Shown: piece after piece, positions 1 through 64,000 of the stretch
Layout: each line of letters starts with the position of its first letter
Position numbering within the stretch: position 1 is the first letter of the stretch
Assembly (NCBI GenBank): GCA_902625215.1
Contig: CACOAO010000001.1
Location: 159,712 to 223,711 of the forward strand
Length of the DNA stretch: 64,000 nt
Origin: an uncultured SAR116 cluster alpha proteobacterium
Lineage (GTDB): Bacteria; Pseudomonadota; Alphaproteobacteria; Puniceispirillales; Marisalimonadaceae
Direction of reading: 5' to 3'
The notes under the pieces: generated by a model
The model's input: only the letters and a program-made list of their open reading frames with translations
Databases searched by the model: none
Told to the model about the DNA's origin: nothing
Position numbers and translations under genes: made by a program

Positions 1-2
1 TT

Positions 3-760
3 TTTCTCAAACCTGACTATGCTGAAGCATACAACAATCTTGGTAATGCTTTAAGGGATCATGGTAAGCTTGATGAAGCATTAGATGCCTGTTACAAGTC
101 AATTTCATATAAACCTAATTATGCATCAGCTTATAATAATATTGGTACCATCTTATCAGATCAAAATAAACTTGAGGAGTCTATTAAAGCATTTAGAAAA
201 GCAATATCATTACTCCCTGATTATGCAGATGCATACAACAATATAGGCAATGTTATAAAATCTCAAGGTAAGTTAGATGAGGCTATTAGGGCCTATGAAA
301 AAGCAATATCACTTAAGCCTGATTATGCCGAAGCATATAATAATCTTGCTTATGCATTTAAAAATCAAGGTAGAATCGATGAAGCTTTAAACACTTATAA
401 AAAAATAATCTCATTTAAGCCAACCGATTATTCAGCTTTTAATAAATTGGGTATTGCTTTTACAGAAAAGGGTGATGCTGAGGAAGCACTTAAGGCATTC
501 AAAAAAGCAGTTTTACTTAAACCTGATTACGCTATAGCTCATAACAACATAGGTAATATTTTAAAAGATCAAGGTAAGTTGGACGAGGCTATTGAAGCCT
601 ATGAGAAAGCAATATCACTTAAGCCTGAATATGCTGATCCATACAGTAATATTGGTGTCATATTTAAATACCAAGGTGATTTCGACAAAGCTATTAAAGC
701 ATATAAAAAAGCTCTTTTTTTAAAACCCGATTTAGCACAAGCACATCTTAATTTTGGAAT
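3..760 (+). repeat. Tandem ~102-bp (34-codon) TPR-encoding repeats, similar at DNA level
   Basis: Recurring near-identical stretches, e.g. gaaaaagcaatatcacttaagcctgattatgc near 297 and gagaaagcaatatcacttaagcctgaatatgc near 602. Confidence 0.85.
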
Positions 761-1703
761 AACTCTTCTTAATGTTGGCAGAATAAAAGAAGGTTTAGAA
801 GAATATGAGTGGCGATGGAAAACTCTAGATTTTTTATCTCATCAGCGTCATTTTTCTCAGCCTATGTGGAATGGTAGGACGAGTTTGAAAGATAAGACAC
901 TGCTTTTATGGAGTGAACAAGGTATTGGAGATACAATGAATTGGTCGTCTAGCTTGTCGCTTTTATCTTCCTGCTCAGGGCATATTATACTGGAGTGTCA
1001 AGAAAAATTAGTTCCATTATTAACACGTTCGTTTCCAAATATAGAAGTAAAAGCAGAAGATAAAAGCAAAGATATGGAAAAAGATAACTTTGATTTTCAT
1101 TTACCAATGGGTAGTCTTTATAAGCACTTCGTAGATGAGATTACGAATAATGACAAAGCGAGTTCTTATCTTATACCTGATCCAGATAGAGTTAAGTTTT
1201 GGAAAGAAAGTTTAAGGTCTTTTGCAAAAGGTCCATGTATAGGATTATGCTGGAAGAGTTCTGTTGTTTCGCATTATCGTTCTCTTCACTATCCTCCGAT
1301 ATCTGTTTGGTCACCAGTACTTAAGATCCCTGATGTAACCTTTATAAATTTACAATATATAGATTATGAAGAAGACATTTCCATAGTACGAGATGATCTT
1401 GGGGTAACAATACATAATCTTAAAGATATTGACCAATATAATGACATTGACGAGGTAGCGGCATTATGTAGTGCTCTTGATATAGTTGTTTCAACTAAGG
1501 CAACACCGCCAATGATATCAGCAGGTGTTGGTACACTAACTAAGATTGCTAATTGGAGACATAGTTCGTATAATAATATTTTAAATAACCCCCAATGTAC
1601 GTCATTGCAGATGATACATAAAGACACATCAGAACGATGGGATAACGTGTTCAGCTCTATAGCAGAAGATATTATGAAACTTACAAAAAAATTTAGAAAT
1701 TGA
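3..1703 (+). CDS. TPR-repeat protein with C-terminal glycosyltransferase-like domain, truncated at left window edge
   Basis: The frame is open from position 3. Translation upstream of 447 continues TPR motifs (FLKPDYAEAYNNLGNALRDHGKLDEAL...), so the listed 447 start (a TTG codon) is internal. The C-terminal segment EEYEWRWK...QPMWNGRTSLKDKTLLLWSEQGIGDTMNW is typical of TPR/GT proteins. Confidence 0.85.
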   Translation, partial: FLKPDYAEAYNNLGNALRDHGKLDEALDACYKSISYKPNYASAYNNIGTILSDQNKLEESIKAFRKAISLLPDYADAYNNIGNVIKSQGKLDEAIRAYEKAISLKPDYAEAYNNLAYAFKNQGRIDEALNTYKKIISFKPTDYSAFNKLGIAFTEKGDAEEALKAFKKAVLLKPDYAIAHNNIGNILKDQGKLDEAIEAYEKAISLKPEYADPYSNIGVIFKYQGDFDKAIKAYKKALFLKPDLAQAHLNFGITLLNVGRIKEGLEEYEWRWKTLDFLSHQRHFSQPMWNGRTSLKDKTLLLWSEQGIGDTMNWSSSLSLLSSCSGHIILECQEKLVPLLTRSFPNIEVKAEDKSKDMEKDNFDFHLPMGSLYKHFVDEITNNDKASSYLIPDPDRVKFWKESLRSFAKGPCIGLCWKSSVVSHYRSLHYPPISVWSPVLKIPDVTFINLQYIDYEEDISIVRDDLGVTIHNLKDIDQYNDIDEVAALCSALDIVVSTKATPPMISAGVGTLTKIANWRHSSYNNILNNPQCTSLQMIHKDTSERWDNVFSSIAEDIMKLTKKFRN

Positions 1704-1860
1704 TAGATATAATTTTAAAGAAAACACCCAACTAAAAAGTACAACTTCCTTGGAAGTTAAACAACGAAGTCATAAGCATTACATATAGAATATTTAGGAA
1801 GATAATTTTTTATGTATTTAATAGAAATAATTATATTAACATTCAAAATTTGCAAATGGC

Positions 1861-3822
1861 TTAAGTACTTTTAAATTTCAGAATTAACAGATATATGATT
1901 GGTATGGTAAATAATATAGTTGCTGAAATATTAATTTCGTAATTTGAATATCCTGTAACTTCGCCACCTGGCAGTGCCATTAATATACCTGAAAATCCCA
2001 GCATGATCCTTATGGGCCATTCTAAGTATTTTGAATTTTTTAGATCACCAATTCCAACTAGATATCCTTGTAATGAACTTGAAATAAGAATAATTCCAAC
2101 AACTGCAGAAAAGAAAACAATACAAATATCGTATATCGATCCTCTTCCTATTAATGCTGGATTGAGAACAAAAAAGAAGGGAATGAAATAAATAACACTT
2201 CCTAATTTCATTGCTTCAACACCTGTTCTTATGCCATTTGCGCCAGCAACTGATGCAGCAGCAAATGCTCCAATAGCAACTGGTGGAGTAATAAAAGATA
2301 TCATGCCCCAATATAACATGAATAAATGAACGGCAACTTTATCTAAACCACTACCTGTTAATGCTGGCGCAAGAGTTACTGCTAAAAATAAATATGCTGC
2401 AGTAACTGTCATTCCAATACCCAATATAAAACTCGTTAACGCTCCCATAATTAGTAAAATTATTATAGAATCGCCTGCAAAATTTACTAATGCGTATGTT
2501 ATTGTGCCAATTTTACCGGTAAAAGTAAGTGAACCAATTATAAGACCAATTGCTACCAGAATACCTGCTAGTTCTGCAAATAATCTCCCGACGCTTTCTA
2601 TGAAATGAAGAAATTTTTCGAAGTTCCATCTGTGTATTTTTACAATTTGATTAATTATTAGTAATGTAGCTGTGGCATAGTAAGGCGCCTGTGCTTCTCT
2701 TTGCATATACAGTAACATTAAAATTAACATTATAAATACAAATACAAAGTACCAACCTTCTTTTAGAACCTTTTTAACTGATGGGAGTTCTTTAGCAGGT
2801 AAACCTTTGAGGTGATTTCTTGCTGCATACGCGTCTATTTGCATAAAAAGACCAAAATAATACAATATTGAAGGAAAAGCAGCGGCAATAATAATCTCAG
2901 AATATGGAACTTCTAAAAAGGTTGCCATCACAAAAGCAGTTGCTCCCATAACTGGTGGCATTAGTACACCACCTGTAGATGCACACGCCTCGACACCTGC
3001 AGCATATGAAGATTTAAACCCTGTTTTTTTCATTGCAGGAATTGAGAGGACACCAGTAGTTAAAACGTTTGTAATTACACTCCCGCTCATTGAACCCATT
3101 AAACCAGAAGAAAAAATTGAAACCTTTGCAGGTCCACCCCTTCTAGTACCTAAAAGTGCAAAAGCTAAATTTAAAAAAAATGCCCCACCTCCAGTATGTT
3201 GAAGTGCTACTCCAAAAATTAAAAAACCAACAACTAGAGTTGCAAAAGCAGTCATTGGTATACCCATAATGCTTTCTGTACCAAAAATATGAAATGTTGC
3301 AGTAGTATCCCATGGTTGTGATGGTGCATTTAAAAATCCAGGTAGAAAAGTTGAAATTGCTGGGTACATAGAAATAATCAAACAAATAATAAAGATCGCA
3401 TTTCCACCAGCTCTTCTACTACCCTCTAAAACCAAACCCCACAAAATAAATGCCATTATTTTTGCATATGTTGGTGCAAGATATTCCCAACCCTCTTCTA
3501 AAATTAATGATCCACTGTAACAAAAATAACAAGAAATTATAAATGTCGTTGAAGCAAAAATTATATCATACCAGGGTATTTTATCTCCTCTTCTTGGGGT
3601 AGGATGATATATAATGAATGGTAAGGGTAATAATAAAGCGATCATAGCATAAAGATACTCAGTATCTAACAAAACATATGTATTTAAAAAATTACCAACA
3701 CCGAACAACATATAAATTGAAATCAAAGAAGATAATATGGCCGCAAACCTTAAAATATAGTTTGAGATATTGTTTGGAGCTCTATTTCTAATTAAAGAAG
3801 CTTCTATTTGATTTTTGGACAT
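1861..3822 (-). CDS. TRAP transporter fused permease, TAXI-associated
   Basis: Multi-TM protein with DctM-like motifs (GGPAKVSIFSSGLMGSMSGSVITNVLTTG; MPPVMGATAFVMA; FITPPVAIGAFAAASVAG). An ATG at 3822 is a better start than the TTG at 3834. Confidence 0.9.
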   Translation of the reverse strand: MSKNQIEASLIRNRAPNNISNYILRFAAILSSLISIYMLFGVGNFLNTYVLLDTEYLYAMIALLLPLPFIIYHPTPRRGDKIPWYDIIFASTTFIISCYFCYSGSLILEEGWEYLAPTYAKIMAFILWGLVLEGSRRAGGNAIFIICLIISMYPAISTFLPGFLNAPSQPWDTTATFHIFGTESIMGIPMTAFATLVVGFLIFGVALQHTGGGAFFLNLAFALLGTRRGGPAKVSIFSSGLMGSMSGSVITNVLTTGVLSIPAMKKTGFKSSYAAGVEACASTGGVLMPPVMGATAFVMATFLEVPYSEIIIAAAFPSILYYFGLFMQIDAYAARNHLKGLPAKELPSVKKVLKEGWYFVFVFIMLILMLLYMQREAQAPYYATATLLIINQIVKIHRWNFEKFLHFIESVGRLFAELAGILVAIGLIIGSLTFTGKIGTITYALVNFAGDSIIILLIMGALTSFILGIGMTVTAAYLFLAVTLAPALTGSGLDKVAVHLFMLYWGMISFITPPVAIGAFAAASVAGANGIRTGVEAMKLGSVIYFIPFFFVLNPALIGRGSIYDICIVFFSAVVGIILISSSLQGYLVGIGDLKNSKYLEWPIRIMLGFSGILMALPGGEVTGYSNYEINISATILFTIPIIYLLILKFKST

Positions 3823-3836
3823 ATTTAATTCCAATC

Positions 3837-3871
3837 TTTGATAAGGTAAAACTTAGTTTTACCTTATCAAA
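3837..3871 (-). terminator. Perfect inverted repeat / hairpin between TAXI SBP and permease genes
   Basis: tttgataaggtaaaact-t-agttttaccttatcaaa, 17-bp perfect arms, 6 nt past the SBP stop codon. Confidence 0.75.
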
Positions 3872-3877
3872 TTTATT

Positions 3878-5026
3878 TTAATTATATGCGTTTGGCATAC
3901 CAGCAGCTTTTAAACTAGATGCTCTATTTTCAAGCCATTTTTTCTTAAAAGCGTCACCAGATAAATTTGCTTTTAGAGTTTTCTGCCAAGCTTTAGCTAA
4001 GACATCCTGTCTTTTTATTAAGTTTGCGTTATGTTTGTCATGCTCTGATGTCCAAACACCTTTCTTTTTGTAAAACTTAACCGCTCCTGGATGGTATGGA
4101 AAAATCCATTTAAAATTTTGATTTGATAACTGATATCCATCCATTCCTGGTCCAGAATCTTTAAATTGGTCGTAATTATTCATAACAGCTTCAGTCAGAT
4201 GATATGATAAATCGTCAGAAGTTTTTTCTAATGTAACAAAAATTGGATAAGGATAATTCATTCCTTCAAAAGATTTATTACTATCGGAAGATCCTATAAA
4301 GTTTGTAACAACTGCTTTAGCAAAATGTGGGGCTGTAGCTATTGCTCTTTTCCAACCCGCCTCGTCGTTATGTGGCATTGGTGGGAAGAAAAGACCTCTA
4401 GGTGAAGCATTCGTCTTATTAAAAATACTACTTACAGAAGAACCCATGCTTGCATCTGCTTGCCCATTTATAACTGCATTAGCCGATGCTCCGTAACCAG
4501 AAACCTCTACCTTAATAACGTCATCCCATGTTAGGCCACCAAACGCTAAAAAACCTGCCATGTTACCATTAAGAGCTGGAGATCCTTTTACCCAGGTAAC
4601 TCTTTTGCCTTTTAAATCAGCCATTGTTTTAATATTTGCATCCTTGGCTGTAGCAACTGTTTGACCATTTCTTCCAATATTATTGAACATATTGTAAACT
4701 TTCATTGGTCCCCATTTTTTGTCCGCAAACATAAAAACACCTTCTTGCGCAAATAAACTTGCTATTCCACACGCACAGATTTCAGCTTGTCCAGCTTTCA
4801 ATGGTACCATTCTTGAAACATCATTCTTCCCTGGTATAATTCTAAGATCAGTACCATAATTTTTTTTAAGCATCTGCCCAATTCCTACAGATTGAGCATA
4901 ACCTGATGAAGTAGTTCCATATGCAGTCCAAGCAATATTTTTTGGAAGATCTCCAGCAATAGCGTTAGAAATGGCGAACAGAGAAACTACAGAAATTGAA
5001 AATATAGATAGAAATTTTTTTCTCAT
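3878..5026 (-). CDS. TAXI family TRAP transporter solute-binding protein
   Basis: Signal peptide; TAXI-type sequence (SSGYAQSVGIGQMLKKNYGTDLRIIPGKNDVSRM; MADLKGKRVTWVKGSPALNGN; HPGAVKFYKKKGVWT). Confidence 0.9.
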   Translation of the reverse strand: MRKKFLSIFSISVVSLFAISNAIAGDLPKNIAWTAYGTTSSGYAQSVGIGQMLKKNYGTDLRIIPGKNDVSRMVPLKAGQAEICACGIASLFAQEGVFMFADKKWGPMKVYNMFNNIGRNGQTVATAKDANIKTMADLKGKRVTWVKGSPALNGNMAGFLAFGGLTWDDVIKVEVSGYGASANAVINGQADASMGSSVSSIFNKTNASPRGLFFPPMPHNDEAGWKRAIATAPHFAKAVVTNFIGSSDSNKSFEGMNYPYPIFVTLEKTSDDLSYHLTEAVMNNYDQFKDSGPGMDGYQLSNQNFKWIFPYHPGAVKFYKKKGVWTSEHDKHNANLIKRQDVLAKAWQKTLKANLSGDAFKKKWLENRASSLKAAGMPNAYN

Positions 5027-5172
5027 ATTTAATTCTCCTTTATTTGAATATTAACTATAAGCTTAAGCAGTTTTAAAATTTTTTCTATTTTTAATTTTTT
5101 TTTTTGAATTTAAACATTTATCATTTAAATACCTTTTTTAAAAAAATATAAAATGATTATTTCAAAGCAATT

Positions 5173-5194
5173 AAATTAATTGTTCAATTAATTT
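5173..5194. promoter_or_regulatory. Candidate operator, 10-bp inverted repeat aaattaattg-tt-caattaattt
   Basis: Perfect dyad in the divergent intergenic region between the TAXI SBP and the dehydrogenase; the AATTG..CAATT core resembles a GntR-type site. Confidence 0.3.
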
Positions 5195-5305
5195 TTACTT
5201 ACATTATGTTAATGTTTAGACTAGGATTTATCTGTGATTAGGTAACTAAATATTTTTAATTTTTTATCATTTTTAAACTTCAATGAATATTTGGGGGGTA
5301 TTATT

Positions 5306-6289
5306 ATGAATATTAATTCTAATAATAAAAAAAAAGTATTAATGATACAAGGTCTTCACGAAGAAGGTCAAAAATTGTTATTAGCAAGAGACGATATCGA
5401 ACCTATAACTATTATGTCAGCCAATGAAGATGAAATAATGCAAGCTGCAAAAGAAGTTCACGGTATAACAGTAAGAACTGCAAATATTTCAAGAAAAATT
5501 ATTGAAAGCTCAAAGTATCTACAAGTAGTTTCTAGGCATGGTGTAGGATATGATTCAATTGATGTTGATGCATTAAATGATTGTAGAGTTCCTCTAGCAA
5601 TTGCTGCTGATTCAAACATGATTTCAGTTGCTGAACACGCAATGACTATGTTGCTAGCATTGTCTAAAAATGTTTTTTATTATGATAATTTTGCGCGTAA
5701 AGCTGATTGGACTACTCGATGGGATATACGAGCATGGGATATTGCGGAGAAGAATTTATTGGTTATTGGGTTTGGTAGGATAGGCTCTAGGTTAGTAAAA
5801 AGAGCTCTAGCTTTTGATATGAATGTTTTTGTTTATGATCCCTATGTGAATAAATCAGAGATAAAAAAATCTGGAGCTTATTATGTTAATAACTATTTAG
5901 ATGTTTTGCCAAAAATGGATGCTATTTCGTTACATTGTCCTAAAAACAAAGAAACAACAGACATGTTTTCTACAAATGAGTTTAAAATTATGAAAGAAAG
6001 TGCATTTTTGATTAATTGTGCAAGAGGAGGAATTATAAATGAAGAGGCATTATTAGACGCTTTAAAATCTAATAAAATCAGAGCAGCCGGCCTAGATGTA
6101 TACGATGATGAGCCGTCTACGTCATCCAATCCATTATTTAATCTTGATAATATTCTACTTTCTCCTCATATAGCAGGTGTTACTCAAGAGGCAACTATTA
6201 GAATGTCAATACAAGCTGTTCAGAACGTTCTTGATGTGTTTGATGATAAAGTTAATCCTGAAGTTATTATAAATAAAAATGTTTTATAG
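5306..6289 (+). CDS. D-2-hydroxyacid dehydrogenase (phosphoglycerate dehydrogenase-like)
   Basis: RHGVGYDSIDVDAL; GFGRIGSRLVKRALAFDMNVFVYDP; NCARGGIINEEAL; LSPHIAGVTQEA. ATG at 5306 is preceded by GGGGGG; the track start at 5291 is a TTG overlapping that G-run. Confidence 0.88.
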   Translation: MNINSNNKKKVLMIQGLHEEGQKLLLARDDIEPITIMSANEDEIMQAAKEVHGITVRTANISRKIIESSKYLQVVSRHGVGYDSIDVDALNDCRVPLAIAADSNMISVAEHAMTMLLALSKNVFYYDNFARKADWTTRWDIRAWDIAEKNLLVIGFGRIGSRLVKRALAFDMNVFVYDPYVNKSEIKKSGAYYVNNYLDVLPKMDAISLHCPKNKETTDMFSTNEFKIMKESAFLINCARGGIINEEALLDALKSNKIRAAGLDVYDDEPSTSSNPLFNLDNILLSPHIAGVTQEATIRMSIQAVQNVLDVFDDKVNPEVIINKNVL

Positions 6290-6298
6290 GAGAAAAAA

Positions 6299-7057
6299 AT
6301 GAAACAACAAACTTTAAGAGATTGTTGGGCTAAAAAAAAAGGTGCCATCAATGCTTGGTGTTCAATACCAAGCGCCGTAACTGCAGAAATGATGTCTATG
6401 AACGACTTTGATTCTATTACAATTGATATGCAGCACGGATTAGTTGATTATCAAGTTGCTTTGAATATGCTACAAGTCATTTCAGGTTCAGGAAAAACTC
6501 CTATGGTAAGGGTTCCTTGGAATGAACCAGGCATAATAATGAAGTCACTTGATGCAGGTGCTTTAGGTATTATTTGTCCTATGATAAATACCCCTGAAGA
6601 CGCAATCAGTTTTGTGGGTGCTTCAAGATATGAACCAGAGGGACACCGTAGTTCTGGACCAACACGAGCCTTAATGGTTCATGGACCAAATTATCATGAT
6701 GAGGCAAACGACAAAATTATTTCTCTTGCAATGATAGAAACCGTAGAAGCTTTGGAAAATGTTGAAAAAATAGCTGCAATAGATGGTTTGACAGGTATCT
6801 ATATTGGGCCTTCAGATTTAAGTATTTCTATGGGTTTAAAACCTGGTTTAGATAGAGTTGAGCCTGAAATGATTGATGCTATTAACAAAATTTATAATGC
6901 TTGTAAAAACAACAATATAAGAGTTGGTATACATTGCCTTTCACCTTCTTATTTGAAAGAAAAGCTTTCTAATGGTTTTGATTTGGCTACATTAGCCAGT
7001 GATGTTAGAATTTATGCTGAAGGTATAAGTAATAAAATTAAAGAAGCAAGATCTTAA
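6299..7057 (+). CDS. HpcH/HpaI aldolase family protein
   Basis: DFDSITIDMQHGLVDYQ; MVRVPWNEPGIIMKSLDAGALGIICPMI; AMIETVEALENVEKIAAIDGLTGIYIGPSDLSISMG. Confidence 0.9.
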   Translation: MKQQTLRDCWAKKKGAINAWCSIPSAVTAEMMSMNDFDSITIDMQHGLVDYQVALNMLQVISGSGKTPMVRVPWNEPGIIMKSLDAGALGIICPMINTPEDAISFVGASRYEPEGHRSSGPTRALMVHGPNYHDEANDKIISLAMIETVEALENVEKIAAIDGLTGIYIGPSDLSISMGLKPGLDRVEPEMIDAINKIYNACKNNNIRVGIHCLSPSYLKEKLSNGFDLATLASDVRIYAEGISNKIKEARS

Positions 7058-7081
7058 ATTAAAACATTTGATAGGATAAGA

Positions 7082-8053
7082 ATGAAAGCAGTTACTGTAG
7101 TTGAATCTGGAGTTCAAATTGTAGATGTAGATACTCCATCCCCGAAAGATAACGAAGTTCTAGTTAAGGTTCACACATGTGGATTAAACAGAGCTGATTT
7201 AGTTGTAGCTGACGGTGGAGCTCATGGGGCGGCTGGCGGTCCTGGCACAATTGTTGGTATGGAGTTTTCAGGCGAAATTGTTAAAAGGGGTCAAAATGTA
7301 AAAAATATCTCAATTGGTGATAGAGTTATGTGTTCAGGAGCTTCAGCTTGGGCTGAATATGCAGTTGCAGATTATGGTAGGGTAATAAAAATACCTGATA
7401 ATAATATGGATTTTGTTAGAGCAAGTACATTACCAATAGCTCTAGCGACTATGCATAATGCTATCGTCACAATTGGTAATTTTACTAAAGGTCAAACAAT
7501 TTTAATACAAGGAGCAAGCTCAGGTGTTGGCCTTATGGGACTTCAGATAGCGAAAAATTTAGGAGCTAAATTAGTTATAGGAACATCTACAAAGCAAGAA
7601 AAATTTGCTAAATTACAACATATTGGTGCTGACCTTGTTGTAAATTCAAAAGATAAAGATTGGGTTGATCAAGTACTACAAGCAACTAATGAAGAAGGTG
7701 TAGATTTAATTATAGATCAACTTTCTGGTTATACAATCAACAAAAACATGAAAGCTTCCAAGATAAAAGGTAAAATTGTAAATGTTGGAAGATTAGCTGG
7801 TGGTCATACAGAATTTGATTGTGATCTTCATGCTTTAAGAAGAATAAATTATCAAGGTGTTACTTTCAGAACTAGATCTATAAGTGAGATTAGGGAAGTA
7901 TATTCTAAAATGTGGACTGATTTTAGCAATTTAGTTTCTTTGGGGAAATTATCGTTACCAATTGACAAAATTTTTGAATTTAATAATGTTGCAGATGCTT
8001 TAAATTGTATGCGAGACAATCAACATTTTGGAAAATTGATCCTAAAACTCTAA
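7082..8053 (+). CDS. Zinc-binding alcohol dehydrogenase / quinone oxidoreductase (MDR) family protein
   Basis: MDR motifs: VKVHTCGLNRADLVVADG; GMEFSGEIVKRGQNV; GDRVMCSGASAWAEY; LIQGASSGVGLMGLQIAKNLGA. Confidence 0.88.
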   Translation: MKAVTVVESGVQIVDVDTPSPKDNEVLVKVHTCGLNRADLVVADGGAHGAAGGPGTIVGMEFSGEIVKRGQNVKNISIGDRVMCSGASAWAEYAVADYGRVIKIPDNNMDFVRASTLPIALATMHNAIVTIGNFTKGQTILIQGASSGVGLMGLQIAKNLGAKLVIGTSTKQEKFAKLQHIGADLVVNSKDKDWVDQVLQATNEEGVDLIIDQLSGYTINKNMKASKIKGKIVNVGRLAGGHTEFDCDLHALRRINYQGVTFRTRSISEIREVYSKMWTDFSNLVSLGKLSLPIDKIFEFNNVADALNCMRDNQHFGKLILKL

Positions 8054-8058
8054 ATTTT

Positions 8059-8775
8059 TTATTTGTATTTGTTACCACATATTAGGTTCCCATTTTGTGA
8101 GATACATCCATATTGAAGTTTAAATCTTTTATCTTCGCTTTTATTAATTTTAGGTAATTTGATTGTACAATGTTCTAAAAGTTTTTTAGAAAATTTTTTA
8201 ATTTCAAATAATTTATTTTTGTTAAAAACTTTTCCACTATTTGATAATTCTACAACACTGAAAGAGGGTAAATTAATTTTTTTAGTATTATTCTTATTGA
8301 ATATAGTAAGATCTTTTTTAAAATTAATTACTTCTATGTTATTTTTTTTTGTGAGAATAATATTGTCCTTAACATTATCTACATTATAGGATAAAAAATA
8401 TAGGTTATAATATTTCTGTGACTTTTTGCTTACAGAAAAAAGTATCTTACCTTTTATGAACTCAATATTTATTTTATCTTTAATTTTTAAAATTTTTAAA
8501 GATGAATTTGAATGGAAACATATTTGTGTATTATCTTCAAAAATAATTGAAGCGGGTTTTTCTCTAGTAGTTAAATAATCACCAGATTTTATTTTAGTCT
8601 CTTTATTTAAAAAAAATCTCTTACCATGTAGATCTAATACGTGAATTTTATTTTTAATTTTAAAAATATTTATTTCTGCAATACATGTATATGCTGAAAA
8701 AATAATTATTGAAAAAAAAAACAATAAGTATTTTACGAAATTTACAGTCACAGAATTTAGTGAAAAGGTAGCCAT
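8059..8775 (-). CDS. Secreted FecR-domain-like protein of unknown function
   Basis: Hydrophobic N-terminus; FecR-like pattern (IKSGDYLTTREKPASIIFEDNTQICFHSNSSLKILKI...FIKGKILFSV). A GTG at 8751 is an alternative start giving a compact signal peptide. Confidence 0.5.
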   Translation of the reverse strand: MATFSLNSVTVNFVKYLLFFFSIIIFSAYTCIAEINIFKIKNKIHVLDLHGKRFFLNKETKIKSGDYLTTREKPASIIFEDNTQICFHSNSSLKILKIKDKINIEFIKGKILFSVSKKSQKYYNLYFLSYNVDNVKDNIILTKKNNIEVINFKKDLTIFNKNNTKKINLPSFSVVELSNSGKVFNKNKLFEIKKFSKKLLEHCTIKLPKINKSEDKRFKLQYGCISQNGNLICGNKYK

Positions 8776-8792
8776 ATAATTTATGACTACCT
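8766..8792 (-). terminator. Hairpin after BMP-type SBP gene, overlapping the annotated ATG of the FecR-like ORF
   Basis: Minus-strand RNA AGGUAGUCAU-AAAUUAU-AUGGCUACCU followed by UUU; 10-bp stem with one G-U pair. Confidence 0.65.
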
Positions 8793-8800
8793 AGACATAA

Positions 8801-9910
8801 TTAACCAGGAACTTTTCCGTTTACACCTTGTAAATAATAATTCATTCCCCACAAAGCTCCATCATCAAGAGCTTTACCTGCAGGGATTATTTCTTTACCT
8901 GTGTTATCAATTAATGGACCTGAAAAGATATTTATCTTACCATTCTTTAGACCATCTAGAGCTTCCTGTGCTTTTTGAGCAACATTTGCAGGCATATTTT
9001 GAAATTTGGAAATCACTAACATATCTGATTTCAAGCCACCCCAAACATTACCAGGCCAATGGTTAGGGCCATCACCGGTATTCCATGTTCCATTTCGTAG
9101 ATCTTCAATCTTTTTAATGTAGTAAGGACCCCAGTTATTTATTGAAGCGAACAATTGAGCTTTTGGAGCGAATGCTGACATGTCTGTTGATTGACCAAAG
9201 CCCATTGCTCCTTTTTTCTCAGCTATTTGCAGCATTGCTGGAGAATCTGTATGTTGCGCTAAAATATCAGCTCCTTCAGCAATATGAACTTTAGCAGCAT
9301 CAGCTTCTTTAACGGGATCATACCATGTGTTAGCCCAGATGACAGAAATTGAAGCATCTTTATTTACAGACTTTAGGCCTTGAGCAAAAGCATTTATTCC
9401 CATAATAACTTCAGCTATTGGATAAGCTCCAATATAGCCTATTTTATTAGTTTTGGTCATTAAACCAGCTACAACGCCTTGAATATATCTCCCTTCATAA
9501 AATCTGATATTACCAGTTGCAACATTTTTGGATCTTTTATAGCCTGTAATGTGTTCAAACTTTACGTTTGGAAATTCTTTAGCAACTTTTAGAGTTGGTT
9601 CCATATAGCCAAAAGATGTTGTGAAAATAATTTCATTTCCTTGTTTTGCTAACTCTCTTATCACTCGGGTAGCATCAGGTCCCTCAGGAACATTTTCAAC
9701 TACAGAGATTTTTACATCTTTACCAAATCGTTTTTCAACCATTTGTTTCCCAAGTTCATGAGCATATGTCCAGCCATGATCTCCTGGTGTTGTTAAATAA
9801 ACAAAACCTACTTTTGTTGGGCTTCCAGCAAAAGCACTTGAAATTATAAAAAATAAAACTGAAATACCTAACGTAATCAGTGAAAAAATACGCATGCAAA
9901 ATTTTATCAT
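8801..9910 (-). CDS. BMP family ABC transporter substrate-binding protein (nucleoside/purine-type)
   Basis: KVGFVYLTTPGDHGWTYAHELGKQMVE; FPNVKFEHITGYKRSKNVATGNIRFYEGRYIQGVVAGLMTKTNKIGYIGAYPIAEVIMGINAF. Confidence 0.92.
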   Translation of the reverse strand: MIKFCMRIFSLITLGISVLFFIISSAFAGSPTKVGFVYLTTPGDHGWTYAHELGKQMVEKRFGKDVKISVVENVPEGPDATRVIRELAKQGNEIIFTTSFGYMEPTLKVAKEFPNVKFEHITGYKRSKNVATGNIRFYEGRYIQGVVAGLMTKTNKIGYIGAYPIAEVIMGINAFAQGLKSVNKDASISVIWANTWYDPVKEADAAKVHIAEGADILAQHTDSPAMLQIAEKKGAMGFGQSTDMSAFAPKAQLFASINNWGPYYIKKIEDLRNGTWNTGDGPNHWPGNVWGGLKSDMLVISKFQNMPANVAQKAQEALDGLKNGKINIFSGPLIDNTGKEIIPAGKALDDGALWGMNYYLQGVNGKVPG

Positions 9911-10018
9911 ATCAAACTCCTAGATTATTGATAAAATCTTAGAGTGAATCTTTAAAATAACAATAAAAAAAGATCATATTTTAATAAAATTTTACAAATG
10001 CAAATAAATTCTACAATT

Positions 10019-10930
10019 TTATTGACTACCAAAAAAAGGTCTTCCGAGTGATGAAGGCACGACACTATTATTTTTAGATAATCTTCCTGAAATCATTGTT
10101 AAAGCGATAATGGTAGCAATATATGGCATCATAGAGAGTAACTGTGAAGGGATAGGCCAACCTCTTGCTTGACCAACTAATTGTGCAATAGTAATTCCCC
10201 CAAATATTAGAGCTCCGACTATAATACGCCAAGGTATCCAAGACGCAAATACAACTAAAGCTAGTGCAATCCAACCTCTACCTGCTGTCATACCTTCTGA
10301 CCAATGAGGCGTAAGTACTAGAGGAATATAAGCTCCTCCAATTCCCGCGCACATTCCGCCAAAGCAAGTGGCATACCACCTAATTTTTTTTACTGGATAA
10401 CCAACTGAGTGTGCGCTTTGATGATCATCCCCAACAGCTCTTAAAATAATTCCTGATTTTGAATATTTTAAAAAGAAAGAAATAAAAATGATTATTGCTA
10501 TTGATAAATATGCAACAAAATCTTGCTTGAATAGGATGCTACCGAAAATAGGGATATCTGATAATAAAAAAATCTCTATCTTAGGCAATGATGGTATCGT
10601 TTTCCCAACTAAAGGTGCTCCTGCCAATCCAGTAAGACCAGTTGCAAATATAGTTAATCCAAGTCCAGTAGCGACTTGGTTCGTCATGAAATTAATTGTA
10701 AATATAGAAAAAATTGAAGCCATAAGCATTCCTGACAATGCTCCCGCAACTATTCCATAATAAGGATTTTCTAGCCACAATACTGTCCCTAAAGCACCTA
10801 CAGCACCACTCAACATCATTCCTTCTACCCCAAGATTTAAAACTCCACTTTTCTCAGCTATAAGTTCACCTGTTGCTGCAAGCAATAATGGAATTGATGT
10901 TGCAATAATAGTTAAAATTAGAGCTTCCAT
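10019..10930 (-). CDS. ABC transporter permease (BMP/nucleoside-type)
   Basis: TGELIAEKSGVLNLGVEGMMLSGAVGALG motif; start moved to ATG at 10930. Confidence 0.9.
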   Translation of the reverse strand: MEALILTIIATSIPLLLAATGELIAEKSGVLNLGVEGMMLSGAVGALGTVLWLENPYYGIVAGALSGMLMASIFSIFTINFMTNQVATGLGLTIFATGLTGLAGAPLVGKTIPSLPKIEIFLLSDIPIFGSILFKQDFVAYLSIAIIIFISFFLKYSKSGIILRAVGDDHQSAHSVGYPVKKIRWYATCFGGMCAGIGGAYIPLVLTPHWSEGMTAGRGWIALALVVFASWIPWRIIVGALIFGGITIAQLVGQARGWPIPSQLLSMMPYIATIIALTMISGRLSKNNSVVPSSLGRPFFGSQ

Positions 10931-12009
10931 TTGTATTTTCTTTCTGACCATTTAATTTTGTATTTTTGAAGAGTTTCGCCTGTTAACAAAAAAAAGAGTA
11001 AAATGCCTTCAAATAAACCAGTTACAACTTTTGGTATACCCATAGTCATCTGAGCATTATCAGCTCCTAGTTTAACTGTTGCTATAATTATTCCAGCGAA
11101 TAAAATACCGAGAGGGTTTAATCTTCCAAGAAAAGCAACTATTATTGCTGTAAATCCATAACCAAAAGAAACCTCTGGCTGTAGTTGTCCTATATTTGCT
11201 GAAACTTCAATTACTCCTGCCACCCCAGCTAAGCCTCCAGATAACAACAAAACTGTCAAAGTAATGGAATTCTGACTAAAGCCTGCAAATTTTGCAGCTT
11301 GAGGAGCTGATCCCAATACATTGATTTTAAATCCACCTAAAGTTTTGTTCACAAAAATCCATGCAACAGGTATTAAAAGAACAACAAACAAAATACCATA
11401 ATGAAGTTGGCCAAGAAAACCTATTCCAGGAAAAGGTATTTTATTAATTAAAGCTCCTTCAGGATAGGGTTTGGATAATGGAAATCCAAAACTCATTGGA
11501 TCCCTTAATGGACCCCTTACAATGAAATCTATGAATAACATTGCAACATAAACTAGCATTAAACTAACTAAAATTTCGTTAACATTTAATTTTGTCTTCA
11601 ATATTGCTGGTATAAATGCCCACAATGCTCCACCTATAAAACCAGTTATGAGTGTAATTAATAAGAAGAACTTTGTTTCAATATTTGGAAAAGACAATGC
11701 AATAAAACCTGCTAACAAGGCTCCCATAATAAATTGACCTTCTGCACCAATATTCCATACGTTAGATTTGAAACATAGCATCAAACCTGTGCCAATAATA
11801 ATAAGTGGACAAGCTTTAACTAAAATATCACTAATACGATCTATTCTTGAAAAAGGAGACACAAAAATTTGATACAGAGTTTCTATTGGATTGTAACCTA
11901 AGAATGTGAAAATTAATAAACCAAAAAATATTGTAAAAACTATTGATAAAATCGGTGCTATAAAAATCCAATTTTTAGAAATTTTTTCTCTTGGAACAAA
12001 AGTAATCAT
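10918..12009 (-). CDS. ABC transporter permease (BMP/nucleoside-type)
   Basis: LCFKSNVWNIGAEGQFIMGALLAGFIAL motif; ATGA overlap with the upstream ATPase gene. Confidence 0.9.
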   Translation of the reverse strand: MITFVPREKISKNWIFIAPILSIVFTIFFGLLIFTFLGYNPIETLYQIFVSPFSRIDRISDILVKACPLIIIGTGLMLCFKSNVWNIGAEGQFIMGALLAGFIALSFPNIETKFFLLITLITGFIGGALWAFIPAILKTKLNVNEILVSLMLVYVAMLFIDFIVRGPLRDPMSFGFPLSKPYPEGALINKIPFPGIGFLGQLHYGILFVVLLIPVAWIFVNKTLGGFKINVLGSAPQAAKFAGFSQNSITLTVLLLSGGLAGVAGVIEVSANIGQLQPEVSFGYGFTAIIVAFLGRLNPLGILFAGIIIATVKLGADNAQMTMGIPKVVTGLFEGILLFFLLTGETLQKYKIKWSERKYKWKL

Positions 12010-13568
12010 TTAACAGTTTCCATTTTTTTCTTTTTTATACTTTTGCCACCCATTAACAAACCGACATCCGCAGCTGTTATATCATTAACACGAAATATTT
12101 GGCTTAAAACACCTTGATTAATTACTGCAATTTTATCAGATAATTCAAAAATTTCCTCTAAATCTTGACTAATTAGAATTACTGCTTTTCCGCTTTGAGA
12201 TAAATCTAATAATTTTTGTCTTATTGTGGTTGCGGCTCCAATATCAACACCCCACGTGGGTTGAGAAAAAATCGCAACTTTAGGTTTGTTAGCTAATGAT
12301 CTTCCTAAAATAAATTTTTGTAAATTACCACCGGATAATTGACTGGCCAAAGGATTTGTTTCTGGGCACCTTACGTCATTAGTCTTTATTATTTTTTCAC
12401 ATTCATCCAAGCTATTTTGTGGATTATTTAATAAGTTTGATATCCAGCTTTTAGTATTGTTATATTTGAAAAAATAAGTAAGAAAAGTGTTTTCATTCAG
12501 GGTTAAGTTTGGAACTGTAGCGTGAAAAGTTCTTTCCTCAGGTACTGTTTCTATACCTAACTTTCGTCTTTCATTTATATTTGTTTTACCTATGGGTGAA
12601 TTATCTAAAAGTATTTGATTATTATATTCACAATTAATTTCTCCGCTCAAAATCTCCATCAACTCTACTTGTCCATTCCCAGCAATACCGGCAACACCTA
12701 AAATCTCTCCATAGTTAACTTGTAAATTTATATTTTTTAATGAAATTCCAAATTCATGATCTTTCTGTTTATTTAAATTTTTTAACTCAAATGCAATATT
12801 AGTTGTTGATCTTTTTTTAATATTTTTTCTCAACTCAGTAATTTTTTTCCCAACCATTGTTTCTGCCAAAAATTTTGTTGTAGTTTTTTTAGCATCAATT
12901 GTTGCTATAGATTTTCCTGATTTTAAAATTGTTACTTCATCGGCTAACTCAATTATCTCTTCTAATTTGTGGCTAATGTAGAGTATAGAGCATCCTGAAG
13001 AAGCCAGCCTTTTTAAAATTCTAAATAAATTTATTATCTCTTGTGGTGTAAGAACTGATGTTGGTTCATCCATTATTAACAGATTAGGGTTTTGCATTAA
13101 GCACCTAATAATCTCTACCCTTTGTTTTTCACCGACTGATAACTCACTAACTAATTTAAAAGGATCAACAAATAATTCCCATTCTTTTGATAAATTGGTT
13201 ATTTGATCAACTACTTTGTTTAATTTAATTTTATTATCTAATGCTATTAAAATATTTTCTGCAACTGTAAGAGCAGGGAAAAGAGAAAAATGTTGAAAAA
13301 CCATTCCTATTCCGTTTTTACGAGCTATATTCGGTGATGTAATAACCATCTTATGGTTATTAATTTCTATTGATCCACTGTCTGGTTGAAGTACACCATA
13401 AAATATTTTTACAAGTGTTGATTTTCCAGCACCATTTTCTCCCAATAATGCATGTATTTGTCCTTTAGTAATTGAAATATCAATATCTTTATTAGCAATA
13501 AAATTACCAAATGATTTATTTATTTTTGTTGCCTTTAAAAGAATTTCAGATCCGTTTCCTTGGTCCAT
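12006..13568 (-). CDS. ABC transporter ATP-binding protein, duplicated ATPase domains (sugar/nucleoside type)
   Basis: Walker A GENGAGKST; LSVGEKQRVEI; LIMDEPTSVLTP; second domain GIAGNGQVELMEIL, QLSGGNLQKFILGRSL, QPTWGVDIGA. Confidence 0.93.
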   Translation of the reverse strand: MDQGNGSEILLKATKINKSFGNFIANKDIDISITKGQIHALLGENGAGKSTLVKIFYGVLQPDSGSIEINNHKMVITSPNIARKNGIGMVFQHFSLFPALTVAENILIALDNKIKLNKVVDQITNLSKEWELFVDPFKLVSELSVGEKQRVEIIRCLMQNPNLLIMDEPTSVLTPQEIINLFRILKRLASSGCSILYISHKLEEIIELADEVTILKSGKSIATIDAKKTTTKFLAETMVGKKITELRKNIKKRSTTNIAFELKNLNKQKDHEFGISLKNINLQVNYGEILGVAGIAGNGQVELMEILSGEINCEYNNQILLDNSPIGKTNINERRKLGIETVPEERTFHATVPNLTLNENTFLTYFFKYNNTKSWISNLLNNPQNSLDECEKIIKTNDVRCPETNPLASQLSGGNLQKFILGRSLANKPKVAIFSQPTWGVDIGAATTIRQKLLDLSQSGKAVILISQDLEEIFELSDKIAVINQGVLSQIFRVNDITAADVGLLMGGKSIKKKKMETVK

Positions 13569-13633
13569 AAATTTACCTTATTTGACAAAAACTTTTAAAA
13601 ATTAAATTGAGGATAACAAACAAATATAAGTAA

Positions 13634-13819
13634 TCAATTTTTTTGTTTTGAGGTTTTCAATATTAAAATAATTAAAATAGCAACAGAAATAAATATAATA
13701 GAAATAAATAAATTGAAGTTACTGACATGCATTTTGTTAAACCCACAAGCAAATATTACAGCTGTTGTAATTATTATCATTAACCAATGTACAGGTTTAC
13801 CAATAAATATTTTATTCAT
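13634..13819 (-). CDS. 61-aa putative two-TM membrane protein coupled to TAXI-TRAP permease
   Basis: Start ATG overlaps the TGA stop of the 13816-15831 permease (ATGA). Two hydrophobic segments: HWLMIIITTAVIFACGF and FNLFISIIFISVAILIILIL. Confidence 0.6.
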   Translation of the reverse strand: MNKIFIGKPVHWLMIIITTAVIFACGFNKMHVSNFNLFISIIFISVAILIILILKTSKQKN

Positions 13820-15831
13820 GTTGCAGCCTTAAATTTGAAATTTAGTTTTCCTTGCAAATAATAGATCAACATAAGAATAATTATTCCTAAAAGATTGAAG
13901 TAAATACCGTCAATCCCGTAAATATTTTGAAGTGGTGGAATTAATAATGTTACTGAACTGAGCAAAGCTAAAGTCCTTTTAAATGCGTTAAGTTTTCCGT
14001 TGAACCAACCTTCAAGACCTAAAGTCATGCTCCAATAAGCTAGAAGAACGGAAATTAAACTATATATACTCCAAATAATTGGCCCCTCCATCAATAATGA
14101 AGGATTATAAACAAAAGCAAAAGGAACTATGTACTTTGCTATTCCAACTTTACTTGACTCGACAGCAGTAGCCATTGGCGGAGATTTTGCAATTGCAGCA
14201 CCCGCAAATGAAGCAAGAGCAACAGGCGGAGTTATGGTGGAAACAACACCAAAATAAAACGCAAACATGTGAGCTGCTATTGGCATTATTCCTGACTCAA
14301 TTAAAGAAGGTACTATAAGTGCGGCAACAGTTATGTAAACTGCAGTTGTAGTCATGCCCATACCAAGAATTATTGCTGAGATTGCAGTTAAACATAACAG
14401 GATAAATAAAACACCTCCTGACAAATCTATAACCGATTGTGTAAATTTTAATCCAAGGCCAGATACAAATACTGAGCCAATAATTATTCCAGCACAGGCA
14501 CAGGCAATAGTAACTGGAACAGTTGATTTTATGCCACTCTCAAATGCTCCCAATAAATCAACAACTGACATTCTTGTATTTTTTTTGATAAAACTAAGAA
14601 TAATTACAGAAACAATACTCCAAAAACCCGCTGTCATAGCCGTTTTACCGTAAATGAGAAGTCCTATCAGCACTACAAGTGATAGTAACATATGTCCTCC
14701 ACCTTTAAGTACTTCTATTACATTCGGTAAAACAGATTTATCAATTTTTTGTATGCCATGTTTTTCTGCTTCAATATGGACCATAAAATAAATTGTAGTA
14801 AAATATAAAAAGGCTGGAATAATAGCCGCTAAAATTACATATGAATATGGTGCCTCTAAAAATTCAGCCATTATAAATGCTGCAGCGCCCATTATTGGAG
14901 GAGTGATTTGTCCTCCTGAAGAAGCACATGCTTCAACGGCAGCCGCAAATTTTGCTCTATATCCGTAGTTTTTCATGAGTGGAATAGTAAAGGATCCCGT
15001 CGTTACAACATTTGCGACAGCAGATCCATAGACTGTCCCAGTCATTCCTGAAGCAACTACAGCTGCTTTTGCTGGACCTCCAGTCCTATGGCCTGTCAAT
15101 GCAACTGCTAAATCAACAAAAAATCTACCAACACCTGACCTGATAAGAATTCCACCAAATATTATAAATAGAACAATATAGGTAGATGCAACATAAAGTG
15201 GAATTCCATAGATACCATCAGATGTCATAAATAAAGTGTCAATATATTTAGCTAATCTTGTTGGAGGTCCATAAAAAAAACCGAAAAATTTATGAGCGTA
15301 CAGAGCATGCAACATAAAAAAACCGGCGACAAAAACCATAGCCCAACCAACAGCTCTTCTCGTTGCGTCTAAGACAATAAATATAAGAATAGAACCTACA
15401 ATTATATCTCCAATATACTTGTCTCCATATCGCATCATAAAGTTTTCTACGTCCCAAGTTGTCCATAACTGGACAAATATAATTGAAAGGATAATTATAA
15501 GGTCATAAGCAAAACCAATAGATCTAAAAAAATTACCTCTTGTATCATTTTTTACTAACACTGGGTCTTTTATATTATTTCGAAAAAGGGGATAAATAAA
15601 TACAGCCAAAACCATCATCGCAGAAAGGTGAATGGATCTGAATGATCTGCCCTCAGGAGTTCCATAAACAGCTACAAATAAATGATAAAATGCTAATCCG
15701 ACTGATAACCAAGAACACAGAACTATAATCCAATAATAAATTGATTTATCTTTATTCCATTCTAAGAGTTCGTCAAAAAAACTTATTTCTTTAACTTCGT
15801 TATAAATTAATTTTTTTGTGTTTTGTGCCAT
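13816..15831 (-). CDS. TRAP transporter fused permease, TAXI-associated
   Basis: GHRTGGPAKAAVVASGMTGTVYGSAVANVVTTGSFTIP; ITPPIMGAAAFIMAEFL; STITPPVALASFAGAAIA. Confidence 0.92.
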   Translation of the reverse strand: MAQNTKKLIYNEVKEISFFDELLEWNKDKSIYYWIIVLCSWLSVGLAFYHLFVAVYGTPEGRSFRSIHLSAMMVLAVFIYPLFRNNIKDPVLVKNDTRGNFFRSIGFAYDLIIILSIIFVQLWTTWDVENFMMRYGDKYIGDIIVGSILIFIVLDATRRAVGWAMVFVAGFFMLHALYAHKFFGFFYGPPTRLAKYIDTLFMTSDGIYGIPLYVASTYIVLFIIFGGILIRSGVGRFFVDLAVALTGHRTGGPAKAAVVASGMTGTVYGSAVANVVTTGSFTIPLMKNYGYRAKFAAAVEACASSGGQITPPIMGAAAFIMAEFLEAPYSYVILAAIIPAFLYFTTIYFMVHIEAEKHGIQKIDKSVLPNVIEVLKGGGHMLLSLVVLIGLLIYGKTAMTAGFWSIVSVIILSFIKKNTRMSVVDLLGAFESGIKSTVPVTIACACAGIIIGSVFVSGLGLKFTQSVIDLSGGVLFILLCLTAISAIILGMGMTTTAVYITVAALIVPSLIESGIMPIAAHMFAFYFGVVSTITPPVALASFAGAAIAKSPPMATAVESSKVGIAKYIVPFAFVYNPSLLMEGPIIWSIYSLISVLLAYWSMTLGLEGWFNGKLNAFKRTLALLSSVTLLIPPLQNIYGIDGIYFNLLGIIILMLIYYLQGKLNFKFKAAT

Positions 15832-15851
15832 CTAAAATAATAACAGGTGTC

Positions 15852-15880
15852 TAGAAAGGCACTAAGTCTGTGCCTTTCTA
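15852..15880 (-). terminator. Hairpin between second TAXI SBP and permease genes
   Basis: tagaaaggcac-taagtct-gtgcctttcta, 11-bp perfect stem, 8 nt past the SBP stop. Confidence 0.75.
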
Positions 15881-15888
15881 TTATAAAT

Positions 15889-16845
15889 TTACATAACGCC
15901 TTTTTCTTTATAGTATCTTGCAGCTCCTGGATGAATTGGCACTGCAGCTCCGTTAACAGCGTCTTTAAGAATAACTTTTTTCCAAACGCCTTTTACTTTT
16001 ACAAATTCAGCATGATTGTCCCAAAATGCTTTAGTCATTTTGTAGACTAGATCGTCTGACAAATCTTTATGAACAATCATAGAAGTAACAATTCCTAAAG
16101 TAGGGATATCCTTATCAAGAGATTTATACGCACTTGCAGGAATCTTACCATAAATATAACCAGGATTATTCTTAACAATCCTATCTATTCTGTCTTTAGG
16201 AAGTCCAATAAATCTTATTCCTGGGCTGTTTTCAAGTTCTATAAAACTTGCTTGTGGAACAGAGGTTGCAGCCATAAACACATCTGCCTGACCATCTTTC
16301 ATTAGAGCAACAGACTCCTTATAGCTTACCATATGAACAACGCCACCATTTTTTTTGATAGTGTTAAAGTCATAACCATAATCTTTTATAATCGACTCAC
16401 AAAAAGCTGTACCTGTCCACTTTGGTTTACCAGGACTAATATTAGCTGATTTCATATCCTCAAATCCTTTGATTTTAGAATCTGCTCTTACTGCTACCTG
16501 AAAGGCTGCTGGATATAGAGTTGCAAAATATCTCACATTTTTATGTGCTTTTTTGAACTTTCCTTTTCCGCTGTAGCCATTAGCAACAGTGTGTGCGTAA
16601 GTCCAACCAATTTCTGCATCACCCCCGTCTACAGACATTACATTAGAAATACCACCACCTGAAGTATTAGATGTTGAAACACCCTTTATGCTAGTTTCCA
16701 TAACTTGCATCACTTTAGCACCTAATGGATACCAAGAACCACCCGATGGTCCGGAAACCATTCTAAGAAATTGGTCAGCATTAGCAACTGACGATGTTAC
16801 TAGTAGAGAAGAAGCTACTAGAAGTGCGCTTGAAAAACGTCTCAT
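15889..16845 (-). CDS. TAXI family TRAP transporter solute-binding protein
   Basis: Signal peptide; FLRMVSGPSGGSWYPLGAKVMQVMET; HPGAARYYKEKGVM at C-terminus. GGGGG precedes the ATG. Confidence 0.92.
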   Translation of the reverse strand: MRRFSSALLVASSLLVTSSVANADQFLRMVSGPSGGSWYPLGAKVMQVMETSIKGVSTSNTSGGGISNVMSVDGGDAEIGWTYAHTVANGYSGKGKFKKAHKNVRYFATLYPAAFQVAVRADSKIKGFEDMKSANISPGKPKWTGTAFCESIIKDYGYDFNTIKKNGGVVHMVSYKESVALMKDGQADVFMAATSVPQASFIELENSPGIRFIGLPKDRIDRIVKNNPGYIYGKIPASAYKSLDKDIPTLGIVTSMIVHKDLSDDLVYKMTKAFWDNHAEFVKVKGVWKKVILKDAVNGAAVPIHPGAARYYKEKGVM

Positions 16846-16987
16846 TAAAACCCCCTAATTTAAATTATATTAAAGTATAAATATCACTACTAATTTTTTG
16901 AAAGGTCAAGAGAATGTTGTAATTTTTTAAATAAATCTTATTGTTATTAAGTCAGTTAATTCATCATACACTAAAGGAGATGAATCT

Positions 16988-17926
16988 ATGGAAGTAAGAA
17001 ATGTAAAAGTTACAGAAGTAGGGCCAAGAGATGGTTTTCAATCGGAAAGAACGATATTGAATACTGAGGACAAAATTGAAATTATAAACAACTTAATTGA
17101 CGCAGGATTTCCAAGAATAGAAGTATCTTCATTTGTTTCTCCTAAGGCAATACCACAATTAGCAGATGCTGCTGAGGTGCTCGAAAAAGCTAAAAGAAAT
17201 AAAAATACTACACTTGCAGCATTGGTTCCGAATGCCAGGGGTGCTATTAGAGCAGTTGCTTCTAAAATTGATGAAATAGTTGTTTTTCTCTCTGCTTCAG
17301 AAAGTCACAATAAAAAAAATGTAAATAGAAGTGTGCAAGAATCATTAATAGGATTTAGGGAAATTGTTAAAATTGCAGGAGATAATAATGTACCTATCCA
17401 AGGTGATATTGCTACTGCATTTGGTTGTCCTTTTGAAGGAAATGTTTCCCCAAAAAAATTAGGTGAAATCTCCAAAGAATATAAGATTATGGGCTTTAAG
17501 GGAGTAACTTTAGGGGATACTACTGGCATGGCAACTCCGACAGTTGTGACAGATGCTGTCAATACAATTAGAGACATGGTTCCAGATTTCGAAATAACAC
17601 TACATTTTCACAATACGAGAGGCATTGGCTTAGCTAATGTAATGACAGGGTTAAATTTAGGTATTACTGATTATGAGAGTTGTTTTGGAGGTATGGGTGG
17701 GTGTCCTTTTGCTCCTAACGCAACAGGAAATATATGTTCAGAGGATTTGATATATTTACTACATGAAATGGGAATTGAGACTGGTATAGATTTAGATAAA
17801 TTAATCACTATTGCAAAGAAAGTTGAAAACTTAGTAGGTCATAAATTACCTGGTCAAGTAATGAGAGCTGGTAAAAGGTTACTTTCCTATTCAATGGATG
17901 ATGTTCCTACTGCGATTGGCGCTTAA
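16988..17926 (+). CDS. Hydroxymethylglutaryl-CoA lyase family protein
   Basis: VTEVGPRDGFQSE; IEVSSFVSPKAIPQLADA; FHNTRGIGLANV; signature GGMGGCPFAPNATGNICSEDL. Confidence 0.9.
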   Translation: MEVRNVKVTEVGPRDGFQSERTILNTEDKIEIINNLIDAGFPRIEVSSFVSPKAIPQLADAAEVLEKAKRNKNTTLAALVPNARGAIRAVASKIDEIVVFLSASESHNKKNVNRSVQESLIGFREIVKIAGDNNVPIQGDIATAFGCPFEGNVSPKKLGEISKEYKIMGFKGVTLGDTTGMATPTVVTDAVNTIRDMVPDFEITLHFHNTRGIGLANVMTGLNLGITDYESCFGGMGGCPFAPNATGNICSEDLIYLLHEMGIETGIDLDKLITIAKKVENLVGHKLPGQVMRAGKRLLSYSMDDVPTAIGA

Positions 17927-19081
17927 ATGGTAAAAGCGAATAAGATTGGCGCCCTTTCAGGAATAAAGGTTATTGATCTAACGAGAGTATTATCTGGCCC
18001 ATTTTGCACTATGTTACTTGCTGACATGGGTGCTGAGGTCATCAAAATTGAGCCACCAAAAGGTGATAATGTTAGAAATCAAGGAGATATGGTAGAGGGT
18101 TATAGCTCTTATTTTGCCCAGTTTAATAGAAATAAAAAGTCGGTAATTCTTGATCTATATAAAGACTCAGAAAAAGAAATTTTAAGATCTTTACTTTCTG
18201 ATGCAGATGTAGTTGTAGAAAATTTTAAAGCTGGTGTTTTTGACAAAATGGGTTTTGATTTTGAAACTTTAAAATCATTAAATCCAAAATTAATAAGTGC
18301 CTCTGTTAATGGGTTTGGTAGTAAAGGGGAAATGAGTGATAGGCCTGCTTTCGATTTTATAGCACAAGCATTATCAGGTTTTATGTCATTAAATGGTACT
18401 GAAGAAAGTGGTCCAATGAGAGCAGCCATGCCTATATCCGATTTAGTAGCAGGATTATATTGTGCGTTTGGCATAGTATGCGCTTTACAATCTCGAGTAA
18501 GTACAGGTAATGGACAAAAAGTTGAGGCAAGCCTAACCTCTGGTTTAATTTCAATGATGGCATACCTTTCTTCTGAGAGCTTTGTAACAGGAAAAGCACC
18601 AAACAAATCAGGTAATAATCATCCTATCTTAGCACCATATGGAATTTTTAAAACATCTGATGGCGAAGTTGCAGTAGCCCCAGCTAGTGATAAGTTTTGT
18701 AGTATATTTCTTGAATGTACTGATTTATCATATTTATTAGAAAATGAATTATATAGAAATAATTCTAGTAGAATGAAAAATAGAGATAGCCTGAATGTAA
18801 TTGTTAATGAAAGAATGATTTTAGAAACTTCAGATTATTGGATAAAAAAATTAAATAAAGCTGGCTGTCCAGCAGCAAAAATCGTTTCACTTCCAGAAGC
18901 TTTGAATAGTCAATTAATCAAAGATAATGGAATGGTTATAAATTCTAATGGACCTGAAGGTAGAAAAATCAAAATGACAGGGTTTCCGGTCAAATTATCT
19001 GATACACCATCGCAGCTTTACAGGCCTCCACCATTACTTGGTGAACATACAAAAGAGATTTTAAAGACATTGAAAAAATAA
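17927..19081 (+). CDS. CaiB/BaiF family (class III) CoA-transferase
   Basis: GIKVIDLTRVLSGPFCTMLLADMGAEVIKIEPPKGD; FAQFNRNKKSVILDL; C-terminal PPPLLGEHTKEIL. Confidence 0.93.
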   Translation: MVKANKIGALSGIKVIDLTRVLSGPFCTMLLADMGAEVIKIEPPKGDNVRNQGDMVEGYSSYFAQFNRNKKSVILDLYKDSEKEILRSLLSDADVVVENFKAGVFDKMGFDFETLKSLNPKLISASVNGFGSKGEMSDRPAFDFIAQALSGFMSLNGTEESGPMRAAMPISDLVAGLYCAFGIVCALQSRVSTGNGQKVEASLTSGLISMMAYLSSESFVTGKAPNKSGNNHPILAPYGIFKTSDGEVAVAPASDKFCSIFLECTDLSYLLENELYRNNSSRMKNRDSLNVIVNERMILETSDYWIKKLNKAGCPAAKIVSLPEALNSQLIKDNGMVINSNGPEGRKIKMTGFPVKLSDTPSQLYRPPPLLGEHTKEILKTLKK

Positions 19082-19098
19082 TATGGAGAATAATTACT

Positions 19099-19890
19099 AT
19101 GGATTTAGAAACGATTAATTTTAAGATTGAAAATGAGATAGCATACATTGAATTGAATAGGCCAAAACAATATAATTCTCTAAACCAGACTATGGCAGAA
19201 GATTTGTTTAAGGTTTCATTAGAATGTGATGATAATCCTAAAATAAGGTCCGTTTTAATGACAGGATCTGGAGAAGACGCATTTTGTGCCGGTGGAGACG
19301 TTAATTCATTCTATAAATATGGTAATAAAACTTCTAGTCATTTGAAAGAAGTAACAACAACTCTTCATGGAGCAATCTCAAGACTTTCTAGAATGAGTGC
19401 TCCATTAATTGTTGCTGTAAATGGTGTTGCTGCTGGTGCAGGTTTTTCTTTTGTTGGTTTTGCAGATATTGCCATTGCTTCGACAAATGCTACATTTGTT
19501 TCAGCATACTCAAAAATAGGACTAACTCCAGATGGATCCTCAACCTACTTTCTTCCGAGAATTATTGGAACAAGAAGATATACAGAACTTGTCTTAACAA
19601 ATAGAGTTTTAAGTGCGAATGAAGCACTTGATTGGGGATTAATTAATAAGGTTGTAGATTTTAAGCATTTAAAAGATGAAGCAAATAATCTTGCAAAAAA
19701 ATTAGCCTCAGGACCTTCTTTAGCATTTGGAAAGTTAAAAAATTTAGTTAATAATAGCTTTTTAGACTCTCTTGAAGGTCAAATGGAGTATGAAGCAAGA
19801 ATGATCGCAGAGTCATCTAAAACTAGTGATGGTATTAATGGTATTGAAGCTTTTGTGAATAAAAAATCAGTAACATTTAGAGGTCAATAA
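19099..19890 (+). CDS. Enoyl-CoA hydratase/isomerase family protein
   Basis: IELNRPKQYNSLN; EDAFCAGGDV; APLIVAVNGVAAGAGFSFVGFADIAIAS; SKIGLTPDGSSTYFLPRIIG. Confidence 0.93.
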   Translation: MDLETINFKIENEIAYIELNRPKQYNSLNQTMAEDLFKVSLECDDNPKIRSVLMTGSGEDAFCAGGDVNSFYKYGNKTSSHLKEVTTTLHGAISRLSRMSAPLIVAVNGVAAGAGFSFVGFADIAIASTNATFVSAYSKIGLTPDGSSTYFLPRIIGTRRYTELVLTNRVLSANEALDWGLINKVVDFKHLKDEANNLAKKLASGPSLAFGKLKNLVNNSFLDSLEGQMEYEARMIAESSKTSDGINGIEAFVNKKSVTFRGQ

Positions 19891-19901
19891 ATAGGGTTTT
19901 T

Positions 19902-20993
19902 ATGTCTTTTGATATATTAGTTTTTGACGGGGATGGTATTGGCCCAGAAATAATGAGTTCAACACTGGAAATTATTGAATTTTTAAATACAAAATTAAAA
20001 TTAAATATAAATTTAAAAAAAGAAATTCTAGGTTTTGAACTATTAAAAAAGAAGGGTGTAACTTTTACGGATGATTTATTATTAAAATCAAAAGAAGCAG
20101 ATGGTATAATTTTAGGGCCAGTTGATCATAATAATTATCCTTCAGTTTCTGATGGAGGCATTAATCCTTCAGCAAAGCTTCGAATTGAATTAGACTTATA
20201 TTCCAACATTAGGCCAGCAAAAAAATATGTTAATGTTAAATCATTATCACAAAATATGGATTTGGTGATTGTACGTGAAAACACAGAAGGTTTTTATGCG
20301 GACAGAAATATGTATGATGGCTGTGGAGAATTTAGTCCTATTCCAGGTGTAGGCTTATCTTTAAGGAAAATTACAAAAGAGGCATCTTTAAAAATTGCTG
20401 AGTCAGCATTTGAAATAGCCAAATCAAGATCTATTAATCAAACTAAAAAATCAAAAGTTCACGTTGTGCATAAAGCCAATGTTATGAAAATTACTGATGG
20501 TATTTTTCTTGATGCATGTAGAAATATTTCATCCAAATATAATGATATTGATTGTGAAGAGATGTTAGTAGATGCATGTGCTGCGCATCTTGTAAGGAAA
20601 CCAGAGCAGTTTGATGTTATTTTAACAACAAATATGTTTGGTGATATTTTATCAGACTTAGCAACAGAATTATCTGGTTCTTTAGGTCTTGCCGGGTCAC
20701 TGAATGCAGGTAATAAATATGCAATGGCCCAAGCACAACACGGAGCGGCTCCTGATATTGCAGAAAAGAATATTGCAAACCCAATCTCACTAATTTTATC
20801 TTCAGCCATGTTATTAGATTGGCTTGGAAAAAAAAGAAGATCAGAAAAATTAATTTTAGCTTCTAATTTAATTAATAAATCTGTATTAGAGTTACTTAAT
20901 TACAAAGAAAACTTTACCAATGATCTTGGTGGAAAAGCCTCAACTAACAAAACCACAGAAAACTTGACAAAAATATTAACTAACTTGATTTAA
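19902..20993 (+). CDS. Isocitrate/isopropylmalate dehydrogenase family beta-decarboxylating dehydrogenase
   Basis: FDGDGIGPEIM; SAKLRIELDLYSNIRPAK; VRENTEGFY; NMFGDILSDLATELSGSLGLAGS; QAQHGAAPDIAEKNIANP. Confidence 0.9.
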   Translation: MSFDILVFDGDGIGPEIMSSTLEIIEFLNTKLKLNINLKKEILGFELLKKKGVTFTDDLLLKSKEADGIILGPVDHNNYPSVSDGGINPSAKLRIELDLYSNIRPAKKYVNVKSLSQNMDLVIVRENTEGFYADRNMYDGCGEFSPIPGVGLSLRKITKEASLKIAESAFEIAKSRSINQTKKSKVHVVHKANVMKITDGIFLDACRNISSKYNDIDCEEMLVDACAAHLVRKPEQFDVILTTNMFGDILSDLATELSGSLGLAGSLNAGNKYAMAQAQHGAAPDIAEKNIANPISLILSSAMLLDWLGKKRRSEKLILASNLINKSVLELLNYKENFTNDLGGKASTNKTTENLTKILTNLI

Positions 20994-20998
20994 AAAAT

Positions 20999-22099
20999 AT
21001 GTCTGACCAAATATCTATACCAGCGGTTTATATGAGAGGTGGCACTTCAAAAGGATTACTTTTTAATCATCATGATTTACCTAAAGATCAGTCTAGATTA
21101 GATAAATATCTGCTTGCAGCAATGGGGTCTCCTGATCTTAGACAAATAAATGGAATGGGTGGAGCTACTTCAGTAACAAGTAAAGTTTGCATTATTTCAA
21201 AAAGTAATCAAAAAAATGTTGATATAGATTATCTTTTTGCTCAAGTCCTAGTTGACGAAGCAAAGGTGGACTATGGACCAACTTGTGGAAATATGCTCTC
21301 GGCAGTAGGTCCTTTTTCAATTGAACAAGGCTTAATTGAAGCAAAAAAGAGTGAAACTAGAATAGTAATTAGATCTGTAAACACAGGATCTATAATTGAA
21401 GCTGTAGTTCCAACACCCAAAAAAAAGTTAAAATACACTGGAGATTTTGAAATTGATGGTGTTCCTGGAAAAGGCGCTCCTATTTTATTAAAATTTAAGA
21501 ATTTAGTAGGTGGAGTTACAGGTAATATGTTACCTACAAAAACCCCTTGCATAAATATTAAAGGTTTTGATGTGACTTGTCTTGACGTTTCTATGCCTAT
21601 AGTCATGGCAAAAGCTTCTGACTTTGGCATTAGTGGCAATGAAACAAGCGAAGAGCTTAATAAAAATTTTGAATTGCTTAATAAAATAGAAGAAATCAGG
21701 ATTATTGCAGGTACTGAAATGGGAATGGGGGATGTTAGTGGAAAGGTAATACCAAAATTTGCTCTTTTGTCAAAACCACTTAAAGGTGGAACAATCACAT
21801 CCAGATATTTTACTCCAAATACATGCCATGAGACACATGCTGCTACTGGCAGTAATTGTATTGCATCTGCTTGTCTCATTTCAAATACAATTGCCTCTCA
21901 AATTGCTGAAATTAAAGTTTATAAGGAAAATAAAATAACAATAGAACATCCTCTAGGTTCAATAGATTGTTTTGTTGAAATTTGCCCATCAACTGAGGAC
22001 AACAAAAATGATTTTATAATCTCATGTGGTATCTATCGGACATCAAGAAAAATAATGGATGGAAAAATTTATATTCCAGAAAATATTAATGATAATTGA
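20999..22099 (+). CDS. PrpF-domain protein (2-methylaconitate isomerase / 4-oxalomesaconate tautomerase superfamily)
   Basis: IPAVYMRGGTSKGLLFN; GMGGATSVTSKVCII; YGPTCGNMLSAVGPFSIEQGLI; ATGSNCIASACLISNT. Confidence 0.88.
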   Translation: MSDQISIPAVYMRGGTSKGLLFNHHDLPKDQSRLDKYLLAAMGSPDLRQINGMGGATSVTSKVCIISKSNQKNVDIDYLFAQVLVDEAKVDYGPTCGNMLSAVGPFSIEQGLIEAKKSETRIVIRSVNTGSIIEAVVPTPKKKLKYTGDFEIDGVPGKGAPILLKFKNLVGGVTGNMLPTKTPCINIKGFDVTCLDVSMPIVMAKASDFGISGNETSEELNKNFELLNKIEEIRIIAGTEMGMGDVSGKVIPKFALLSKPLKGGTITSRYFTPNTCHETHAATGSNCIASACLISNTIASQIAEIKVYKENKITIEHPLGSIDCFVEICPSTEDNKNDFIISCGIYRTSRKIMDGKIYIPENINDN

Positions 22100-23159
22100 C
22101 AGATCCAAATTAGTTGCGTTTTTCTTTGGGTGGTGGCCAGAAAAATGGCGATATACATGGAGTTTATTGTTAGCAGTTGCAAGTGGTTTTATAGCATATT
22201 ACATTGGTTTGCCATTACCTTGGATGTTAGGTCCATTAATAGGTTGTGGTTTTTTTGCAGCAATAGGTAAAGGAGTAATTATTGGAAAAAAACCTAGACC
22301 AGTTTGCAGAGCACTTTTAGGTTGCACAATTGGTGCTAATTTTGGGCCAGAAATCATTGACAGAGTCGATGAAATTGGAATTTCGTTATTATTTGTACCT
22401 GGCTTTGTAGTTCTAATGGGTTTTACAACTTATTTCTATTTAAACAAAATTATGAAAATGGACAGGTTAACTTCAATTTATGGCTCTTTTCCAGGTGGTT
22501 TGAATGAAATGGTTATTCTTGGTCAAGAAATTGGATCAAACCCAAGAACTTTGGTACTAATACACGCTACTCGAATAGTTGTAGTAGTCGTTTTAGCTTC
22601 TTTACTTATTTTGTTTGTTCCAAAGCTTAGTGTTGATACTTTACCAAATCCAGATCTATTTTATAATTGGGAACAACTTCCATTTGTTTTTACAATATCT
22701 TATTTAGGATGGTATTTGGCAGTTAAGTTAAAAATTCCTGGTCCAACAATAATTGGTCCTATGATTTTTTCAGCACTTATTCATATTTTTGAAATTGTAA
22801 ATGCAATGCCGATGTACATTATTGTTATTTCTGTTCAAATTTTACTAGGTTCAGCTCTTGGATGTTTATTCAAAAATATTACTTTAAAAGAGATGTCTGG
22901 TCCTATACTCGCAGGATTAATAACAACTTTAATAGCAACTATACCACTAGTAATTATCTACTTTATACTATCTAGTCTTGGGTACGATCCATTATCAGTC
23001 TTATTAGCTTTCTCACCAGGAGGACAATCTGAAATGAATATTTTAGCTCTTTCTGTAGGAGCAGACATGTCATTTATAAGCCCGCATCATATGCTTAGAG
23101 TTTTTATGGTAATTATTTTTGCAGGAATTCTTCATAAAATAATAAAACAAAAGCTATAA
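22089..23159 (+). CDS. AbrB-family membrane protein (PF05145-type)
   Basis: Multi-TM; GLPLPWMLGPLIGCGFFAA; GSFPGGLNEMVILGQEIGSNPRTLVLIHATRIVVVV; AFSPGGQSEMNILALSVGAD. ATG at 22089 overlaps the PrpF stop. Confidence 0.85.
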   Translation: MIIDRSKLVAFFFGWWPEKWRYTWSLLLAVASGFIAYYIGLPLPWMLGPLIGCGFFAAIGKGVIIGKKPRPVCRALLGCTIGANFGPEIIDRVDEIGISLLFVPGFVVLMGFTTYFYLNKIMKMDRLTSIYGSFPGGLNEMVILGQEIGSNPRTLVLIHATRIVVVVVLASLLILFVPKLSVDTLPNPDLFYNWEQLPFVFTISYLGWYLAVKLKIPGPTIIGPMIFSALIHIFEIVNAMPMYIIVISVQILLGSALGCLFKNITLKEMSGPILAGLITTLIATIPLVIIYFILSSLGYDPLSVLLAFSPGGQSEMNILALSVGADMSFISPHHMLRVFMVIIFAGILHKIIKQKL

Positions 23160-23160
23160 T

Positions 23161-23565
23161 CTATTTCTTTAATTTATCTTTATTTGAGTTAACCAAACTC
23201 ATTTTGGTATTGTCTACGTATGGTGCGTTTTCAATCCAAGACATCTTAAAACCTTCAATACAAGCTATATTATATCCATATTCGTTAGGATTAGATCGTC
23301 TTTTGTGATGTGTATTTATCCCGCAGATCTTACAAAAATAATGCTCAGCAATATTAGTATTCCATTGATAAGTCGATATAAATTTTTGTCCAGAAATGAT
23401 TTTTAGCAAATCCACAGGTGCAGATCCCATTACAAATCCTTTTCTTGAACAAATAGAGCAATTACATCTTCGAAGGTCTTTTAGGCTGGTATTAACTTGA
23501 AATTGAACTAAACCACAATGACAGCTGCCTTTTAAGGGTAACTCTAAATCATTAAATCTCATCAC
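23161..23565 (-). CDS. GFA (glutathione-dependent formaldehyde-activating enzyme-like) family protein
   Basis: Zn-binding Cys pattern: GSCHCGLVQFQV, CNCSICSRKGF, YFCKICGINTHHKRRSNP. Confidence 0.9.
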   Translation of the reverse strand: MMRFNDLELPLKGSCHCGLVQFQVNTSLKDLRRCNCSICSRKGFVMGSAPVDLLKIISGQKFISTYQWNTNIAEHYFCKICGINTHHKRRSNPNEYGYNIACIEGFKMSWIENAPYVDNTKMSLVNSNKDKLKK

Positions 23566-23567
23566 AA

Positions 23568-24479
23568 TTAAAAGTCAAATCCGTAATTATCTCTTAATTT
23601 ACTGGCTAATTCAGAAGTTTTGTTTTTAGAGATAGGTTTAAATGGTGGCCTTAAATTATTCCATAAAGAGTTTTTAGTTTGGATGGCTAATAGAGATTTT
23701 TGAGCAGGTATTGGTGCATAATCCTGAAACAATAATCTAACTGATTTAACCTTTTTTTGAAGTTCTGCAGCCTCGTCCCATTTTCCTGAATGACAAAGAT
23801 CTATAACCTTTGAGATGTCTATGCTGTTTAAATTAGCAGTTGCTGAAATACAACCAGGTGCACCTAACTTAATGGCTTCAATTACTGGAAGTTCTGCTCC
23901 TGGATAAACAACTAAATCTTTGATATTTAGCAGGGCCTCTGTATTCTCCCAAACGCCAGAGCTATCTTTAATTCCTATTATGAATTCTGGATAAGCTTCT
24001 TTCAATCTTTTAACTAATTCTATGGATAAACCAACACCACTTACCTGCGGAATATGATATAAATATATATTGAGTCTATTATCATTGACACCATCAATTA
24101 GTTTTTCGAAATATTCATAAAGTCCTTCGTCGCTCATTCCTTTAAAATAAAATGGCGGTAATGTCATTGCTCCAAGGCAACCCAAATCTATTGCATGTTT
24201 GGTAATTTCAATAGTATCTGGCAAATTACATAAACCTGTTCCTGGAATTAAGGTTTTTGGATCGATGCCGGACTTTACCAAACCTTCAATTGCTAACATT
24301 CTTTCTTTATTACCAACTGACAAAGCCTCTCCGGTAGTTCCAAAGGGAGCAAGTCCTGAACAACCATTTTCCATAAGATGTTTAGCAAGATCATCATACA
24401 TTTTTTGATCGAGTTTAAGATCTTTGTCAAAAGGGGTTAAGATTGGTGCTATTAAACCTTTAATCAAATTTATCTCCAT
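23568..24479 (-). CDS. Dihydrodipicolinate synthase / N-acetylneuraminate lyase family protein
   Basis: PFGTTGEALSVGNKER; IYLYHIPQVSG; FIIGIKDSSG (Schiff-base Lys). ATG at 24479 preferred over TTG at 24485. Confidence 0.9.
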   Translation of the reverse strand: MEINLIKGLIAPILTPFDKDLKLDQKMYDDLAKHLMENGCSGLAPFGTTGEALSVGNKERMLAIEGLVKSGIDPKTLIPGTGLCNLPDTIEITKHAIDLGCLGAMTLPPFYFKGMSDEGLYEYFEKLIDGVNDNRLNIYLYHIPQVSGVGLSIELVKRLKEAYPEFIIGIKDSSGVWENTEALLNIKDLVVYPGAELPVIEAIKLGAPGCISATANLNSIDISKVIDLCHSGKWDEAAELQKKVKSVRLLFQDYAPIPAQKSLLAIQTKNSLWNNLRPPFKPISKNKTSELASKLRDNYGFDF

Positions 24480-24644
24480 GAACAAAATTAAAAAATAATC
24501 CTACTTTAATTTTTTAGATAAATAAATTTCAAATTGTAGAATTTTTTCTTACTTATCATTCATATAGAAAATTACATAGATCAATTAATACGTTAGTGAT
24601 ATAAGCAAAAAGAATAAAATATACATCTAACTTTGGGGGTATAA

Positions 24645-25772
24645 TTGACTGAGAATATTAAAAGAGCTGAAATTCGTGTGGATGTACAGCATGCAATAGA
24701 ATTGATAAGTGATATTTTTAAAGCTAAATCTTGCAATGATAATGAAGCAAAAACGATTGCTGAAAGACTGGCTGGATCGAATTTAGTTGGACATGATAGT
24801 CACGGTATTGCAAGGGTCCCAAGATATGTTCAATGGATGGAAAAAGGGTGGGTTTTTCCAAATTTAAAACCTGAAATAGTAATCGATGCTGGTGCAATGG
24901 GCTGCCTTGATGCTAAGCAAGGATTTGGACAAGTTGCTGGTGAATATGCGGTTGATGATGGAATTTTAAGAGCAAAAAAACACGGAGTTTCTGTAATAGG
25001 TCTTAGAAATTCAGGTCATCTAGGAAGAATTGGTGATTGGGCTGAAAGAGCAGCAGATGCAGATTTGATTTCTTTTCATTTTGTAAATGTAAGGGGTAGT
25101 TTGTTAGTTGCACCCTTTGGTGGAAGCGATAGAAGAGGAAGTACTTCCCCACTTGCTATAGGTATACCTATTAAAGACAAAGATCATATTATTTTGGATA
25201 TGGCTACATCAACAGTAGCAGAAGGTAAAGTAATGGTAGCTCAAAAGGGCGGTAAGCAATTACCTCACGGAGCCTTAATAGATAGTACGGGTAAACTGAC
25301 TACAAATCCTGAAGCCATGTATGGTAGAATAAGAGATGATGAGGTGCCTAATCCAGATAAGGGAAAAGGTGCTATTACAGCTTTTGGACTTCACAAAGGT
25401 TCTGGAATAAATTTTATGATGGAAATGTTGGGAGGAGCATTAACAGGTAATGGAGTTTGTGGAGCCTTAAATGAGAAAGAAAGAAGAAAGTTTTCAAACG
25501 GCATGTTGTCCATATATATCGAAGTTGAAAAAATGGTTGATTTTGATTACTTCATACAAGAAGTAAAATCATATGCGGAGTTTGTTCGAGCTTCTAAGCC
25601 TTCTCAAAATAATGATAAAGTGTTAATACCAGGTGATAAAGAAATCTCGACTAAAGAAGAAAGACTTAAATTTGGACTGCCTGTACCACCATTAGTATGG
25701 GAAAATATTAAACAGACGGCAAAGAAACTAAATGTCGAAAATCTAGATCGTTTTGAAAATGCTATAAAATAA
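24645..25772 (+). CDS. Ldh family oxidoreductase (malate/L-lactate/ureidoglycolate dehydrogenase family), TTG start
   Basis: GHDSHGIARVPRYVQWMEKG; LRNSGHLGRIGDWAERAADADLISFHFVN; HKGSGINFMMEMLGGALTGNG. GGGGG lies 5 nt upstream of TTG. Confidence 0.88.
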   Translation: MTENIKRAEIRVDVQHAIELISDIFKAKSCNDNEAKTIAERLAGSNLVGHDSHGIARVPRYVQWMEKGWVFPNLKPEIVIDAGAMGCLDAKQGFGQVAGEYAVDDGILRAKKHGVSVIGLRNSGHLGRIGDWAERAADADLISFHFVNVRGSLLVAPFGGSDRRGSTSPLAIGIPIKDKDHIILDMATSTVAEGKVMVAQKGGKQLPHGALIDSTGKLTTNPEAMYGRIRDDEVPNPDKGKGAITAFGLHKGSGINFMMEMLGGALTGNGVCGALNEKERRKFSNGMLSIYIEVEKMVDFDYFIQEVKSYAEFVRASKPSQNNDKVLIPGDKEISTKEERLKFGLPVPPLVWENIKQTAKKLNVENLDRFENAIK

Positions 25773-25776
25773 TTTT

Positions 25777-26400
25777 TTAAGTTTCAAAAATTCTATCTCC
25801 AGCATCTCCAAGTCCAGGTAAGATAAAACCATCTTCGTTAAGCTTATCATCTTTTTGGGCACATATTATTTCAACTTCTGGAAAATTGGTCTGAACATTT
25901 TTAATCCCCGGGTCAGAAGCTAATAGACAAATTAGTTTAATATCTGAAGCAAAATGATCTTTTAGGGTATTTATTGCATAAATTGCGCTTCCTCCAGTTG
26001 CAAGCATTGGATCACACAAATAACATTGTCTATTTTTTAAATTAGAAGGAAGCTTTTTAATGTAATTGACTGGTTTAAGTGTTTTCTCATCTCTATATAT
26101 GCCAATATGTCCAATTGAAACTTCATCAAATATATCTGTAATTCCTTCACTCATAATTAAACCAGCTCTTAAAATTGAGATAATGCAGGGTTTTGGATCA
26201 CTTAATGTTACGCCATAGTATTTTTCTAAAGGGGTTTCAACTATTTTTGGTAAAACTTTTAAATCCTTAAAAATTTCAAAAGCCATAAGAGAAGATATTT
26301 TTCTTGCTAAAAATCTAAATTTAGCACTTTTTGTATCTTTTGACCTCAATATGGTCATGTAAAGATTAATAAGAGGATGATTTAGAATTTTTACTTTCAT
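25777..26400 (-). CDS. upp: Uracil phosphoribosyltransferase
   Basis: RAGLIMSEG; PRPP loop CDPMLATGGSA; ICLLASDPGI; LPGLGDAGDRIFET. Confidence 0.92.
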   Translation of the reverse strand: MKVKILNHPLINLYMTILRSKDTKSAKFRFLARKISSLMAFEIFKDLKVLPKIVETPLEKYYGVTLSDPKPCIISILRAGLIMSEGITDIFDEVSIGHIGIYRDEKTLKPVNYIKKLPSNLKNRQCYLCDPMLATGGSAIYAINTLKDHFASDIKLICLLASDPGIKNVQTNFPEVEIICAQKDDKLNEDGFILPGLGDAGDRIFET

Positions 26401-27143
26401 TATATCTTTCTATGTGGTTTGAATTTATTCAAATAACCCATATATTCTTTATTTCTTGGTAATGCATAAGATCCAACCTTACTGGTTTTAATTTTTAATT
26501 TAATTAAACTTTCTGCCAATACTACTGCAGAAGAAACTCCTTCAATGACTGGTAATTTATGTTTTGTTTCTAACTTTTCTGCCAGATCAGCCATGCCAGC
26601 ACATCCTAAAATGATAGCCTCTGCATTATCTTTTTCTATAGTATTTTGAATTCCTTTACTTAATTTATCTAGTTGTTTACCTGAAATATTTTCCAAATCT
26701 AGAACTGGAACGTCAATGGCAGTAACTTTGACACAATTTTCAAAAAGACCATATTTTTTCAAGTTATGAGTTAACGGTCTAATAGATCTGGATAAAGTTG
26801 TTATCACAGTAAAATTACCTGCTACCATAGTTGCAACATGATATGCTGCTTCTCCTATACCTAATACAGGTTTTTCTGTAATAGATCTTACTACCTCCAA
26901 ACCTGTGTCATCAAAACATGCAATAATAAACGCGTCAGCGTCATCGTTCTTTCTTATCTCTTCGACCAGACCAGGAATACAAAAAGCTTCATCATAAAAA
27001 CCTTCAATGCTCTCAGGACCAACATTTGGTTGAACAGAAATAATCTCAGTATCTACATTTGCAAACTTCTTGGCAGTTAAATCTATTTTATGCGTCATTG
27101 CTTTAGTGGTATTAGGATTAATTATACAAATTGTTCTTTTCAA
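26400..27143 (-). CDS. Hydantoin/allantoin racemase (Asp/Glu racemase superfamily), both catalytic Cys present
   Basis: ICIINPNTTKAMT; Cys76 in FIIACFDDTG; Cys181 in IILGCAGMADL. Stop/start overlap TAATG with upp. Confidence 0.88.
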   Translation of the reverse strand: MKRTICIINPNTTKAMTHKIDLTAKKFANVDTEIISVQPNVGPESIEGFYDEAFCIPGLVEEIRKNDDADAFIIACFDDTGLEVVRSITEKPVLGIGEAAYHVATMVAGNFTVITTLSRSIRPLTHNLKKYGLFENCVKVTAIDVPVLDLENISGKQLDKLSKGIQNTIEKDNAEAIILGCAGMADLAEKLETKHKLPVIEGVSSAVVLAESLIKLKIKTSKVGSYALPRNKEYMGYLNKFKPHRKI

Positions 27144-27148
27144 AATAA

Positions 27149-28042
27149 TTATCCTTTTTTTCTTTTAAGCCAAATATAACAAGCTATGGAAATTCCAATT
27201 ACGCTAAAAGATACGAAGGTGGTGACCGTGCCTAGCGCGTATATTACAGGAGTTGTAACTGTTGTAGTAAGTCCTTTTAACTCTAGTGGTAGCGTGTTAC
27301 CAGCTCCCATAACTTGAGATGATCTTGCTAACTCATCATATGATAATGTAAATCCAAACAACGCAATTCCGATTATGCTGGGAGCAATAAGTGGAAAAAC
27401 AACTTCTTTAAAAGTTTTCCAGGGAGTTGCTCCAAGGTCTCTAGCTGCTTCCTCATAAGATTTGTCAAATCGATTGAAAACCGCAAACATAATTAATAAT
27501 CCAAAAGGAAGAGTCCATGTCAATTGTGCGCCCAATCCACTTGAAAACATTCCTAAAGTAGTTTGAAAAAATTCATTAATATAATTTATATCAAAAGTCG
27601 AACCAAGCCATTTAGTAAAATCATCAAGCAATTTAAATTGAAGAGCAACCCCAAGTGACAATACTATCGAAGGTACAATTAAGCTTGCTACTGTTGCAAA
27701 GAAAAGCGTATCAGATCCCCAAAATTTTTTTCTAAATGCCAGGCCTGCACTAACAGATAAAAGAACTGTTAAAACCATGACTATTACACCTAAAATTATT
27801 GATCTTTTAAATGCTGAACCAATATCTACAACAGACCCACCTCGCCATAATTCTTCAAACCAATATGTTGAAAGTCCATTAAGAGGGAAGGTTAAACCTC
27901 CATTAGGTCCCTGAAAACTTAAAAGAACGATTGTGAATGTTGGACCATATAGAAATAAAACAAATAAACAAAAAAAGAAAACACAAACATAATAAGTTTT
28001 ATTTTTTTTATTCAACATTTTAAAGCTCTTTTCGAATATCAA
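27149..28042 (-). CDS. ABC transporter permease (PotC-like)
   Basis: EEAARDLGATPWKTFKEVVFPLIAPSIIGIALFGFTLSYDEL motif. Confidence 0.9.
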   Translation of the reverse strand: MIFEKSFKMLNKKNKTYYVCVFFFCLFVLFLYGPTFTIVLLSFQGPNGGLTFPLNGLSTYWFEELWRGGSVVDIGSAFKRSIILGVIVMVLTVLLSVSAGLAFRKKFWGSDTLFFATVASLIVPSIVLSLGVALQFKLLDDFTKWLGSTFDINYINEFFQTTLGMFSSGLGAQLTWTLPFGLLIMFAVFNRFDKSYEEAARDLGATPWKTFKEVVFPLIAPSIIGIALFGFTLSYDELARSSQVMGAGNTLPLELKGLTTTVTTPVIYALGTVTTFVSFSVIGISIACYIWLKRKKG

Positions 28043-28904
28043 TCATTTTAGTCATTATCCATATAATCAAAAGTGTTAATGCTAGTAAAATTACTGCATT
28101 TGCTGCAGCAGCAGGTAATTGAAGATAACTCATTTCTACGTAGATTATTTTACCGATTGAAGGAATTTGTTGTCCACCCATAATACCTATAGTAATAAAA
28201 TCACCCATAACTACTGTAATAACAAAAATAGATCCAATTACGATACCAGGTTTGCATAATGGTACAATGATGTTCCATAATATTTGGACACCATTCGCGC
28301 CATTGTCATAAGCTGCTTCAATAATTGATTTATCAATTCTCATCATAGAATTAAAAATTGGGACTATCATAAATAGCGTATATAAGTGTACAAATGCTAA
28401 AACAATTGAAAAGCCAGAATATAAAAGCCATTCTTGTGGAGCATCAGCCAAACCAGTTGAAAGTAAGAAATCATTTATAAGTCCGTTCCTGCCTAAAAGA
28501 GGTATCCATGAAATCATTCTAATGACATTTGAGGTCCAAAACGGAATTGTACAAAGCAAAAATAATACAATCTGCCAAGTAATTGAACTTACGTAAAAAG
28601 CAAGAAAATAAGCTACAAAAAAACCAATAATTAATGTGAAAAACCAAGTAACAAAACAAAATAAAAAGGTTGATAAATATGTTTTAAAAGTAACACACAA
28701 ATCTTTTTCAAAGTTAAAACAATCTTTGAAAATGTATGAGTAATTTTCAAAAATAAAATCAGGTATTATTGAGTATTCATTATAGTCCCAAAAACTTATG
28801 ATAAAGGTTAAGGCTAATGGGATGAAGAAAAAAAATATAAATATTAAGCTATAAGGTATTGATAATAAACCGACACTAGGTTTTAGCTTCAAGAATTTCA
28901 TCAT
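28020..28904 (-). CDS. ABC transporter permease (PotB-like)
   Basis: EAAYDNGANGVQILWNIIVPLCKPGIVIGSIFVITVVMGDF motif. Confidence 0.9.
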   Translation of the reverse strand: MMKFLKLKPSVGLLSIPYSLIFIFFFFIPLALTFIISFWDYNEYSIIPDFIFENYSYIFKDCFNFEKDLCVTFKTYLSTFLFCFVTWFFTLIIGFFVAYFLAFYVSSITWQIVLFLLCTIPFWTSNVIRMISWIPLLGRNGLINDFLLSTGLADAPQEWLLYSGFSIVLAFVHLYTLFMIVPIFNSMMRIDKSIIEAAYDNGANGVQILWNIIVPLCKPGIVIGSIFVITVVMGDFITIGIMGGQQIPSIGKIIYVEMSYLQLPAAAANAVILLALTLLIIWIMTKMIDIRKEL

Positions 28905-28929
28905 ATTAATATTTAGTTAAGATTTTATA

Positions 28930-28959
28930 AAAATAGGGTAACATTTGTTACCCTATTTT
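28930..28959 (-). terminator. Hairpin between SBP and permease genes
   Basis: aaaatagggtaac-attt-gttaccctatttt, 13-bp perfect stem, 4-nt loop, 12 nt past the SBP stop. Confidence 0.85.
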
Positions 28960-28971
28960 AAAATTTATTTT

Positions 28972-30243
28972 TTAAGAAGCTATCATCTCATTCCATTTTC
29001 TTACCATGTATTTATTTTCATCCATGGTAGCATTCCAGCATGCAACAGCTCCCATTCTTGCTTCGTATGAGCCACCATCTCTAACTTCACCTTTTGAAGC
29101 TAGTTTCTTACCTTCTGGACTCATAATGTCGGCAGTAGCAGGTTTACCCATCATCCAATAATCCCACTCATATGCTTCCATATATTTCTTTGCTGTAGGG
29201 ATAACTGCAGAGTAATAGCCTTGACGGTTTAAGTATGCACCGACCCAACCAGATAAATACCAATTAATAAATTCATAACAGATATCTGCCTGTCTTCCCT
29301 TTGTTGTAGCAGGTAATCCAAAACCTGCTGCCCAAGCTCTGTAGCCTTCTTTAAGAGGCTGATACACACATGGTATGCCTTTAGTTCTAACAGCTGTGAT
29401 TGCTGGTGACCACATTGATTGAATAACAACTTCACCGGAAGCCATTAAGTTAACACTTTCATTAAAGTCACTCCAGAAAGCTCTGAATTGGCCAGATTTT
29501 TTAGCTTCTGTGAAAATTTTCATTGTTAAATCAATTTCTTCTTTTGTCATATTCCCTTTATCTGGGTACTTATACTCACCCATAGCTTCAACCACCATCG
29601 CTGCATCCATAATGCCAATTGATGGTATATTCAATATAGAAGCTTTTCCTTTAAATTCGGGGTTTAATAGCTCTGCCCAGGAACTGATAGGTCTCTTAAT
29701 TAGATCAGGTCGAATACCAAGAGTGTCAGCGTTATATACTGTAGGAATTAGCGTGACATATTGTGTAGGTTCTGATGCAAATTCTTTTGATTTAGCACCT
29801 TTAAGATACATAACTTTTTTAGGAGCTGTTCCTTGATCACCAATTTTTTTACCTGCCACTTCTCCTTTTGTAAATGCAGAAGTAACGTTATCCCATTCTT
29901 TAATTCTCTTTGTATCCATACCGAGTAAATTTCCAGAAGGAACTAGTTTAGGCATACTAAAGTATTCAGAATCAACAATGTCAAAGCTATTGGGTTGTGT
30001 AAAAATTGTTTTAACAACTTCATCAGTAGTTTTAACAATAAACTTTACCTTGATACCTGTATCATCGAACAATTTTTTTTGTACTGCGTCGCCCATATTA
30101 ACAGCTGTGCCTAAATATCTTATTACAGGAGCATCTGCAGCGTGAATGGCTGGAAAACCTTTTAACAATCCTGCACCAGCAACCGCACCTAATGCTGCAG
30201 TGGATGTTTTAAGCATTTTTCTTCTTGTTAAATTTTTATTCAT
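28972..30243 (-). CDS. Extracellular solute-binding protein (PotD-like), Tat-type signal
   Basis: MNKNLTRRKMLKTSTAALGAVAGAGLL; start moved to ATG 30243, preceded by GGAGG. Confidence 0.88.
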   Translation of the reverse strand: MNKNLTRRKMLKTSTAALGAVAGAGLLKGFPAIHAADAPVIRYLGTAVNMGDAVQKKLFDDTGIKVKFIVKTTDEVVKTIFTQPNSFDIVDSEYFSMPKLVPSGNLLGMDTKRIKEWDNVTSAFTKGEVAGKKIGDQGTAPKKVMYLKGAKSKEFASEPTQYVTLIPTVYNADTLGIRPDLIKRPISSWAELLNPEFKGKASILNIPSIGIMDAAMVVEAMGEYKYPDKGNMTKEEIDLTMKIFTEAKKSGQFRAFWSDFNESVNLMASGEVVIQSMWSPAITAVRTKGIPCVYQPLKEGYRAWAAGFGLPATTKGRQADICYEFINWYLSGWVGAYLNRQGYYSAVIPTAKKYMEAYEWDYWMMGKPATADIMSPEGKKLASKGEVRDGGSYEARMGAVACWNATMDENKYMVRKWNEMIAS

Positions 30244-30443
30244 TTCAACCTCCAAATATATTAATGTTGAAATGAACAATTATTTTTATGCCATTATTAA
30301 TCAATGCGAATATCTGAGCTTATCTGCATTAGTTTAGCTGTGCATATATTTTAAGCAATTATGCAAAGATTTTGAAAATTGATTAAAGTCTAGACAAAAA
30401 TAAATTATGTATAGGGTATACATTTACATTAAGGTACATAAAA

Positions 30444-31430
30444 TTGAATAAACCAGAAAATTTAGAATTTGCAATTCTTACAAAAAAATACAATGAAACT
30501 ATAGCAGTAGACAAAATTAATCTTAAAATACCAGCTGGGACGTACTGTTGCTTACTTGGTCCATCAGGTTGTGGTAAAACTTCAACTTTAAGAATGACAG
30601 CTGGTCATGAAGATATTTCTGGTGGTGACATCTTATTAGGCTCAAACATTATTAATGATTTACCCCCAGCAAAAAGAGGTACAGCAATGATGTTTCAAAA
30701 TTATGCTTTATTTCCACATTTATCTTGTCTAGATAATGTCGGTTTTGCCCTCAAAATGAAAGGTGTTAAGAAAATTGAAAGAACAAACAAATCACTAGAA
30801 ATGCTAAAGTTAGTTCAGATGGATAATTTTGCTGATCGGTTTCCTGATCAACTTTCTGGTGGGCAACAACAAAGGGTAGCTTTGGCAAGAGCTCTTATCA
30901 CTAATCCTTCTATTTTACTTTTAGATGAACCCTTATCAGCTTTAGATCCGTTCTTGAGAATAAAAATGAGGAGCGAACTTAAGACATTACAAAAAAAATT
31001 GGGAATTTCGTTTATTCATGTGACACATTCTCAAGACGAAGCAATGGCATTAGCAGACATGATTGTTGTTATGAATAAGGGTAAAATTGAGCAAGTAGGA
31101 GACCCGTATGAGGTTTTTAATAATCCAAAAAATAAATTCATTGCAAATTTTGTAGGTGGTCACAATGTTATATCAAAAAATAATAAATATTATTCTATCA
31201 GGATGGATCATATAAACGTAGCATTTGATAAAAAAAATAAAAACACATATTCTATGAAAGTTAATGAAATAGAATTTCAAGGACAAATAGTTAAAATAAC
31301 AGGTACAACAAAAGATTTTGGACAATTAAGCGTGTCACTAGCTGACGATATTTTTTTAAAGAATAAACTTAATATTAATGACGAAATTCTAATAAATTGG
31401 GACAGAACTAAAGAGAATTCATTACAATAA
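30444..31430 (+). CDS. ABC transporter ATP-binding protein (PotA-like), TTG start
   Basis: Walker A GPSGCGKTST; LSGGQQQRVALARAL; LLLDEPLSALD; TOBE-like C-terminus. Confidence 0.92.
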   Translation: MNKPENLEFAILTKKYNETIAVDKINLKIPAGTYCCLLGPSGCGKTSTLRMTAGHEDISGGDILLGSNIINDLPPAKRGTAMMFQNYALFPHLSCLDNVGFALKMKGVKKIERTNKSLEMLKLVQMDNFADRFPDQLSGGQQQRVALARALITNPSILLLDEPLSALDPFLRIKMRSELKTLQKKLGISFIHVTHSQDEAMALADMIVVMNKGKIEQVGDPYEVFNNPKNKFIANFVGGHNVISKNNKYYSIRMDHINVAFDKKNKNTYSMKVNEIEFQGQIVKITGTTKDFGQLSVSLADDIFLKNKLNINDEILINWDRTKENSLQ

Positions 31431-31509
31431 TTCAGCTATCTTTGATTGATTTTTTTAAATTTAGGCAGTTATAATGCTTAAATGTATTTTGTATGCGAGG
31501 TAAAGGTCT

Positions 31510-32913
31510 TTGGCTGACTTAAAAGACACAATTTTACTTAATAGTAAAAAAATAGAAGTAAAAAATGTTCAACATGATATCACACTTTTGGATTGGTTAA
31601 GAAATTACCGAAAAATAACTGGAACTAAGGAAGGTTGTGCAGAAGGTGATTGTGGCGCCTGTTCAGTAATAATAAATGATGATGGAAGTGACAACTCTAG
31701 ACCAATAAATTCATGTTTAGTAAGATTAGGTCAGGTAATAGGAAGTAGTGTAACTACAATTGAAGGCCTAGGTAGTGACAAAAATCCACACCCTTTGCAA
31801 ATTGCTTTTACAAACGAACATGCTTCACAATGTGGGTACTGTACTCCAGGTTTCATAATGTCAGGCATTAGCCTACTAAGTTCTAATAAAAAAATAACAG
31901 ATGATACAATAAATGACGCCATATCAGGCAATTTATGTAGGTGTACAGGTTACTCTCCTATAGTAAAAGCTATAAAATCTTTAGCTAATAATAGAATTTC
32001 ACAAACTAACAATCAATCCATTAAGAAAAACAAAAAAATAAGTCTTGGAAATGTAACTTATTTTAAACCGTCTAATTTAAAAGAACTAAAAACCTATCTC
32101 ACAAAAACAAAGAATTTTCAATTTCTAGCAGGCGGAACGGACTTAAATCTTCAAAGACCAATAATAAATCAAAAAGAAGATAAAATTATATGTTTAGATG
32201 CAATTAAAGAGTTAAATTCTATAAAGCATTTTAAAGAAAAAATAGTACTTGGAGGTGCAGTTACAATTGAGAGTTTCCTTGAAGCTATTAGATTGAAAAT
32301 GCCGGAACTTGTTGAAATTCTTCAAAGGTTTGGATCACCTCAAATTAGAAACCAAGGAACAATTGGAGGAAATTTATGTACATCTAGTCCAATTGGAGAT
32401 ATTGCACCAGTATTATTAGTTTTAAATTCAAACTTAAACGTGTTTGGACGAAATGGTTACAAAAAAATTAATGTAAAAAATTTTTTCAAAGGTTATAGAA
32501 AGAATGTCCTAAAAAAAGATGAAATAATTTCATCTATTGAAATACCTTATCCAGACAAAAAAAATAAAATTTTTTCTTGGAAACTCTCAAAACGATATGA
32601 TCAGGATATATCAACTGTTTCACTTGCTATAAATATACAAATCCAAAACAATATAATAAAAGAATTACATATAGCAGCCGGGGGTGTGGCAGCAACACCA
32701 AAGATGTTAGATAAGTTAAGTAAACGTATGCTTGAAAAAAATTTAGACGATGCGATTGAATTTGCAATTCATAATTTAGAAAAACATATTCAACCAATTT
32801 CTGATTTAAGAGGGACTAGCTATTATAGATTAGAAGCAATAAAAGGACTATTTAGAAGATTACAAATTTGTTTAAATCAAGATAAAAAAAGTTTATCAAT
32901 AATGGAATTATAA
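31510..32913 (+). CDS. xdhA: Xanthine dehydrogenase small subunit (2Fe-2S + FAD), TTG start
   Basis: TKEGCAEGDCGACSV; CGYCTPGFIMS; GNLCRCTGYSPI; FAD segment FLAGGTDLNLQ, IRNQGTIGGNLCTSSPIGD. Confidence 0.92.
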   Translation: MADLKDTILLNSKKIEVKNVQHDITLLDWLRNYRKITGTKEGCAEGDCGACSVIINDDGSDNSRPINSCLVRLGQVIGSSVTTIEGLGSDKNPHPLQIAFTNEHASQCGYCTPGFIMSGISLLSSNKKITDDTINDAISGNLCRCTGYSPIVKAIKSLANNRISQTNNQSIKKNKKISLGNVTYFKPSNLKELKTYLTKTKNFQFLAGGTDLNLQRPIINQKEDKIICLDAIKELNSIKHFKEKIVLGGAVTIESFLEAIRLKMPELVEILQRFGSPQIRNQGTIGGNLCTSSPIGDIAPVLLVLNSNLNVFGRNGYKKINVKNFFKGYRKNVLKKDEIISSIEIPYPDKKNKIFSWKLSKRYDQDISTVSLAINIQIQNNIIKELHIAAGGVAATPKMLDKLSKRMLEKNLDDAIEFAIHNLEKHIQPISDLRGTSYYRLEAIKGLFRRLQICLNQDKKSLSIMEL

Positions 32914-32915
32914 AA

Positions 32916-35207
32916 ATGAATAATTTAAATAAAATTCCAATCCATGATTCCTCTTTAAGGCATTCCACTGGTCAGGCAATTTATATAGATGATATGCCAG
33001 AACAAGAAAATTTATTGCATGGAGCACCCGTATTATCAAAAGATGCATGTGGAAAAATAATAAAAATTAATTCTGACAAACTTCAGGATCTTCCTTTTTT
33101 TACAAAAATAATTACGGCTGAAGATATTCCAGGTAAGAATGAAATTGGTCCTATTAAGAATGGTGAACCTATTTTAGCAGATAAATTTTATTCATATTTA
33201 GGTCAACCAATTGCAATTGTTTTGGCTGAAACACATCAAGAAGCTATTTACGCAAGTAGCTTAGTTGAAATAGAAACTGAATTCACAACCAAGCCAATTC
33301 TTAATTTAGATGATGCTTATCAACAAAAATCTTTTTTAGAAGATCCAATGGTTTTAGAAAAAGGTAATATTGAAAACAATATGTCAAAATCAGATTATAA
33401 ATTATCTGGTGATTTTGAAATGGGTGGTCAAGATCATTTTTATTTAGAAACTCATGTTGCTATGACTTTTCCTGGTGAGAATAATGAATATGTTGTGTGG
33501 TCAAGCACTCAACATCCTACAGAGGTTCAACATGGTGTAGGAAATGTCCTAAATATACCGTCAGCAAAAATTGACAGTAAAGTAAGAAGGTTAGGAGGTG
33601 GATTTGGTGGGAAAGAGAGCCAAGCAACTATTTTTGCTGCAATGTCTGCTTTAGGTGCTTATAAAACACAAAAGCCTGTAAAAATTCGTCTTAACAGACA
33701 TACTGATATGACTGCATCAGGGAAAAGACATGACTTTAAAGTATACTACACTGCGGGTTTTACGGCTGCTGGTAAAATATTGGCATTAGATATAAAACTT
33801 TTAAGTAATGGTGGTAATGTTTTAGATCTATCAGGACCTGTAATGACAAGAGCCCTAACTCATCTTGATAATTGTTACTCTATAAAATCACTTAAAGCTG
33901 TTGGTTATGTTTGTAAAACTAATACTGTCTCCAATACAGCTTTTAGAGGTTTTGGTGGACCACAAGGGATGTTAGCCATTGAAAATATACTATTTTCGGT
34001 TAGTCAATATTTAAATAAGTCAATTGATGAAATTCGGAAAATTAATTATTACTCAAGATTAAACGGTCTCAAAACACCTTACGGTCAAATTGTTAAAAAT
34101 CCCAGAATTGATAGGGTTTTAAAAGAAATATATAAGCTGAGTAACTATGAGAACAGAATCAAAAATATTAAAGAATTTAACTTAAATCAAAAAAATAATA
34201 ATTTACCTTTCAGAAAAGGTATTGCTCTAATGCCTGCAAAATTTGGTATTTCATTTAATAAACCAACCTTAAATCAAGGTGGTGCGCTTGTACATGTTTA
34301 TGCAGACGGATCAATAAGATTAAATCATGGCGGGACTGAGATGGGACAGGGATTGTTCATTAAAGTTGCCCAAGTCGTAGCTGAATGTTTTAAAGTACCT
34401 GTTGAACAAATTCATATTACTTCAACTAATACTGCAGAAGTACCAAACACTTCTGCTACAGCTGCCTCCTCTGGCTCTGATCTAAATGGAATGGCTGCAT
34501 GGAATGCTTCAAATGTTATTAAAAATAGAATGATTGATCATGCCTCAAAATTATTTAAGAAAAATAAAGAAGAAATTATCCTTTATGATGGTAGAATAAT
34601 ATGTGGTAACAAAAGTTTATCTTTTTCAGAGTTGGCTTTTTCCTGTTGGGAAAATCGTATTTCTCTTTCATCAACTGGTTACTACAAAACTCCAAAAATT
34701 TATTGGGATCAGGGTAAGTTAAAAGGTCATCCTTACTTTTATTTCACTTGGGGGGCTGCAATTTCTGAGGCTTTATTAGATATCAATACTGGTGAGAGCA
34801 GGATCTTAAGGGCTGACATTGTTCAAGATTGTGGCAATTCTTTGAATGAAAGCATTGATATTGGCCAGATTGAAGGTGGATTTGTTCAAGGTCTTGGATG
34901 GTTAACATGTGAGGAGTTATGTTTTTCCGAAGAAGGAAAATTATTAACAACTGGTCCATCTACATATAAATTACCTGGAAGTAGAGATATTCCTAGGGTT
35001 TTTAACGTGAAATTATTAGAAAAGGCTGATAACGAAGAGAAAACAATCTTTAGATCAAAAGCTGTTGGTGAACCTCCTATACTACTTGCAATTTCTCATT
35101 TTTTAGCTCTCAAAGAAGCAATAAAATCTTCTTCAGAATTGTCAAAGCCTGAGCTACTTAATTCTCCAGCAACACCCTCTGAGATTTTAAGAGTGTTGAA
35201 GGCTTGA
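32916..35207 (+). CDS. xdhB: Xanthine dehydrogenase molybdopterin-binding subunit
   Basis: RRLGGGFGGKESQ; TAFRGFGGPQGM; GGTEMGQGLFIK; NTSATAASSGSDLNG; KAVGEPPILLAISHFLALKEAI. Confidence 0.93.
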   Translation: MNNLNKIPIHDSSLRHSTGQAIYIDDMPEQENLLHGAPVLSKDACGKIIKINSDKLQDLPFFTKIITAEDIPGKNEIGPIKNGEPILADKFYSYLGQPIAIVLAETHQEAIYASSLVEIETEFTTKPILNLDDAYQQKSFLEDPMVLEKGNIENNMSKSDYKLSGDFEMGGQDHFYLETHVAMTFPGENNEYVVWSSTQHPTEVQHGVGNVLNIPSAKIDSKVRRLGGGFGGKESQATIFAAMSALGAYKTQKPVKIRLNRHTDMTASGKRHDFKVYYTAGFTAAGKILALDIKLLSNGGNVLDLSGPVMTRALTHLDNCYSIKSLKAVGYVCKTNTVSNTAFRGFGGPQGMLAIENILFSVSQYLNKSIDEIRKINYYSRLNGLKTPYGQIVKNPRIDRVLKEIYKLSNYENRIKNIKEFNLNQKNNNLPFRKGIALMPAKFGISFNKPTLNQGGALVHVYADGSIRLNHGGTEMGQGLFIKVAQVVAECFKVPVEQIHITSTNTAEVPNTSATAASSGSDLNGMAAWNASNVIKNRMIDHASKLFKKNKEEIILYDGRIICGNKSLSFSELAFSCWENRISLSSTGYYKTPKIYWDQGKLKGHPYFYFTWGAAISEALLDINTGESRILRADIVQDCGNSLNESIDIGQIEGGFVQGLGWLTCEELCFSEEGKLLTTGPSTYKLPGSRDIPRVFNVKLLEKADNEEKTIFRSKAVGEPPILLAISHFLALKEAIKSSSELSKPELLNSPATPSEILRVLKA

Positions 35208-35359
35208 TAAGTATTACATTTTGTTTCTTATTAACTGCTTTTTAATTTCAGATCTAAATTTAAAGTTTCTATAAGAAAAATAAATATTGATTTTAAAGTT
35301 CATTAAATATTGTTACATTACAACGCCTAATTTGAGCATGGATTTTTTATTGAGTTAAA

Positions 35360-36712
35360 ATGTCAAGATTTTTAATTAAAAATGCTAGTTTCATTGCAAC
35401 GATGGACGATAACAGAACAGAGATTTTTAACAAATCCATATATTGTGAAGATGGAGAGATCGTTGACATTGGAGATCTTAAAAACTTTAATTACAAACCT
35501 GAAATAGTCATTGATGCATTCGAGATGGTTGTCATACCAGGTTTGGTGAACACACATCACCACTTATTTCAAAATTTAACACGTTGTTACCCAGGTTCCC
35601 AAAATGAATCGTTATTTGGGTGGCTTACAAATTTATATCCTATTTGGAATAAAATTTTACCATCTGATATCTATATATCAACTTTGATAGGATTATCTGA
35701 AATGGTTATTAGTGGGTGCACAACATCTAGCGATCATTTATATTTATTTCCCAATGGATCAAAGCTTGAAAATCAGATTGAAGCTGCGGGGGAGGTTGGT
35801 TGCAGATTTCATGCAACAAGAGGATCTATGAGTATAGGAGTAAGTAAGGGTGGACTTCCTCCAGACACACTGACTGAAAATGAAAGCTCAATTGTAAAAG
35901 ATTGTCAGAGAGTTGTAGAAGAATTTCATGATCCTTCTAAATTTTCAATGTTAAAAATAGGTTTGGCGCCATGTTCTCCTTTTAGTGTTAGTCACGATTT
36001 AATGAAGGAAACTGCTAAATTAGCTAGAAGTTATTCTGTTAGTATGCATACACATTTGGCAGAAAATGATGAAGATATAATTTATACAAAAGAAAATTTT
36101 GGTATGACCCCAGGTCAGTATATTGAAGAACTAGGTTGGGTCGGGGATGATGTTTGGCATGCCCATTGTGTTAAATTAGATAAAGATGAAATTGAATTGT
36201 TTTCTAGAACGGGTACTGGTATTGCTCATTGTCCTTGTTCAAATATGAGATTAGCTAGTGGGATAGCTCCATTGAGAATGTGGATAGATAAGGGTGTAAA
36301 AGTAGGCTTAGGGGTGGATGGTTCAAGTTCAAATGATAGTGGTCATCTCCTTAATGAAGCTCGTCAAGCAATGTTATTACAAAGAGTTAATTTAGGTGCG
36401 AATAAATTTTCACCTAGAGAAGCATTATACACAGCAACAAGGGGTGGTGCGAAAGTATTAAACAGAAATGACATTGGACAGATTTCTGTTGGTAAAGCAG
36501 CTGATTTTGCAATATATGACTTGAACAAAATTTCTTTGTCTGGAGGCTGGAGCGACCCTTTAGCTGCCCTAATATTGTGTTCACCAATGGAAACGGCCTT
36601 CACAATTTGCAATGGAAAGATAATTTCTCAAAATGGTCATTTAAATAATTTTGATCTTAATTTATCTTTAGAAAAACATAAGGTTGCATCAAAAAGATTA
36701 TTAGATTTATAA
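35360..36712 (+). CDS. 8-oxoguanine deaminase-like amidohydrolase
   Basis: VIPGLVNTHHHLFQNLTRCYPGSQNESLFGWL; RGSMSIGVSKGGLPPD; SMHTHLAENDED; GLGVDGSSSNDSGHL. Confidence 0.82.
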   Translation: MSRFLIKNASFIATMDDNRTEIFNKSIYCEDGEIVDIGDLKNFNYKPEIVIDAFEMVVIPGLVNTHHHLFQNLTRCYPGSQNESLFGWLTNLYPIWNKILPSDIYISTLIGLSEMVISGCTTSSDHLYLFPNGSKLENQIEAAGEVGCRFHATRGSMSIGVSKGGLPPDTLTENESSIVKDCQRVVEEFHDPSKFSMLKIGLAPCSPFSVSHDLMKETAKLARSYSVSMHTHLAENDEDIIYTKENFGMTPGQYIEELGWVGDDVWHAHCVKLDKDEIELFSRTGTGIAHCPCSNMRLASGIAPLRMWIDKGVKVGLGVDGSSSNDSGHLLNEARQAMLLQRVNLGANKFSPREALYTATRGGAKVLNRNDIGQISVGKAADFAIYDLNKISLSGGWSDPLAALILCSPMETAFTICNGKIISQNGHLNNFDLNLSLEKHKVASKRLLDL

Positions 36713-37219
36713 AGTTATGAACCTTGTCTCATTCTTAGTAAAATTATACTCTTTTAAATTAATAGAAGAATCTTCTTGATCATTTATTCTGTCAACCACC
36801 CAAAAATCTTGTTTCTTTTTAACCAAAAGAGGATGGTGCCAAATATTTTTATTGTATGTAATACCAGTATCCCCATTTACATGGAAACATCTTAACGTAT
36901 TTAAATCTGGTAATTCATTCTTTTCTTCACTAACAACTATCAACCAATCATAATTTTGGATAGGAAGAAAACTCTGCGAAGCAACAGGATGCTTTTCCAT
37001 TATCTTGATTTCTATAGGTAGATCCCTGGGAGTACCAGAAAAGATAGAAATACTAGAATTTCCATTTTTACTTTCTAAATCAAGTTCGGAAATATTATGA
37101 TACCTAGTAGTGGTGCCTTGATTGATAGAACGTAATTCTAATGCATTCTTTTTTTCTACAATCTTACCAAATTTTGAAAAAACATTAGCATCTAATTGTT
37201 CGATTGAAATATTATTCAT
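36707..37219 (-). CDS. allA: Ureidoglycolate lyase
   Basis: SIFSGTPRDLPIEIKIMEKHPVASQSFLPI; FHVNGDTGITYNKNIWHHPLL. Confidence 0.88.
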   Translation of the reverse strand: MNNISIEQLDANVFSKFGKIVEKKNALELRSINQGTTTRYHNISELDLESKNGNSSISIFSGTPRDLPIEIKIMEKHPVASQSFLPIQNYDWLIVVSEEKNELPDLNTLRCFHVNGDTGITYNKNIWHHPLLVKKKQDFWVVDRINDQEDSSINLKEYNFTKNETRFITL

Positions 37220-37220
37220 T

Positions 37221-38213
37221 TTATAATCTTAAACCAAAAACCCTTAGTCTTGATACCCCTCCATCAGGATAAATATTCAATCTTACATGAGTAACACCTT
37301 CAGTTGACTTGTCATCAATTTCGTAATTATGTATACTATCAGCTTGAAGTTTTGATTTCTTTAAGATGTATTTCCAGTTCTCTGAGTAGTTTATAATTTC
37401 CTTTGAATCTGCATGTTCACTAATATTTGAGACTTGAATAGACGCTTGATCTGGGAAATTTCCTTTAAAATGAGCGGTATCTATTTCAATTTTTTTTATT
37501 AAACCTTTTGTCGCTAATTCAATTATAATCCAGTCATGACCAGGTTCTCTTCTTCTTCTTGTTTCCCAACCATCACCCATTGTTTTTCCCCTTCCATCAG
37601 ATAGAAGAGCAGATACGTCACCATAATGAGCATTATTGTAAGCAACAATAGATCCACCTAACTTTAAAGATGATAATTCAATTAGATCATTTTTGTTATC
37701 ATAAATATCCCAATTATGTTTTACGTCACCGAACAATCTTAATCTTGCAACTCCACCATCAGGAAAAATTTGTAATTTTATATAATTAACTTTTCTTTTT
37801 GACAGAGGCTTAAATTTATTGCTGGAATCTCCTTTTAAAGGTGTTTTAGAGAGTATTTCAATCCATTTTGAATTTTTATTAGGTTTTTGATCACTATACA
37901 AACCTTCAATTGAAGCAAATGGTGGAAAATTACCAGTAAAAAAACTCGTATCAATATCTATCTCAGAAATAATTCCTGGAGATCCCAATTCTATTATAGC
38001 CCAATCATTGCCACCATCTCTTCTTCTTTTGCTCTCCCATCCATCCATCCACTTTCCGTGCTCATCATATTTATCTTCAATGAAAACTGGTTCTTTATCA
38101 TTTAGCATTCGTGAAGCTTCACCAAAGAAATCGTCAGAAACTTCAACTATCTTTGTACCAATTTTTGGAGATGCCAAATTAGTTAAAATTTGATTTGTGT
38201 TATTTGTATTCAT
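37221..38213 (-). CDS. alc: Allantoicase
   Basis: Two homologous repeats: KWMDGWESKRRRDGGNDWAIIELGSPG and TMGDGWETRRRREPGHDWIIIELATKG, each followed by (F)TGNFPPFASIEG / FKGNFPDQASIQV and PDGGV(A/S)RLR(L/V)FG. Confidence 0.95.
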   Translation of the reverse strand: MNTNNTNQILTNLASPKIGTKIVEVSDDFFGEASRMLNDKEPVFIEDKYDEHGKWMDGWESKRRRDGGNDWAIIELGSPGIISEIDIDTSFFTGNFPPFASIEGLYSDQKPNKNSKWIEILSKTPLKGDSSNKFKPLSKRKVNYIKLQIFPDGGVARLRLFGDVKHNWDIYDNKNDLIELSSLKLGGSIVAYNNAHYGDVSALLSDGRGKTMGDGWETRRRREPGHDWIIIELATKGLIKKIEIDTAHFKGNFPDQASIQVSNISEHADSKEIINYSENWKYILKKSKLQADSIHNYEIDDKSTEGVTHVRLNIYPDGGVSRLRVFGLRL

Positions 38214-38231
38214 TTTTGATTCCTATTAAAT

Positions 38232-39638
38232 TTAAAGCATACAAAAATCTCTAGAAATATATTTTCCTAAATTTTTGTTAACTACAAACTCATTATGATC
38301 GTAAATTTTATTCCCCCTCAACCAAGTTTGTATAGGCCATCCAGTAATATCTAAACCTTCATAGGGGGTATAATCTGAACCATGACTTAGATTAATTTGT
38401 TCAATTTTATTTTTTTTGTTGGGATCCCAAATTGTTATATCGGCATCAGATCCAACTTTAATTGATCCTTTTTGAGGGTAGAGACCATACATTTTGGCAG
38501 GATTTGTAGAAGTTAGCTCTACAAATCTTTCTAAGCTAATTCTGTTTTTACTTACTCCTTCTGAAAATAAAATTGGAAGTCTTGTTTCTACTCCTGGAAT
38601 ACCATTTGGAACCCACTTAAATGATGTTCTAGCCCCAGGCCTATCTTTGCCCTTAGTGTCTTTAAACCGAAATGGACAATGATCAGATGAAAAGATATCA
38701 AAAGTTCCATCAATTAATCCTTCCCAAATGGCTTTTTGACTTTCTAGATCTCTAGGTGGAGGAGAGCATACATATTTTGCTCCTTCAAAGTCCATGTTAA
38801 GTCCCTTCATATCATCTTCAGTTAAACAAATATATTGGGGGCAAGTTTCAGAAAAAATCTTTATTCCTCTTTTTTTAGCCCATTTAATTTGAGAAAGTGC
38901 TTCTTCTCCTGAAACATGAACAATAACAATTGGGATATCTACTATTTGCGCATGACTGATAGCTCTATGTGTTGCTTCTCTTTCTACAATCTGAGGCCTA
39001 GATAAACCATGATAATAAGGGGCTAATTTCCCCTCATCTTCTAATTTTTTTGTTAGAAATCTTATTGCATCATATCCTTCAGCATGGACCATAACTAATG
39101 TTTTTTCTTTTTTGGCTACTTCAAAAACTTTTAATAACTCCTCATCATTCAAAACTAGATCATCATATGTCATGAAAACTTTGAACGATGTATATCCATC
39201 TCTAGCTAGTGCAGGTAGCTCTTGTCCTAAGACTTGAGGTGATGGATCGCTTATTATCAAGTGAAACGAAGTATCTACAAATAAATTACCATTGGCCTTT
39301 TTATGATACTCTTCAACACATTCTCTAAGAGATTTTCCTTTTTCTTGCATGGCAAAAGGTAAAACTGTGGTGTTTCCCCCAGCTGCAGCTGATTTTGTTG
39401 CACTTTGAAAGTTGTCAGCCATCTCAACGTCAGCTCCTGATGGTTGATCTATATGGACATGTGCATCTATGCCCCCGGGTAGGACCAATAAATTTGAAAC
39501 ATCCTCTACAATTGTTGCTTTAGCGTTGATTTTACCTATTTCACAAATTTTTCCATTAGTTACAGCAATATCACATTCTTCAACTTTACTTCCAATAACT
39601 GTTTTTCCGTTTTTGAAAATTACGTCAAAGTTTTGCAT
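38232..39638 (-). CDS. Dihydropyrimidinase / D-hydantoinase / allantoinase-type cyclic amidohydrolase
   Basis: VLPGGIDAHVHIDQPSG; YTSFKVFMTYDDL (carbamylated Lys region); HAEGYDAI; SDHCPFRFKDTKG. Confidence 0.88.
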   Translation of the reverse strand: MQNFDVIFKNGKTVIGSKVEECDIAVTNGKICEIGKINAKATIVEDVSNLLVLPGGIDAHVHIDQPSGADVEMADNFQSATKSAAAGGNTTVLPFAMQEKGKSLRECVEEYHKKANGNLFVDTSFHLIISDPSPQVLGQELPALARDGYTSFKVFMTYDDLVLNDEELLKVFEVAKKEKTLVMVHAEGYDAIRFLTKKLEDEGKLAPYYHGLSRPQIVEREATHRAISHAQIVDIPIVIVHVSGEEALSQIKWAKKRGIKIFSETCPQYICLTEDDMKGLNMDFEGAKYVCSPPPRDLESQKAIWEGLIDGTFDIFSSDHCPFRFKDTKGKDRPGARTSFKWVPNGIPGVETRLPILFSEGVSKNRISLERFVELTSTNPAKMYGLYPQKGSIKVGSDADITIWDPNKKNKIEQINLSHGSDYTPYEGLDITGWPIQTWLRGNKIYDHNEFVVNKNLGKYISRDFCML

Positions 39639-39655
39639 AAAGTATTCTCCAATAA

Positions 39656-40879
39656 TTATTTATTCTTTAAATTATTAACACTCAGATAAAGTTGATTAAT
39701 CAAATATCTTTCATGCTCTTCAAGCATTGATATGTTGCCTGGAGGCATAGCATATGATAACACAGACTGCTTATATATATTATCAATATTGTTAATTATA
39801 TCTATAGATGTTTCTAATTTGACTAATTTTGGTGCATATCTCATGTTATCCCAAAGTGGCTCTTGTGCATGACACATAGCACATTTTGCAGTAATAATTT
39901 CCTTTGCGCTTATCAAAGTTTTTTTTGGTATTTTTTCTATTATTAAAGCAGTATCCTTAATTTGGTTCATCTTTGGTTTTCCCAAGTCTGAAATATAAAA
40001 TATTAATGATGCTAATATTATTATTGGAAATGAGACCCAATAAGGTGCTTTAGCACCAGTATGCTTTACATTAAAGAAATGTCTAATTAATGCACCAATA
40101 ATTAGAATTATTGAAATTATTATCCAGGAATATTCTGTAGCATAAATAAGTGGATAATGATTTGATATCATTATGAATATTACTGGGAGAGTTAAATAGT
40201 TATTATGAAGAGAACGTTGTTTTGCAATTGCTCCATGAATTGGGTTAGGAGTATCATTTGCTAGTAAACTTGCGACAACTTTTTTTTGACCAGGTATGAT
40301 TATCATTAAAACGTTTGCAACCATTATGGTGCCTAATACAGTTCCTATTTGCATGAAAGCACCCCTATAACTAAATATTTCAGAATAAATCCAAGACATT
40401 GCAGTTATCAAAACAAACACAGAACCTATCAGAACGTATACATTTGTTTTAAGAGATATCCTGCACATTGCATCATAAACTACCCATCCAAAAATTATGC
40501 CTAATATGGAAATTATAACAGCTTCATATTTTTCCAGATCATATTTTAAAATATCAATCATATACAATTCAGCACCTGCATAATAAATAAGAGCTAATAA
40601 GGCAAAACCTGAAACCCAAGTTGCATAAGCTTCCCATTTAAACCAGGTCAATTCTGACGGCATTTTTGATGGAGCAACTAGATATTTTACTAGGTGGTAA
40701 AAACCTCCACCATGAACTTGCCAAGCTTCACCGTGTGATTTATCGGGAAGATTTTTACTTTGTCTTAGGCTTAAATCTAGTGCAATGAAATAAAAGCTTG
40801 AACCAATCCAAGCAATACCTGCTATAACATGGAACCATCTTAAAACTAGCTCAGTCCATTCTTGAAATAGATATAACAC
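39656..40879 (-). CDS. puuD: Membrane urate hydroxylase with C-terminal cytochrome c domain (PuuD-type)
   Basis: N-terminal TM domain (RWFHVIAGIAWIGSSFYFIALD; HGGGFYHLVKYLVAPSKMPSELTWFKWEAYATW); heme site CAMCHAQEPLWDNM. Confidence 0.9.
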   Translation of the reverse strand: MLYLFQEWTELVLRWFHVIAGIAWIGSSFYFIALDLSLRQSKNLPDKSHGEAWQVHGGGFYHLVKYLVAPSKMPSELTWFKWEAYATWVSGFALLALIYYAGAELYMIDILKYDLEKYEAVIISILGIIFGWVVYDAMCRISLKTNVYVLIGSVFVLITAMSWIYSEIFSYRGAFMQIGTVLGTIMVANVLMIIIPGQKKVVASLLANDTPNPIHGAIAKQRSLHNNYLTLPVIFIMISNHYPLIYATEYSWIIISIILIIGALIRHFFNVKHTGAKAPYWVSFPIIILASLIFYISDLGKPKMNQIKDTALIIEKIPKKTLISAKEIITAKCAMCHAQEPLWDNMRYAPKLVKLETSIDIINNIDNIYKQSVLSYAMPPGNISMLEEHERYLINQLYLSVNNLKNK

Positions 40880-41229
40880 TAACTACCTCTATACGTGCTG
40901 TAACCAAAGGGAGATAATAATAATGGGACATGGTAATGTTCAGATTTATTATTTACATAAAACCTTATTGGAATTTTATCTAGGAAAATATATTTCAAAT
41001 CACTATTATGTTTTTTTAAATAATCACCAGCAAAAAATAATAATTCATAATGAATTTCATCTAAATCTTTAGCGGACAATAATGGTTCATTTATCCTACC
41101 ATCTTCATTTGTAAAAACAGTTTTGATTAAAATTCTTTCTGTATTCAGTAATTTGTATAACTCAATTTTTAGTTTGACTGCAGGTTTCCCTTTGCTTGTA
41201 TCTAAAACATGAGTTGAAAGACCTGCCAT
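40879..41229 (-). CDS. uraH: 5-hydroxyisourate hydrolase
   Basis: LSTHVLDTSKGKPAVKLKIELY; HYHVPLLLSPFGYSTYRGS C-terminal signature. Confidence 0.95.
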   Translation of the reverse strand: MAGLSTHVLDTSKGKPAVKLKIELYKLLNTERILIKTVFTNEDGRINEPLLSAKDLDEIHYELLFFAGDYLKKHNSDLKYIFLDKIPIRFYVNNKSEHYHVPLLLSPFGYSTYRGS

Positions 41230-41289
41230 ATATTTCTCTATTCAAATTTATATAAAATATGCTTAAATATAATAATGTCAGGTGAAATA

Positions 41290-41811
41290 ATGTACAATAA
41301 AACTTTTAAATTTCTTTCTCAAAAAATGGAAGGAAAAAAAATTATAAATCTTCTTGAAGAGATTTATGAGCATTCTGCTTGGGTTCCAGAAAAACTATTA
41401 TCTGAGAATATTAGTGAGATTAAAACAAAAGAAGAATTAAAATTAATGATGAAAAAAATTGTTGATAATTCAACAGAAACAGAAAAATTAAATCTAATCA
41501 AAGCCCATCCCGAATTAGGGAAAAAACTTCAAAAAAAAGAAAAACTTACAAAATTTTCTAAAGAAGAACAAAAGTCTGCAGGCTTAGACCAATGCACAGA
41601 TGAAGAATTTGAAATTTTAACTAATCTTAACAATAGATATAGATCAAAGTTTGAATTTCCATTTATACTTGCAGTTAAGGGTTTAAATAAAAACCAGATC
41701 ATTGATAATATGAAAAAAAGAGTGAATAACAGCAAATCTGAAGAATTTAAGACTGCAATTAATGAAATTCATAAAATAGCTCAACTTAGAATTAAAGATT
41801 TGACTTATTAA
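41290..41811 (+). CDS. uraD: OHCU decarboxylase
   Basis: EHSAWVPEKLL; KAHPELGKKL; SAGLDQCTDEEFEILTNLNNRYRSKFEFPFILAVKG. ATG 41290 has AGGTGA upstream and is preferred to 41275. Confidence 0.93.
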   Translation: MYNKTFKFLSQKMEGKKIINLLEEIYEHSAWVPEKLLSENISEIKTKEELKLMMKKIVDNSTETEKLNLIKAHPELGKKLQKKEKLTKFSKEEQKSAGLDQCTDEEFEILTNLNNRYRSKFEFPFILAVKGLNKNQIIDNMKKRVNNSKSEEFKTAINEIHKIAQLRIKDLTY

Positions 41812-41855
41812 GAAGCTAATTTAATTTTTATTTTAGATAAATTTTAGGAAGATAG

Positions 41856-42809
41856 ATGACAAAAAAATTTAAAGACATGAAAGGGGTTATTGCAATAGCG
41901 ACAACTCCTTTTGACGATGAAAACTTAATAGATTTTGAATCAGTTGATAGACTTTCCGATTATTATATAAAAAGTAAAGTTTCTGGTGTTACTATTCTTG
42001 GGGTAATGGGAGAAGCTCACAAACTTAACATTGAAGAACAAAAAACATTAATAAAAAGGTACATAAATAACCTAATTAATAATGTCCCAGTTATTGTAGG
42101 TGTATCCAACGCTGGTCTTGATAACTTAGAATTACTTTCAAAATTTTCAATGGATTCTGGAGCATCTGGGATTATGGTGGCTGGAAATAATGGTTTAAAA
42201 AATGATGATCAGATCAAATCTTACTTTAATCAAGTTGTAGATCGCACTAAAGATATTCCAATTTGTTTGCAGGACTATCCGCCGACAACTAATGTTTATT
42301 TTTCTGAAAGTGTTATAAATACTATAATGGAAAATCATCCATCAATTGAAATGTTTAAGCATGAAGATTGCCCTGGACATAATAAATTATCAAGACTTAT
42401 CAGTCATAGGGATAATAATTTAAGTAGAAAATATAGCATTTTTGTTGGTAACGGTGGTTTATATGTTCCTCAAGAACTTGAAAGAGGCGCTGACGGAATT
42501 ATGACTGGTTTTGCTTTTACTGAAATGTTGGTGGATCTATATAATTTGTTTTTTAATAATGACAAACAAGAAGCAGAAGACTTATTTGATATATATTTAC
42601 CTCTCATAAGGCATGAACAGCAATTTGGAATAGGTTTAGTTTTAAGAAAATTTGTCTTGCAACACAGAGATATTATTAAATCCTCAAATGTGAGATCTCC
42701 TGGCCCTGTTCTTACTGGAGATGATATTAGAGAGATGGAACATTTATTAAATAGGTTAAACTCAAAATTAATTGAAAAAGGTCTCCCAATTCCCAAAGGA
42801 ATAAAATAA
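41856..42809 (+). CDS. Dihydrodipicolinate synthase family protein with atypical active site
   Basis: DapA-like fold pattern with Lys168 (EMFKHED), but the GTTGE motif reads GVMGE and the Y(N/H)xP motif reads QDYP. Confidence 0.82.
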   Translation: MTKKFKDMKGVIAIATTPFDDENLIDFESVDRLSDYYIKSKVSGVTILGVMGEAHKLNIEEQKTLIKRYINNLINNVPVIVGVSNAGLDNLELLSKFSMDSGASGIMVAGNNGLKNDDQIKSYFNQVVDRTKDIPICLQDYPPTTNVYFSESVINTIMENHPSIEMFKHEDCPGHNKLSRLISHRDNNLSRKYSIFVGNGGLYVPQELERGADGIMTGFAFTEMLVDLYNLFFNNDKQEAEDLFDIYLPLIRHEQQFGIGLVLRKFVLQHRDIIKSSNVRSPGPVLTGDDIREMEHLLNRLNSKLIEKGLPIPKGIK

Positions 42810-42812
42810 AGT

Positions 42813-43562
42813 ATGAAAATATTACTGTATAATCCTAACACTTCTGTATCTATAACCGAAAAACTTTATGAAACTGCTAAGTTAGTAATTAGCAGGGATA
42901 CAAACCTAATTCCCAAAACAGCAGAAAAGGGTTTCCCTTATATTTCAACTAAAGTTGAAGCACAAATTACAGGTACTTTAGTCTTAGAAAAAATAGCAGA
43001 AATACACTCACAGTATGATGCGATAATTATAGCTGCCTTTGGCGACCCAGGTTTGGTTCCAGCAAAAACGTTGTTTAATTTACCTATAATTGGACTAGGC
43101 GAAGCAGCCATGTTAAGTGCTTGTCTATTTGGTAAAAAATTCTCTATTATCTCATTCACGAATGCAATGGCCTCATGGTATGAAGAAAGTGTTGAATTAC
43201 TTGGGTTACAATCCAGATATGCAGGATTTAGAGCTATAGATGGTGTTAATCTAACAATAGATAAAATCCAATCACTTCAGAAGAAATCTTTAGTTGAATC
43301 TGCTAAAAATGCCATCACTATCGATGGTGGTGAAGTAGTAATTTTTGCTGGAGCTCCATTGTCTGGGTTTAAAAAAATTGTTCAAAAAGAAATTAGTGTG
43401 CCTATAATTGATTGCGCAGAAGCAGCTGTAAAACAAGCAGAATTAGCTGTGGTTATGAACCAAAATACAATAAATAAACACAAATTACCTCCTAAATCGT
43501 CTATTGGAGTTGAAAAAAAATTATCACAATTAATATCGCATAAAGTCGATAATGGTACATAA
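42813..43562 (+). CDS. Asp/Glu/hydantoin racemase superfamily protein lacking both catalytic Cys
   Basis: LLYNPNTSVSIT; IIAAFGDPGL; LPIIGLGEAAM; catalytic Cys positions are Ala75 and Gly180. Confidence 0.8.
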   Translation: MKILLYNPNTSVSITEKLYETAKLVISRDTNLIPKTAEKGFPYISTKVEAQITGTLVLEKIAEIHSQYDAIIIAAFGDPGLVPAKTLFNLPIIGLGEAAMLSACLFGKKFSIISFTNAMASWYEESVELLGLQSRYAGFRAIDGVNLTIDKIQSLQKKSLVESAKNAITIDGGEVVIFAGAPLSGFKKIVQKEISVPIIDCAEAAVKQAELAVVMNQNTINKHKLPPKSSIGVEKKLSQLISHKVDNGT

Positions 43563-44465
43563 ATGAAAAGAGATTTTATTGGTTATGGAAAAGAAAAGCC
43601 AAAAATTTTTTGGCCGCAAAATAATAAAATTGCAATATCATTTGTTGTTAATATTGAAGAGGGTGCAGAACTCTCTATTTCATCAGGCGATAGTCAAAAT
43701 GAGCATGTATACGAAAATAATAAAACTAAAATATTAGATTTTCCAGATCTTTGTATGGAATCTCATTTTGAATATGGTTTAAGGTCTGGTATCTGGCGTA
43801 TTTTTAATATTTTTGATAAATATAATGTAAAAGCTACATTTAGTTGTTGTTCTTTGGCCCTAGAAAAATCTCCTTGGTTGATAGATGAAATTTTAAAGAG
43901 AAATCATGAAATATCTGCTCATGGCGTAAAGTGGATTTCTCATGCTTATCTGAAAAGGGAAGAAGAAAAAAAAATTATTAATGAATGTTACTCTTCAATT
44001 TTAAAACTTTCTGGTCATCCTCCGGTGGGTTGGCATACAAAATCAAGTACATCGTATTTTACAAGGGATCTTTTAATAGAACATGGAGGATTCATATATG
44101 ATTCTAATGCATACAATGATGATTTACCTTATGTGCTTAAAAAAAACGAACAGAAATTTGTAATTATTCCATATTCATTTGACACTAACGACATGAGATT
44201 TGATTCGAATAATGGCTTTGTAAAAAGCGATGATTTTAATATTTATTGTAAAGAATCATTTAATCAACTTCTCTTAGAAACAGACGATGGTTCTCCAAGA
44301 ATGATGTCTATTGGATTACATCCTAGAATAATTGGAAGACCAGGAAGAATAAAAGGACTAGAAGATTTTATCAAATATGTAAAAACTTTTAAAAATGTAT
44401 GGATACCAAAGAGGATGGACATAGCAAAATATTGCCTGGAAAACGATTCATTCAATTTTTTCTGA
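43563..44465 (+). CDS. Polysaccharide deacetylase superfamily protein, PuuE-type allantoinase-like
   Basis: RDFIGYGKEKPKIFWPQNNKIAISFVVNIEEGAE; EISAHGVKWI; HPPVGWHTKSSTSYFTRDLLIEHGGFIYDSNAYNDDLPYV. Confidence 0.85.
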   Translation: MKRDFIGYGKEKPKIFWPQNNKIAISFVVNIEEGAELSISSGDSQNEHVYENNKTKILDFPDLCMESHFEYGLRSGIWRIFNIFDKYNVKATFSCCSLALEKSPWLIDEILKRNHEISAHGVKWISHAYLKREEEKKIINECYSSILKLSGHPPVGWHTKSSTSYFTRDLLIEHGGFIYDSNAYNDDLPYVLKKNEQKFVIIPYSFDTNDMRFDSNNGFVKSDDFNIYCKESFNQLLLETDDGSPRMMSIGLHPRIIGRPGRIKGLEDFIKYVKTFKNVWIPKRMDIAKYCLENDSFNFF

Positions 44466-44585
44466 TTAAATATTTAACATTAAGTTGAAGTGATATAATT
44501 ATATTTCTGCACACCTTTAATTCAATTTGACTCTTTATTATTCTAAATGCTTAATAAATATTCAATTATTATGAAAGGAATTAAA

Positions 44586-45560
44586 ATGCTTACAAAAATT
44601 TTTAAGAGAACGTTTCTTTTTGTAGCCATATCACTATTTAGTTTTAATTTGCACGCAGCAGATTGGACAATGGCTTCAGGCTACCCAAAAAGTAACTTTC
44701 ATACTCAAAATATAATTAAATTTATAGATGACGTTAAGTCTACTACTTCAGTTAATATTAATTTAAACCCTAACGATACTCTTATTAAACTAGATGCTAT
44801 AAAAACATCTCTTCAAAGAGGACAAATTCCAATTGGTGAAATTAGGTTAGGTATTTACGGTAATGAAGACCCAATGTATATCTTAGCTGGATTACCATTC
44901 ATTGCACCAGATTATTCAAGTGCTTGGTTGTTAAAAGATGTACAAATGGAATATCTTCAAGAAAAATTCGCAAAAAAAGGGCTTATGATTTTGTATACTG
45001 CTCCGTGGCCAGGACAAGGATTTTATACAAAGTTTCCTGTAAATAGTGTGTCTGACTTTAAGGGTAAAAAACTTAGAATATATTCTACAGCCACCCAGCA
45101 AATGGGTTCTATGTTAGGGTTTAATGCAACAATCCTTCCTTTTGCAGAAATTCCTCAAGCATTTTCCACAGGTCTTATTGAAGCTTTATTTACTAGTCCA
45201 CAAACTGGTATAGATATCCAAGCATGGGACAATACAAAACATTTTACTTATGCTGGAGCTATTTTCAGTAAAAATGCAGTTGTTGTTACCAAAAAAGCGT
45301 TTAATGCATTATCAAAAGGTGATCAAAGTAACATATTAGCTGCTGCAAAAAGAGCTGAGCTTAGAGGCTGGGAAATGAGTGCTGAGACTACTAAAAAGCA
45401 AATTGGTATTCTTAAGAAAAATGGTATGTCTTCTAAAAATGCTCCTGATGAGGTAATTAGCAAAATGAAAAGTATTGGTCTCGAAATGATGAAAAATTGG
45501 CGATCAAAAGCTAGTCCAGAGGCTAATGCTGTCTTAGATAGATACTTATCTATGCGTTAA
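44586..45560 (+). CDS. dctP: TRAP transporter substrate-binding protein DctP
   Basis: Signal peptide; LRIYSTATQQMGSMLGFNATILPFAEIPQAFSTGLIEALFTSPQTG. Start moved to ATG 44586 (AAAGGA upstream). Confidence 0.92.
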   Translation: MLTKIFKRTFLFVAISLFSFNLHAADWTMASGYPKSNFHTQNIIKFIDDVKSTTSVNINLNPNDTLIKLDAIKTSLQRGQIPIGEIRLGIYGNEDPMYILAGLPFIAPDYSSAWLLKDVQMEYLQEKFAKKGLMILYTAPWPGQGFYTKFPVNSVSDFKGKKLRIYSTATQQMGSMLGFNATILPFAEIPQAFSTGLIEALFTSPQTGIDIQAWDNTKHFTYAGAIFSKNAVVVTKKAFNALSKGDQSNILAAAKRAELRGWEMSAETTKKQIGILKKNGMSSKNAPDEVISKMKSIGLEMMKNWRSKASPEANAVLDRYLSMR

Positions 45561-45577
45561 AATTTAGAGAGATAGTC

Positions 45578-46093
45578 ATGAGAAATAAATTAAATAAATT
45601 ATATTTATATAGTGGCTTTCTCTCCGCCTTTTTTATGGTACTCATTGCTTTAACCATAGTTGCTCAAATTTTAGGAAGATTTGTAAATATCACAGTGGAT
45701 TCTACTGAAACTGCTGGTTTTAGTTTGGCTGCTTTAACTTTTTTTGGGTTGTCTTATACTTTTCACAGTGGTGAACATATTAGAGTGACACTATTTACAA
45801 GATTATTGGGAAAAAAAATTAGAAGATATCAAGAGCTTTTCTCATTGTCATTTTGTATTATAATTACTAGTTATTTGACATATTGGAGCTGGGACTTTGT
45901 CTATTTTTCATTTATTTTTGAGGATATTAGCCCAGGTCTATTGGCTATACCTTTTTGGATCCCTAGAATAAGCATGTCTATAGGTGTAACTATTTTCTTA
46001 GTTGCTCTTATAGATGATTTTTTTACTGTTTGGAAAAAGGAACAGCCATCTTACGTTAAAAATGCTGACCCAATATTAAAAGATAATACTTAG
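45578..46093 (+). CDS. dctQ: TRAP transporter small permease DctQ
   Basis: Four TM segments; AQILGRFVNITVDSTETAGFSLAALTFFGLSYTFHSGEHIRV. Confidence 0.9.
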   Translation: MRNKLNKLYLYSGFLSAFFMVLIALTIVAQILGRFVNITVDSTETAGFSLAALTFFGLSYTFHSGEHIRVTLFTRLLGKKIRRYQELFSLSFCIIITSYLTYWSWDFVYFSFIFEDISPGLLAIPFWIPRISMSIGVTIFLVALIDDFFTVWKKEQPSYVKNADPILKDNT

Positions 46094-46104
46094 AAGAGAA
46101 ATAT

Positions 46105-47403
46105 ATGGCTACTGGACTATCATTAATTTTATTTATCTTATTATTATTACTTTTATCTCTCGGTATCTGGGTAGCCCCAGCATTAATTACTTTAGGATAT
46201 ATATTACTAGAATTTTTTACTCCAGCTCCTGTAGGATCTCTTCTTGCAAGCACGTTATGGGATGCAAGTTGGAATTGGGCATTAACAGCCTTACCATTAT
46301 TTATATGGATGGGTGAGATACTTTTTAGAACAAGACTTTCTTCAGAAATGTTTAAAGGACTTGCACCGATGCTGTCTAATTTACCTGGAGGATTGTTGCA
46401 TGTTAATGTAGTTGGTTGTGGTATAATGGCCGCTGTTGCAGGATCTAGTGCAGTTACTTGTGCTACAATAGGTAGAATGAGTATACCAGAATTAAAGAAA
46501 AGGGATTATGATGAAACTCTTAGCATAGGATCACTAGCTGGTTCTGGTACCTTGGGATTATTAATTCCACCTTCAATAATGTTGATTGTTTATGGTGTTT
46601 TGGCTCAAGTTTCCATATCAAGACTTTTCATAGCTGGGGTTTTACCAGGTATAATGATTATTTTGATTTTTATGTCATATATAGCAATTAGATCTAAACT
46701 TAATCCTTCTTTAGCACCAAAACAAAATGTAAGTTATACTTTCTTAGAAAAAATAAAAGCAGCGAGAAACTTGCTTCCAGTAGTTGCATTAATATTTTTT
46801 GTTCTAGGATCAATTTATGGTGGTTATGCCACCCCAACAGAGGCTGCAACGATTGGTGTAATAGGAGCTTTAATACTTGCTTGGTCCTCAAAATCTCTTA
46901 ATTTTAAGAGTTTTATGGACAGTTTGATGGGAGCTGTGAAAACTTCTTGCATGATAAATTTTATAATTGTAGGAGCAGCCTTTCTTTCTGTTGCAATGGG
47001 ATATACTGGCATCCCAAAACAATTAGGACAAATAGTAAATGACTTTCAATTATCACAACTTTCACTCTTAGCAATTCTCACGATATTATACATTTTTCTT
47101 GGTTGTTTCCTAGAAGGTACGTCCATGATGGTATTGACTGCATCTGTCGTTTTACCAATGGTCCAGACTGCGGGAATAGATTTAATATGGTTTGGGATTT
47201 TTACAGTAATTGTAGTAGAAATGGCACAAATTACTCCCCCAGTAGGTTTTAATTTATTTGTTCTTCAAGGAATGACAGGCAGAGACATATTGAAAGTTAC
47301 AAAAGCAGCATTACCATTTTTCTTTTTAATGTTGTTAAGTATTGTCATAATTGTAATTTTCCCGGAAATTGTAACCGCCCCTGTTAAATTCATGATCCAA
47401 TAA
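46105..47403 (+). CDS. dctM: TRAP transporter large permease DctM
   Basis: AVAGSSAVTCATIGRMSIPELKKRDYDE; GSGTLGLLIPPSIMLIVYG; YGGYATPTEAATIGVIGAL; ITPPVGFNLFVLQGM. Confidence 0.95.
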   Translation: MATGLSLILFILLLLLLSLGIWVAPALITLGYILLEFFTPAPVGSLLASTLWDASWNWALTALPLFIWMGEILFRTRLSSEMFKGLAPMLSNLPGGLLHVNVVGCGIMAAVAGSSAVTCATIGRMSIPELKKRDYDETLSIGSLAGSGTLGLLIPPSIMLIVYGVLAQVSISRLFIAGVLPGIMIILIFMSYIAIRSKLNPSLAPKQNVSYTFLEKIKAARNLLPVVALIFFVLGSIYGGYATPTEAATIGVIGALILAWSSKSLNFKSFMDSLMGAVKTSCMINFIIVGAAFLSVAMGYTGIPKQLGQIVNDFQLSQLSLLAILTILYIFLGCFLEGTSMMVLTASVVLPMVQTAGIDLIWFGIFTVIVVEMAQITPPVGFNLFVLQGMTGRDILKVTKAALPFFFLMLLSIVIIVIFPEIVTAPVKFMIQ

Positions 47404-47427
47404 TAATGTTGTAGAGGATTTCAATAA

Positions 47428-49497
47428 ATGAGACTTGCTATTGATATTGGCGGAACTTTTACAGATATAGTTTTAGAAGACGAAACTAATCTTTTCACTA
47501 AAAAAGTGCTTACTTCTTCCTCGGAACCTGAAGTTGCAGTAATTCAAGGCGTAGTAGAACTTTTACAAGAAAATAAAATCAATGCTTCAGATATAAAGAT
47601 GATTTTACATGGTACGACTTTAGCAACAAATGCAGTAATTGAAAGAAAAGGTGCAAAGACTTGTTTTATTACTACTGAGGGTTTCAGGGATGTTTTAGAT
47701 ATTGGTTATGAAAGTAGGTTTGATCAATATGACATACTTATTGAAAAAACAATGTCACTTGTTCCAAGAAAGCATAGATATGTAATAGAAGAAAGAACTG
47801 ATATTAATGGAAATATAATTAAGCCCATTAACACCCAAAAATTTCAAAGTTTAGTTGATATAATTAAAAATGAAAAATTTGAAAGTATTGGGATTGGCTT
47901 TCTACATTCCTATGCTAATTCTAAAAATGAAAATAAATTAAAAGAATTTTTATTAAAATATTTACCAGATGTAGAGGTAAGTATATCTTCTGATGTCTGC
48001 CCAGAAATAAGAGAATATGAACGTTTTACTACTACTGTAGTAAACTCCTACATAAAACCTTTAATTTCTACATATTTAAAAAAATTAGATATTGAATTAA
48101 GGAAAAAAGGATTTAATTGCCCACTTTTATTGATGACCTCTGGAGGAACTTTAACTAATGTAATAAGTGCATGTAACAATCCAGTAAGATTAGTTGAATC
48201 AGGTCCTGCAGGTGGTGCTATTTTGGCAACATCTATTGCTGAAGATTTGAAATTAGATAAAGTAATATCATTCGATATGGGTGGGACAACAGCCAAGATT
48301 ACCATAATTGAAAATCAAAAAGCAATTAAAGCACGAGAATTTGAAGTTGATAGAAAAGCTAGATTTAAAAAAGGAAGTGGGCTACCTCTTCGAATTCCCG
48401 TAATTGAAATGGTAGAAATTGGTGCAGGAGGTGGATCAATAGCTCGGGTAAATAAGTTGGATCAAATAATTACTGGACCGGATAGTGCTGGCTCAAACCC
48501 TGGCCCAGCATGCTATTCTAACGGCGGTAATAATCCAACAATTACTGATGCAGATTTAGTAATAGGGAAGATTCATCCTGATAAATTTGCTGGGGGTAAA
48601 ATAAACCTATCCAAAGAATTTGCTAAAAATGCAATTACACAAAATGTTGGTGATAAGCTTAATATAAAAACTGAAACGGCCGCATTAGCAATATCTGAAA
48701 TTGTAGATGAAACCATGTCGAACGCAGCAAGAGTCCACACTGTTGAACAAGGTCATGAAACATCAAACAGAACTCTTATCGGATTTGGGGGGGCTGCACC
48801 CCTTCATATATCTAGAGTTGCAGAAAAACTAAGAGTAAAAAAAATAATTATCCCTACAAATGCAAGTGTTGGATCAGCAGTTGGCTTTTTAAAAGCTCCT
48901 GTTGGATACGAAGTGGTTAAAAGTCTTAGAATGTTATTAAATAAATTGAATACTGAAAAAGTTAATAATTTACTAGCATCAATGAGAGATGAAGCTGAAA
49001 AAATTATACAAAACAAGTCCGAAAATACAGAGTACATTGAAGAACGTTTTGCATTTATGCGTTATGCTGGGCAAGGACACGAAATTAAAGTTCCTATAGA
49101 TATGGAGGCATTGTCTGCCAGAGATACAAACAAAATTAAAGGCTCTTTTGAAGCAAATTACGAAAAATTATATTCTAGAATACTGCCAAATGCAGATATA
49201 GAAATTTTAACTTGGTCTCTATCATTATCTATTAAAGACGAGAAATCAACTGAATATCTAGAACTAGATTCTTATAAAAACATAAAAGAAACCTCTTTAG
49301 TAGATTTCTGTGATTATGAAAGTGGAGAAAAAATTAAAATACCAAATTATGAAAGAATAAATTTAAATCCGGGAGATTTGATAAATGGTCAATGTATAAT
49401 TACGGAAGATCAAACTACAATAGTTGTTTCTAACAATTTTAACACAAAAGTTTTGAGTAATAATTTTTTGCAAATGGAATATATAGACAATGAATGA
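47428..49497 (+). CDS. hyuA: Hydantoinase/oxoprolinase family protein, HyuA-type subunit
   Basis: RLAIDIGGTFTDIVLED; HGTTLATNAVIERKGAKTCFITTEGFRDVLDIG; SFDMGGTTAKI; IGAGGGSIARV; PGPACY. Confidence 0.93.
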   Translation: MRLAIDIGGTFTDIVLEDETNLFTKKVLTSSSEPEVAVIQGVVELLQENKINASDIKMILHGTTLATNAVIERKGAKTCFITTEGFRDVLDIGYESRFDQYDILIEKTMSLVPRKHRYVIEERTDINGNIIKPINTQKFQSLVDIIKNEKFESIGIGFLHSYANSKNENKLKEFLLKYLPDVEVSISSDVCPEIREYERFTTTVVNSYIKPLISTYLKKLDIELRKKGFNCPLLLMTSGGTLTNVISACNNPVRLVESGPAGGAILATSIAEDLKLDKVISFDMGGTTAKITIIENQKAIKAREFEVDRKARFKKGSGLPLRIPVIEMVEIGAGGGSIARVNKLDQIITGPDSAGSNPGPACYSNGGNNPTITDADLVIGKIHPDKFAGGKINLSKEFAKNAITQNVGDKLNIKTETAALAISEIVDETMSNAARVHTVEQGHETSNRTLIGFGGAAPLHISRVAEKLRVKKIIIPTNASVGSAVGFLKAPVGYEVVKSLRMLLNKLNTEKVNNLLASMRDEAEKIIQNKSENTEYIEERFAFMRYAGQGHEIKVPIDMEALSARDTNKIKGSFEANYEKLYSRILPNADIEILTWSLSLSIKDEKSTEYLELDSYKNIKETSLVDFCDYESGEKIKIPNYERINLNPGDLINGQCIITEDQTTIVVSNNFNTKVLSNNFLQMEYIDNE

Positions 49498-51118
49498 GAA
49501 TAATTTAATTGATGATAAAAATAATATTCAAAATCAAGTTATGTGGAATAGACTTCTTTCTGTTGTTGAAGAACAAGGCCAAACACTAGTAAGAACGGCA
49601 TTTAGTCCAATAGTTCGTGAATGTGGAGATATATCGGCTGGAGTATTTGATTTAGAAGGTAGAATGATGGCTCAAGCAGTTACAGGTACTCCAGGTCATG
49701 TTAATTCTATGGCAGAGTCAGTAAAGCATTTTATTGATCATTTCCCATTAAACACTATGAATGAAGGAGACATATTTATCACAAATGATCCGTGGATGGG
49801 AACAGGGCATTTAAACGATTTTGTATTAACCACCCCTTGTTTCAAAGACAACAAAATAGTTGGTCTTTTTTCATGTACATCTCATTTGACTGATATTGGA
49901 GGATTAGGGGTAGGTCCTGATGCTACGGACATACACATGGAAGGTTTTTATATACCTATGTTGAAATTAGCTGACAGAGGTGTGATGAATAAAACATTAT
50001 TAAAATTAGTTAGTCAAAATACTAGACAGCCAATAGAAACAGAAGGAGATGTTTACTCATTGGCTGCATGTAATGACATAGGCTGCAATAGATTAGTTGA
50101 AATGATGAAAGAATTTGAAATTGATGATTTAAAAAATCTTTCTGATTTTATATATGACAAGTCATTATTAGCCGTAGAAAATGAAATTAAAAAAATTCCG
50201 AATGGTTTATATAAAAATTCTATGATGATAGATGGATTTGAAAAGGATATAAAATTAGAGGCTAAACTAACAGTCTCAGATAAATCAATTTCAGTTGATT
50301 ATACAGGCACCTCTGACAAATCTAAGTTTGGTATAAATGTTCCACTTTCATATACTAAGGCTTATACTTGTTTTGGTTTAAGTTGTCTTGTAAGTGCAGA
50401 AATACCAAATAATGCAGGCTCTCTAAAACCATTTGAAATTGATGCGCCATTGGGTTCTATTTTAAACGCTCCTTATCCTGCTGCAGTATGCGCAAGACAT
50501 ATTATTGGTCAAATGCTTCCGGATGTTGTGTTTGGTTGTTTAGAAAAAGCCATACCGGAAAAAGTTCCTGCAGAAGGGGCTTCTTGTTTATGGAACATTA
50601 CATTTCGTGGAAAGACTGATAGGGGAGCTAACAACAACAAATTGTTTGCAGTTACTGCTGTAGTTAATGGTGGAACAGGAGCAAGGCCAAACAAAGATGG
50701 TTTATCTGCTACTGCCTACCCTTCAGGTGTTAAAGGAACTCCAGTCGAAATTAATGAGGCAGTTGCTCCATTATTGTTTCTTAAAAAAGAATATAATCCA
50801 GGAAGTGGTGGAAAAGGAAAGTATAATGGAGGATTAGGTCAAGTAATAGAAATTAAATCAGCAATTGATGAGGATATGGATCTTTTGGCTTCTTTTGATA
50901 GAATCAAATTTCCAGCGAGAGGTCGTTTAAATGGAAGAAACGGTAAATCTGGGAAAGTCTCAATTAAAGGTAAAGGAAATTTAAATGGCAAGGGTACACA
51001 ACTTATTAAAGCAGGTGATATCCTTCAAATATATACACCTGGAGGTGGAGGCTTAGGTGAATACTCTGAAAGAGAACAAGCTCTATTAGATAAAGATTTA
51101 GAGAACGAATTTTTATAA
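49490..51118 (+). CDS. hyuB: Hydantoinase B/oxoprolinase family protein, HyuB-type subunit
   Basis: VVEEQGQTLVRTAFSPIVRECGDISAGVFD; ITNDPWMGTGHLNDFVLTTPCF; YTPGGGGLGEYSER. Overlaps hyuA by 8 nt. Confidence 0.93.
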   Translation: MNENNLIDDKNNIQNQVMWNRLLSVVEEQGQTLVRTAFSPIVRECGDISAGVFDLEGRMMAQAVTGTPGHVNSMAESVKHFIDHFPLNTMNEGDIFITNDPWMGTGHLNDFVLTTPCFKDNKIVGLFSCTSHLTDIGGLGVGPDATDIHMEGFYIPMLKLADRGVMNKTLLKLVSQNTRQPIETEGDVYSLAACNDIGCNRLVEMMKEFEIDDLKNLSDFIYDKSLLAVENEIKKIPNGLYKNSMMIDGFEKDIKLEAKLTVSDKSISVDYTGTSDKSKFGINVPLSYTKAYTCFGLSCLVSAEIPNNAGSLKPFEIDAPLGSILNAPYPAAVCARHIIGQMLPDVVFGCLEKAIPEKVPAEGASCLWNITFRGKTDRGANNNKLFAVTAVVNGGTGARPNKDGLSATAYPSGVKGTPVEINEAVAPLLFLKKEYNPGSGGKGKYNGGLGQVIEIKSAIDEDMDLLASFDRIKFPARGRLNGRNGKSGKVSIKGKGNLNGKGTQLIKAGDILQIYTPGGGGLGEYSEREQALLDKDLENEFL

Positions 51119-51123
51119 TTAAT

Positions 51124-51825
51124 TTAAATTGGTATTCCAAAATTTCTATTAGGTTTAGCAACATATTTTTTTATTTTTAAATCTAATTTAGCAAAATTTT
51201 CCATCAAAGCTGTAGCAGCTGTAACCCCTTCAATAATTTGTATGTTGAACTTTTTACTTAAATTTTTTGATAAATTATAAATACCTGGGCTAGTTATTAT
51301 TATAGCCTCCGGCTCTTCTTCCGTAATTGTTCTTTGAATTTCGTTATCTAATTTAATCAGGTTAGATTTTGACATTGTATCCATATCTAATACAGGAACT
51401 TCAATTGATTTTATAGATACACACTTGTGGTCCATATCATATTTTATTAAATTATTTTTTAAAGCTTCATGTGAATTAGATAAATTGGTAATCACTGAAA
51501 ATTTATTTGCAATTATATTAGCGGTATAAAAAGAGGCTTCACCTAAACCAATTACTGGTTTTGATGTAATTTTCCTAATTGTCTCAACGCCAATATCTTC
51601 AAAAGAAATAATAATGAATGCGTCTGAAGAATTATTTTTTTCAACTACTTTAAGTAATTTTGAAATATTTATCGTTTCACTGTATAGATCAAAATAGTCT
51701 TGAGAGTTTTGTTTATCGATTAAAATACTAGTATGTTTATCACTTATTTTTAAAGCACAATTCTTAATCTTTTCATTTGAAATAGCTGAGAGGTAAGGAT
51801 TGATAATGCAAATTTCAATGCTCAA
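51124..51825 (-). CDS. Hydantoin racemase superfamily protein, both catalytic Cys replaced by Ser
   Basis: EICIINPYLSAIS; Ser74 in FIIISFEDIG; Ser179 in IIITSPGIYNL, same 105-residue spacing as Cys76/Cys181 of the 26400-27143 paralog. Confidence 0.82.
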   Translation of the reverse strand: MSIEICIINPYLSAISNEKIKNCALKISDKHTSILIDKQNSQDYFDLYSETINISKLLKVVEKNNSSDAFIIISFEDIGVETIRKITSKPVIGLGEASFYTANIIANKFSVITNLSNSHEALKNNLIKYDMDHKCVSIKSIEVPVLDMDTMSKSNLIKLDNEIQRTITEEEPEAIIITSPGIYNLSKNLSKKFNIQIIEGVTAATALMENFAKLDLKIKKYVAKPNRNFGIPI

Positions 51826-51836
51826 GTTGAAGTTCT

Positions 51837-54182
51837 CTATTTATTCAGGATTATAGGTTTATTAAAAATTGTAATTTCTGGTAATTCTTTAGTATATTTT
51901 TTTATTTCAACTAAAGTAGAATGAGCAGACGGTCCTTGGGCAAGAGATGATGTACCAATATCTTCTGTCAAAACATTAGGGTTCCCATGTATGCAAAAAG
52001 CACCATCGTCTACTGGATCATACCAAGCACCCACAGGAAGAAAAACAACTCCTTGCATAACTTCTTCAGTAATTACAACTCCAGCTAAGCACTTGCCTCT
52101 TTTATTAATTACCTCAACAATATCACCATTTTCCAATCTTCTTGTTTGAGCATCATGCGGATGAATTTTTATTGGTTCTCTACCTCTTATTTTTTCTTTT
52201 TGGCTTTCATAACCATTATCAAGTTGACTATGCAATCTATTATGGGGTTGCCCTGATATAAGTTGAAGTGGGAATTGTTTTGTTAAATTTGATCCTAGCC
52301 ACTCATTTTGTTCTAACCAAGCTGGATGACCAGGACAGTCCTTATAATTGAAACTATCAATTGTTTCAGAAAAAATTTCTATTTTTCCTGATGGAGTAGA
52401 AATAGGATTATTTTCTGGATCAATTCTAAACTCTTCTAACAAAATATTTTGTTTTTTCGGAGATAAAACTTCTTGAAATCCATTTTTCCAAAATTTATCA
52501 AATTCAGGCAAAGTAAATCCCTCTTCTTTAGCTTTGTTTTTTGCTTCTTCCCAAATAAATCTTAACCATTTGTCTTCGTCTTTACCTTCAGTAAATTTGT
52601 CTTTGAAATTTAATTTAGAAGAAATTTCAGAAAAAATTTCATAATCTGATTTTGCCTCTCCTACCGGTTCAATTGCTTTATGCATTGGTGAAATAGTTTG
52701 ATCCCAATGTTTAATGCTAATGTCATTTCTTTCTAGTGAGGTTGTCGTTGGTAATATTATGTCTGAATGTCTTGCAAGACTATTCCACCAGATTTCATTA
52801 ACAATTATTGTGTCTGGTTGTTTGAAAGCTTTTATTAGTTTTTTTAAGTTCATCTGATGATGAAACGGATTACCACCTGCCCAATATACTAATTTTATAT
52901 CTGGATATTTAATTTCTTTTCCATTATATGGAAAAATTTTTCCTGGTTGTAATAGCATATCTGAAAATCTAGCTACCGGAATAAAGTCAGAAACAGGGTT
53001 TTTGAATTGCTCTAAAGAGGGCCATTTAAAATGTTGAACTGGATTTCCAATGCCGTTTTCTGCACTGTATCCAAGACCAAAACCTCCACCAGGAAGTCCT
53101 ATTTGTCCTAGCATACAGGCAAGAACAGTTATCATCCAGTGTGGTTGTTCACCATACTGTTGCCTTTGCAGGGCCCAAGCCCCAGTAATCATCGTTCTAT
53201 TTGAAGACATTTTTTTTGCTATATTATAGATTGTATTACTTGGAATACCTGTAATCTTAGAAGCCCAGAATGGTGTCTTAGCCTTCCCATCTGAAATACC
53301 CTTTAAGTATTGAACAAATTTGTCGTATCCAACACAATATTTATTCAAAAATTCTCTATCTGCCAGACTTTCTGTTTCCAAAATGAATGCAATGCTGAGC
53401 ATTAAAGCTGTATCAGTTCCAGGTCTGATTTTAATCCATTCAGCTTTACTTATTATATCAGCCTCCATTTCCATAGGACTAATATTGATAAACTCTATAC
53501 CCTTCAGCACACATTTTTTTATATAATCTCTGGTTGTATGTTTTCCAACTCCTCCAGAATTTACCTGAGCATTTTTTAAAGGTAATCCACCAAACATAAC
53601 TATTAATTCAGAATTATCTCTAATATTATTCCAATCAGTATGAGTATCAAGAAATTGTCGATATGACATACCAATCACATGAGGCATAATTGTTTCACTT
53701 GCTGCATAAGAGTACGTATTAATTGATTTGGTATATCCACCATAACAGTTAAAAAATCTATGTAGTTGACTTTGGGCATGGTGAAATCTTCCAGCAGAAC
53801 CCCACCCATAGGAGCCAGCGAAAAAGGCTTTATTTTTGTACTTTTTTTTGACCCTGTTTAGCTCAAAAGCAACAATATCAATTACTTCTTCCCAGCTAAC
53901 CGCTACAAAATTATCTGAACCTCTTTTTTCTCTACTTCGCTTTCCAGTCAGAGACATTTTACTATTTGCTAATTCTTTACGTATGTCTCGAAGATAACCT
54001 TTCCGAACATGTGGTACTCTTATTCGTAATTCATCGTCAATACTGTTGATAATACCATTAGCTATCTTTGAAGGGTCTTTATCATTTTCGTAAGGACGCA
54101 TACTGACAATTTTTTCATTTTCTACTTCAGCATAGTAACTACCCCAATGGAATGACGTTGGTTTTTTTGTTTTGCTTGGCAT
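51837..54182 (-). CDS. Molybdopterin-dependent S/N-oxide reductase, DMSO reductase family (BisC-like), no apparent Tat signal
   Basis: SYGWGSAGRFHHAQSQLHRFFNCYGGYT; NTYSYAASETIMPHVIG; GGNPFHHQMNL; ISGQPHNRLHSQLDNG; lacks N-terminal 4Fe-4S Cys motif. Confidence 0.87.
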   Translation of the reverse strand: MPSKTKKPTSFHWGSYYAEVENEKIVSMRPYENDKDPSKIANGIINSIDDELRIRVPHVRKGYLRDIRKELANSKMSLTGKRSREKRGSDNFVAVSWEEVIDIVAFELNRVKKKYKNKAFFAGSYGWGSAGRFHHAQSQLHRFFNCYGGYTKSINTYSYAASETIMPHVIGMSYRQFLDTHTDWNNIRDNSELIVMFGGLPLKNAQVNSGGVGKHTTRDYIKKCVLKGIEFINISPMEMEADIISKAEWIKIRPGTDTALMLSIAFILETESLADREFLNKYCVGYDKFVQYLKGISDGKAKTPFWASKITGIPSNTIYNIAKKMSSNRTMITGAWALQRQQYGEQPHWMITVLACMLGQIGLPGGGFGLGYSAENGIGNPVQHFKWPSLEQFKNPVSDFIPVARFSDMLLQPGKIFPYNGKEIKYPDIKLVYWAGGNPFHHQMNLKKLIKAFKQPDTIIVNEIWWNSLARHSDIILPTTTSLERNDISIKHWDQTISPMHKAIEPVGEAKSDYEIFSEISSKLNFKDKFTEGKDEDKWLRFIWEEAKNKAKEEGFTLPEFDKFWKNGFQEVLSPKKQNILLEEFRIDPENNPISTPSGKIEIFSETIDSFNYKDCPGHPAWLEQNEWLGSNLTKQFPLQLISGQPHNRLHSQLDNGYESQKEKIRGREPIKIHPHDAQTRRLENGDIVEVINKRGKCLAGVVITEEVMQGVVFLPVGAWYDPVDDGAFCIHGNPNVLTEDIGTSSLAQGPSAHSTLVEIKKYTKELPEITIFNKPIILNK

Positions 54183-54222
54183 AAATACCTCTTAAAACAA
54201 TAGATTAGATCTTTAATTGTTT

Positions 54223-57177
54223 TTAGTAAATTATATTTTCATCCATAAACTTAGCTAGATGAACAGCTTCTCTATTAAGTCCATCTTTAATCTGACACCT
54301 ACATGATGTTCCGTCGGCAATAACAATTACGTCATTTGCATTATTTTTAATTGTTGGGAAGAGCCTTTCATTAGCCATTTTCATTGAAATATCGTAAGTA
54401 TCTTTACCATAACCAAATGAACCTGCCATACCACAACAACTAGTCTGGATATTTTCTACTTCTAACCCTTCAATTTTATTTAATAAATTCTCAATAGGTT
54501 TGACAGCATCAAAAGCTTTTTGGTGGCAATGACCATGAAGTAGAACTTTTTTGTTTAAACTTCTAAATTTTATTTTTTTACTTTTCTTAAATAGTAATTC
54601 TTCAAATGTGTAAGAATTCTTTTTTAAGTATTCAGTATCTTCACTTTTAATTAAACTAGGGATTTCGTCTCTAAATGAAAGTATGCATGATGGCTCCAAG
54701 CCAACAACCGAAATTCCCTGCTTTAGGTATGGCCTAAAAGCATTTAATATATTCAACATTTCTTTTTTAGCATTATCTATTAAACCATTGCTTAAATAGG
54801 TTCTACCACAGCAAAGTATTTTTCTTGAATTTGATAATGTTGGGATAAATGGATAATATCCTGCTTTTTTTAAAACATTAATTGCGGATCTAACATTTTC
54901 TGGTTCGTAATACCTATTGAAAGTATCAACAAACAAAATTACTGGAGTAGTATTTTTAACTTTATTTATATTATTTGGTAATTCATTATTTTTAAAATAA
55001 TCTCTTCTCCATTTAGGAAGAGGCCTCTTAGATGTAAAACCAAAAAGTACCTCGCTAAGTTTTGCCAGTCCTGGTAATTTATCTCTTAAGTTCATAATTA
55101 AAGCAAAATTTGACGCTACCGGAGCATAGTAAGGAAGGAATGCTACAAGTTTACTATTTATGTCTAAACCAAATTTTTTTGTTCTTAAAGACGATATTTC
55201 AATTTTCATTTTTGACATATCAACACCAGTAGGGCATTCACGTTTGCATGCTTTACAAGAAACACAAAGTTTCATGGTATCATTCATTTTTTCATTTATT
55301 AAAGCGTCTTCTCCAAGTTGCCCTGAAAGTGCCAATCTAAGAGAATTAGCTCTTCCTCTTGTAGAATCTTTTTCATCTTTAGTTACTCTAAAAGACGGAC
55401 ACATTACACCACCATCTAATTTTCTACATGAGCCATTATTGTTACACATTTCAATGGCCCCTTGGAAACCACCACTAGTGCCTGTCCAAGAAGACCAATC
55501 TAGAATTGTATTAATGTTTTGAGCATTATAAGAAGGTGCATATCGAAAAAGACTCCTGCTATCTAATTTTGGAGCATCTACAATTTTTCCTGGATTAAAA
55601 ATATTAAATGGATCAAATGAATTTTTAATAATTTTAAAGATGTTAATCATTTTTTTACCAAACATTACCTCATTAAATTCAGAACGGGCAATACCATCAC
55701 CATGCTCACCGGAATAAGAACCTTTAAATTTTTTGACTAAAGAACTTGTTTCATTAGCAATACTTCTCATTTTTTGCACGTCTTCTTGAATTTTCATGTT
55801 TAAAACAGGTCTGACATGTAAACAACCAACCGAAGCGTGAGCATACCAAGTGCCCTTTACATTGTATTTGTCAAAAATTTTATTTAATCCATCGGTATAT
55901 TCTGCTAAATCTTTAAGCTCTACCGCACAGTCTTCAATGAACGAAACTGGTTTTGCATCGTCTTTCATTGACATCATAATATTCAAACCAGATTTTCTCA
56001 TTTCACTAACCTTTGACTGAAGGTTATCATTAATGACATCAATGACACCCCCATTTTTCTTGCTTTTATTCCAAGAATATCCAAGATCTCCCATTAGTTG
56101 ATGGAGTTTTTTTAATCTACGGTGGTTCTCATCCATATCCTCTTCTGCAAACTCAACAAGAAGTAGAGATTTTGGATTACCGTTTACGACAGCTTCTACA
56201 GTAGGTTTGAACATATCAATTTTTTGGGCTAGGCTTATCATAGTATCATCCACTAATTCGACAGCAACCGGGTTTAATGGCACAATATGCTGAGCAGTAT
56301 CCATTGCTTCGTAAAAGGATGGAAAATGACATACACCCATTATTTTTTTTGAAGGAAGTGGAGACAATTTAAGAGTGATTGCAGATGAATAAGCAAGCGT
56401 TCCTTCGGATCCGACCAACAAGTGAGACAAATTTATTCCGTCACCAACTTTGCCATAAGGTCTGCTAGCCATAGCGTCAGGTAGTAACGCCTCAATATTA
56501 TAACCACCAACTCTTCTTAGAACATTAGGAAATTTATCCAGAATTTCTTTTCTATTATCAATAGCTAGCTTTTGAAGATTATTAATAATTTCAGGTGCCA
56601 CTCCATTACTAAGTGGAAGACTATTATTTTCTATTTTTCCAAAATTATAAGTTGATCCGTCAAATAAAATTGCTTCAATTTCAATAACATTATCTCTCAT
56701 CATACCATATCTTATTGATCTACCACCACAACTATTATTACCTGTCATACCTCCAATTGTAGCTCTACTTGAAGTTGATACATCAACTGGAAACCACAAA
56801 CCATATGGTTTTAAAAAACGATTGAGTTCGTCCAATACAATTCCAGGTTCAACAACACAAATCATACTTTCTTTGTCAAATTCCAAAACTTTGTTTAGGT
56901 ATTTTGAATTGTCAACCACTATTGCATTATTAACAGTCTGACCACACTGCGAGGTACCACCACCCCGTGCAAGTATTGGGACTTTACTTTCTCGAGCATA
57001 ATTAATTGTCTCGATTAAGTCTGATTTTGATTTAGGTATTAAAACTCCATATGGCATCATTTGATAAATTGACGCATCAGTAGCATATCTACCTTTATTA
57101 AAATTATCAGAGTAAACTTCTGCAGAAGTTTTTTTCTCTAATGTGTTAAGTAATTGATCGATATGACCATCTGGCAT
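54223..57177 (-). CDS. Fused FAD-binding / Fe-S oxidoreductase (GlcD-GlcF / D-lactate dehydrogenase-like)
   Basis: ILARGGGTSQCGQTV; VDVSTSSRATIGGMTGNNSCGGRSIRYG; CVSCKACKRECPTGVDM; HGHCHQKA; TSCCGMAGSFGY. Confidence 0.92.
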   Translation of the reverse strand: MPDGHIDQLLNTLEKKTSAEVYSDNFNKGRYATDASIYQMMPYGVLIPKSKSDLIETINYARESKVPILARGGGTSQCGQTVNNAIVVDNSKYLNKVLEFDKESMICVVEPGIVLDELNRFLKPYGLWFPVDVSTSSRATIGGMTGNNSCGGRSIRYGMMRDNVIEIEAILFDGSTYNFGKIENNSLPLSNGVAPEIINNLQKLAIDNRKEILDKFPNVLRRVGGYNIEALLPDAMASRPYGKVGDGINLSHLLVGSEGTLAYSSAITLKLSPLPSKKIMGVCHFPSFYEAMDTAQHIVPLNPVAVELVDDTMISLAQKIDMFKPTVEAVVNGNPKSLLLVEFAEEDMDENHRRLKKLHQLMGDLGYSWNKSKKNGGVIDVINDNLQSKVSEMRKSGLNIMMSMKDDAKPVSFIEDCAVELKDLAEYTDGLNKIFDKYNVKGTWYAHASVGCLHVRPVLNMKIQEDVQKMRSIANETSSLVKKFKGSYSGEHGDGIARSEFNEVMFGKKMINIFKIIKNSFDPFNIFNPGKIVDAPKLDSRSLFRYAPSYNAQNINTILDWSSWTGTSGGFQGAIEMCNNNGSCRKLDGGVMCPSFRVTKDEKDSTRGRANSLRLALSGQLGEDALINEKMNDTMKLCVSCKACKRECPTGVDMSKMKIEISSLRTKKFGLDINSKLVAFLPYYAPVASNFALIMNLRDKLPGLAKLSEVLFGFTSKRPLPKWRRDYFKNNELPNNINKVKNTTPVILFVDTFNRYYEPENVRSAINVLKKAGYYPFIPTLSNSRKILCCGRTYLSNGLIDNAKKEMLNILNAFRPYLKQGISVVGLEPSCILSFRDEIPSLIKSEDTEYLKKNSYTFEELLFKKSKKIKFRSLNKKVLLHGHCHQKAFDAVKPIENLLNKIEGLEVENIQTSCCGMAGSFGYGKDTYDISMKMANERLFPTIKNNANDVIVIADGTSCRCQIKDGLNREAVHLAKFMDENIIY

Positions 57178-57289
57178 TGAAATAACCTTCAGTGAGAAAT
57201 TAATTAGAAATTAATATAATTAAGTGTATAATTAATAAAACATATTCTCAATATATTCAAATAAAGATAAATTAATTAGGATTTTTTTA

Positions 57290-58462
57290 ATGAGTAAAAA
57301 ATATATGCCAGGAAAACATTTCCTTCAGTTACCAGGTCCCTCTAACGTTCCAGACAGAATTTTACGTGCAATGGATTATCCAACAATAGATCATCGTGGT
57401 CCTGAGTTTGCTAATTTAGCCCAAAATTGCATTGAAGGTATGAAGTCTATATTTAAAACTAAATCTAATGTGATTATTTTTCCTGCTTCAGGAACTGGTG
57501 CGTGGGAGGCAGCACTCGTTAATACAGTAAGAGAAGACGATTTGGTTCTTATGGTGGAAACAGGACATTTTGCATCTTTATGGAATAAAATGGCACTTAG
57601 ACTTGGAATAAAAACTGAGTTTTTGGAGACTGACTGGAGAAGAGGTGTTGTACCGGAAAAACTTTTTTATAGATTGCAAAAAGATACAAAAAAACAAATT
57701 AAAGCAGTATGTGTGGTGCATAATGAGACATCTACTGGTTGTGCTTCAAGAATTGATGAAGTAAGGAAAACATTAAATTCAGCTAATCATGACGCTTTAT
57801 TGATGGTTGATACTATTTCAGGTTTAGCATCCATGGAATATAAACATGATGAATGGGGTGTTGATGTCACAGTATCCGGATCTCAAAAGGGGCTAATGTT
57901 ACCACCTGGATTATCGTTTAATGCAATATCAGATAAGGCATTAAAAATATCTAAAACGTCAGGCATGAGAAGATCATATTGGGACTGGGAAGAACAAATT
58001 GAAGCGAATAAATCAGGTTCTTTTCCTTATACACCAGCAACTAATCTATTATACGGATTAAAAGAAGCGATTAATATGCTTCACGAAGAAGGACTTGATA
58101 ATGTTTTTAAGAGACATGAAAAACACGCACTAGCAACGAGGACTGCTGTCCAAGCATGGGGACTTGAGATTGTATGCAAAGAAGAAAAGGATTTTTCAAA
58201 TGTTTTAACAGCTGTTATGCTACCAGAATATCATAATGCTGATAATCTACGAAAAATAATTTTAGAAAATTTTAATATGTCTTTAGGTAGTGGCCTTTCA
58301 AAACTTGCAGGAAAGGTTTTTAGAATTGGGCATCTTGGTGATTTTAATGATTTAATGTTGATGGGTACATTAAATGGAATAGAAATGGGTTTTGAAATGG
58401 CTGGTATACCTTACCAAAAAGGGGGAATTGCCAAAGCTTCACAGATCTTGGCTAATAAATAA
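57290..58462 (+). CDS. Serine--glyoxylate / alanine--glyoxylate aminotransferase family protein
   Basis: GKHFLQLPGPSNVPDRILRAMDYPTIDHRGPEFANL; FPASGTGAWEAAL; VTVSGSQKGLMLPPGLSF (PLP Lys). Confidence 0.9.
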   Translation: MSKKYMPGKHFLQLPGPSNVPDRILRAMDYPTIDHRGPEFANLAQNCIEGMKSIFKTKSNVIIFPASGTGAWEAALVNTVREDDLVLMVETGHFASLWNKMALRLGIKTEFLETDWRRGVVPEKLFYRLQKDTKKQIKAVCVVHNETSTGCASRIDEVRKTLNSANHDALLMVDTISGLASMEYKHDEWGVDVTVSGSQKGLMLPPGLSFNAISDKALKISKTSGMRRSYWDWEEQIEANKSGSFPYTPATNLLYGLKEAINMLHEEGLDNVFKRHEKHALATRTAVQAWGLEIVCKEEKDFSNVLTAVMLPEYHNADNLRKIILENFNMSLGSGLSKLAGKVFRIGHLGDFNDLMLMGTLNGIEMGFEMAGIPYQKGGIAKASQILANK

Positions 58463-58507
58463 CTTTAAAATATTTAAGTTACCTAATTATATTATGGGTG
58501 AATTATA

Positions 58508-59812
58508 GTGACAAAAATTAAATTCTTTCAAGAATTAATAAATTCTTTATTTGAAAAACCCAATATTAATAAATCTTTAAATTTTTTATTTGATAAAAAG
58601 AAATCACTAACAACAAAAGAATATGTTGAGAATGTTGCTTCTGCAAAAGGTGAAGTTTCTGCACTTGGCCATGCAGAATTGTTGATTACTCACTGTGAAC
58701 AACTTAATGATAGAGAATTAATTAAGTTTTTTGAATTATTAAGAAAAAATTACGAAGTTAACTTAGATGATTTGTTATTAGTTGTAAAAAATTATCAAAT
58801 TGAAAAAACATCTGAAAATTTAGTTAAACTAATGAAATTATCTGAACCTTCAAGAAGAGATATATTTAGAAGATGTAATGCTATATCAAGAGGGACAGTA
58901 AGACTAGTTAATTTAAGAAAAAGATTATTAGAATTTTCAGTAAAAAAACCAGAGCTAAAAGCTGTTGATTATGATTTAGTTTATTTATTCCGAAATTGGT
59001 TTAACAGAGGTTTCTTGATTTTAAGACCAATAAATTGGGAAACTCCAGCCCATATATTAGAAAAAATTATAGCTTACGAAGCTGTTCACGAAATTAATTC
59101 ATGGGATGAATTAAGAGCTCGATTAGCACCAAAAGATCGGAGGTGTTTTGCTTTTTTTCACCCTGCAATGCAAGATGAACCAATAATATTTGTCGAGGTA
59201 GCTTTAACCAAAGAAATACCATCAAATATTCAAAATATACTACAAAAAGATAGAGTTTTTTTAGAGCCTGAGGAAGCAAAAGTTGCAGTTTTTTATTCAA
59301 TTTCTAATTGCCAAAAAGGTTTGACTGGCATTTCTTTTGGTAATTTTTTAATTAAACAAGTTGCTACTAATTTGAGTTATGAATTAAAAAATTTGAAGAG
59401 TTTTGTAACGTTATCTCCTATACCAGGTTTTAGAAAATGGATTAGATACAAGTATCCTAAATTTGATTTAAAAATAGAGAAAATAAAAAAACCACATCAA
59501 TTATCAAAAATAAAAGATTATTTACTTAAATATTTAGGTGAATATTTTTTCAAATCGGAAAGATCTGATAAAATGCCTAATGACCCAGTTGCGAGGTTTC
59601 ATCTTGGGAATGGTGCGTCTTTAGAACAAATTAACTTTCTTGGAGATATCTCATCAAACGGTATAGATTTATCTGGAGGATTAATGGTTAATTATTTATA
59701 TGATCTTGAAAAGGTAGAGCAAAACCATGAAACATTTGTATCAGAAAAAAAAATTAATATTTCAAAAAATGCGAAAAACAGTTTAATAAAATATTATAAA
59801 GAAATCGACTAA
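58508..59812 (+). CDS. Malonyl-CoA decarboxylase
   Basis: NWETPAHILEKIIAYEAVHEINSWDELRARLAPKDRRCFAFFHPAMQDEPIIFVEVALT; TLSPIPGFRKW; VARFHLGNGASLEQINFLGD. Confidence 0.93.
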   Translation: MTKIKFFQELINSLFEKPNINKSLNFLFDKKKSLTTKEYVENVASAKGEVSALGHAELLITHCEQLNDRELIKFFELLRKNYEVNLDDLLLVVKNYQIEKTSENLVKLMKLSEPSRRDIFRRCNAISRGTVRLVNLRKRLLEFSVKKPELKAVDYDLVYLFRNWFNRGFLILRPINWETPAHILEKIIAYEAVHEINSWDELRARLAPKDRRCFAFFHPAMQDEPIIFVEVALTKEIPSNIQNILQKDRVFLEPEEAKVAVFYSISNCQKGLTGISFGNFLIKQVATNLSYELKNLKSFVTLSPIPGFRKWIRYKYPKFDLKIEKIKKPHQLSKIKDYLLKYLGEYFFKSERSDKMPNDPVARFHLGNGASLEQINFLGDISSNGIDLSGGLMVNYLYDLEKVEQNHETFVSEKKINISKNAKNSLIKYYKEID

Positions 59813-59832
59813 GTTAATTAAGAAGGAAAAAG

Positions 59833-60219
59833 ATGATTGTTCTTAAATATATATTAATCTCATTCTCAATTATTTTGTTCTCTTTAAATTCTTATGCAAA
59901 AGAGACAAAGTATAGTTGCAAACCAAAAAGTGCAGCAGCTGTAAGATCTAATGGAATACAAGTTTTCAAAATAAGTGGTAATGAAATACCTGTAGAAATT
60001 ACCATTAAAGATGGTGATGGTACTAAATCTGGTTATTTTTTAGTCAACAAATCAAAATATGAAATATTAGACCTAGGGACAGGTAAAGCGTATGCTTTTG
60101 ATAGAAACGAACCTTGGACACATATACAAGACATATTTTTTCTAAATAATAATGTTCTATCATTTATTCTGTCGGCAAATGCTTCAATTACAAGATATTT
60201 ATGTGATGAAATAACGTAA
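59833..60219 (+). CDS. Secreted hypothetical protein
   Basis: Signal peptide MIVLKYILISFSIILFSLNSYA; no family recognised. Confidence 0.55.
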   Translation: MIVLKYILISFSIILFSLNSYAKETKYSCKPKSAAAVRSNGIQVFKISGNEIPVEITIKDGDGTKSGYFLVNKSKYEILDLGTGKAYAFDRNEPWTHIQDIFFLNNNVLSFILSANASITRYLCDEIT

Positions 60220-60250
60220 TTTAAATTTACCAACTTCATTGAGGTTTTAA

Positions 60251-61282
60251 ATGTTAACCCAATATGAATTGATTAATTTCTGTACATCAATATTCAAAAA
60301 ATTAGGTATGGATTATGATAAGGCAAGAGATTCATCAGAAATTCTAGTCGAAGCTGATATGATGGGTCACTCAACCCATGGTGTTAGACTTTTACCGCAA
60401 TATATTAGAGATATCGAAGCAGGTAATATGAAAGTTTCAGGTAATCAGATTACAATTAATGATACTGGAAGTTGTATAACAATTGATGGGGATAATCTAC
60501 CTGGTATATGGCTTACTAAAAATGGGTTAAAATTATCAGCTGAACGTGCAAAAATCCATGGAGTTTCAACTGTTCTAATTAAGAATAGTCATCATAATGG
60601 TGCATTGGCTGCTTACATGTTACCTATTGTAGAGCAGGGTTTAGTCCCAATAATTAAGTGTTCAGTACCATCATCAGCAACAGTCGCTCCATTTGGTGGA
60701 ACCAAGGCATTACTAACACCAAATCCAATGGCCTTGGCGTTTCCAACGAACGATGAGCCTGTTATAATTGACATAAGTGCTTCGATCACTACCAGTAATA
60801 TGATAGCAGATAAAATTGTTAAAAATGAAATGTTTGATTTTAATTGTTTACTTACTAAAGATGGTGTTCCTACAAATGACCCTAAAGAAGTTTATGAAAA
60901 CCATGGAACTGTAATGCCTTTGGGTGGCCTTGAGTATGGACATAAGGGATTTGGACTTGCTTTAGGAATTGAAGCACTATCTCAAGGACTTTCTGGATCC
61001 GGAAGAACTAGAAAAATAAAATCAATGAACCTTTCAATTTATATCCAAGTTATTGATCCTAACGCTTTTGCTGGTTTGGAGACTTTCAAAAATGAAATGA
61101 GTTATCTTTATAACGAATGTATTAATAATCCTCCAATTAATAAAAATAAAAAGGTGAGAATGCCTGGACAAAATGCATTATTAAAAAGAAAATATTCCGT
61201 TAAAAATGGCATTTACATTAGCAAAGAAACTTTAAAAACTTTAAAAGAAATTTCAAAAAAATTTGATATTGTTATGGAGTAG
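60251..61282 (+). CDS. Ldh family oxidoreductase (malate/L-lactate/ureidoglycolate dehydrogenase family)
   Basis: ADMMGHSTHGVRLLPQYIRDIEAGNM; HHNGALAAYMLPIVEQGLVPIIKCS; VAPFGGTKALLTPNPMALAFPT; GHKGFGLALGIEALSQGLSG. Confidence 0.88.
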   Translation: MLTQYELINFCTSIFKKLGMDYDKARDSSEILVEADMMGHSTHGVRLLPQYIRDIEAGNMKVSGNQITINDTGSCITIDGDNLPGIWLTKNGLKLSAERAKIHGVSTVLIKNSHHNGALAAYMLPIVEQGLVPIIKCSVPSSATVAPFGGTKALLTPNPMALAFPTNDEPVIIDISASITTSNMIADKIVKNEMFDFNCLLTKDGVPTNDPKEVYENHGTVMPLGGLEYGHKGFGLALGIEALSQGLSGSGRTRKIKSMNLSIYIQVIDPNAFAGLETFKNEMSYLYNECINNPPINKNKKVRMPGQNALLKRKYSVKNGIYISKETLKTLKEISKKFDIVME

Positions 61283-61284
61283 TA

Positions 61285-61752
61285 TTATCGTCCTCTCCAT
61301 TCACTAATACCTCCTAGTAATTCAAGTAAGTTAGATAACTTTTCGTCTCCATAACGTTTTTGAATAGCTTTATAAACAACATCCATATCAGGAACAATTT
61401 TTTTCAAAATTTCTTCACCAAGTGATGTTAATGCTAGATTTACTCGTCTGCCATCCTTTTTGTCAACAAACCTAGATATAAATTTTTCTTTCTCAAGTTT
61501 TCCAATAATTCTTGAAAGACTTGGAGCTAATATACAAGCATCAAATGCAACTTGTCCTGCGTCAGAAGAACCTTTTTCACCAAGCACTCTTAAAACTCGC
61601 CATTGTTGTTCTGTAAAGCCATGTTTTGCAAGAATAGGTCTAAAAGATACCATTAGAGCTTCCCTAGCTCTTAGCATGGCTATAGGTAAAGCTTTACTAG
61701 TCTCTGGAAAAGGTATTGAATGCAGTTCTTTTATCTTACTATCCCCCCACAA
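61285..61752 (-). CDS. MarR family transcriptional regulator (HpaR-like)
   Basis: SIPFPETSKALPIAMLRAREALMVSFRPILAKHGFTEQQWRVLRVLGEKG; LAPSLSRIIGKLEKEKFISRFVDKKDGRRVNLALT. Exact start uncertain (TTG at 61752). Confidence 0.87.
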   Translation of the reverse strand: MWGDSKIKELHSIPFPETSKALPIAMLRAREALMVSFRPILAKHGFTEQQWRVLRVLGEKGSSDAGQVAFDACILAPSLSRIIGKLEKEKFISRFVDKKDGRRVNLALTSLGEEILKKIVPDMDVVYKAIQKRYGDEKLSNLLELLGGISEWRGR

Positions 61753-61893
61753 GATAAAATTAGGAAATATAATAACAATATGTACATTAATTAAAATAAA
61801 AAAATATATTTTTATTTAAAAAATATATGAGAGATAATAAATTTTGATCGTGTTATAATATAAATCATACAAAAAACATACGGATAAAGAATT

Positions 61894-62670
61894 ATGAAAA
61901 ATATTGCAAAAGAAAAAATAGTTAAGAATGAGTTATGTCTGGGGGTTGGGTTAAGGCAAAGCAGGACGGTTGATATAGGAAAAATCATGGCTACATGTGG
62001 TTATGATTGGTTGTTTATAGACATGGAGCATAATAGTATGGATATTGATATTGCAACTCAAATTTCAGTCGCCGCTCAAGATGCAGGTATAACACCGATT
62101 GTAAGAGTCCCAGATTTTGCTCATCATCACGCAACAAGAGTTCTTGATTGTGGGGCAATGGGAGTTGTTTTTCCCCATGTGGAAAATGCCGACATTGCTA
62201 AAAAACTAGTTTCATATTGTCTTTATCCACCAAGAGGACATAGATCAATGACAGGAGTTTTGCCCCAACTAGATTTTAGACAACAACCTATAGCTGATGT
62301 TGCAAATACTATTAATGAAAACATGCTGATAGTAATAATGCTAGAAAGTCCAGAAGCTATTGAAAATGTTGAAACCATAGCAGCGATTGATGGTGTTGAT
62401 GTTGTATTAATTGGTACCAATGATTTATGCATGGAGATGGGTATTCCAGGTGATTATTCTAATCCAAAAGTAAAAGATGCTTACTTTAAAGTGATAGAGG
62501 CGTGTAAAAAATATGGAAAAACACCGGGTATGGGAGGTGTTTATAATGAAGCGCTTATGTCTGAATATATTAAAATGGGAATGAAGTTCATATTGTCTGG
62601 ATCTGATCTTTCATTTATGATGCAATCAGCAAGTCAAAGATCCAATAAATTAAGATCTTTTATTAAATAA
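61894..62670 (+). CDS. HpcH/HpaI aldolase family protein
   Basis: YDWLFIDMEHNSMDID; IVRVPDFAHHHATRVLDCGAMGVVFPHVENAD; IMLESPEAIENVETIAAIDGVDVVLIGTNDLCMEMG. Confidence 0.92.
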   Translation: MKNIAKEKIVKNELCLGVGLRQSRTVDIGKIMATCGYDWLFIDMEHNSMDIDIATQISVAAQDAGITPIVRVPDFAHHHATRVLDCGAMGVVFPHVENADIAKKLVSYCLYPPRGHRSMTGVLPQLDFRQQPIADVANTINENMLIVIMLESPEAIENVETIAAIDGVDVVLIGTNDLCMEMGIPGDYSNPKVKDAYFKVIEACKKYGKTPGMGGVYNEALMSEYIKMGMKFILSGSDLSFMMQSASQRSNKLRSFIK

Positions 62671-62695
62671 AAAAATAGCATTTTAGGAGTTAAAA

Positions 62696-63832
62696 ATGAA
62701 TGAAGTGCCTTTATTTTCTTCTTTAAACATAAAATCCATAACTTTGAGAAATAGGATAGTATTATCTCCTATGTGTCAATATAAAGCTAGAGATGGCATG
62801 ATAAGTGACTGGCATTTGCAGCATTACTCAAGATTTGCTTTTTCCGGATTAGGTGCTGCTTTTATTGAAGCAACAGGCGTGTCTCCTGAAGGAAGAATTG
62901 GTCATGGATGTACTGGAATTTGGAGTGATGATCATATAGAGGGCCTCTCAAAAATTGCTAAAACTTTTAAAGAATATAATTGTGTAAGTGGAATTCAACT
63001 TGCTCATGCTGGAAGAAAAGCTAGTTTTCTAAGGCCATGGGATGGAGCCTCTCCAATAACTAAAGATGATAAAAAAGAACCTGCATGGGAAACTATCGGG
63101 CCTAGCGCTATACCAATTAATAAAAATTCGCCAGTTCCCAAAGAAATGTCTTTAGAAGATATAAATAATGTTAAACAAGCTTTTAAAGCAGCAGCACAAA
63201 GAGCAGATAAAGCTGGTTTTGATGTTATTGAAATTCATGGTGCACATGGTTATTTGTTGCACTCTTTTTTCTCTCCAATTTCTAACCAAAGAAATGATAA
63301 ATATGGAGGATCATTTGAAAACAGAATAAGATTTGCTAAAGAAATTATTGCTGACATCAAGTTAGTTTGGCCTGATAGAAAGCCAATTTTTTATAGATTG
63401 TCATCAATTGATGCGCCAGGTGAGGGAGCTACTCTAGAAGATAACGTTTTATTATCAAAAATGTTAAAACAAGCTGGTGTAGATGTTATAGATTGTTCTT
63501 CAGGAGGAATTACAGGGTCACCTGTCCTAACGAAATCAAAAATTATTCCAGGTTTTCAAGTTCCATACTCAGAAAAAATTAAGAAGGAGGCCGATATAAA
63601 CACCATGGCTGTTGGTGCAATAATAGATAGTGAACAAGCGAATAACATTATTGCCTATAATAGAGCTGATTTAGTTGCTATGGGTAGAGAGTTACTCGCA
63701 GATACACAATGGGTTTATAAAGCTGCTACACATTTTAATTTGGAAAATGCAAAGGATTATCTTCCAGATAGTTATTCTTTTTATCTATCTAGAAGAGACG
63801 AATTCTTAGATAGAACAGCAAAACCTGCCTAA
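62696..63832 (+). CDS. NADH:flavin oxidoreductase, Old Yellow Enzyme family (YqjM/NamA-like)
   Basis: LRNRIVLSPMCQYKARDGMISDWHLQHYSRFAFSGLG; IQLAHAGRKAS; EIHGAHGYLLHSFFSPISNQRNDKYGGSFENRIRFAKEI. Confidence 0.93.
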   Translation: MNEVPLFSSLNIKSITLRNRIVLSPMCQYKARDGMISDWHLQHYSRFAFSGLGAAFIEATGVSPEGRIGHGCTGIWSDDHIEGLSKIAKTFKEYNCVSGIQLAHAGRKASFLRPWDGASPITKDDKKEPAWETIGPSAIPINKNSPVPKEMSLEDINNVKQAFKAAAQRADKAGFDVIEIHGAHGYLLHSFFSPISNQRNDKYGGSFENRIRFAKEIIADIKLVWPDRKPIFYRLSSIDAPGEGATLEDNVLLSKMLKQAGVDVIDCSSGGITGSPVLTKSKIIPGFQVPYSEKIKKEADINTMAVGAIIDSEQANNIIAYNRADLVAMGRELLADTQWVYKAATHFNLENAKDYLPDSYSFYLSRRDEFLDRTAKPA

Positions 63833-63840
63833 GTATATGA

Positions 63841-64000
63841 TCAAATTTTTAAATCATAAAAATCAACTGGTTTAAGCAATTTGTTTTCTTGGGACTCTAA
63901 TGCTCCCAGCTTTGCACTTTCTTGAGTGTAATTTATCCAGTCGGGGTCAGACCACATTGCTGCTCTTTTCTTCTCTCTGTCGTCTGCGTTTTTATATATC
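63841..64000 (-). CDS. C-terminus of NIPSNAP family protein, truncated at right edge
   Basis: Reverse-complement translation ...DDREKKRAAMWSDPDWINYTQESAKLGALESQENKLLKPVDFYDLKI*; not in the ORF track. Confidence 0.7.
   Translation of the reverse strand, partial: IYKNADDREKKRAAMWSDPDWINYTQESAKLGALESQENKLLKPVDFYDLKI

Follow-up and report, generated by a model that had tools for sequence, protein, structure and literature searches.

Natural replacement of one catalytic cysteine has been described for several relatives of the hydantoin and allantoin racemases. In the allantoin racemase AllR of Pseudomonas fluorescens, Glu78 reportedly stands in for the missing cysteine and the enzyme is still active. 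To our knowledge, every characterized active family member in which one cysteine has been replaced keeps the other thiol. The Asp/Glu racemases EcL-DER (Thr/Cys) and MMP0739 (Cys/Thr) naturally bear a hydroxyl residue at one catalytic cysteine position, retain the other cysteine, and are termed racemases; EcL-DER still functions as a one-way racemase (PMC8142540). In another superfamily, an epimerase becomes a dehydratase through a Cys-to-Thr exchange (PMC8142540). The related epimerase OpaE keeps 4.8% of its activity as the C90S variant, and both the C199S variant and the double Cys-to-Ser mutant retain ≤0.3% (PMC12661438). Arylmalonate decarboxylase, a superfamily member that performs non-racemase chemistry from a Cys-replaced active site, is defined by Gly74/Cys188 (PMC4996985). 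Closer to the organism considered here, published purine catabolism operons of SAR116 bacteria include an "allantoin racemase" with patchy distribution (PMC11698098).

We analyzed a stretch of 64,000 nucleotides (hereafter the window) from AAA536-G10, a genus of the SAR116 bacteria, which are abundant in the ocean. The genome of origin carries three genes of family PF01177, all within the window, which differ at the two catalytic positions: P2 is Cys/Cys, P1 is Ser/Ser, and P3 is Ala/Gly (Table 1). A function other than racemization is probable for P1.

Table 1. Features of the P1 locus and its paralogs, with positions in the window
Feature	Position	Strand	Basis or remark
Ser/Ser paralog P1, PF01177, 233 aa	51124..51825	-	ORF, Pfam, AlphaFold2, Foldseek
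Ser74 codon of P1 (TCT), first catalytic Cys position	51604..51606	-	Sequence and alignment
Ser179 codon of P1 (AGC), second catalytic Cys position	51289..51291	-	Sequence and alignment
Cys/Cys paralog P2, presumably a genuine hydantoin/allantoin racemase	26400..27143	-	
Third paralog P3, Ala/Gly at both Cys positions	42813..43562	+	
BisC-family molybdopterin S/N-oxide reductase-like gene	51837..54182	-	11 bases upstream of P1
FAD oxidase/Fe-S fusion, YdiJ/GlcD-like 2-hydroxyacid dehydrogenase	54223..57177	-	First in presumed operon
BhcA-like aspartate-glyoxylate aminotransferase	57290..58462	+	Divergent from operon
Purine/allantoin catabolism genes: ureidoglycolate lyase, allantoicase, D-hydantoinase/dihydropyrimidinase, PuuD urate oxidase, OHCU decarboxylase	36707..41811	.	
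HyuA/HyuB hydantoinase/oxoprolinase pair	47428..51118	+	Convergent with P1

Family assignment and predicted fold of P1

Pfam places P1 in a single family, PF01177 (Asp/Glu/hydantoin racemase; 80 bits against a cut-off of 31), and no NCBIfam model matched it at E 0.001 or better. The start codon is TTG, as in all complete orthologs examined; P2 also begins with TTG (at 27143, compared with 51825 for P1). The AlphaFold2 prediction, made from an input of 30 sequences, has a pTM of 0.84 and a mean pLDDT of 83.6, with values below 50 confined to residues 40–51 and the C-terminal tail. When this model was searched with Foldseek, the top PDB match was the allantoin racemase 3qvk (TM 0.84/0.80, 27% identity), which is the top match by sequence as well. 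P1 is predicted to adopt the normal fold of the Asp/Glu racemase superfamily.

Ser74 and Ser179 align with Cys76 and Cys181 of P2, the spacing being 105 residues in both proteins, and with Cys79 and Cys184 of the Klebsiella allantoin racemase. A preliminary description of this DNA had proposed that both catalytic cysteines were converted to serine at unchanged spacing, and the alignments to P2 and to the Klebsiella enzyme agree.

The Klebsiella pneumoniae allantoin racemase HpxA (3qvj) shares with P1 both the fold and the two catalytic positions. By alignment, the HpxA chain of 3qvk/3qvl has serine at both positions (SFGDPG and GSGG in 3qvk), which is the Ser/Ser state of P1. Wild-type HpxA is Cys/Cys and displays the motifs NPN, SIEG, TTL, and GCGG, whereas P1 has NPY, no SIEG, TNL, and TS[PA]G. 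AllR (5lfd, 5lg5) resembles P1 in its fold, in the loss of the first catalytic cysteine, and in bearing an acidic residue three positions further on: in the aligned AllR sequence, Gly occupies the first cysteine position and Glu the +3 position. The corresponding residue of P1 is Asp77, but Cys/Cys enzymes likewise carry Asp there. AllR keeps its second cysteine (GCGG) where P1 has Ser179, a point on which P1 departs from the P. fluorescens type of allantoin racemase. Unlike EcL-DER and MMP0739, P1 has no cysteine at either site. Nor does it keep the Cys188 of arylmalonate decarboxylase; lacking the Gly74/Cys188 pattern and any match to the Amdase (PF17645) and AMDase-equivalog models, P1 does not fit that enzyme. 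Set against the hydantoin and allantoin racemases as a whole, P1 has the PF01177 domain and, by prediction, the fold, lacks the two cysteines, and carries Tyr11, Asn17, Phe/Tyr45, and Thr178 in place of the pocket residues Asn11, Thr17, Ile45, and Gly178.

Genomic context

The BisC-family gene adjoins P1 at every P1 locus where the contig extends that far. Two sister genera lack P1, and their BisC gene lies directly beside the genes for OHCU decarboxylase and PuuD; in four P1-bearing relatives (L049, L058, L064, L137) P1 is situated between BisC and these genes. The gene following P1 in the window and in L056 encodes HyuB. Within the genus, all BisC-bearing genomes have P1; P1 occurs without BisC only twice, both times at a contig end. 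This co-occurrence counts for little, since neighboring genes are trivially present or missing together when genomes are incomplete. Throughout the bacterial family, the pair formed by the FAD/Fe-S dehydrogenase and BisC-like genes (51837–57177, minus strand) is found beside purine catabolism genes. The window additionally encodes xanthine dehydrogenase, PuuE, and a TRAP transporter.

The paralogs have surroundings of their own. P2 neighbors genes for uracil phosphoribosyltransferase (UPRT) and an ABC transporter. P3 adjoins the allantoinase PuuE gene, and the two track together across the family; its Ala/Gly pair is invariant in 21 genomes, and the NPN...T motif is kept. We also observed that a block of malate dehydrogenase, DHDPS, AbrB, PrpF, and IPMDH genes borders a P1-type gene in L063 (8998–16657), and that the same block borders UPRT and P2 in the window (19099–25772), a rearrangement relative to L063.

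Conservation and selection

Among 30 complete P1 orthologs, each from a different genome of genus AAA536-G10, 29 are Ser/Ser; the exception, L058 (genome G066), is Cys74/Ser179. A truncated P1 gene in G029 also has Ser179. Since 29 genomes concur, chance and sequencing error were ruled out as sources of the Ser/Ser state. The median pairwise dN/dS within the genus, roughly estimated by the Nei-Gojobori method on AT-rich genes, is 0.16–0.17 for P1, 0.13 for P2, and 0.12 for P3. P1 exceeds P2 in 75% of the genome pairs sharing both genes, and the excess is slight. P1 is thus under strong purifying selection, slightly looser than that on P2, and its reading frames are intact in 30 genomes. On these values and the open frames of the orthologs, a pseudogene or decayed gene was rejected. 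The preliminary description had argued against random decay, suggesting a search for a Ser/Ser clade and for relaxed selection (dN/dS near 1). That argument holds: alignment and tree recover such a clade, relaxed selection is absent, and the predicted fold is intact.

Changes in the putative substrate pocket

We compared P1 with 45 Cys/Cys relatives at the 29 positions where at least 95% of these relatives agree. Fixed changes in P1 comprise Asn11 to Tyr (once His), Met16 to Ser, Thr17 to Asn, Cys74 to Ser, Leu80 to Val, Gly130 to Asp, Gly178 to Thr, and Cys179 to Ser; Asn9, Pro10, Asp77, Gly79, Arg84, and Gly93 are retained. At position 45, the Ile of the SIEG motif is replaced by Phe or Tyr, and Thr114, at a less strictly conserved site, is replaced by Asn. 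Two residues past position 74, where Cys/Cys enzymes have Asp, Gly, or Arg, P1 has an invariant Glu76, followed by an equally invariant Asp77 that also occurs in Cys/Cys enzymes. By residue comparison, the active site of P1 has been rebuilt beyond the two cysteine swaps, with altered substrate-binding loops. The earlier statements that the rest of the fold was intact and the flanks conserved therefore need division. The fold itself stands by AlphaFold2, but the active-site surroundings do not, with Asn11, Thr17, Ile45, Gly130, and Gly178 replaced; outside the motifs then quoted, the active-site loops differ at many sites that are near-invariant in Cys/Cys enzymes.

Across 25 Ser/Ser rows, 17 pocket positions are 88% invariant, compared with 45% elsewhere (permutation p 5e-5), a test that is supporting only because the positions were hand-picked from family motifs with the family known beforehand. 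Taken whole, the active-site loops of P1 are no more conserved than the remaining protein; the pocket positions alone are. Loop 40–51, from which the SIEG motif has been lost, varies in sequence and is modeled at low confidence, in keeping with a pocket that has partly decayed. Every P1 protein has two cysteines elsewhere, Cys6 and Cys135, but since the Cys/Cys paralog P2 carries both (TICIINP, ENCVKV), they were ruled out as compensating at the catalytic site. A cysteine adjoining the second site appears in the sister genus only, one residue before it (LCTPG).

Origin by duplication and stepwise loss of the cysteines

In a tree of 73 homologs built with the catalytic columns left out, the P1-type proteins, including the Cys/Thr proteins of the sister genus, form one clade (SH-aLRT 100) nested in Cys/Cys racemases of the same SAR116 bacterial family (SH-aLRT 99). 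P1 therefore arose as a duplicate of a local SAR116 Cys/Cys racemase. The P1 genes of the sister genus (L063, L064) are Cys/Thr, with the LCTPG motif, and already have Tyr11 and Glu76 in place. Together with the Cys/Ser ortholog, they show that the change was stepwise and the two sites separable, contrary to the paired substitution envisaged at the outset.

The codon for Ser179 is AGY in every ortholog of the genus, which is compatible with a single origin, and that for Ser74 is TCT, TCC, or TCA, depending on the subclade. A tree of BisC and the FAD oxidase puts the Cys/Ser ortholog L058 inside the genus (97/98 for the group excluding the earliest Ser/Ser branch), so position 74 either reverted to Cys or lost it several times, and a clean order of loss at this residue is ruled out. 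The history of residue 74 may have involved one loss and a reversal (two steps) or about three separate losses. A rule by which Cys74 is kept where P2 is missing fits G064, G065, and G066 but is broken by G030, a 100% complete genome that is Ser/Ser yet without P2.

Cysteine-poor relatives in Alphaproteobacteria

Thirty class-level relatives found via P3 are distributed over six states: Ala/Gly (11), Cys/Gly (9), Cys/Cys (6), Val/Gly (2), Met/Gly (1), and Gly/Cys (1). Thiol loss is common in this part of PF01177. The rarity implied by the preliminary description was too strong, as cysteine-poor hydantoin-racemase relatives are common in Alphaproteobacteria. Within the same order, PF01177 proteins are Thr/Ser (L084:4734-5495, L085:4040-4831) and Ile/Gly (L082:4376-5152). 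The alphaproteobacterial Ala/Gly and Cys/Gly proteins are, like P1, PF01177 members without one or both thiols; they differ in keeping NPN...T, in not being Ser/Ser, and in occupying a separate branch. Cysteine-poor hydantoin-racemase-like proteins (Ala/Gly, Cys/Gly, Val/Gly, Met/Gly; L180–L207) are widespread in the class; L188 has a Gly/Cys gene next to an Ala/Gly gene, and L092 has one Cys/Cys and one Ala/Gly gene. The best 29 class-level matches to P1 from 385 sampled genomes included no Ser/Ser protein outside the genus, all being Cys/Cys. A scan of 84,980 species with search patterns specific to the P1 clade matched nothing but SAR116 contigs and alphaproteobacterial contigs with loose names.

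Possible functions of P1

Judging by its residues, P1 cannot racemize by a two-thiol mechanism. Both thiols and several racemase-pocket residues are gone and a new set is fixed, which makes a repurposed, thiol-free pocket the most economical reading. We consider it reasonably likely that P1 is an ex-racemase of this kind, kept by selection, whose new pocket serves a metabolite of the purine/allantoin-to-glyoxylate route. A duplicate of a Cys/Cys racemase would have landed behind the FAD/Fe-S dehydrogenase-BisC operon in the common ancestor from which two sister genera descend. In that position the second thiol would have been lost first, to Thr or Ser, and the first thiol then to Ser in nearly all of AAA536-G10, with the Asn, Thr, and Ile markers of the racemase pocket disappearing along with the thiols. 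The resulting polar pocket would comprise Tyr11, Asn17, Ser74, Glu76, Asp77, Asn114, Thr178, and Ser179. P1 would most likely bind, or act thiol-free on, a small metabolite between purine/allantoin and glyoxylate, would no longer racemize hydantoins through two thiols, and may be functionally linked to BisC and the FAD enzyme. Counting against repurposing are the variable loop 40–51, a dN/dS slightly above that of P2, and Asp77, whose presence at the +3 position equivalent to AllR Glu78 makes proton transfer conceivable.

That last point bears on whether P1 could still be a racemase or epimerase, with Glu76/Asp77 and Ser179 or Thr178 replacing the thiols, perhaps acting on a substrate that is more acidic or otherwise different. 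We regard this as quite unlikely. The characterized active examples known all keep at least one thiol, the OpaE double Cys-to-Ser mutant is nearly dead, Asp77 is shared with Cys/Cys enzymes, and P1 has lost Asn11, Thr17, and Ile45; these points weigh against the invariance of Glu76 and Asp77, the Gly at the first cysteine and Glu at +3 of the P. fluorescens racemase, the frequency of Cys/Gly and Ala/Gly relatives with an NPN motif, and the one-way racemase activity of the Thr/Cys enzyme EcL-DER (PMC8142540). A catalytic version of the repurposing model, in which Ser74, Ser179, and Glu76 would form a thiol-free site at which an intermediate of the purine pathway is hydrolyzed, decarboxylated, or undergoes elimination, is rather unlikely. 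It draws on the invariant new polar residues, the purine/glyoxylate gene surroundings, and the conversion of an epimerase into a dehydratase by Cys-to-Thr exchange in another superfamily (PMC8142540), but we could identify no conserved arrangement of base or nucleophile in P1, and the one ortholog with Cys74 indicates that Ser74 is not strictly required. It is likewise doubtful that a Ser/Ser/Glu pocket performs a new reaction on such an intermediate, with the Cys/Cys, Cys/Thr, and Cys/Ser relatives in sister lineages recording the stepwise change toward it. Finally, the slightly higher dN/dS than in the paralogs, the variable loop 40–51, and the loss of two catalytic residues might mark a non-functional relic being lost, retained by chance or operon structure; with a dN/dS of ~0.17, intact frames in 30 genomes, and invariant new residues, this is highly improbable.

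Implications

The two-thiol pair is treated as a superfamily signature, and homology annotation would label P1 a racemase. Published maps of SAR116 purine pathways record the presence or absence of an "allantoin racemase" (PMC11698098), and two of the three paralogs here are without the catalytic residues. Close relatives of P1 provide a natural series of Cys/Cys, Cys/Thr, Cys/Ser, and Ser/Ser proteins in which the fate of a former racemase site is directly testable. The wider cysteine-poor group (Ala/Gly, Cys/Gly) suggests that many database "hydantoin racemases" may not be two-thiol racemases.
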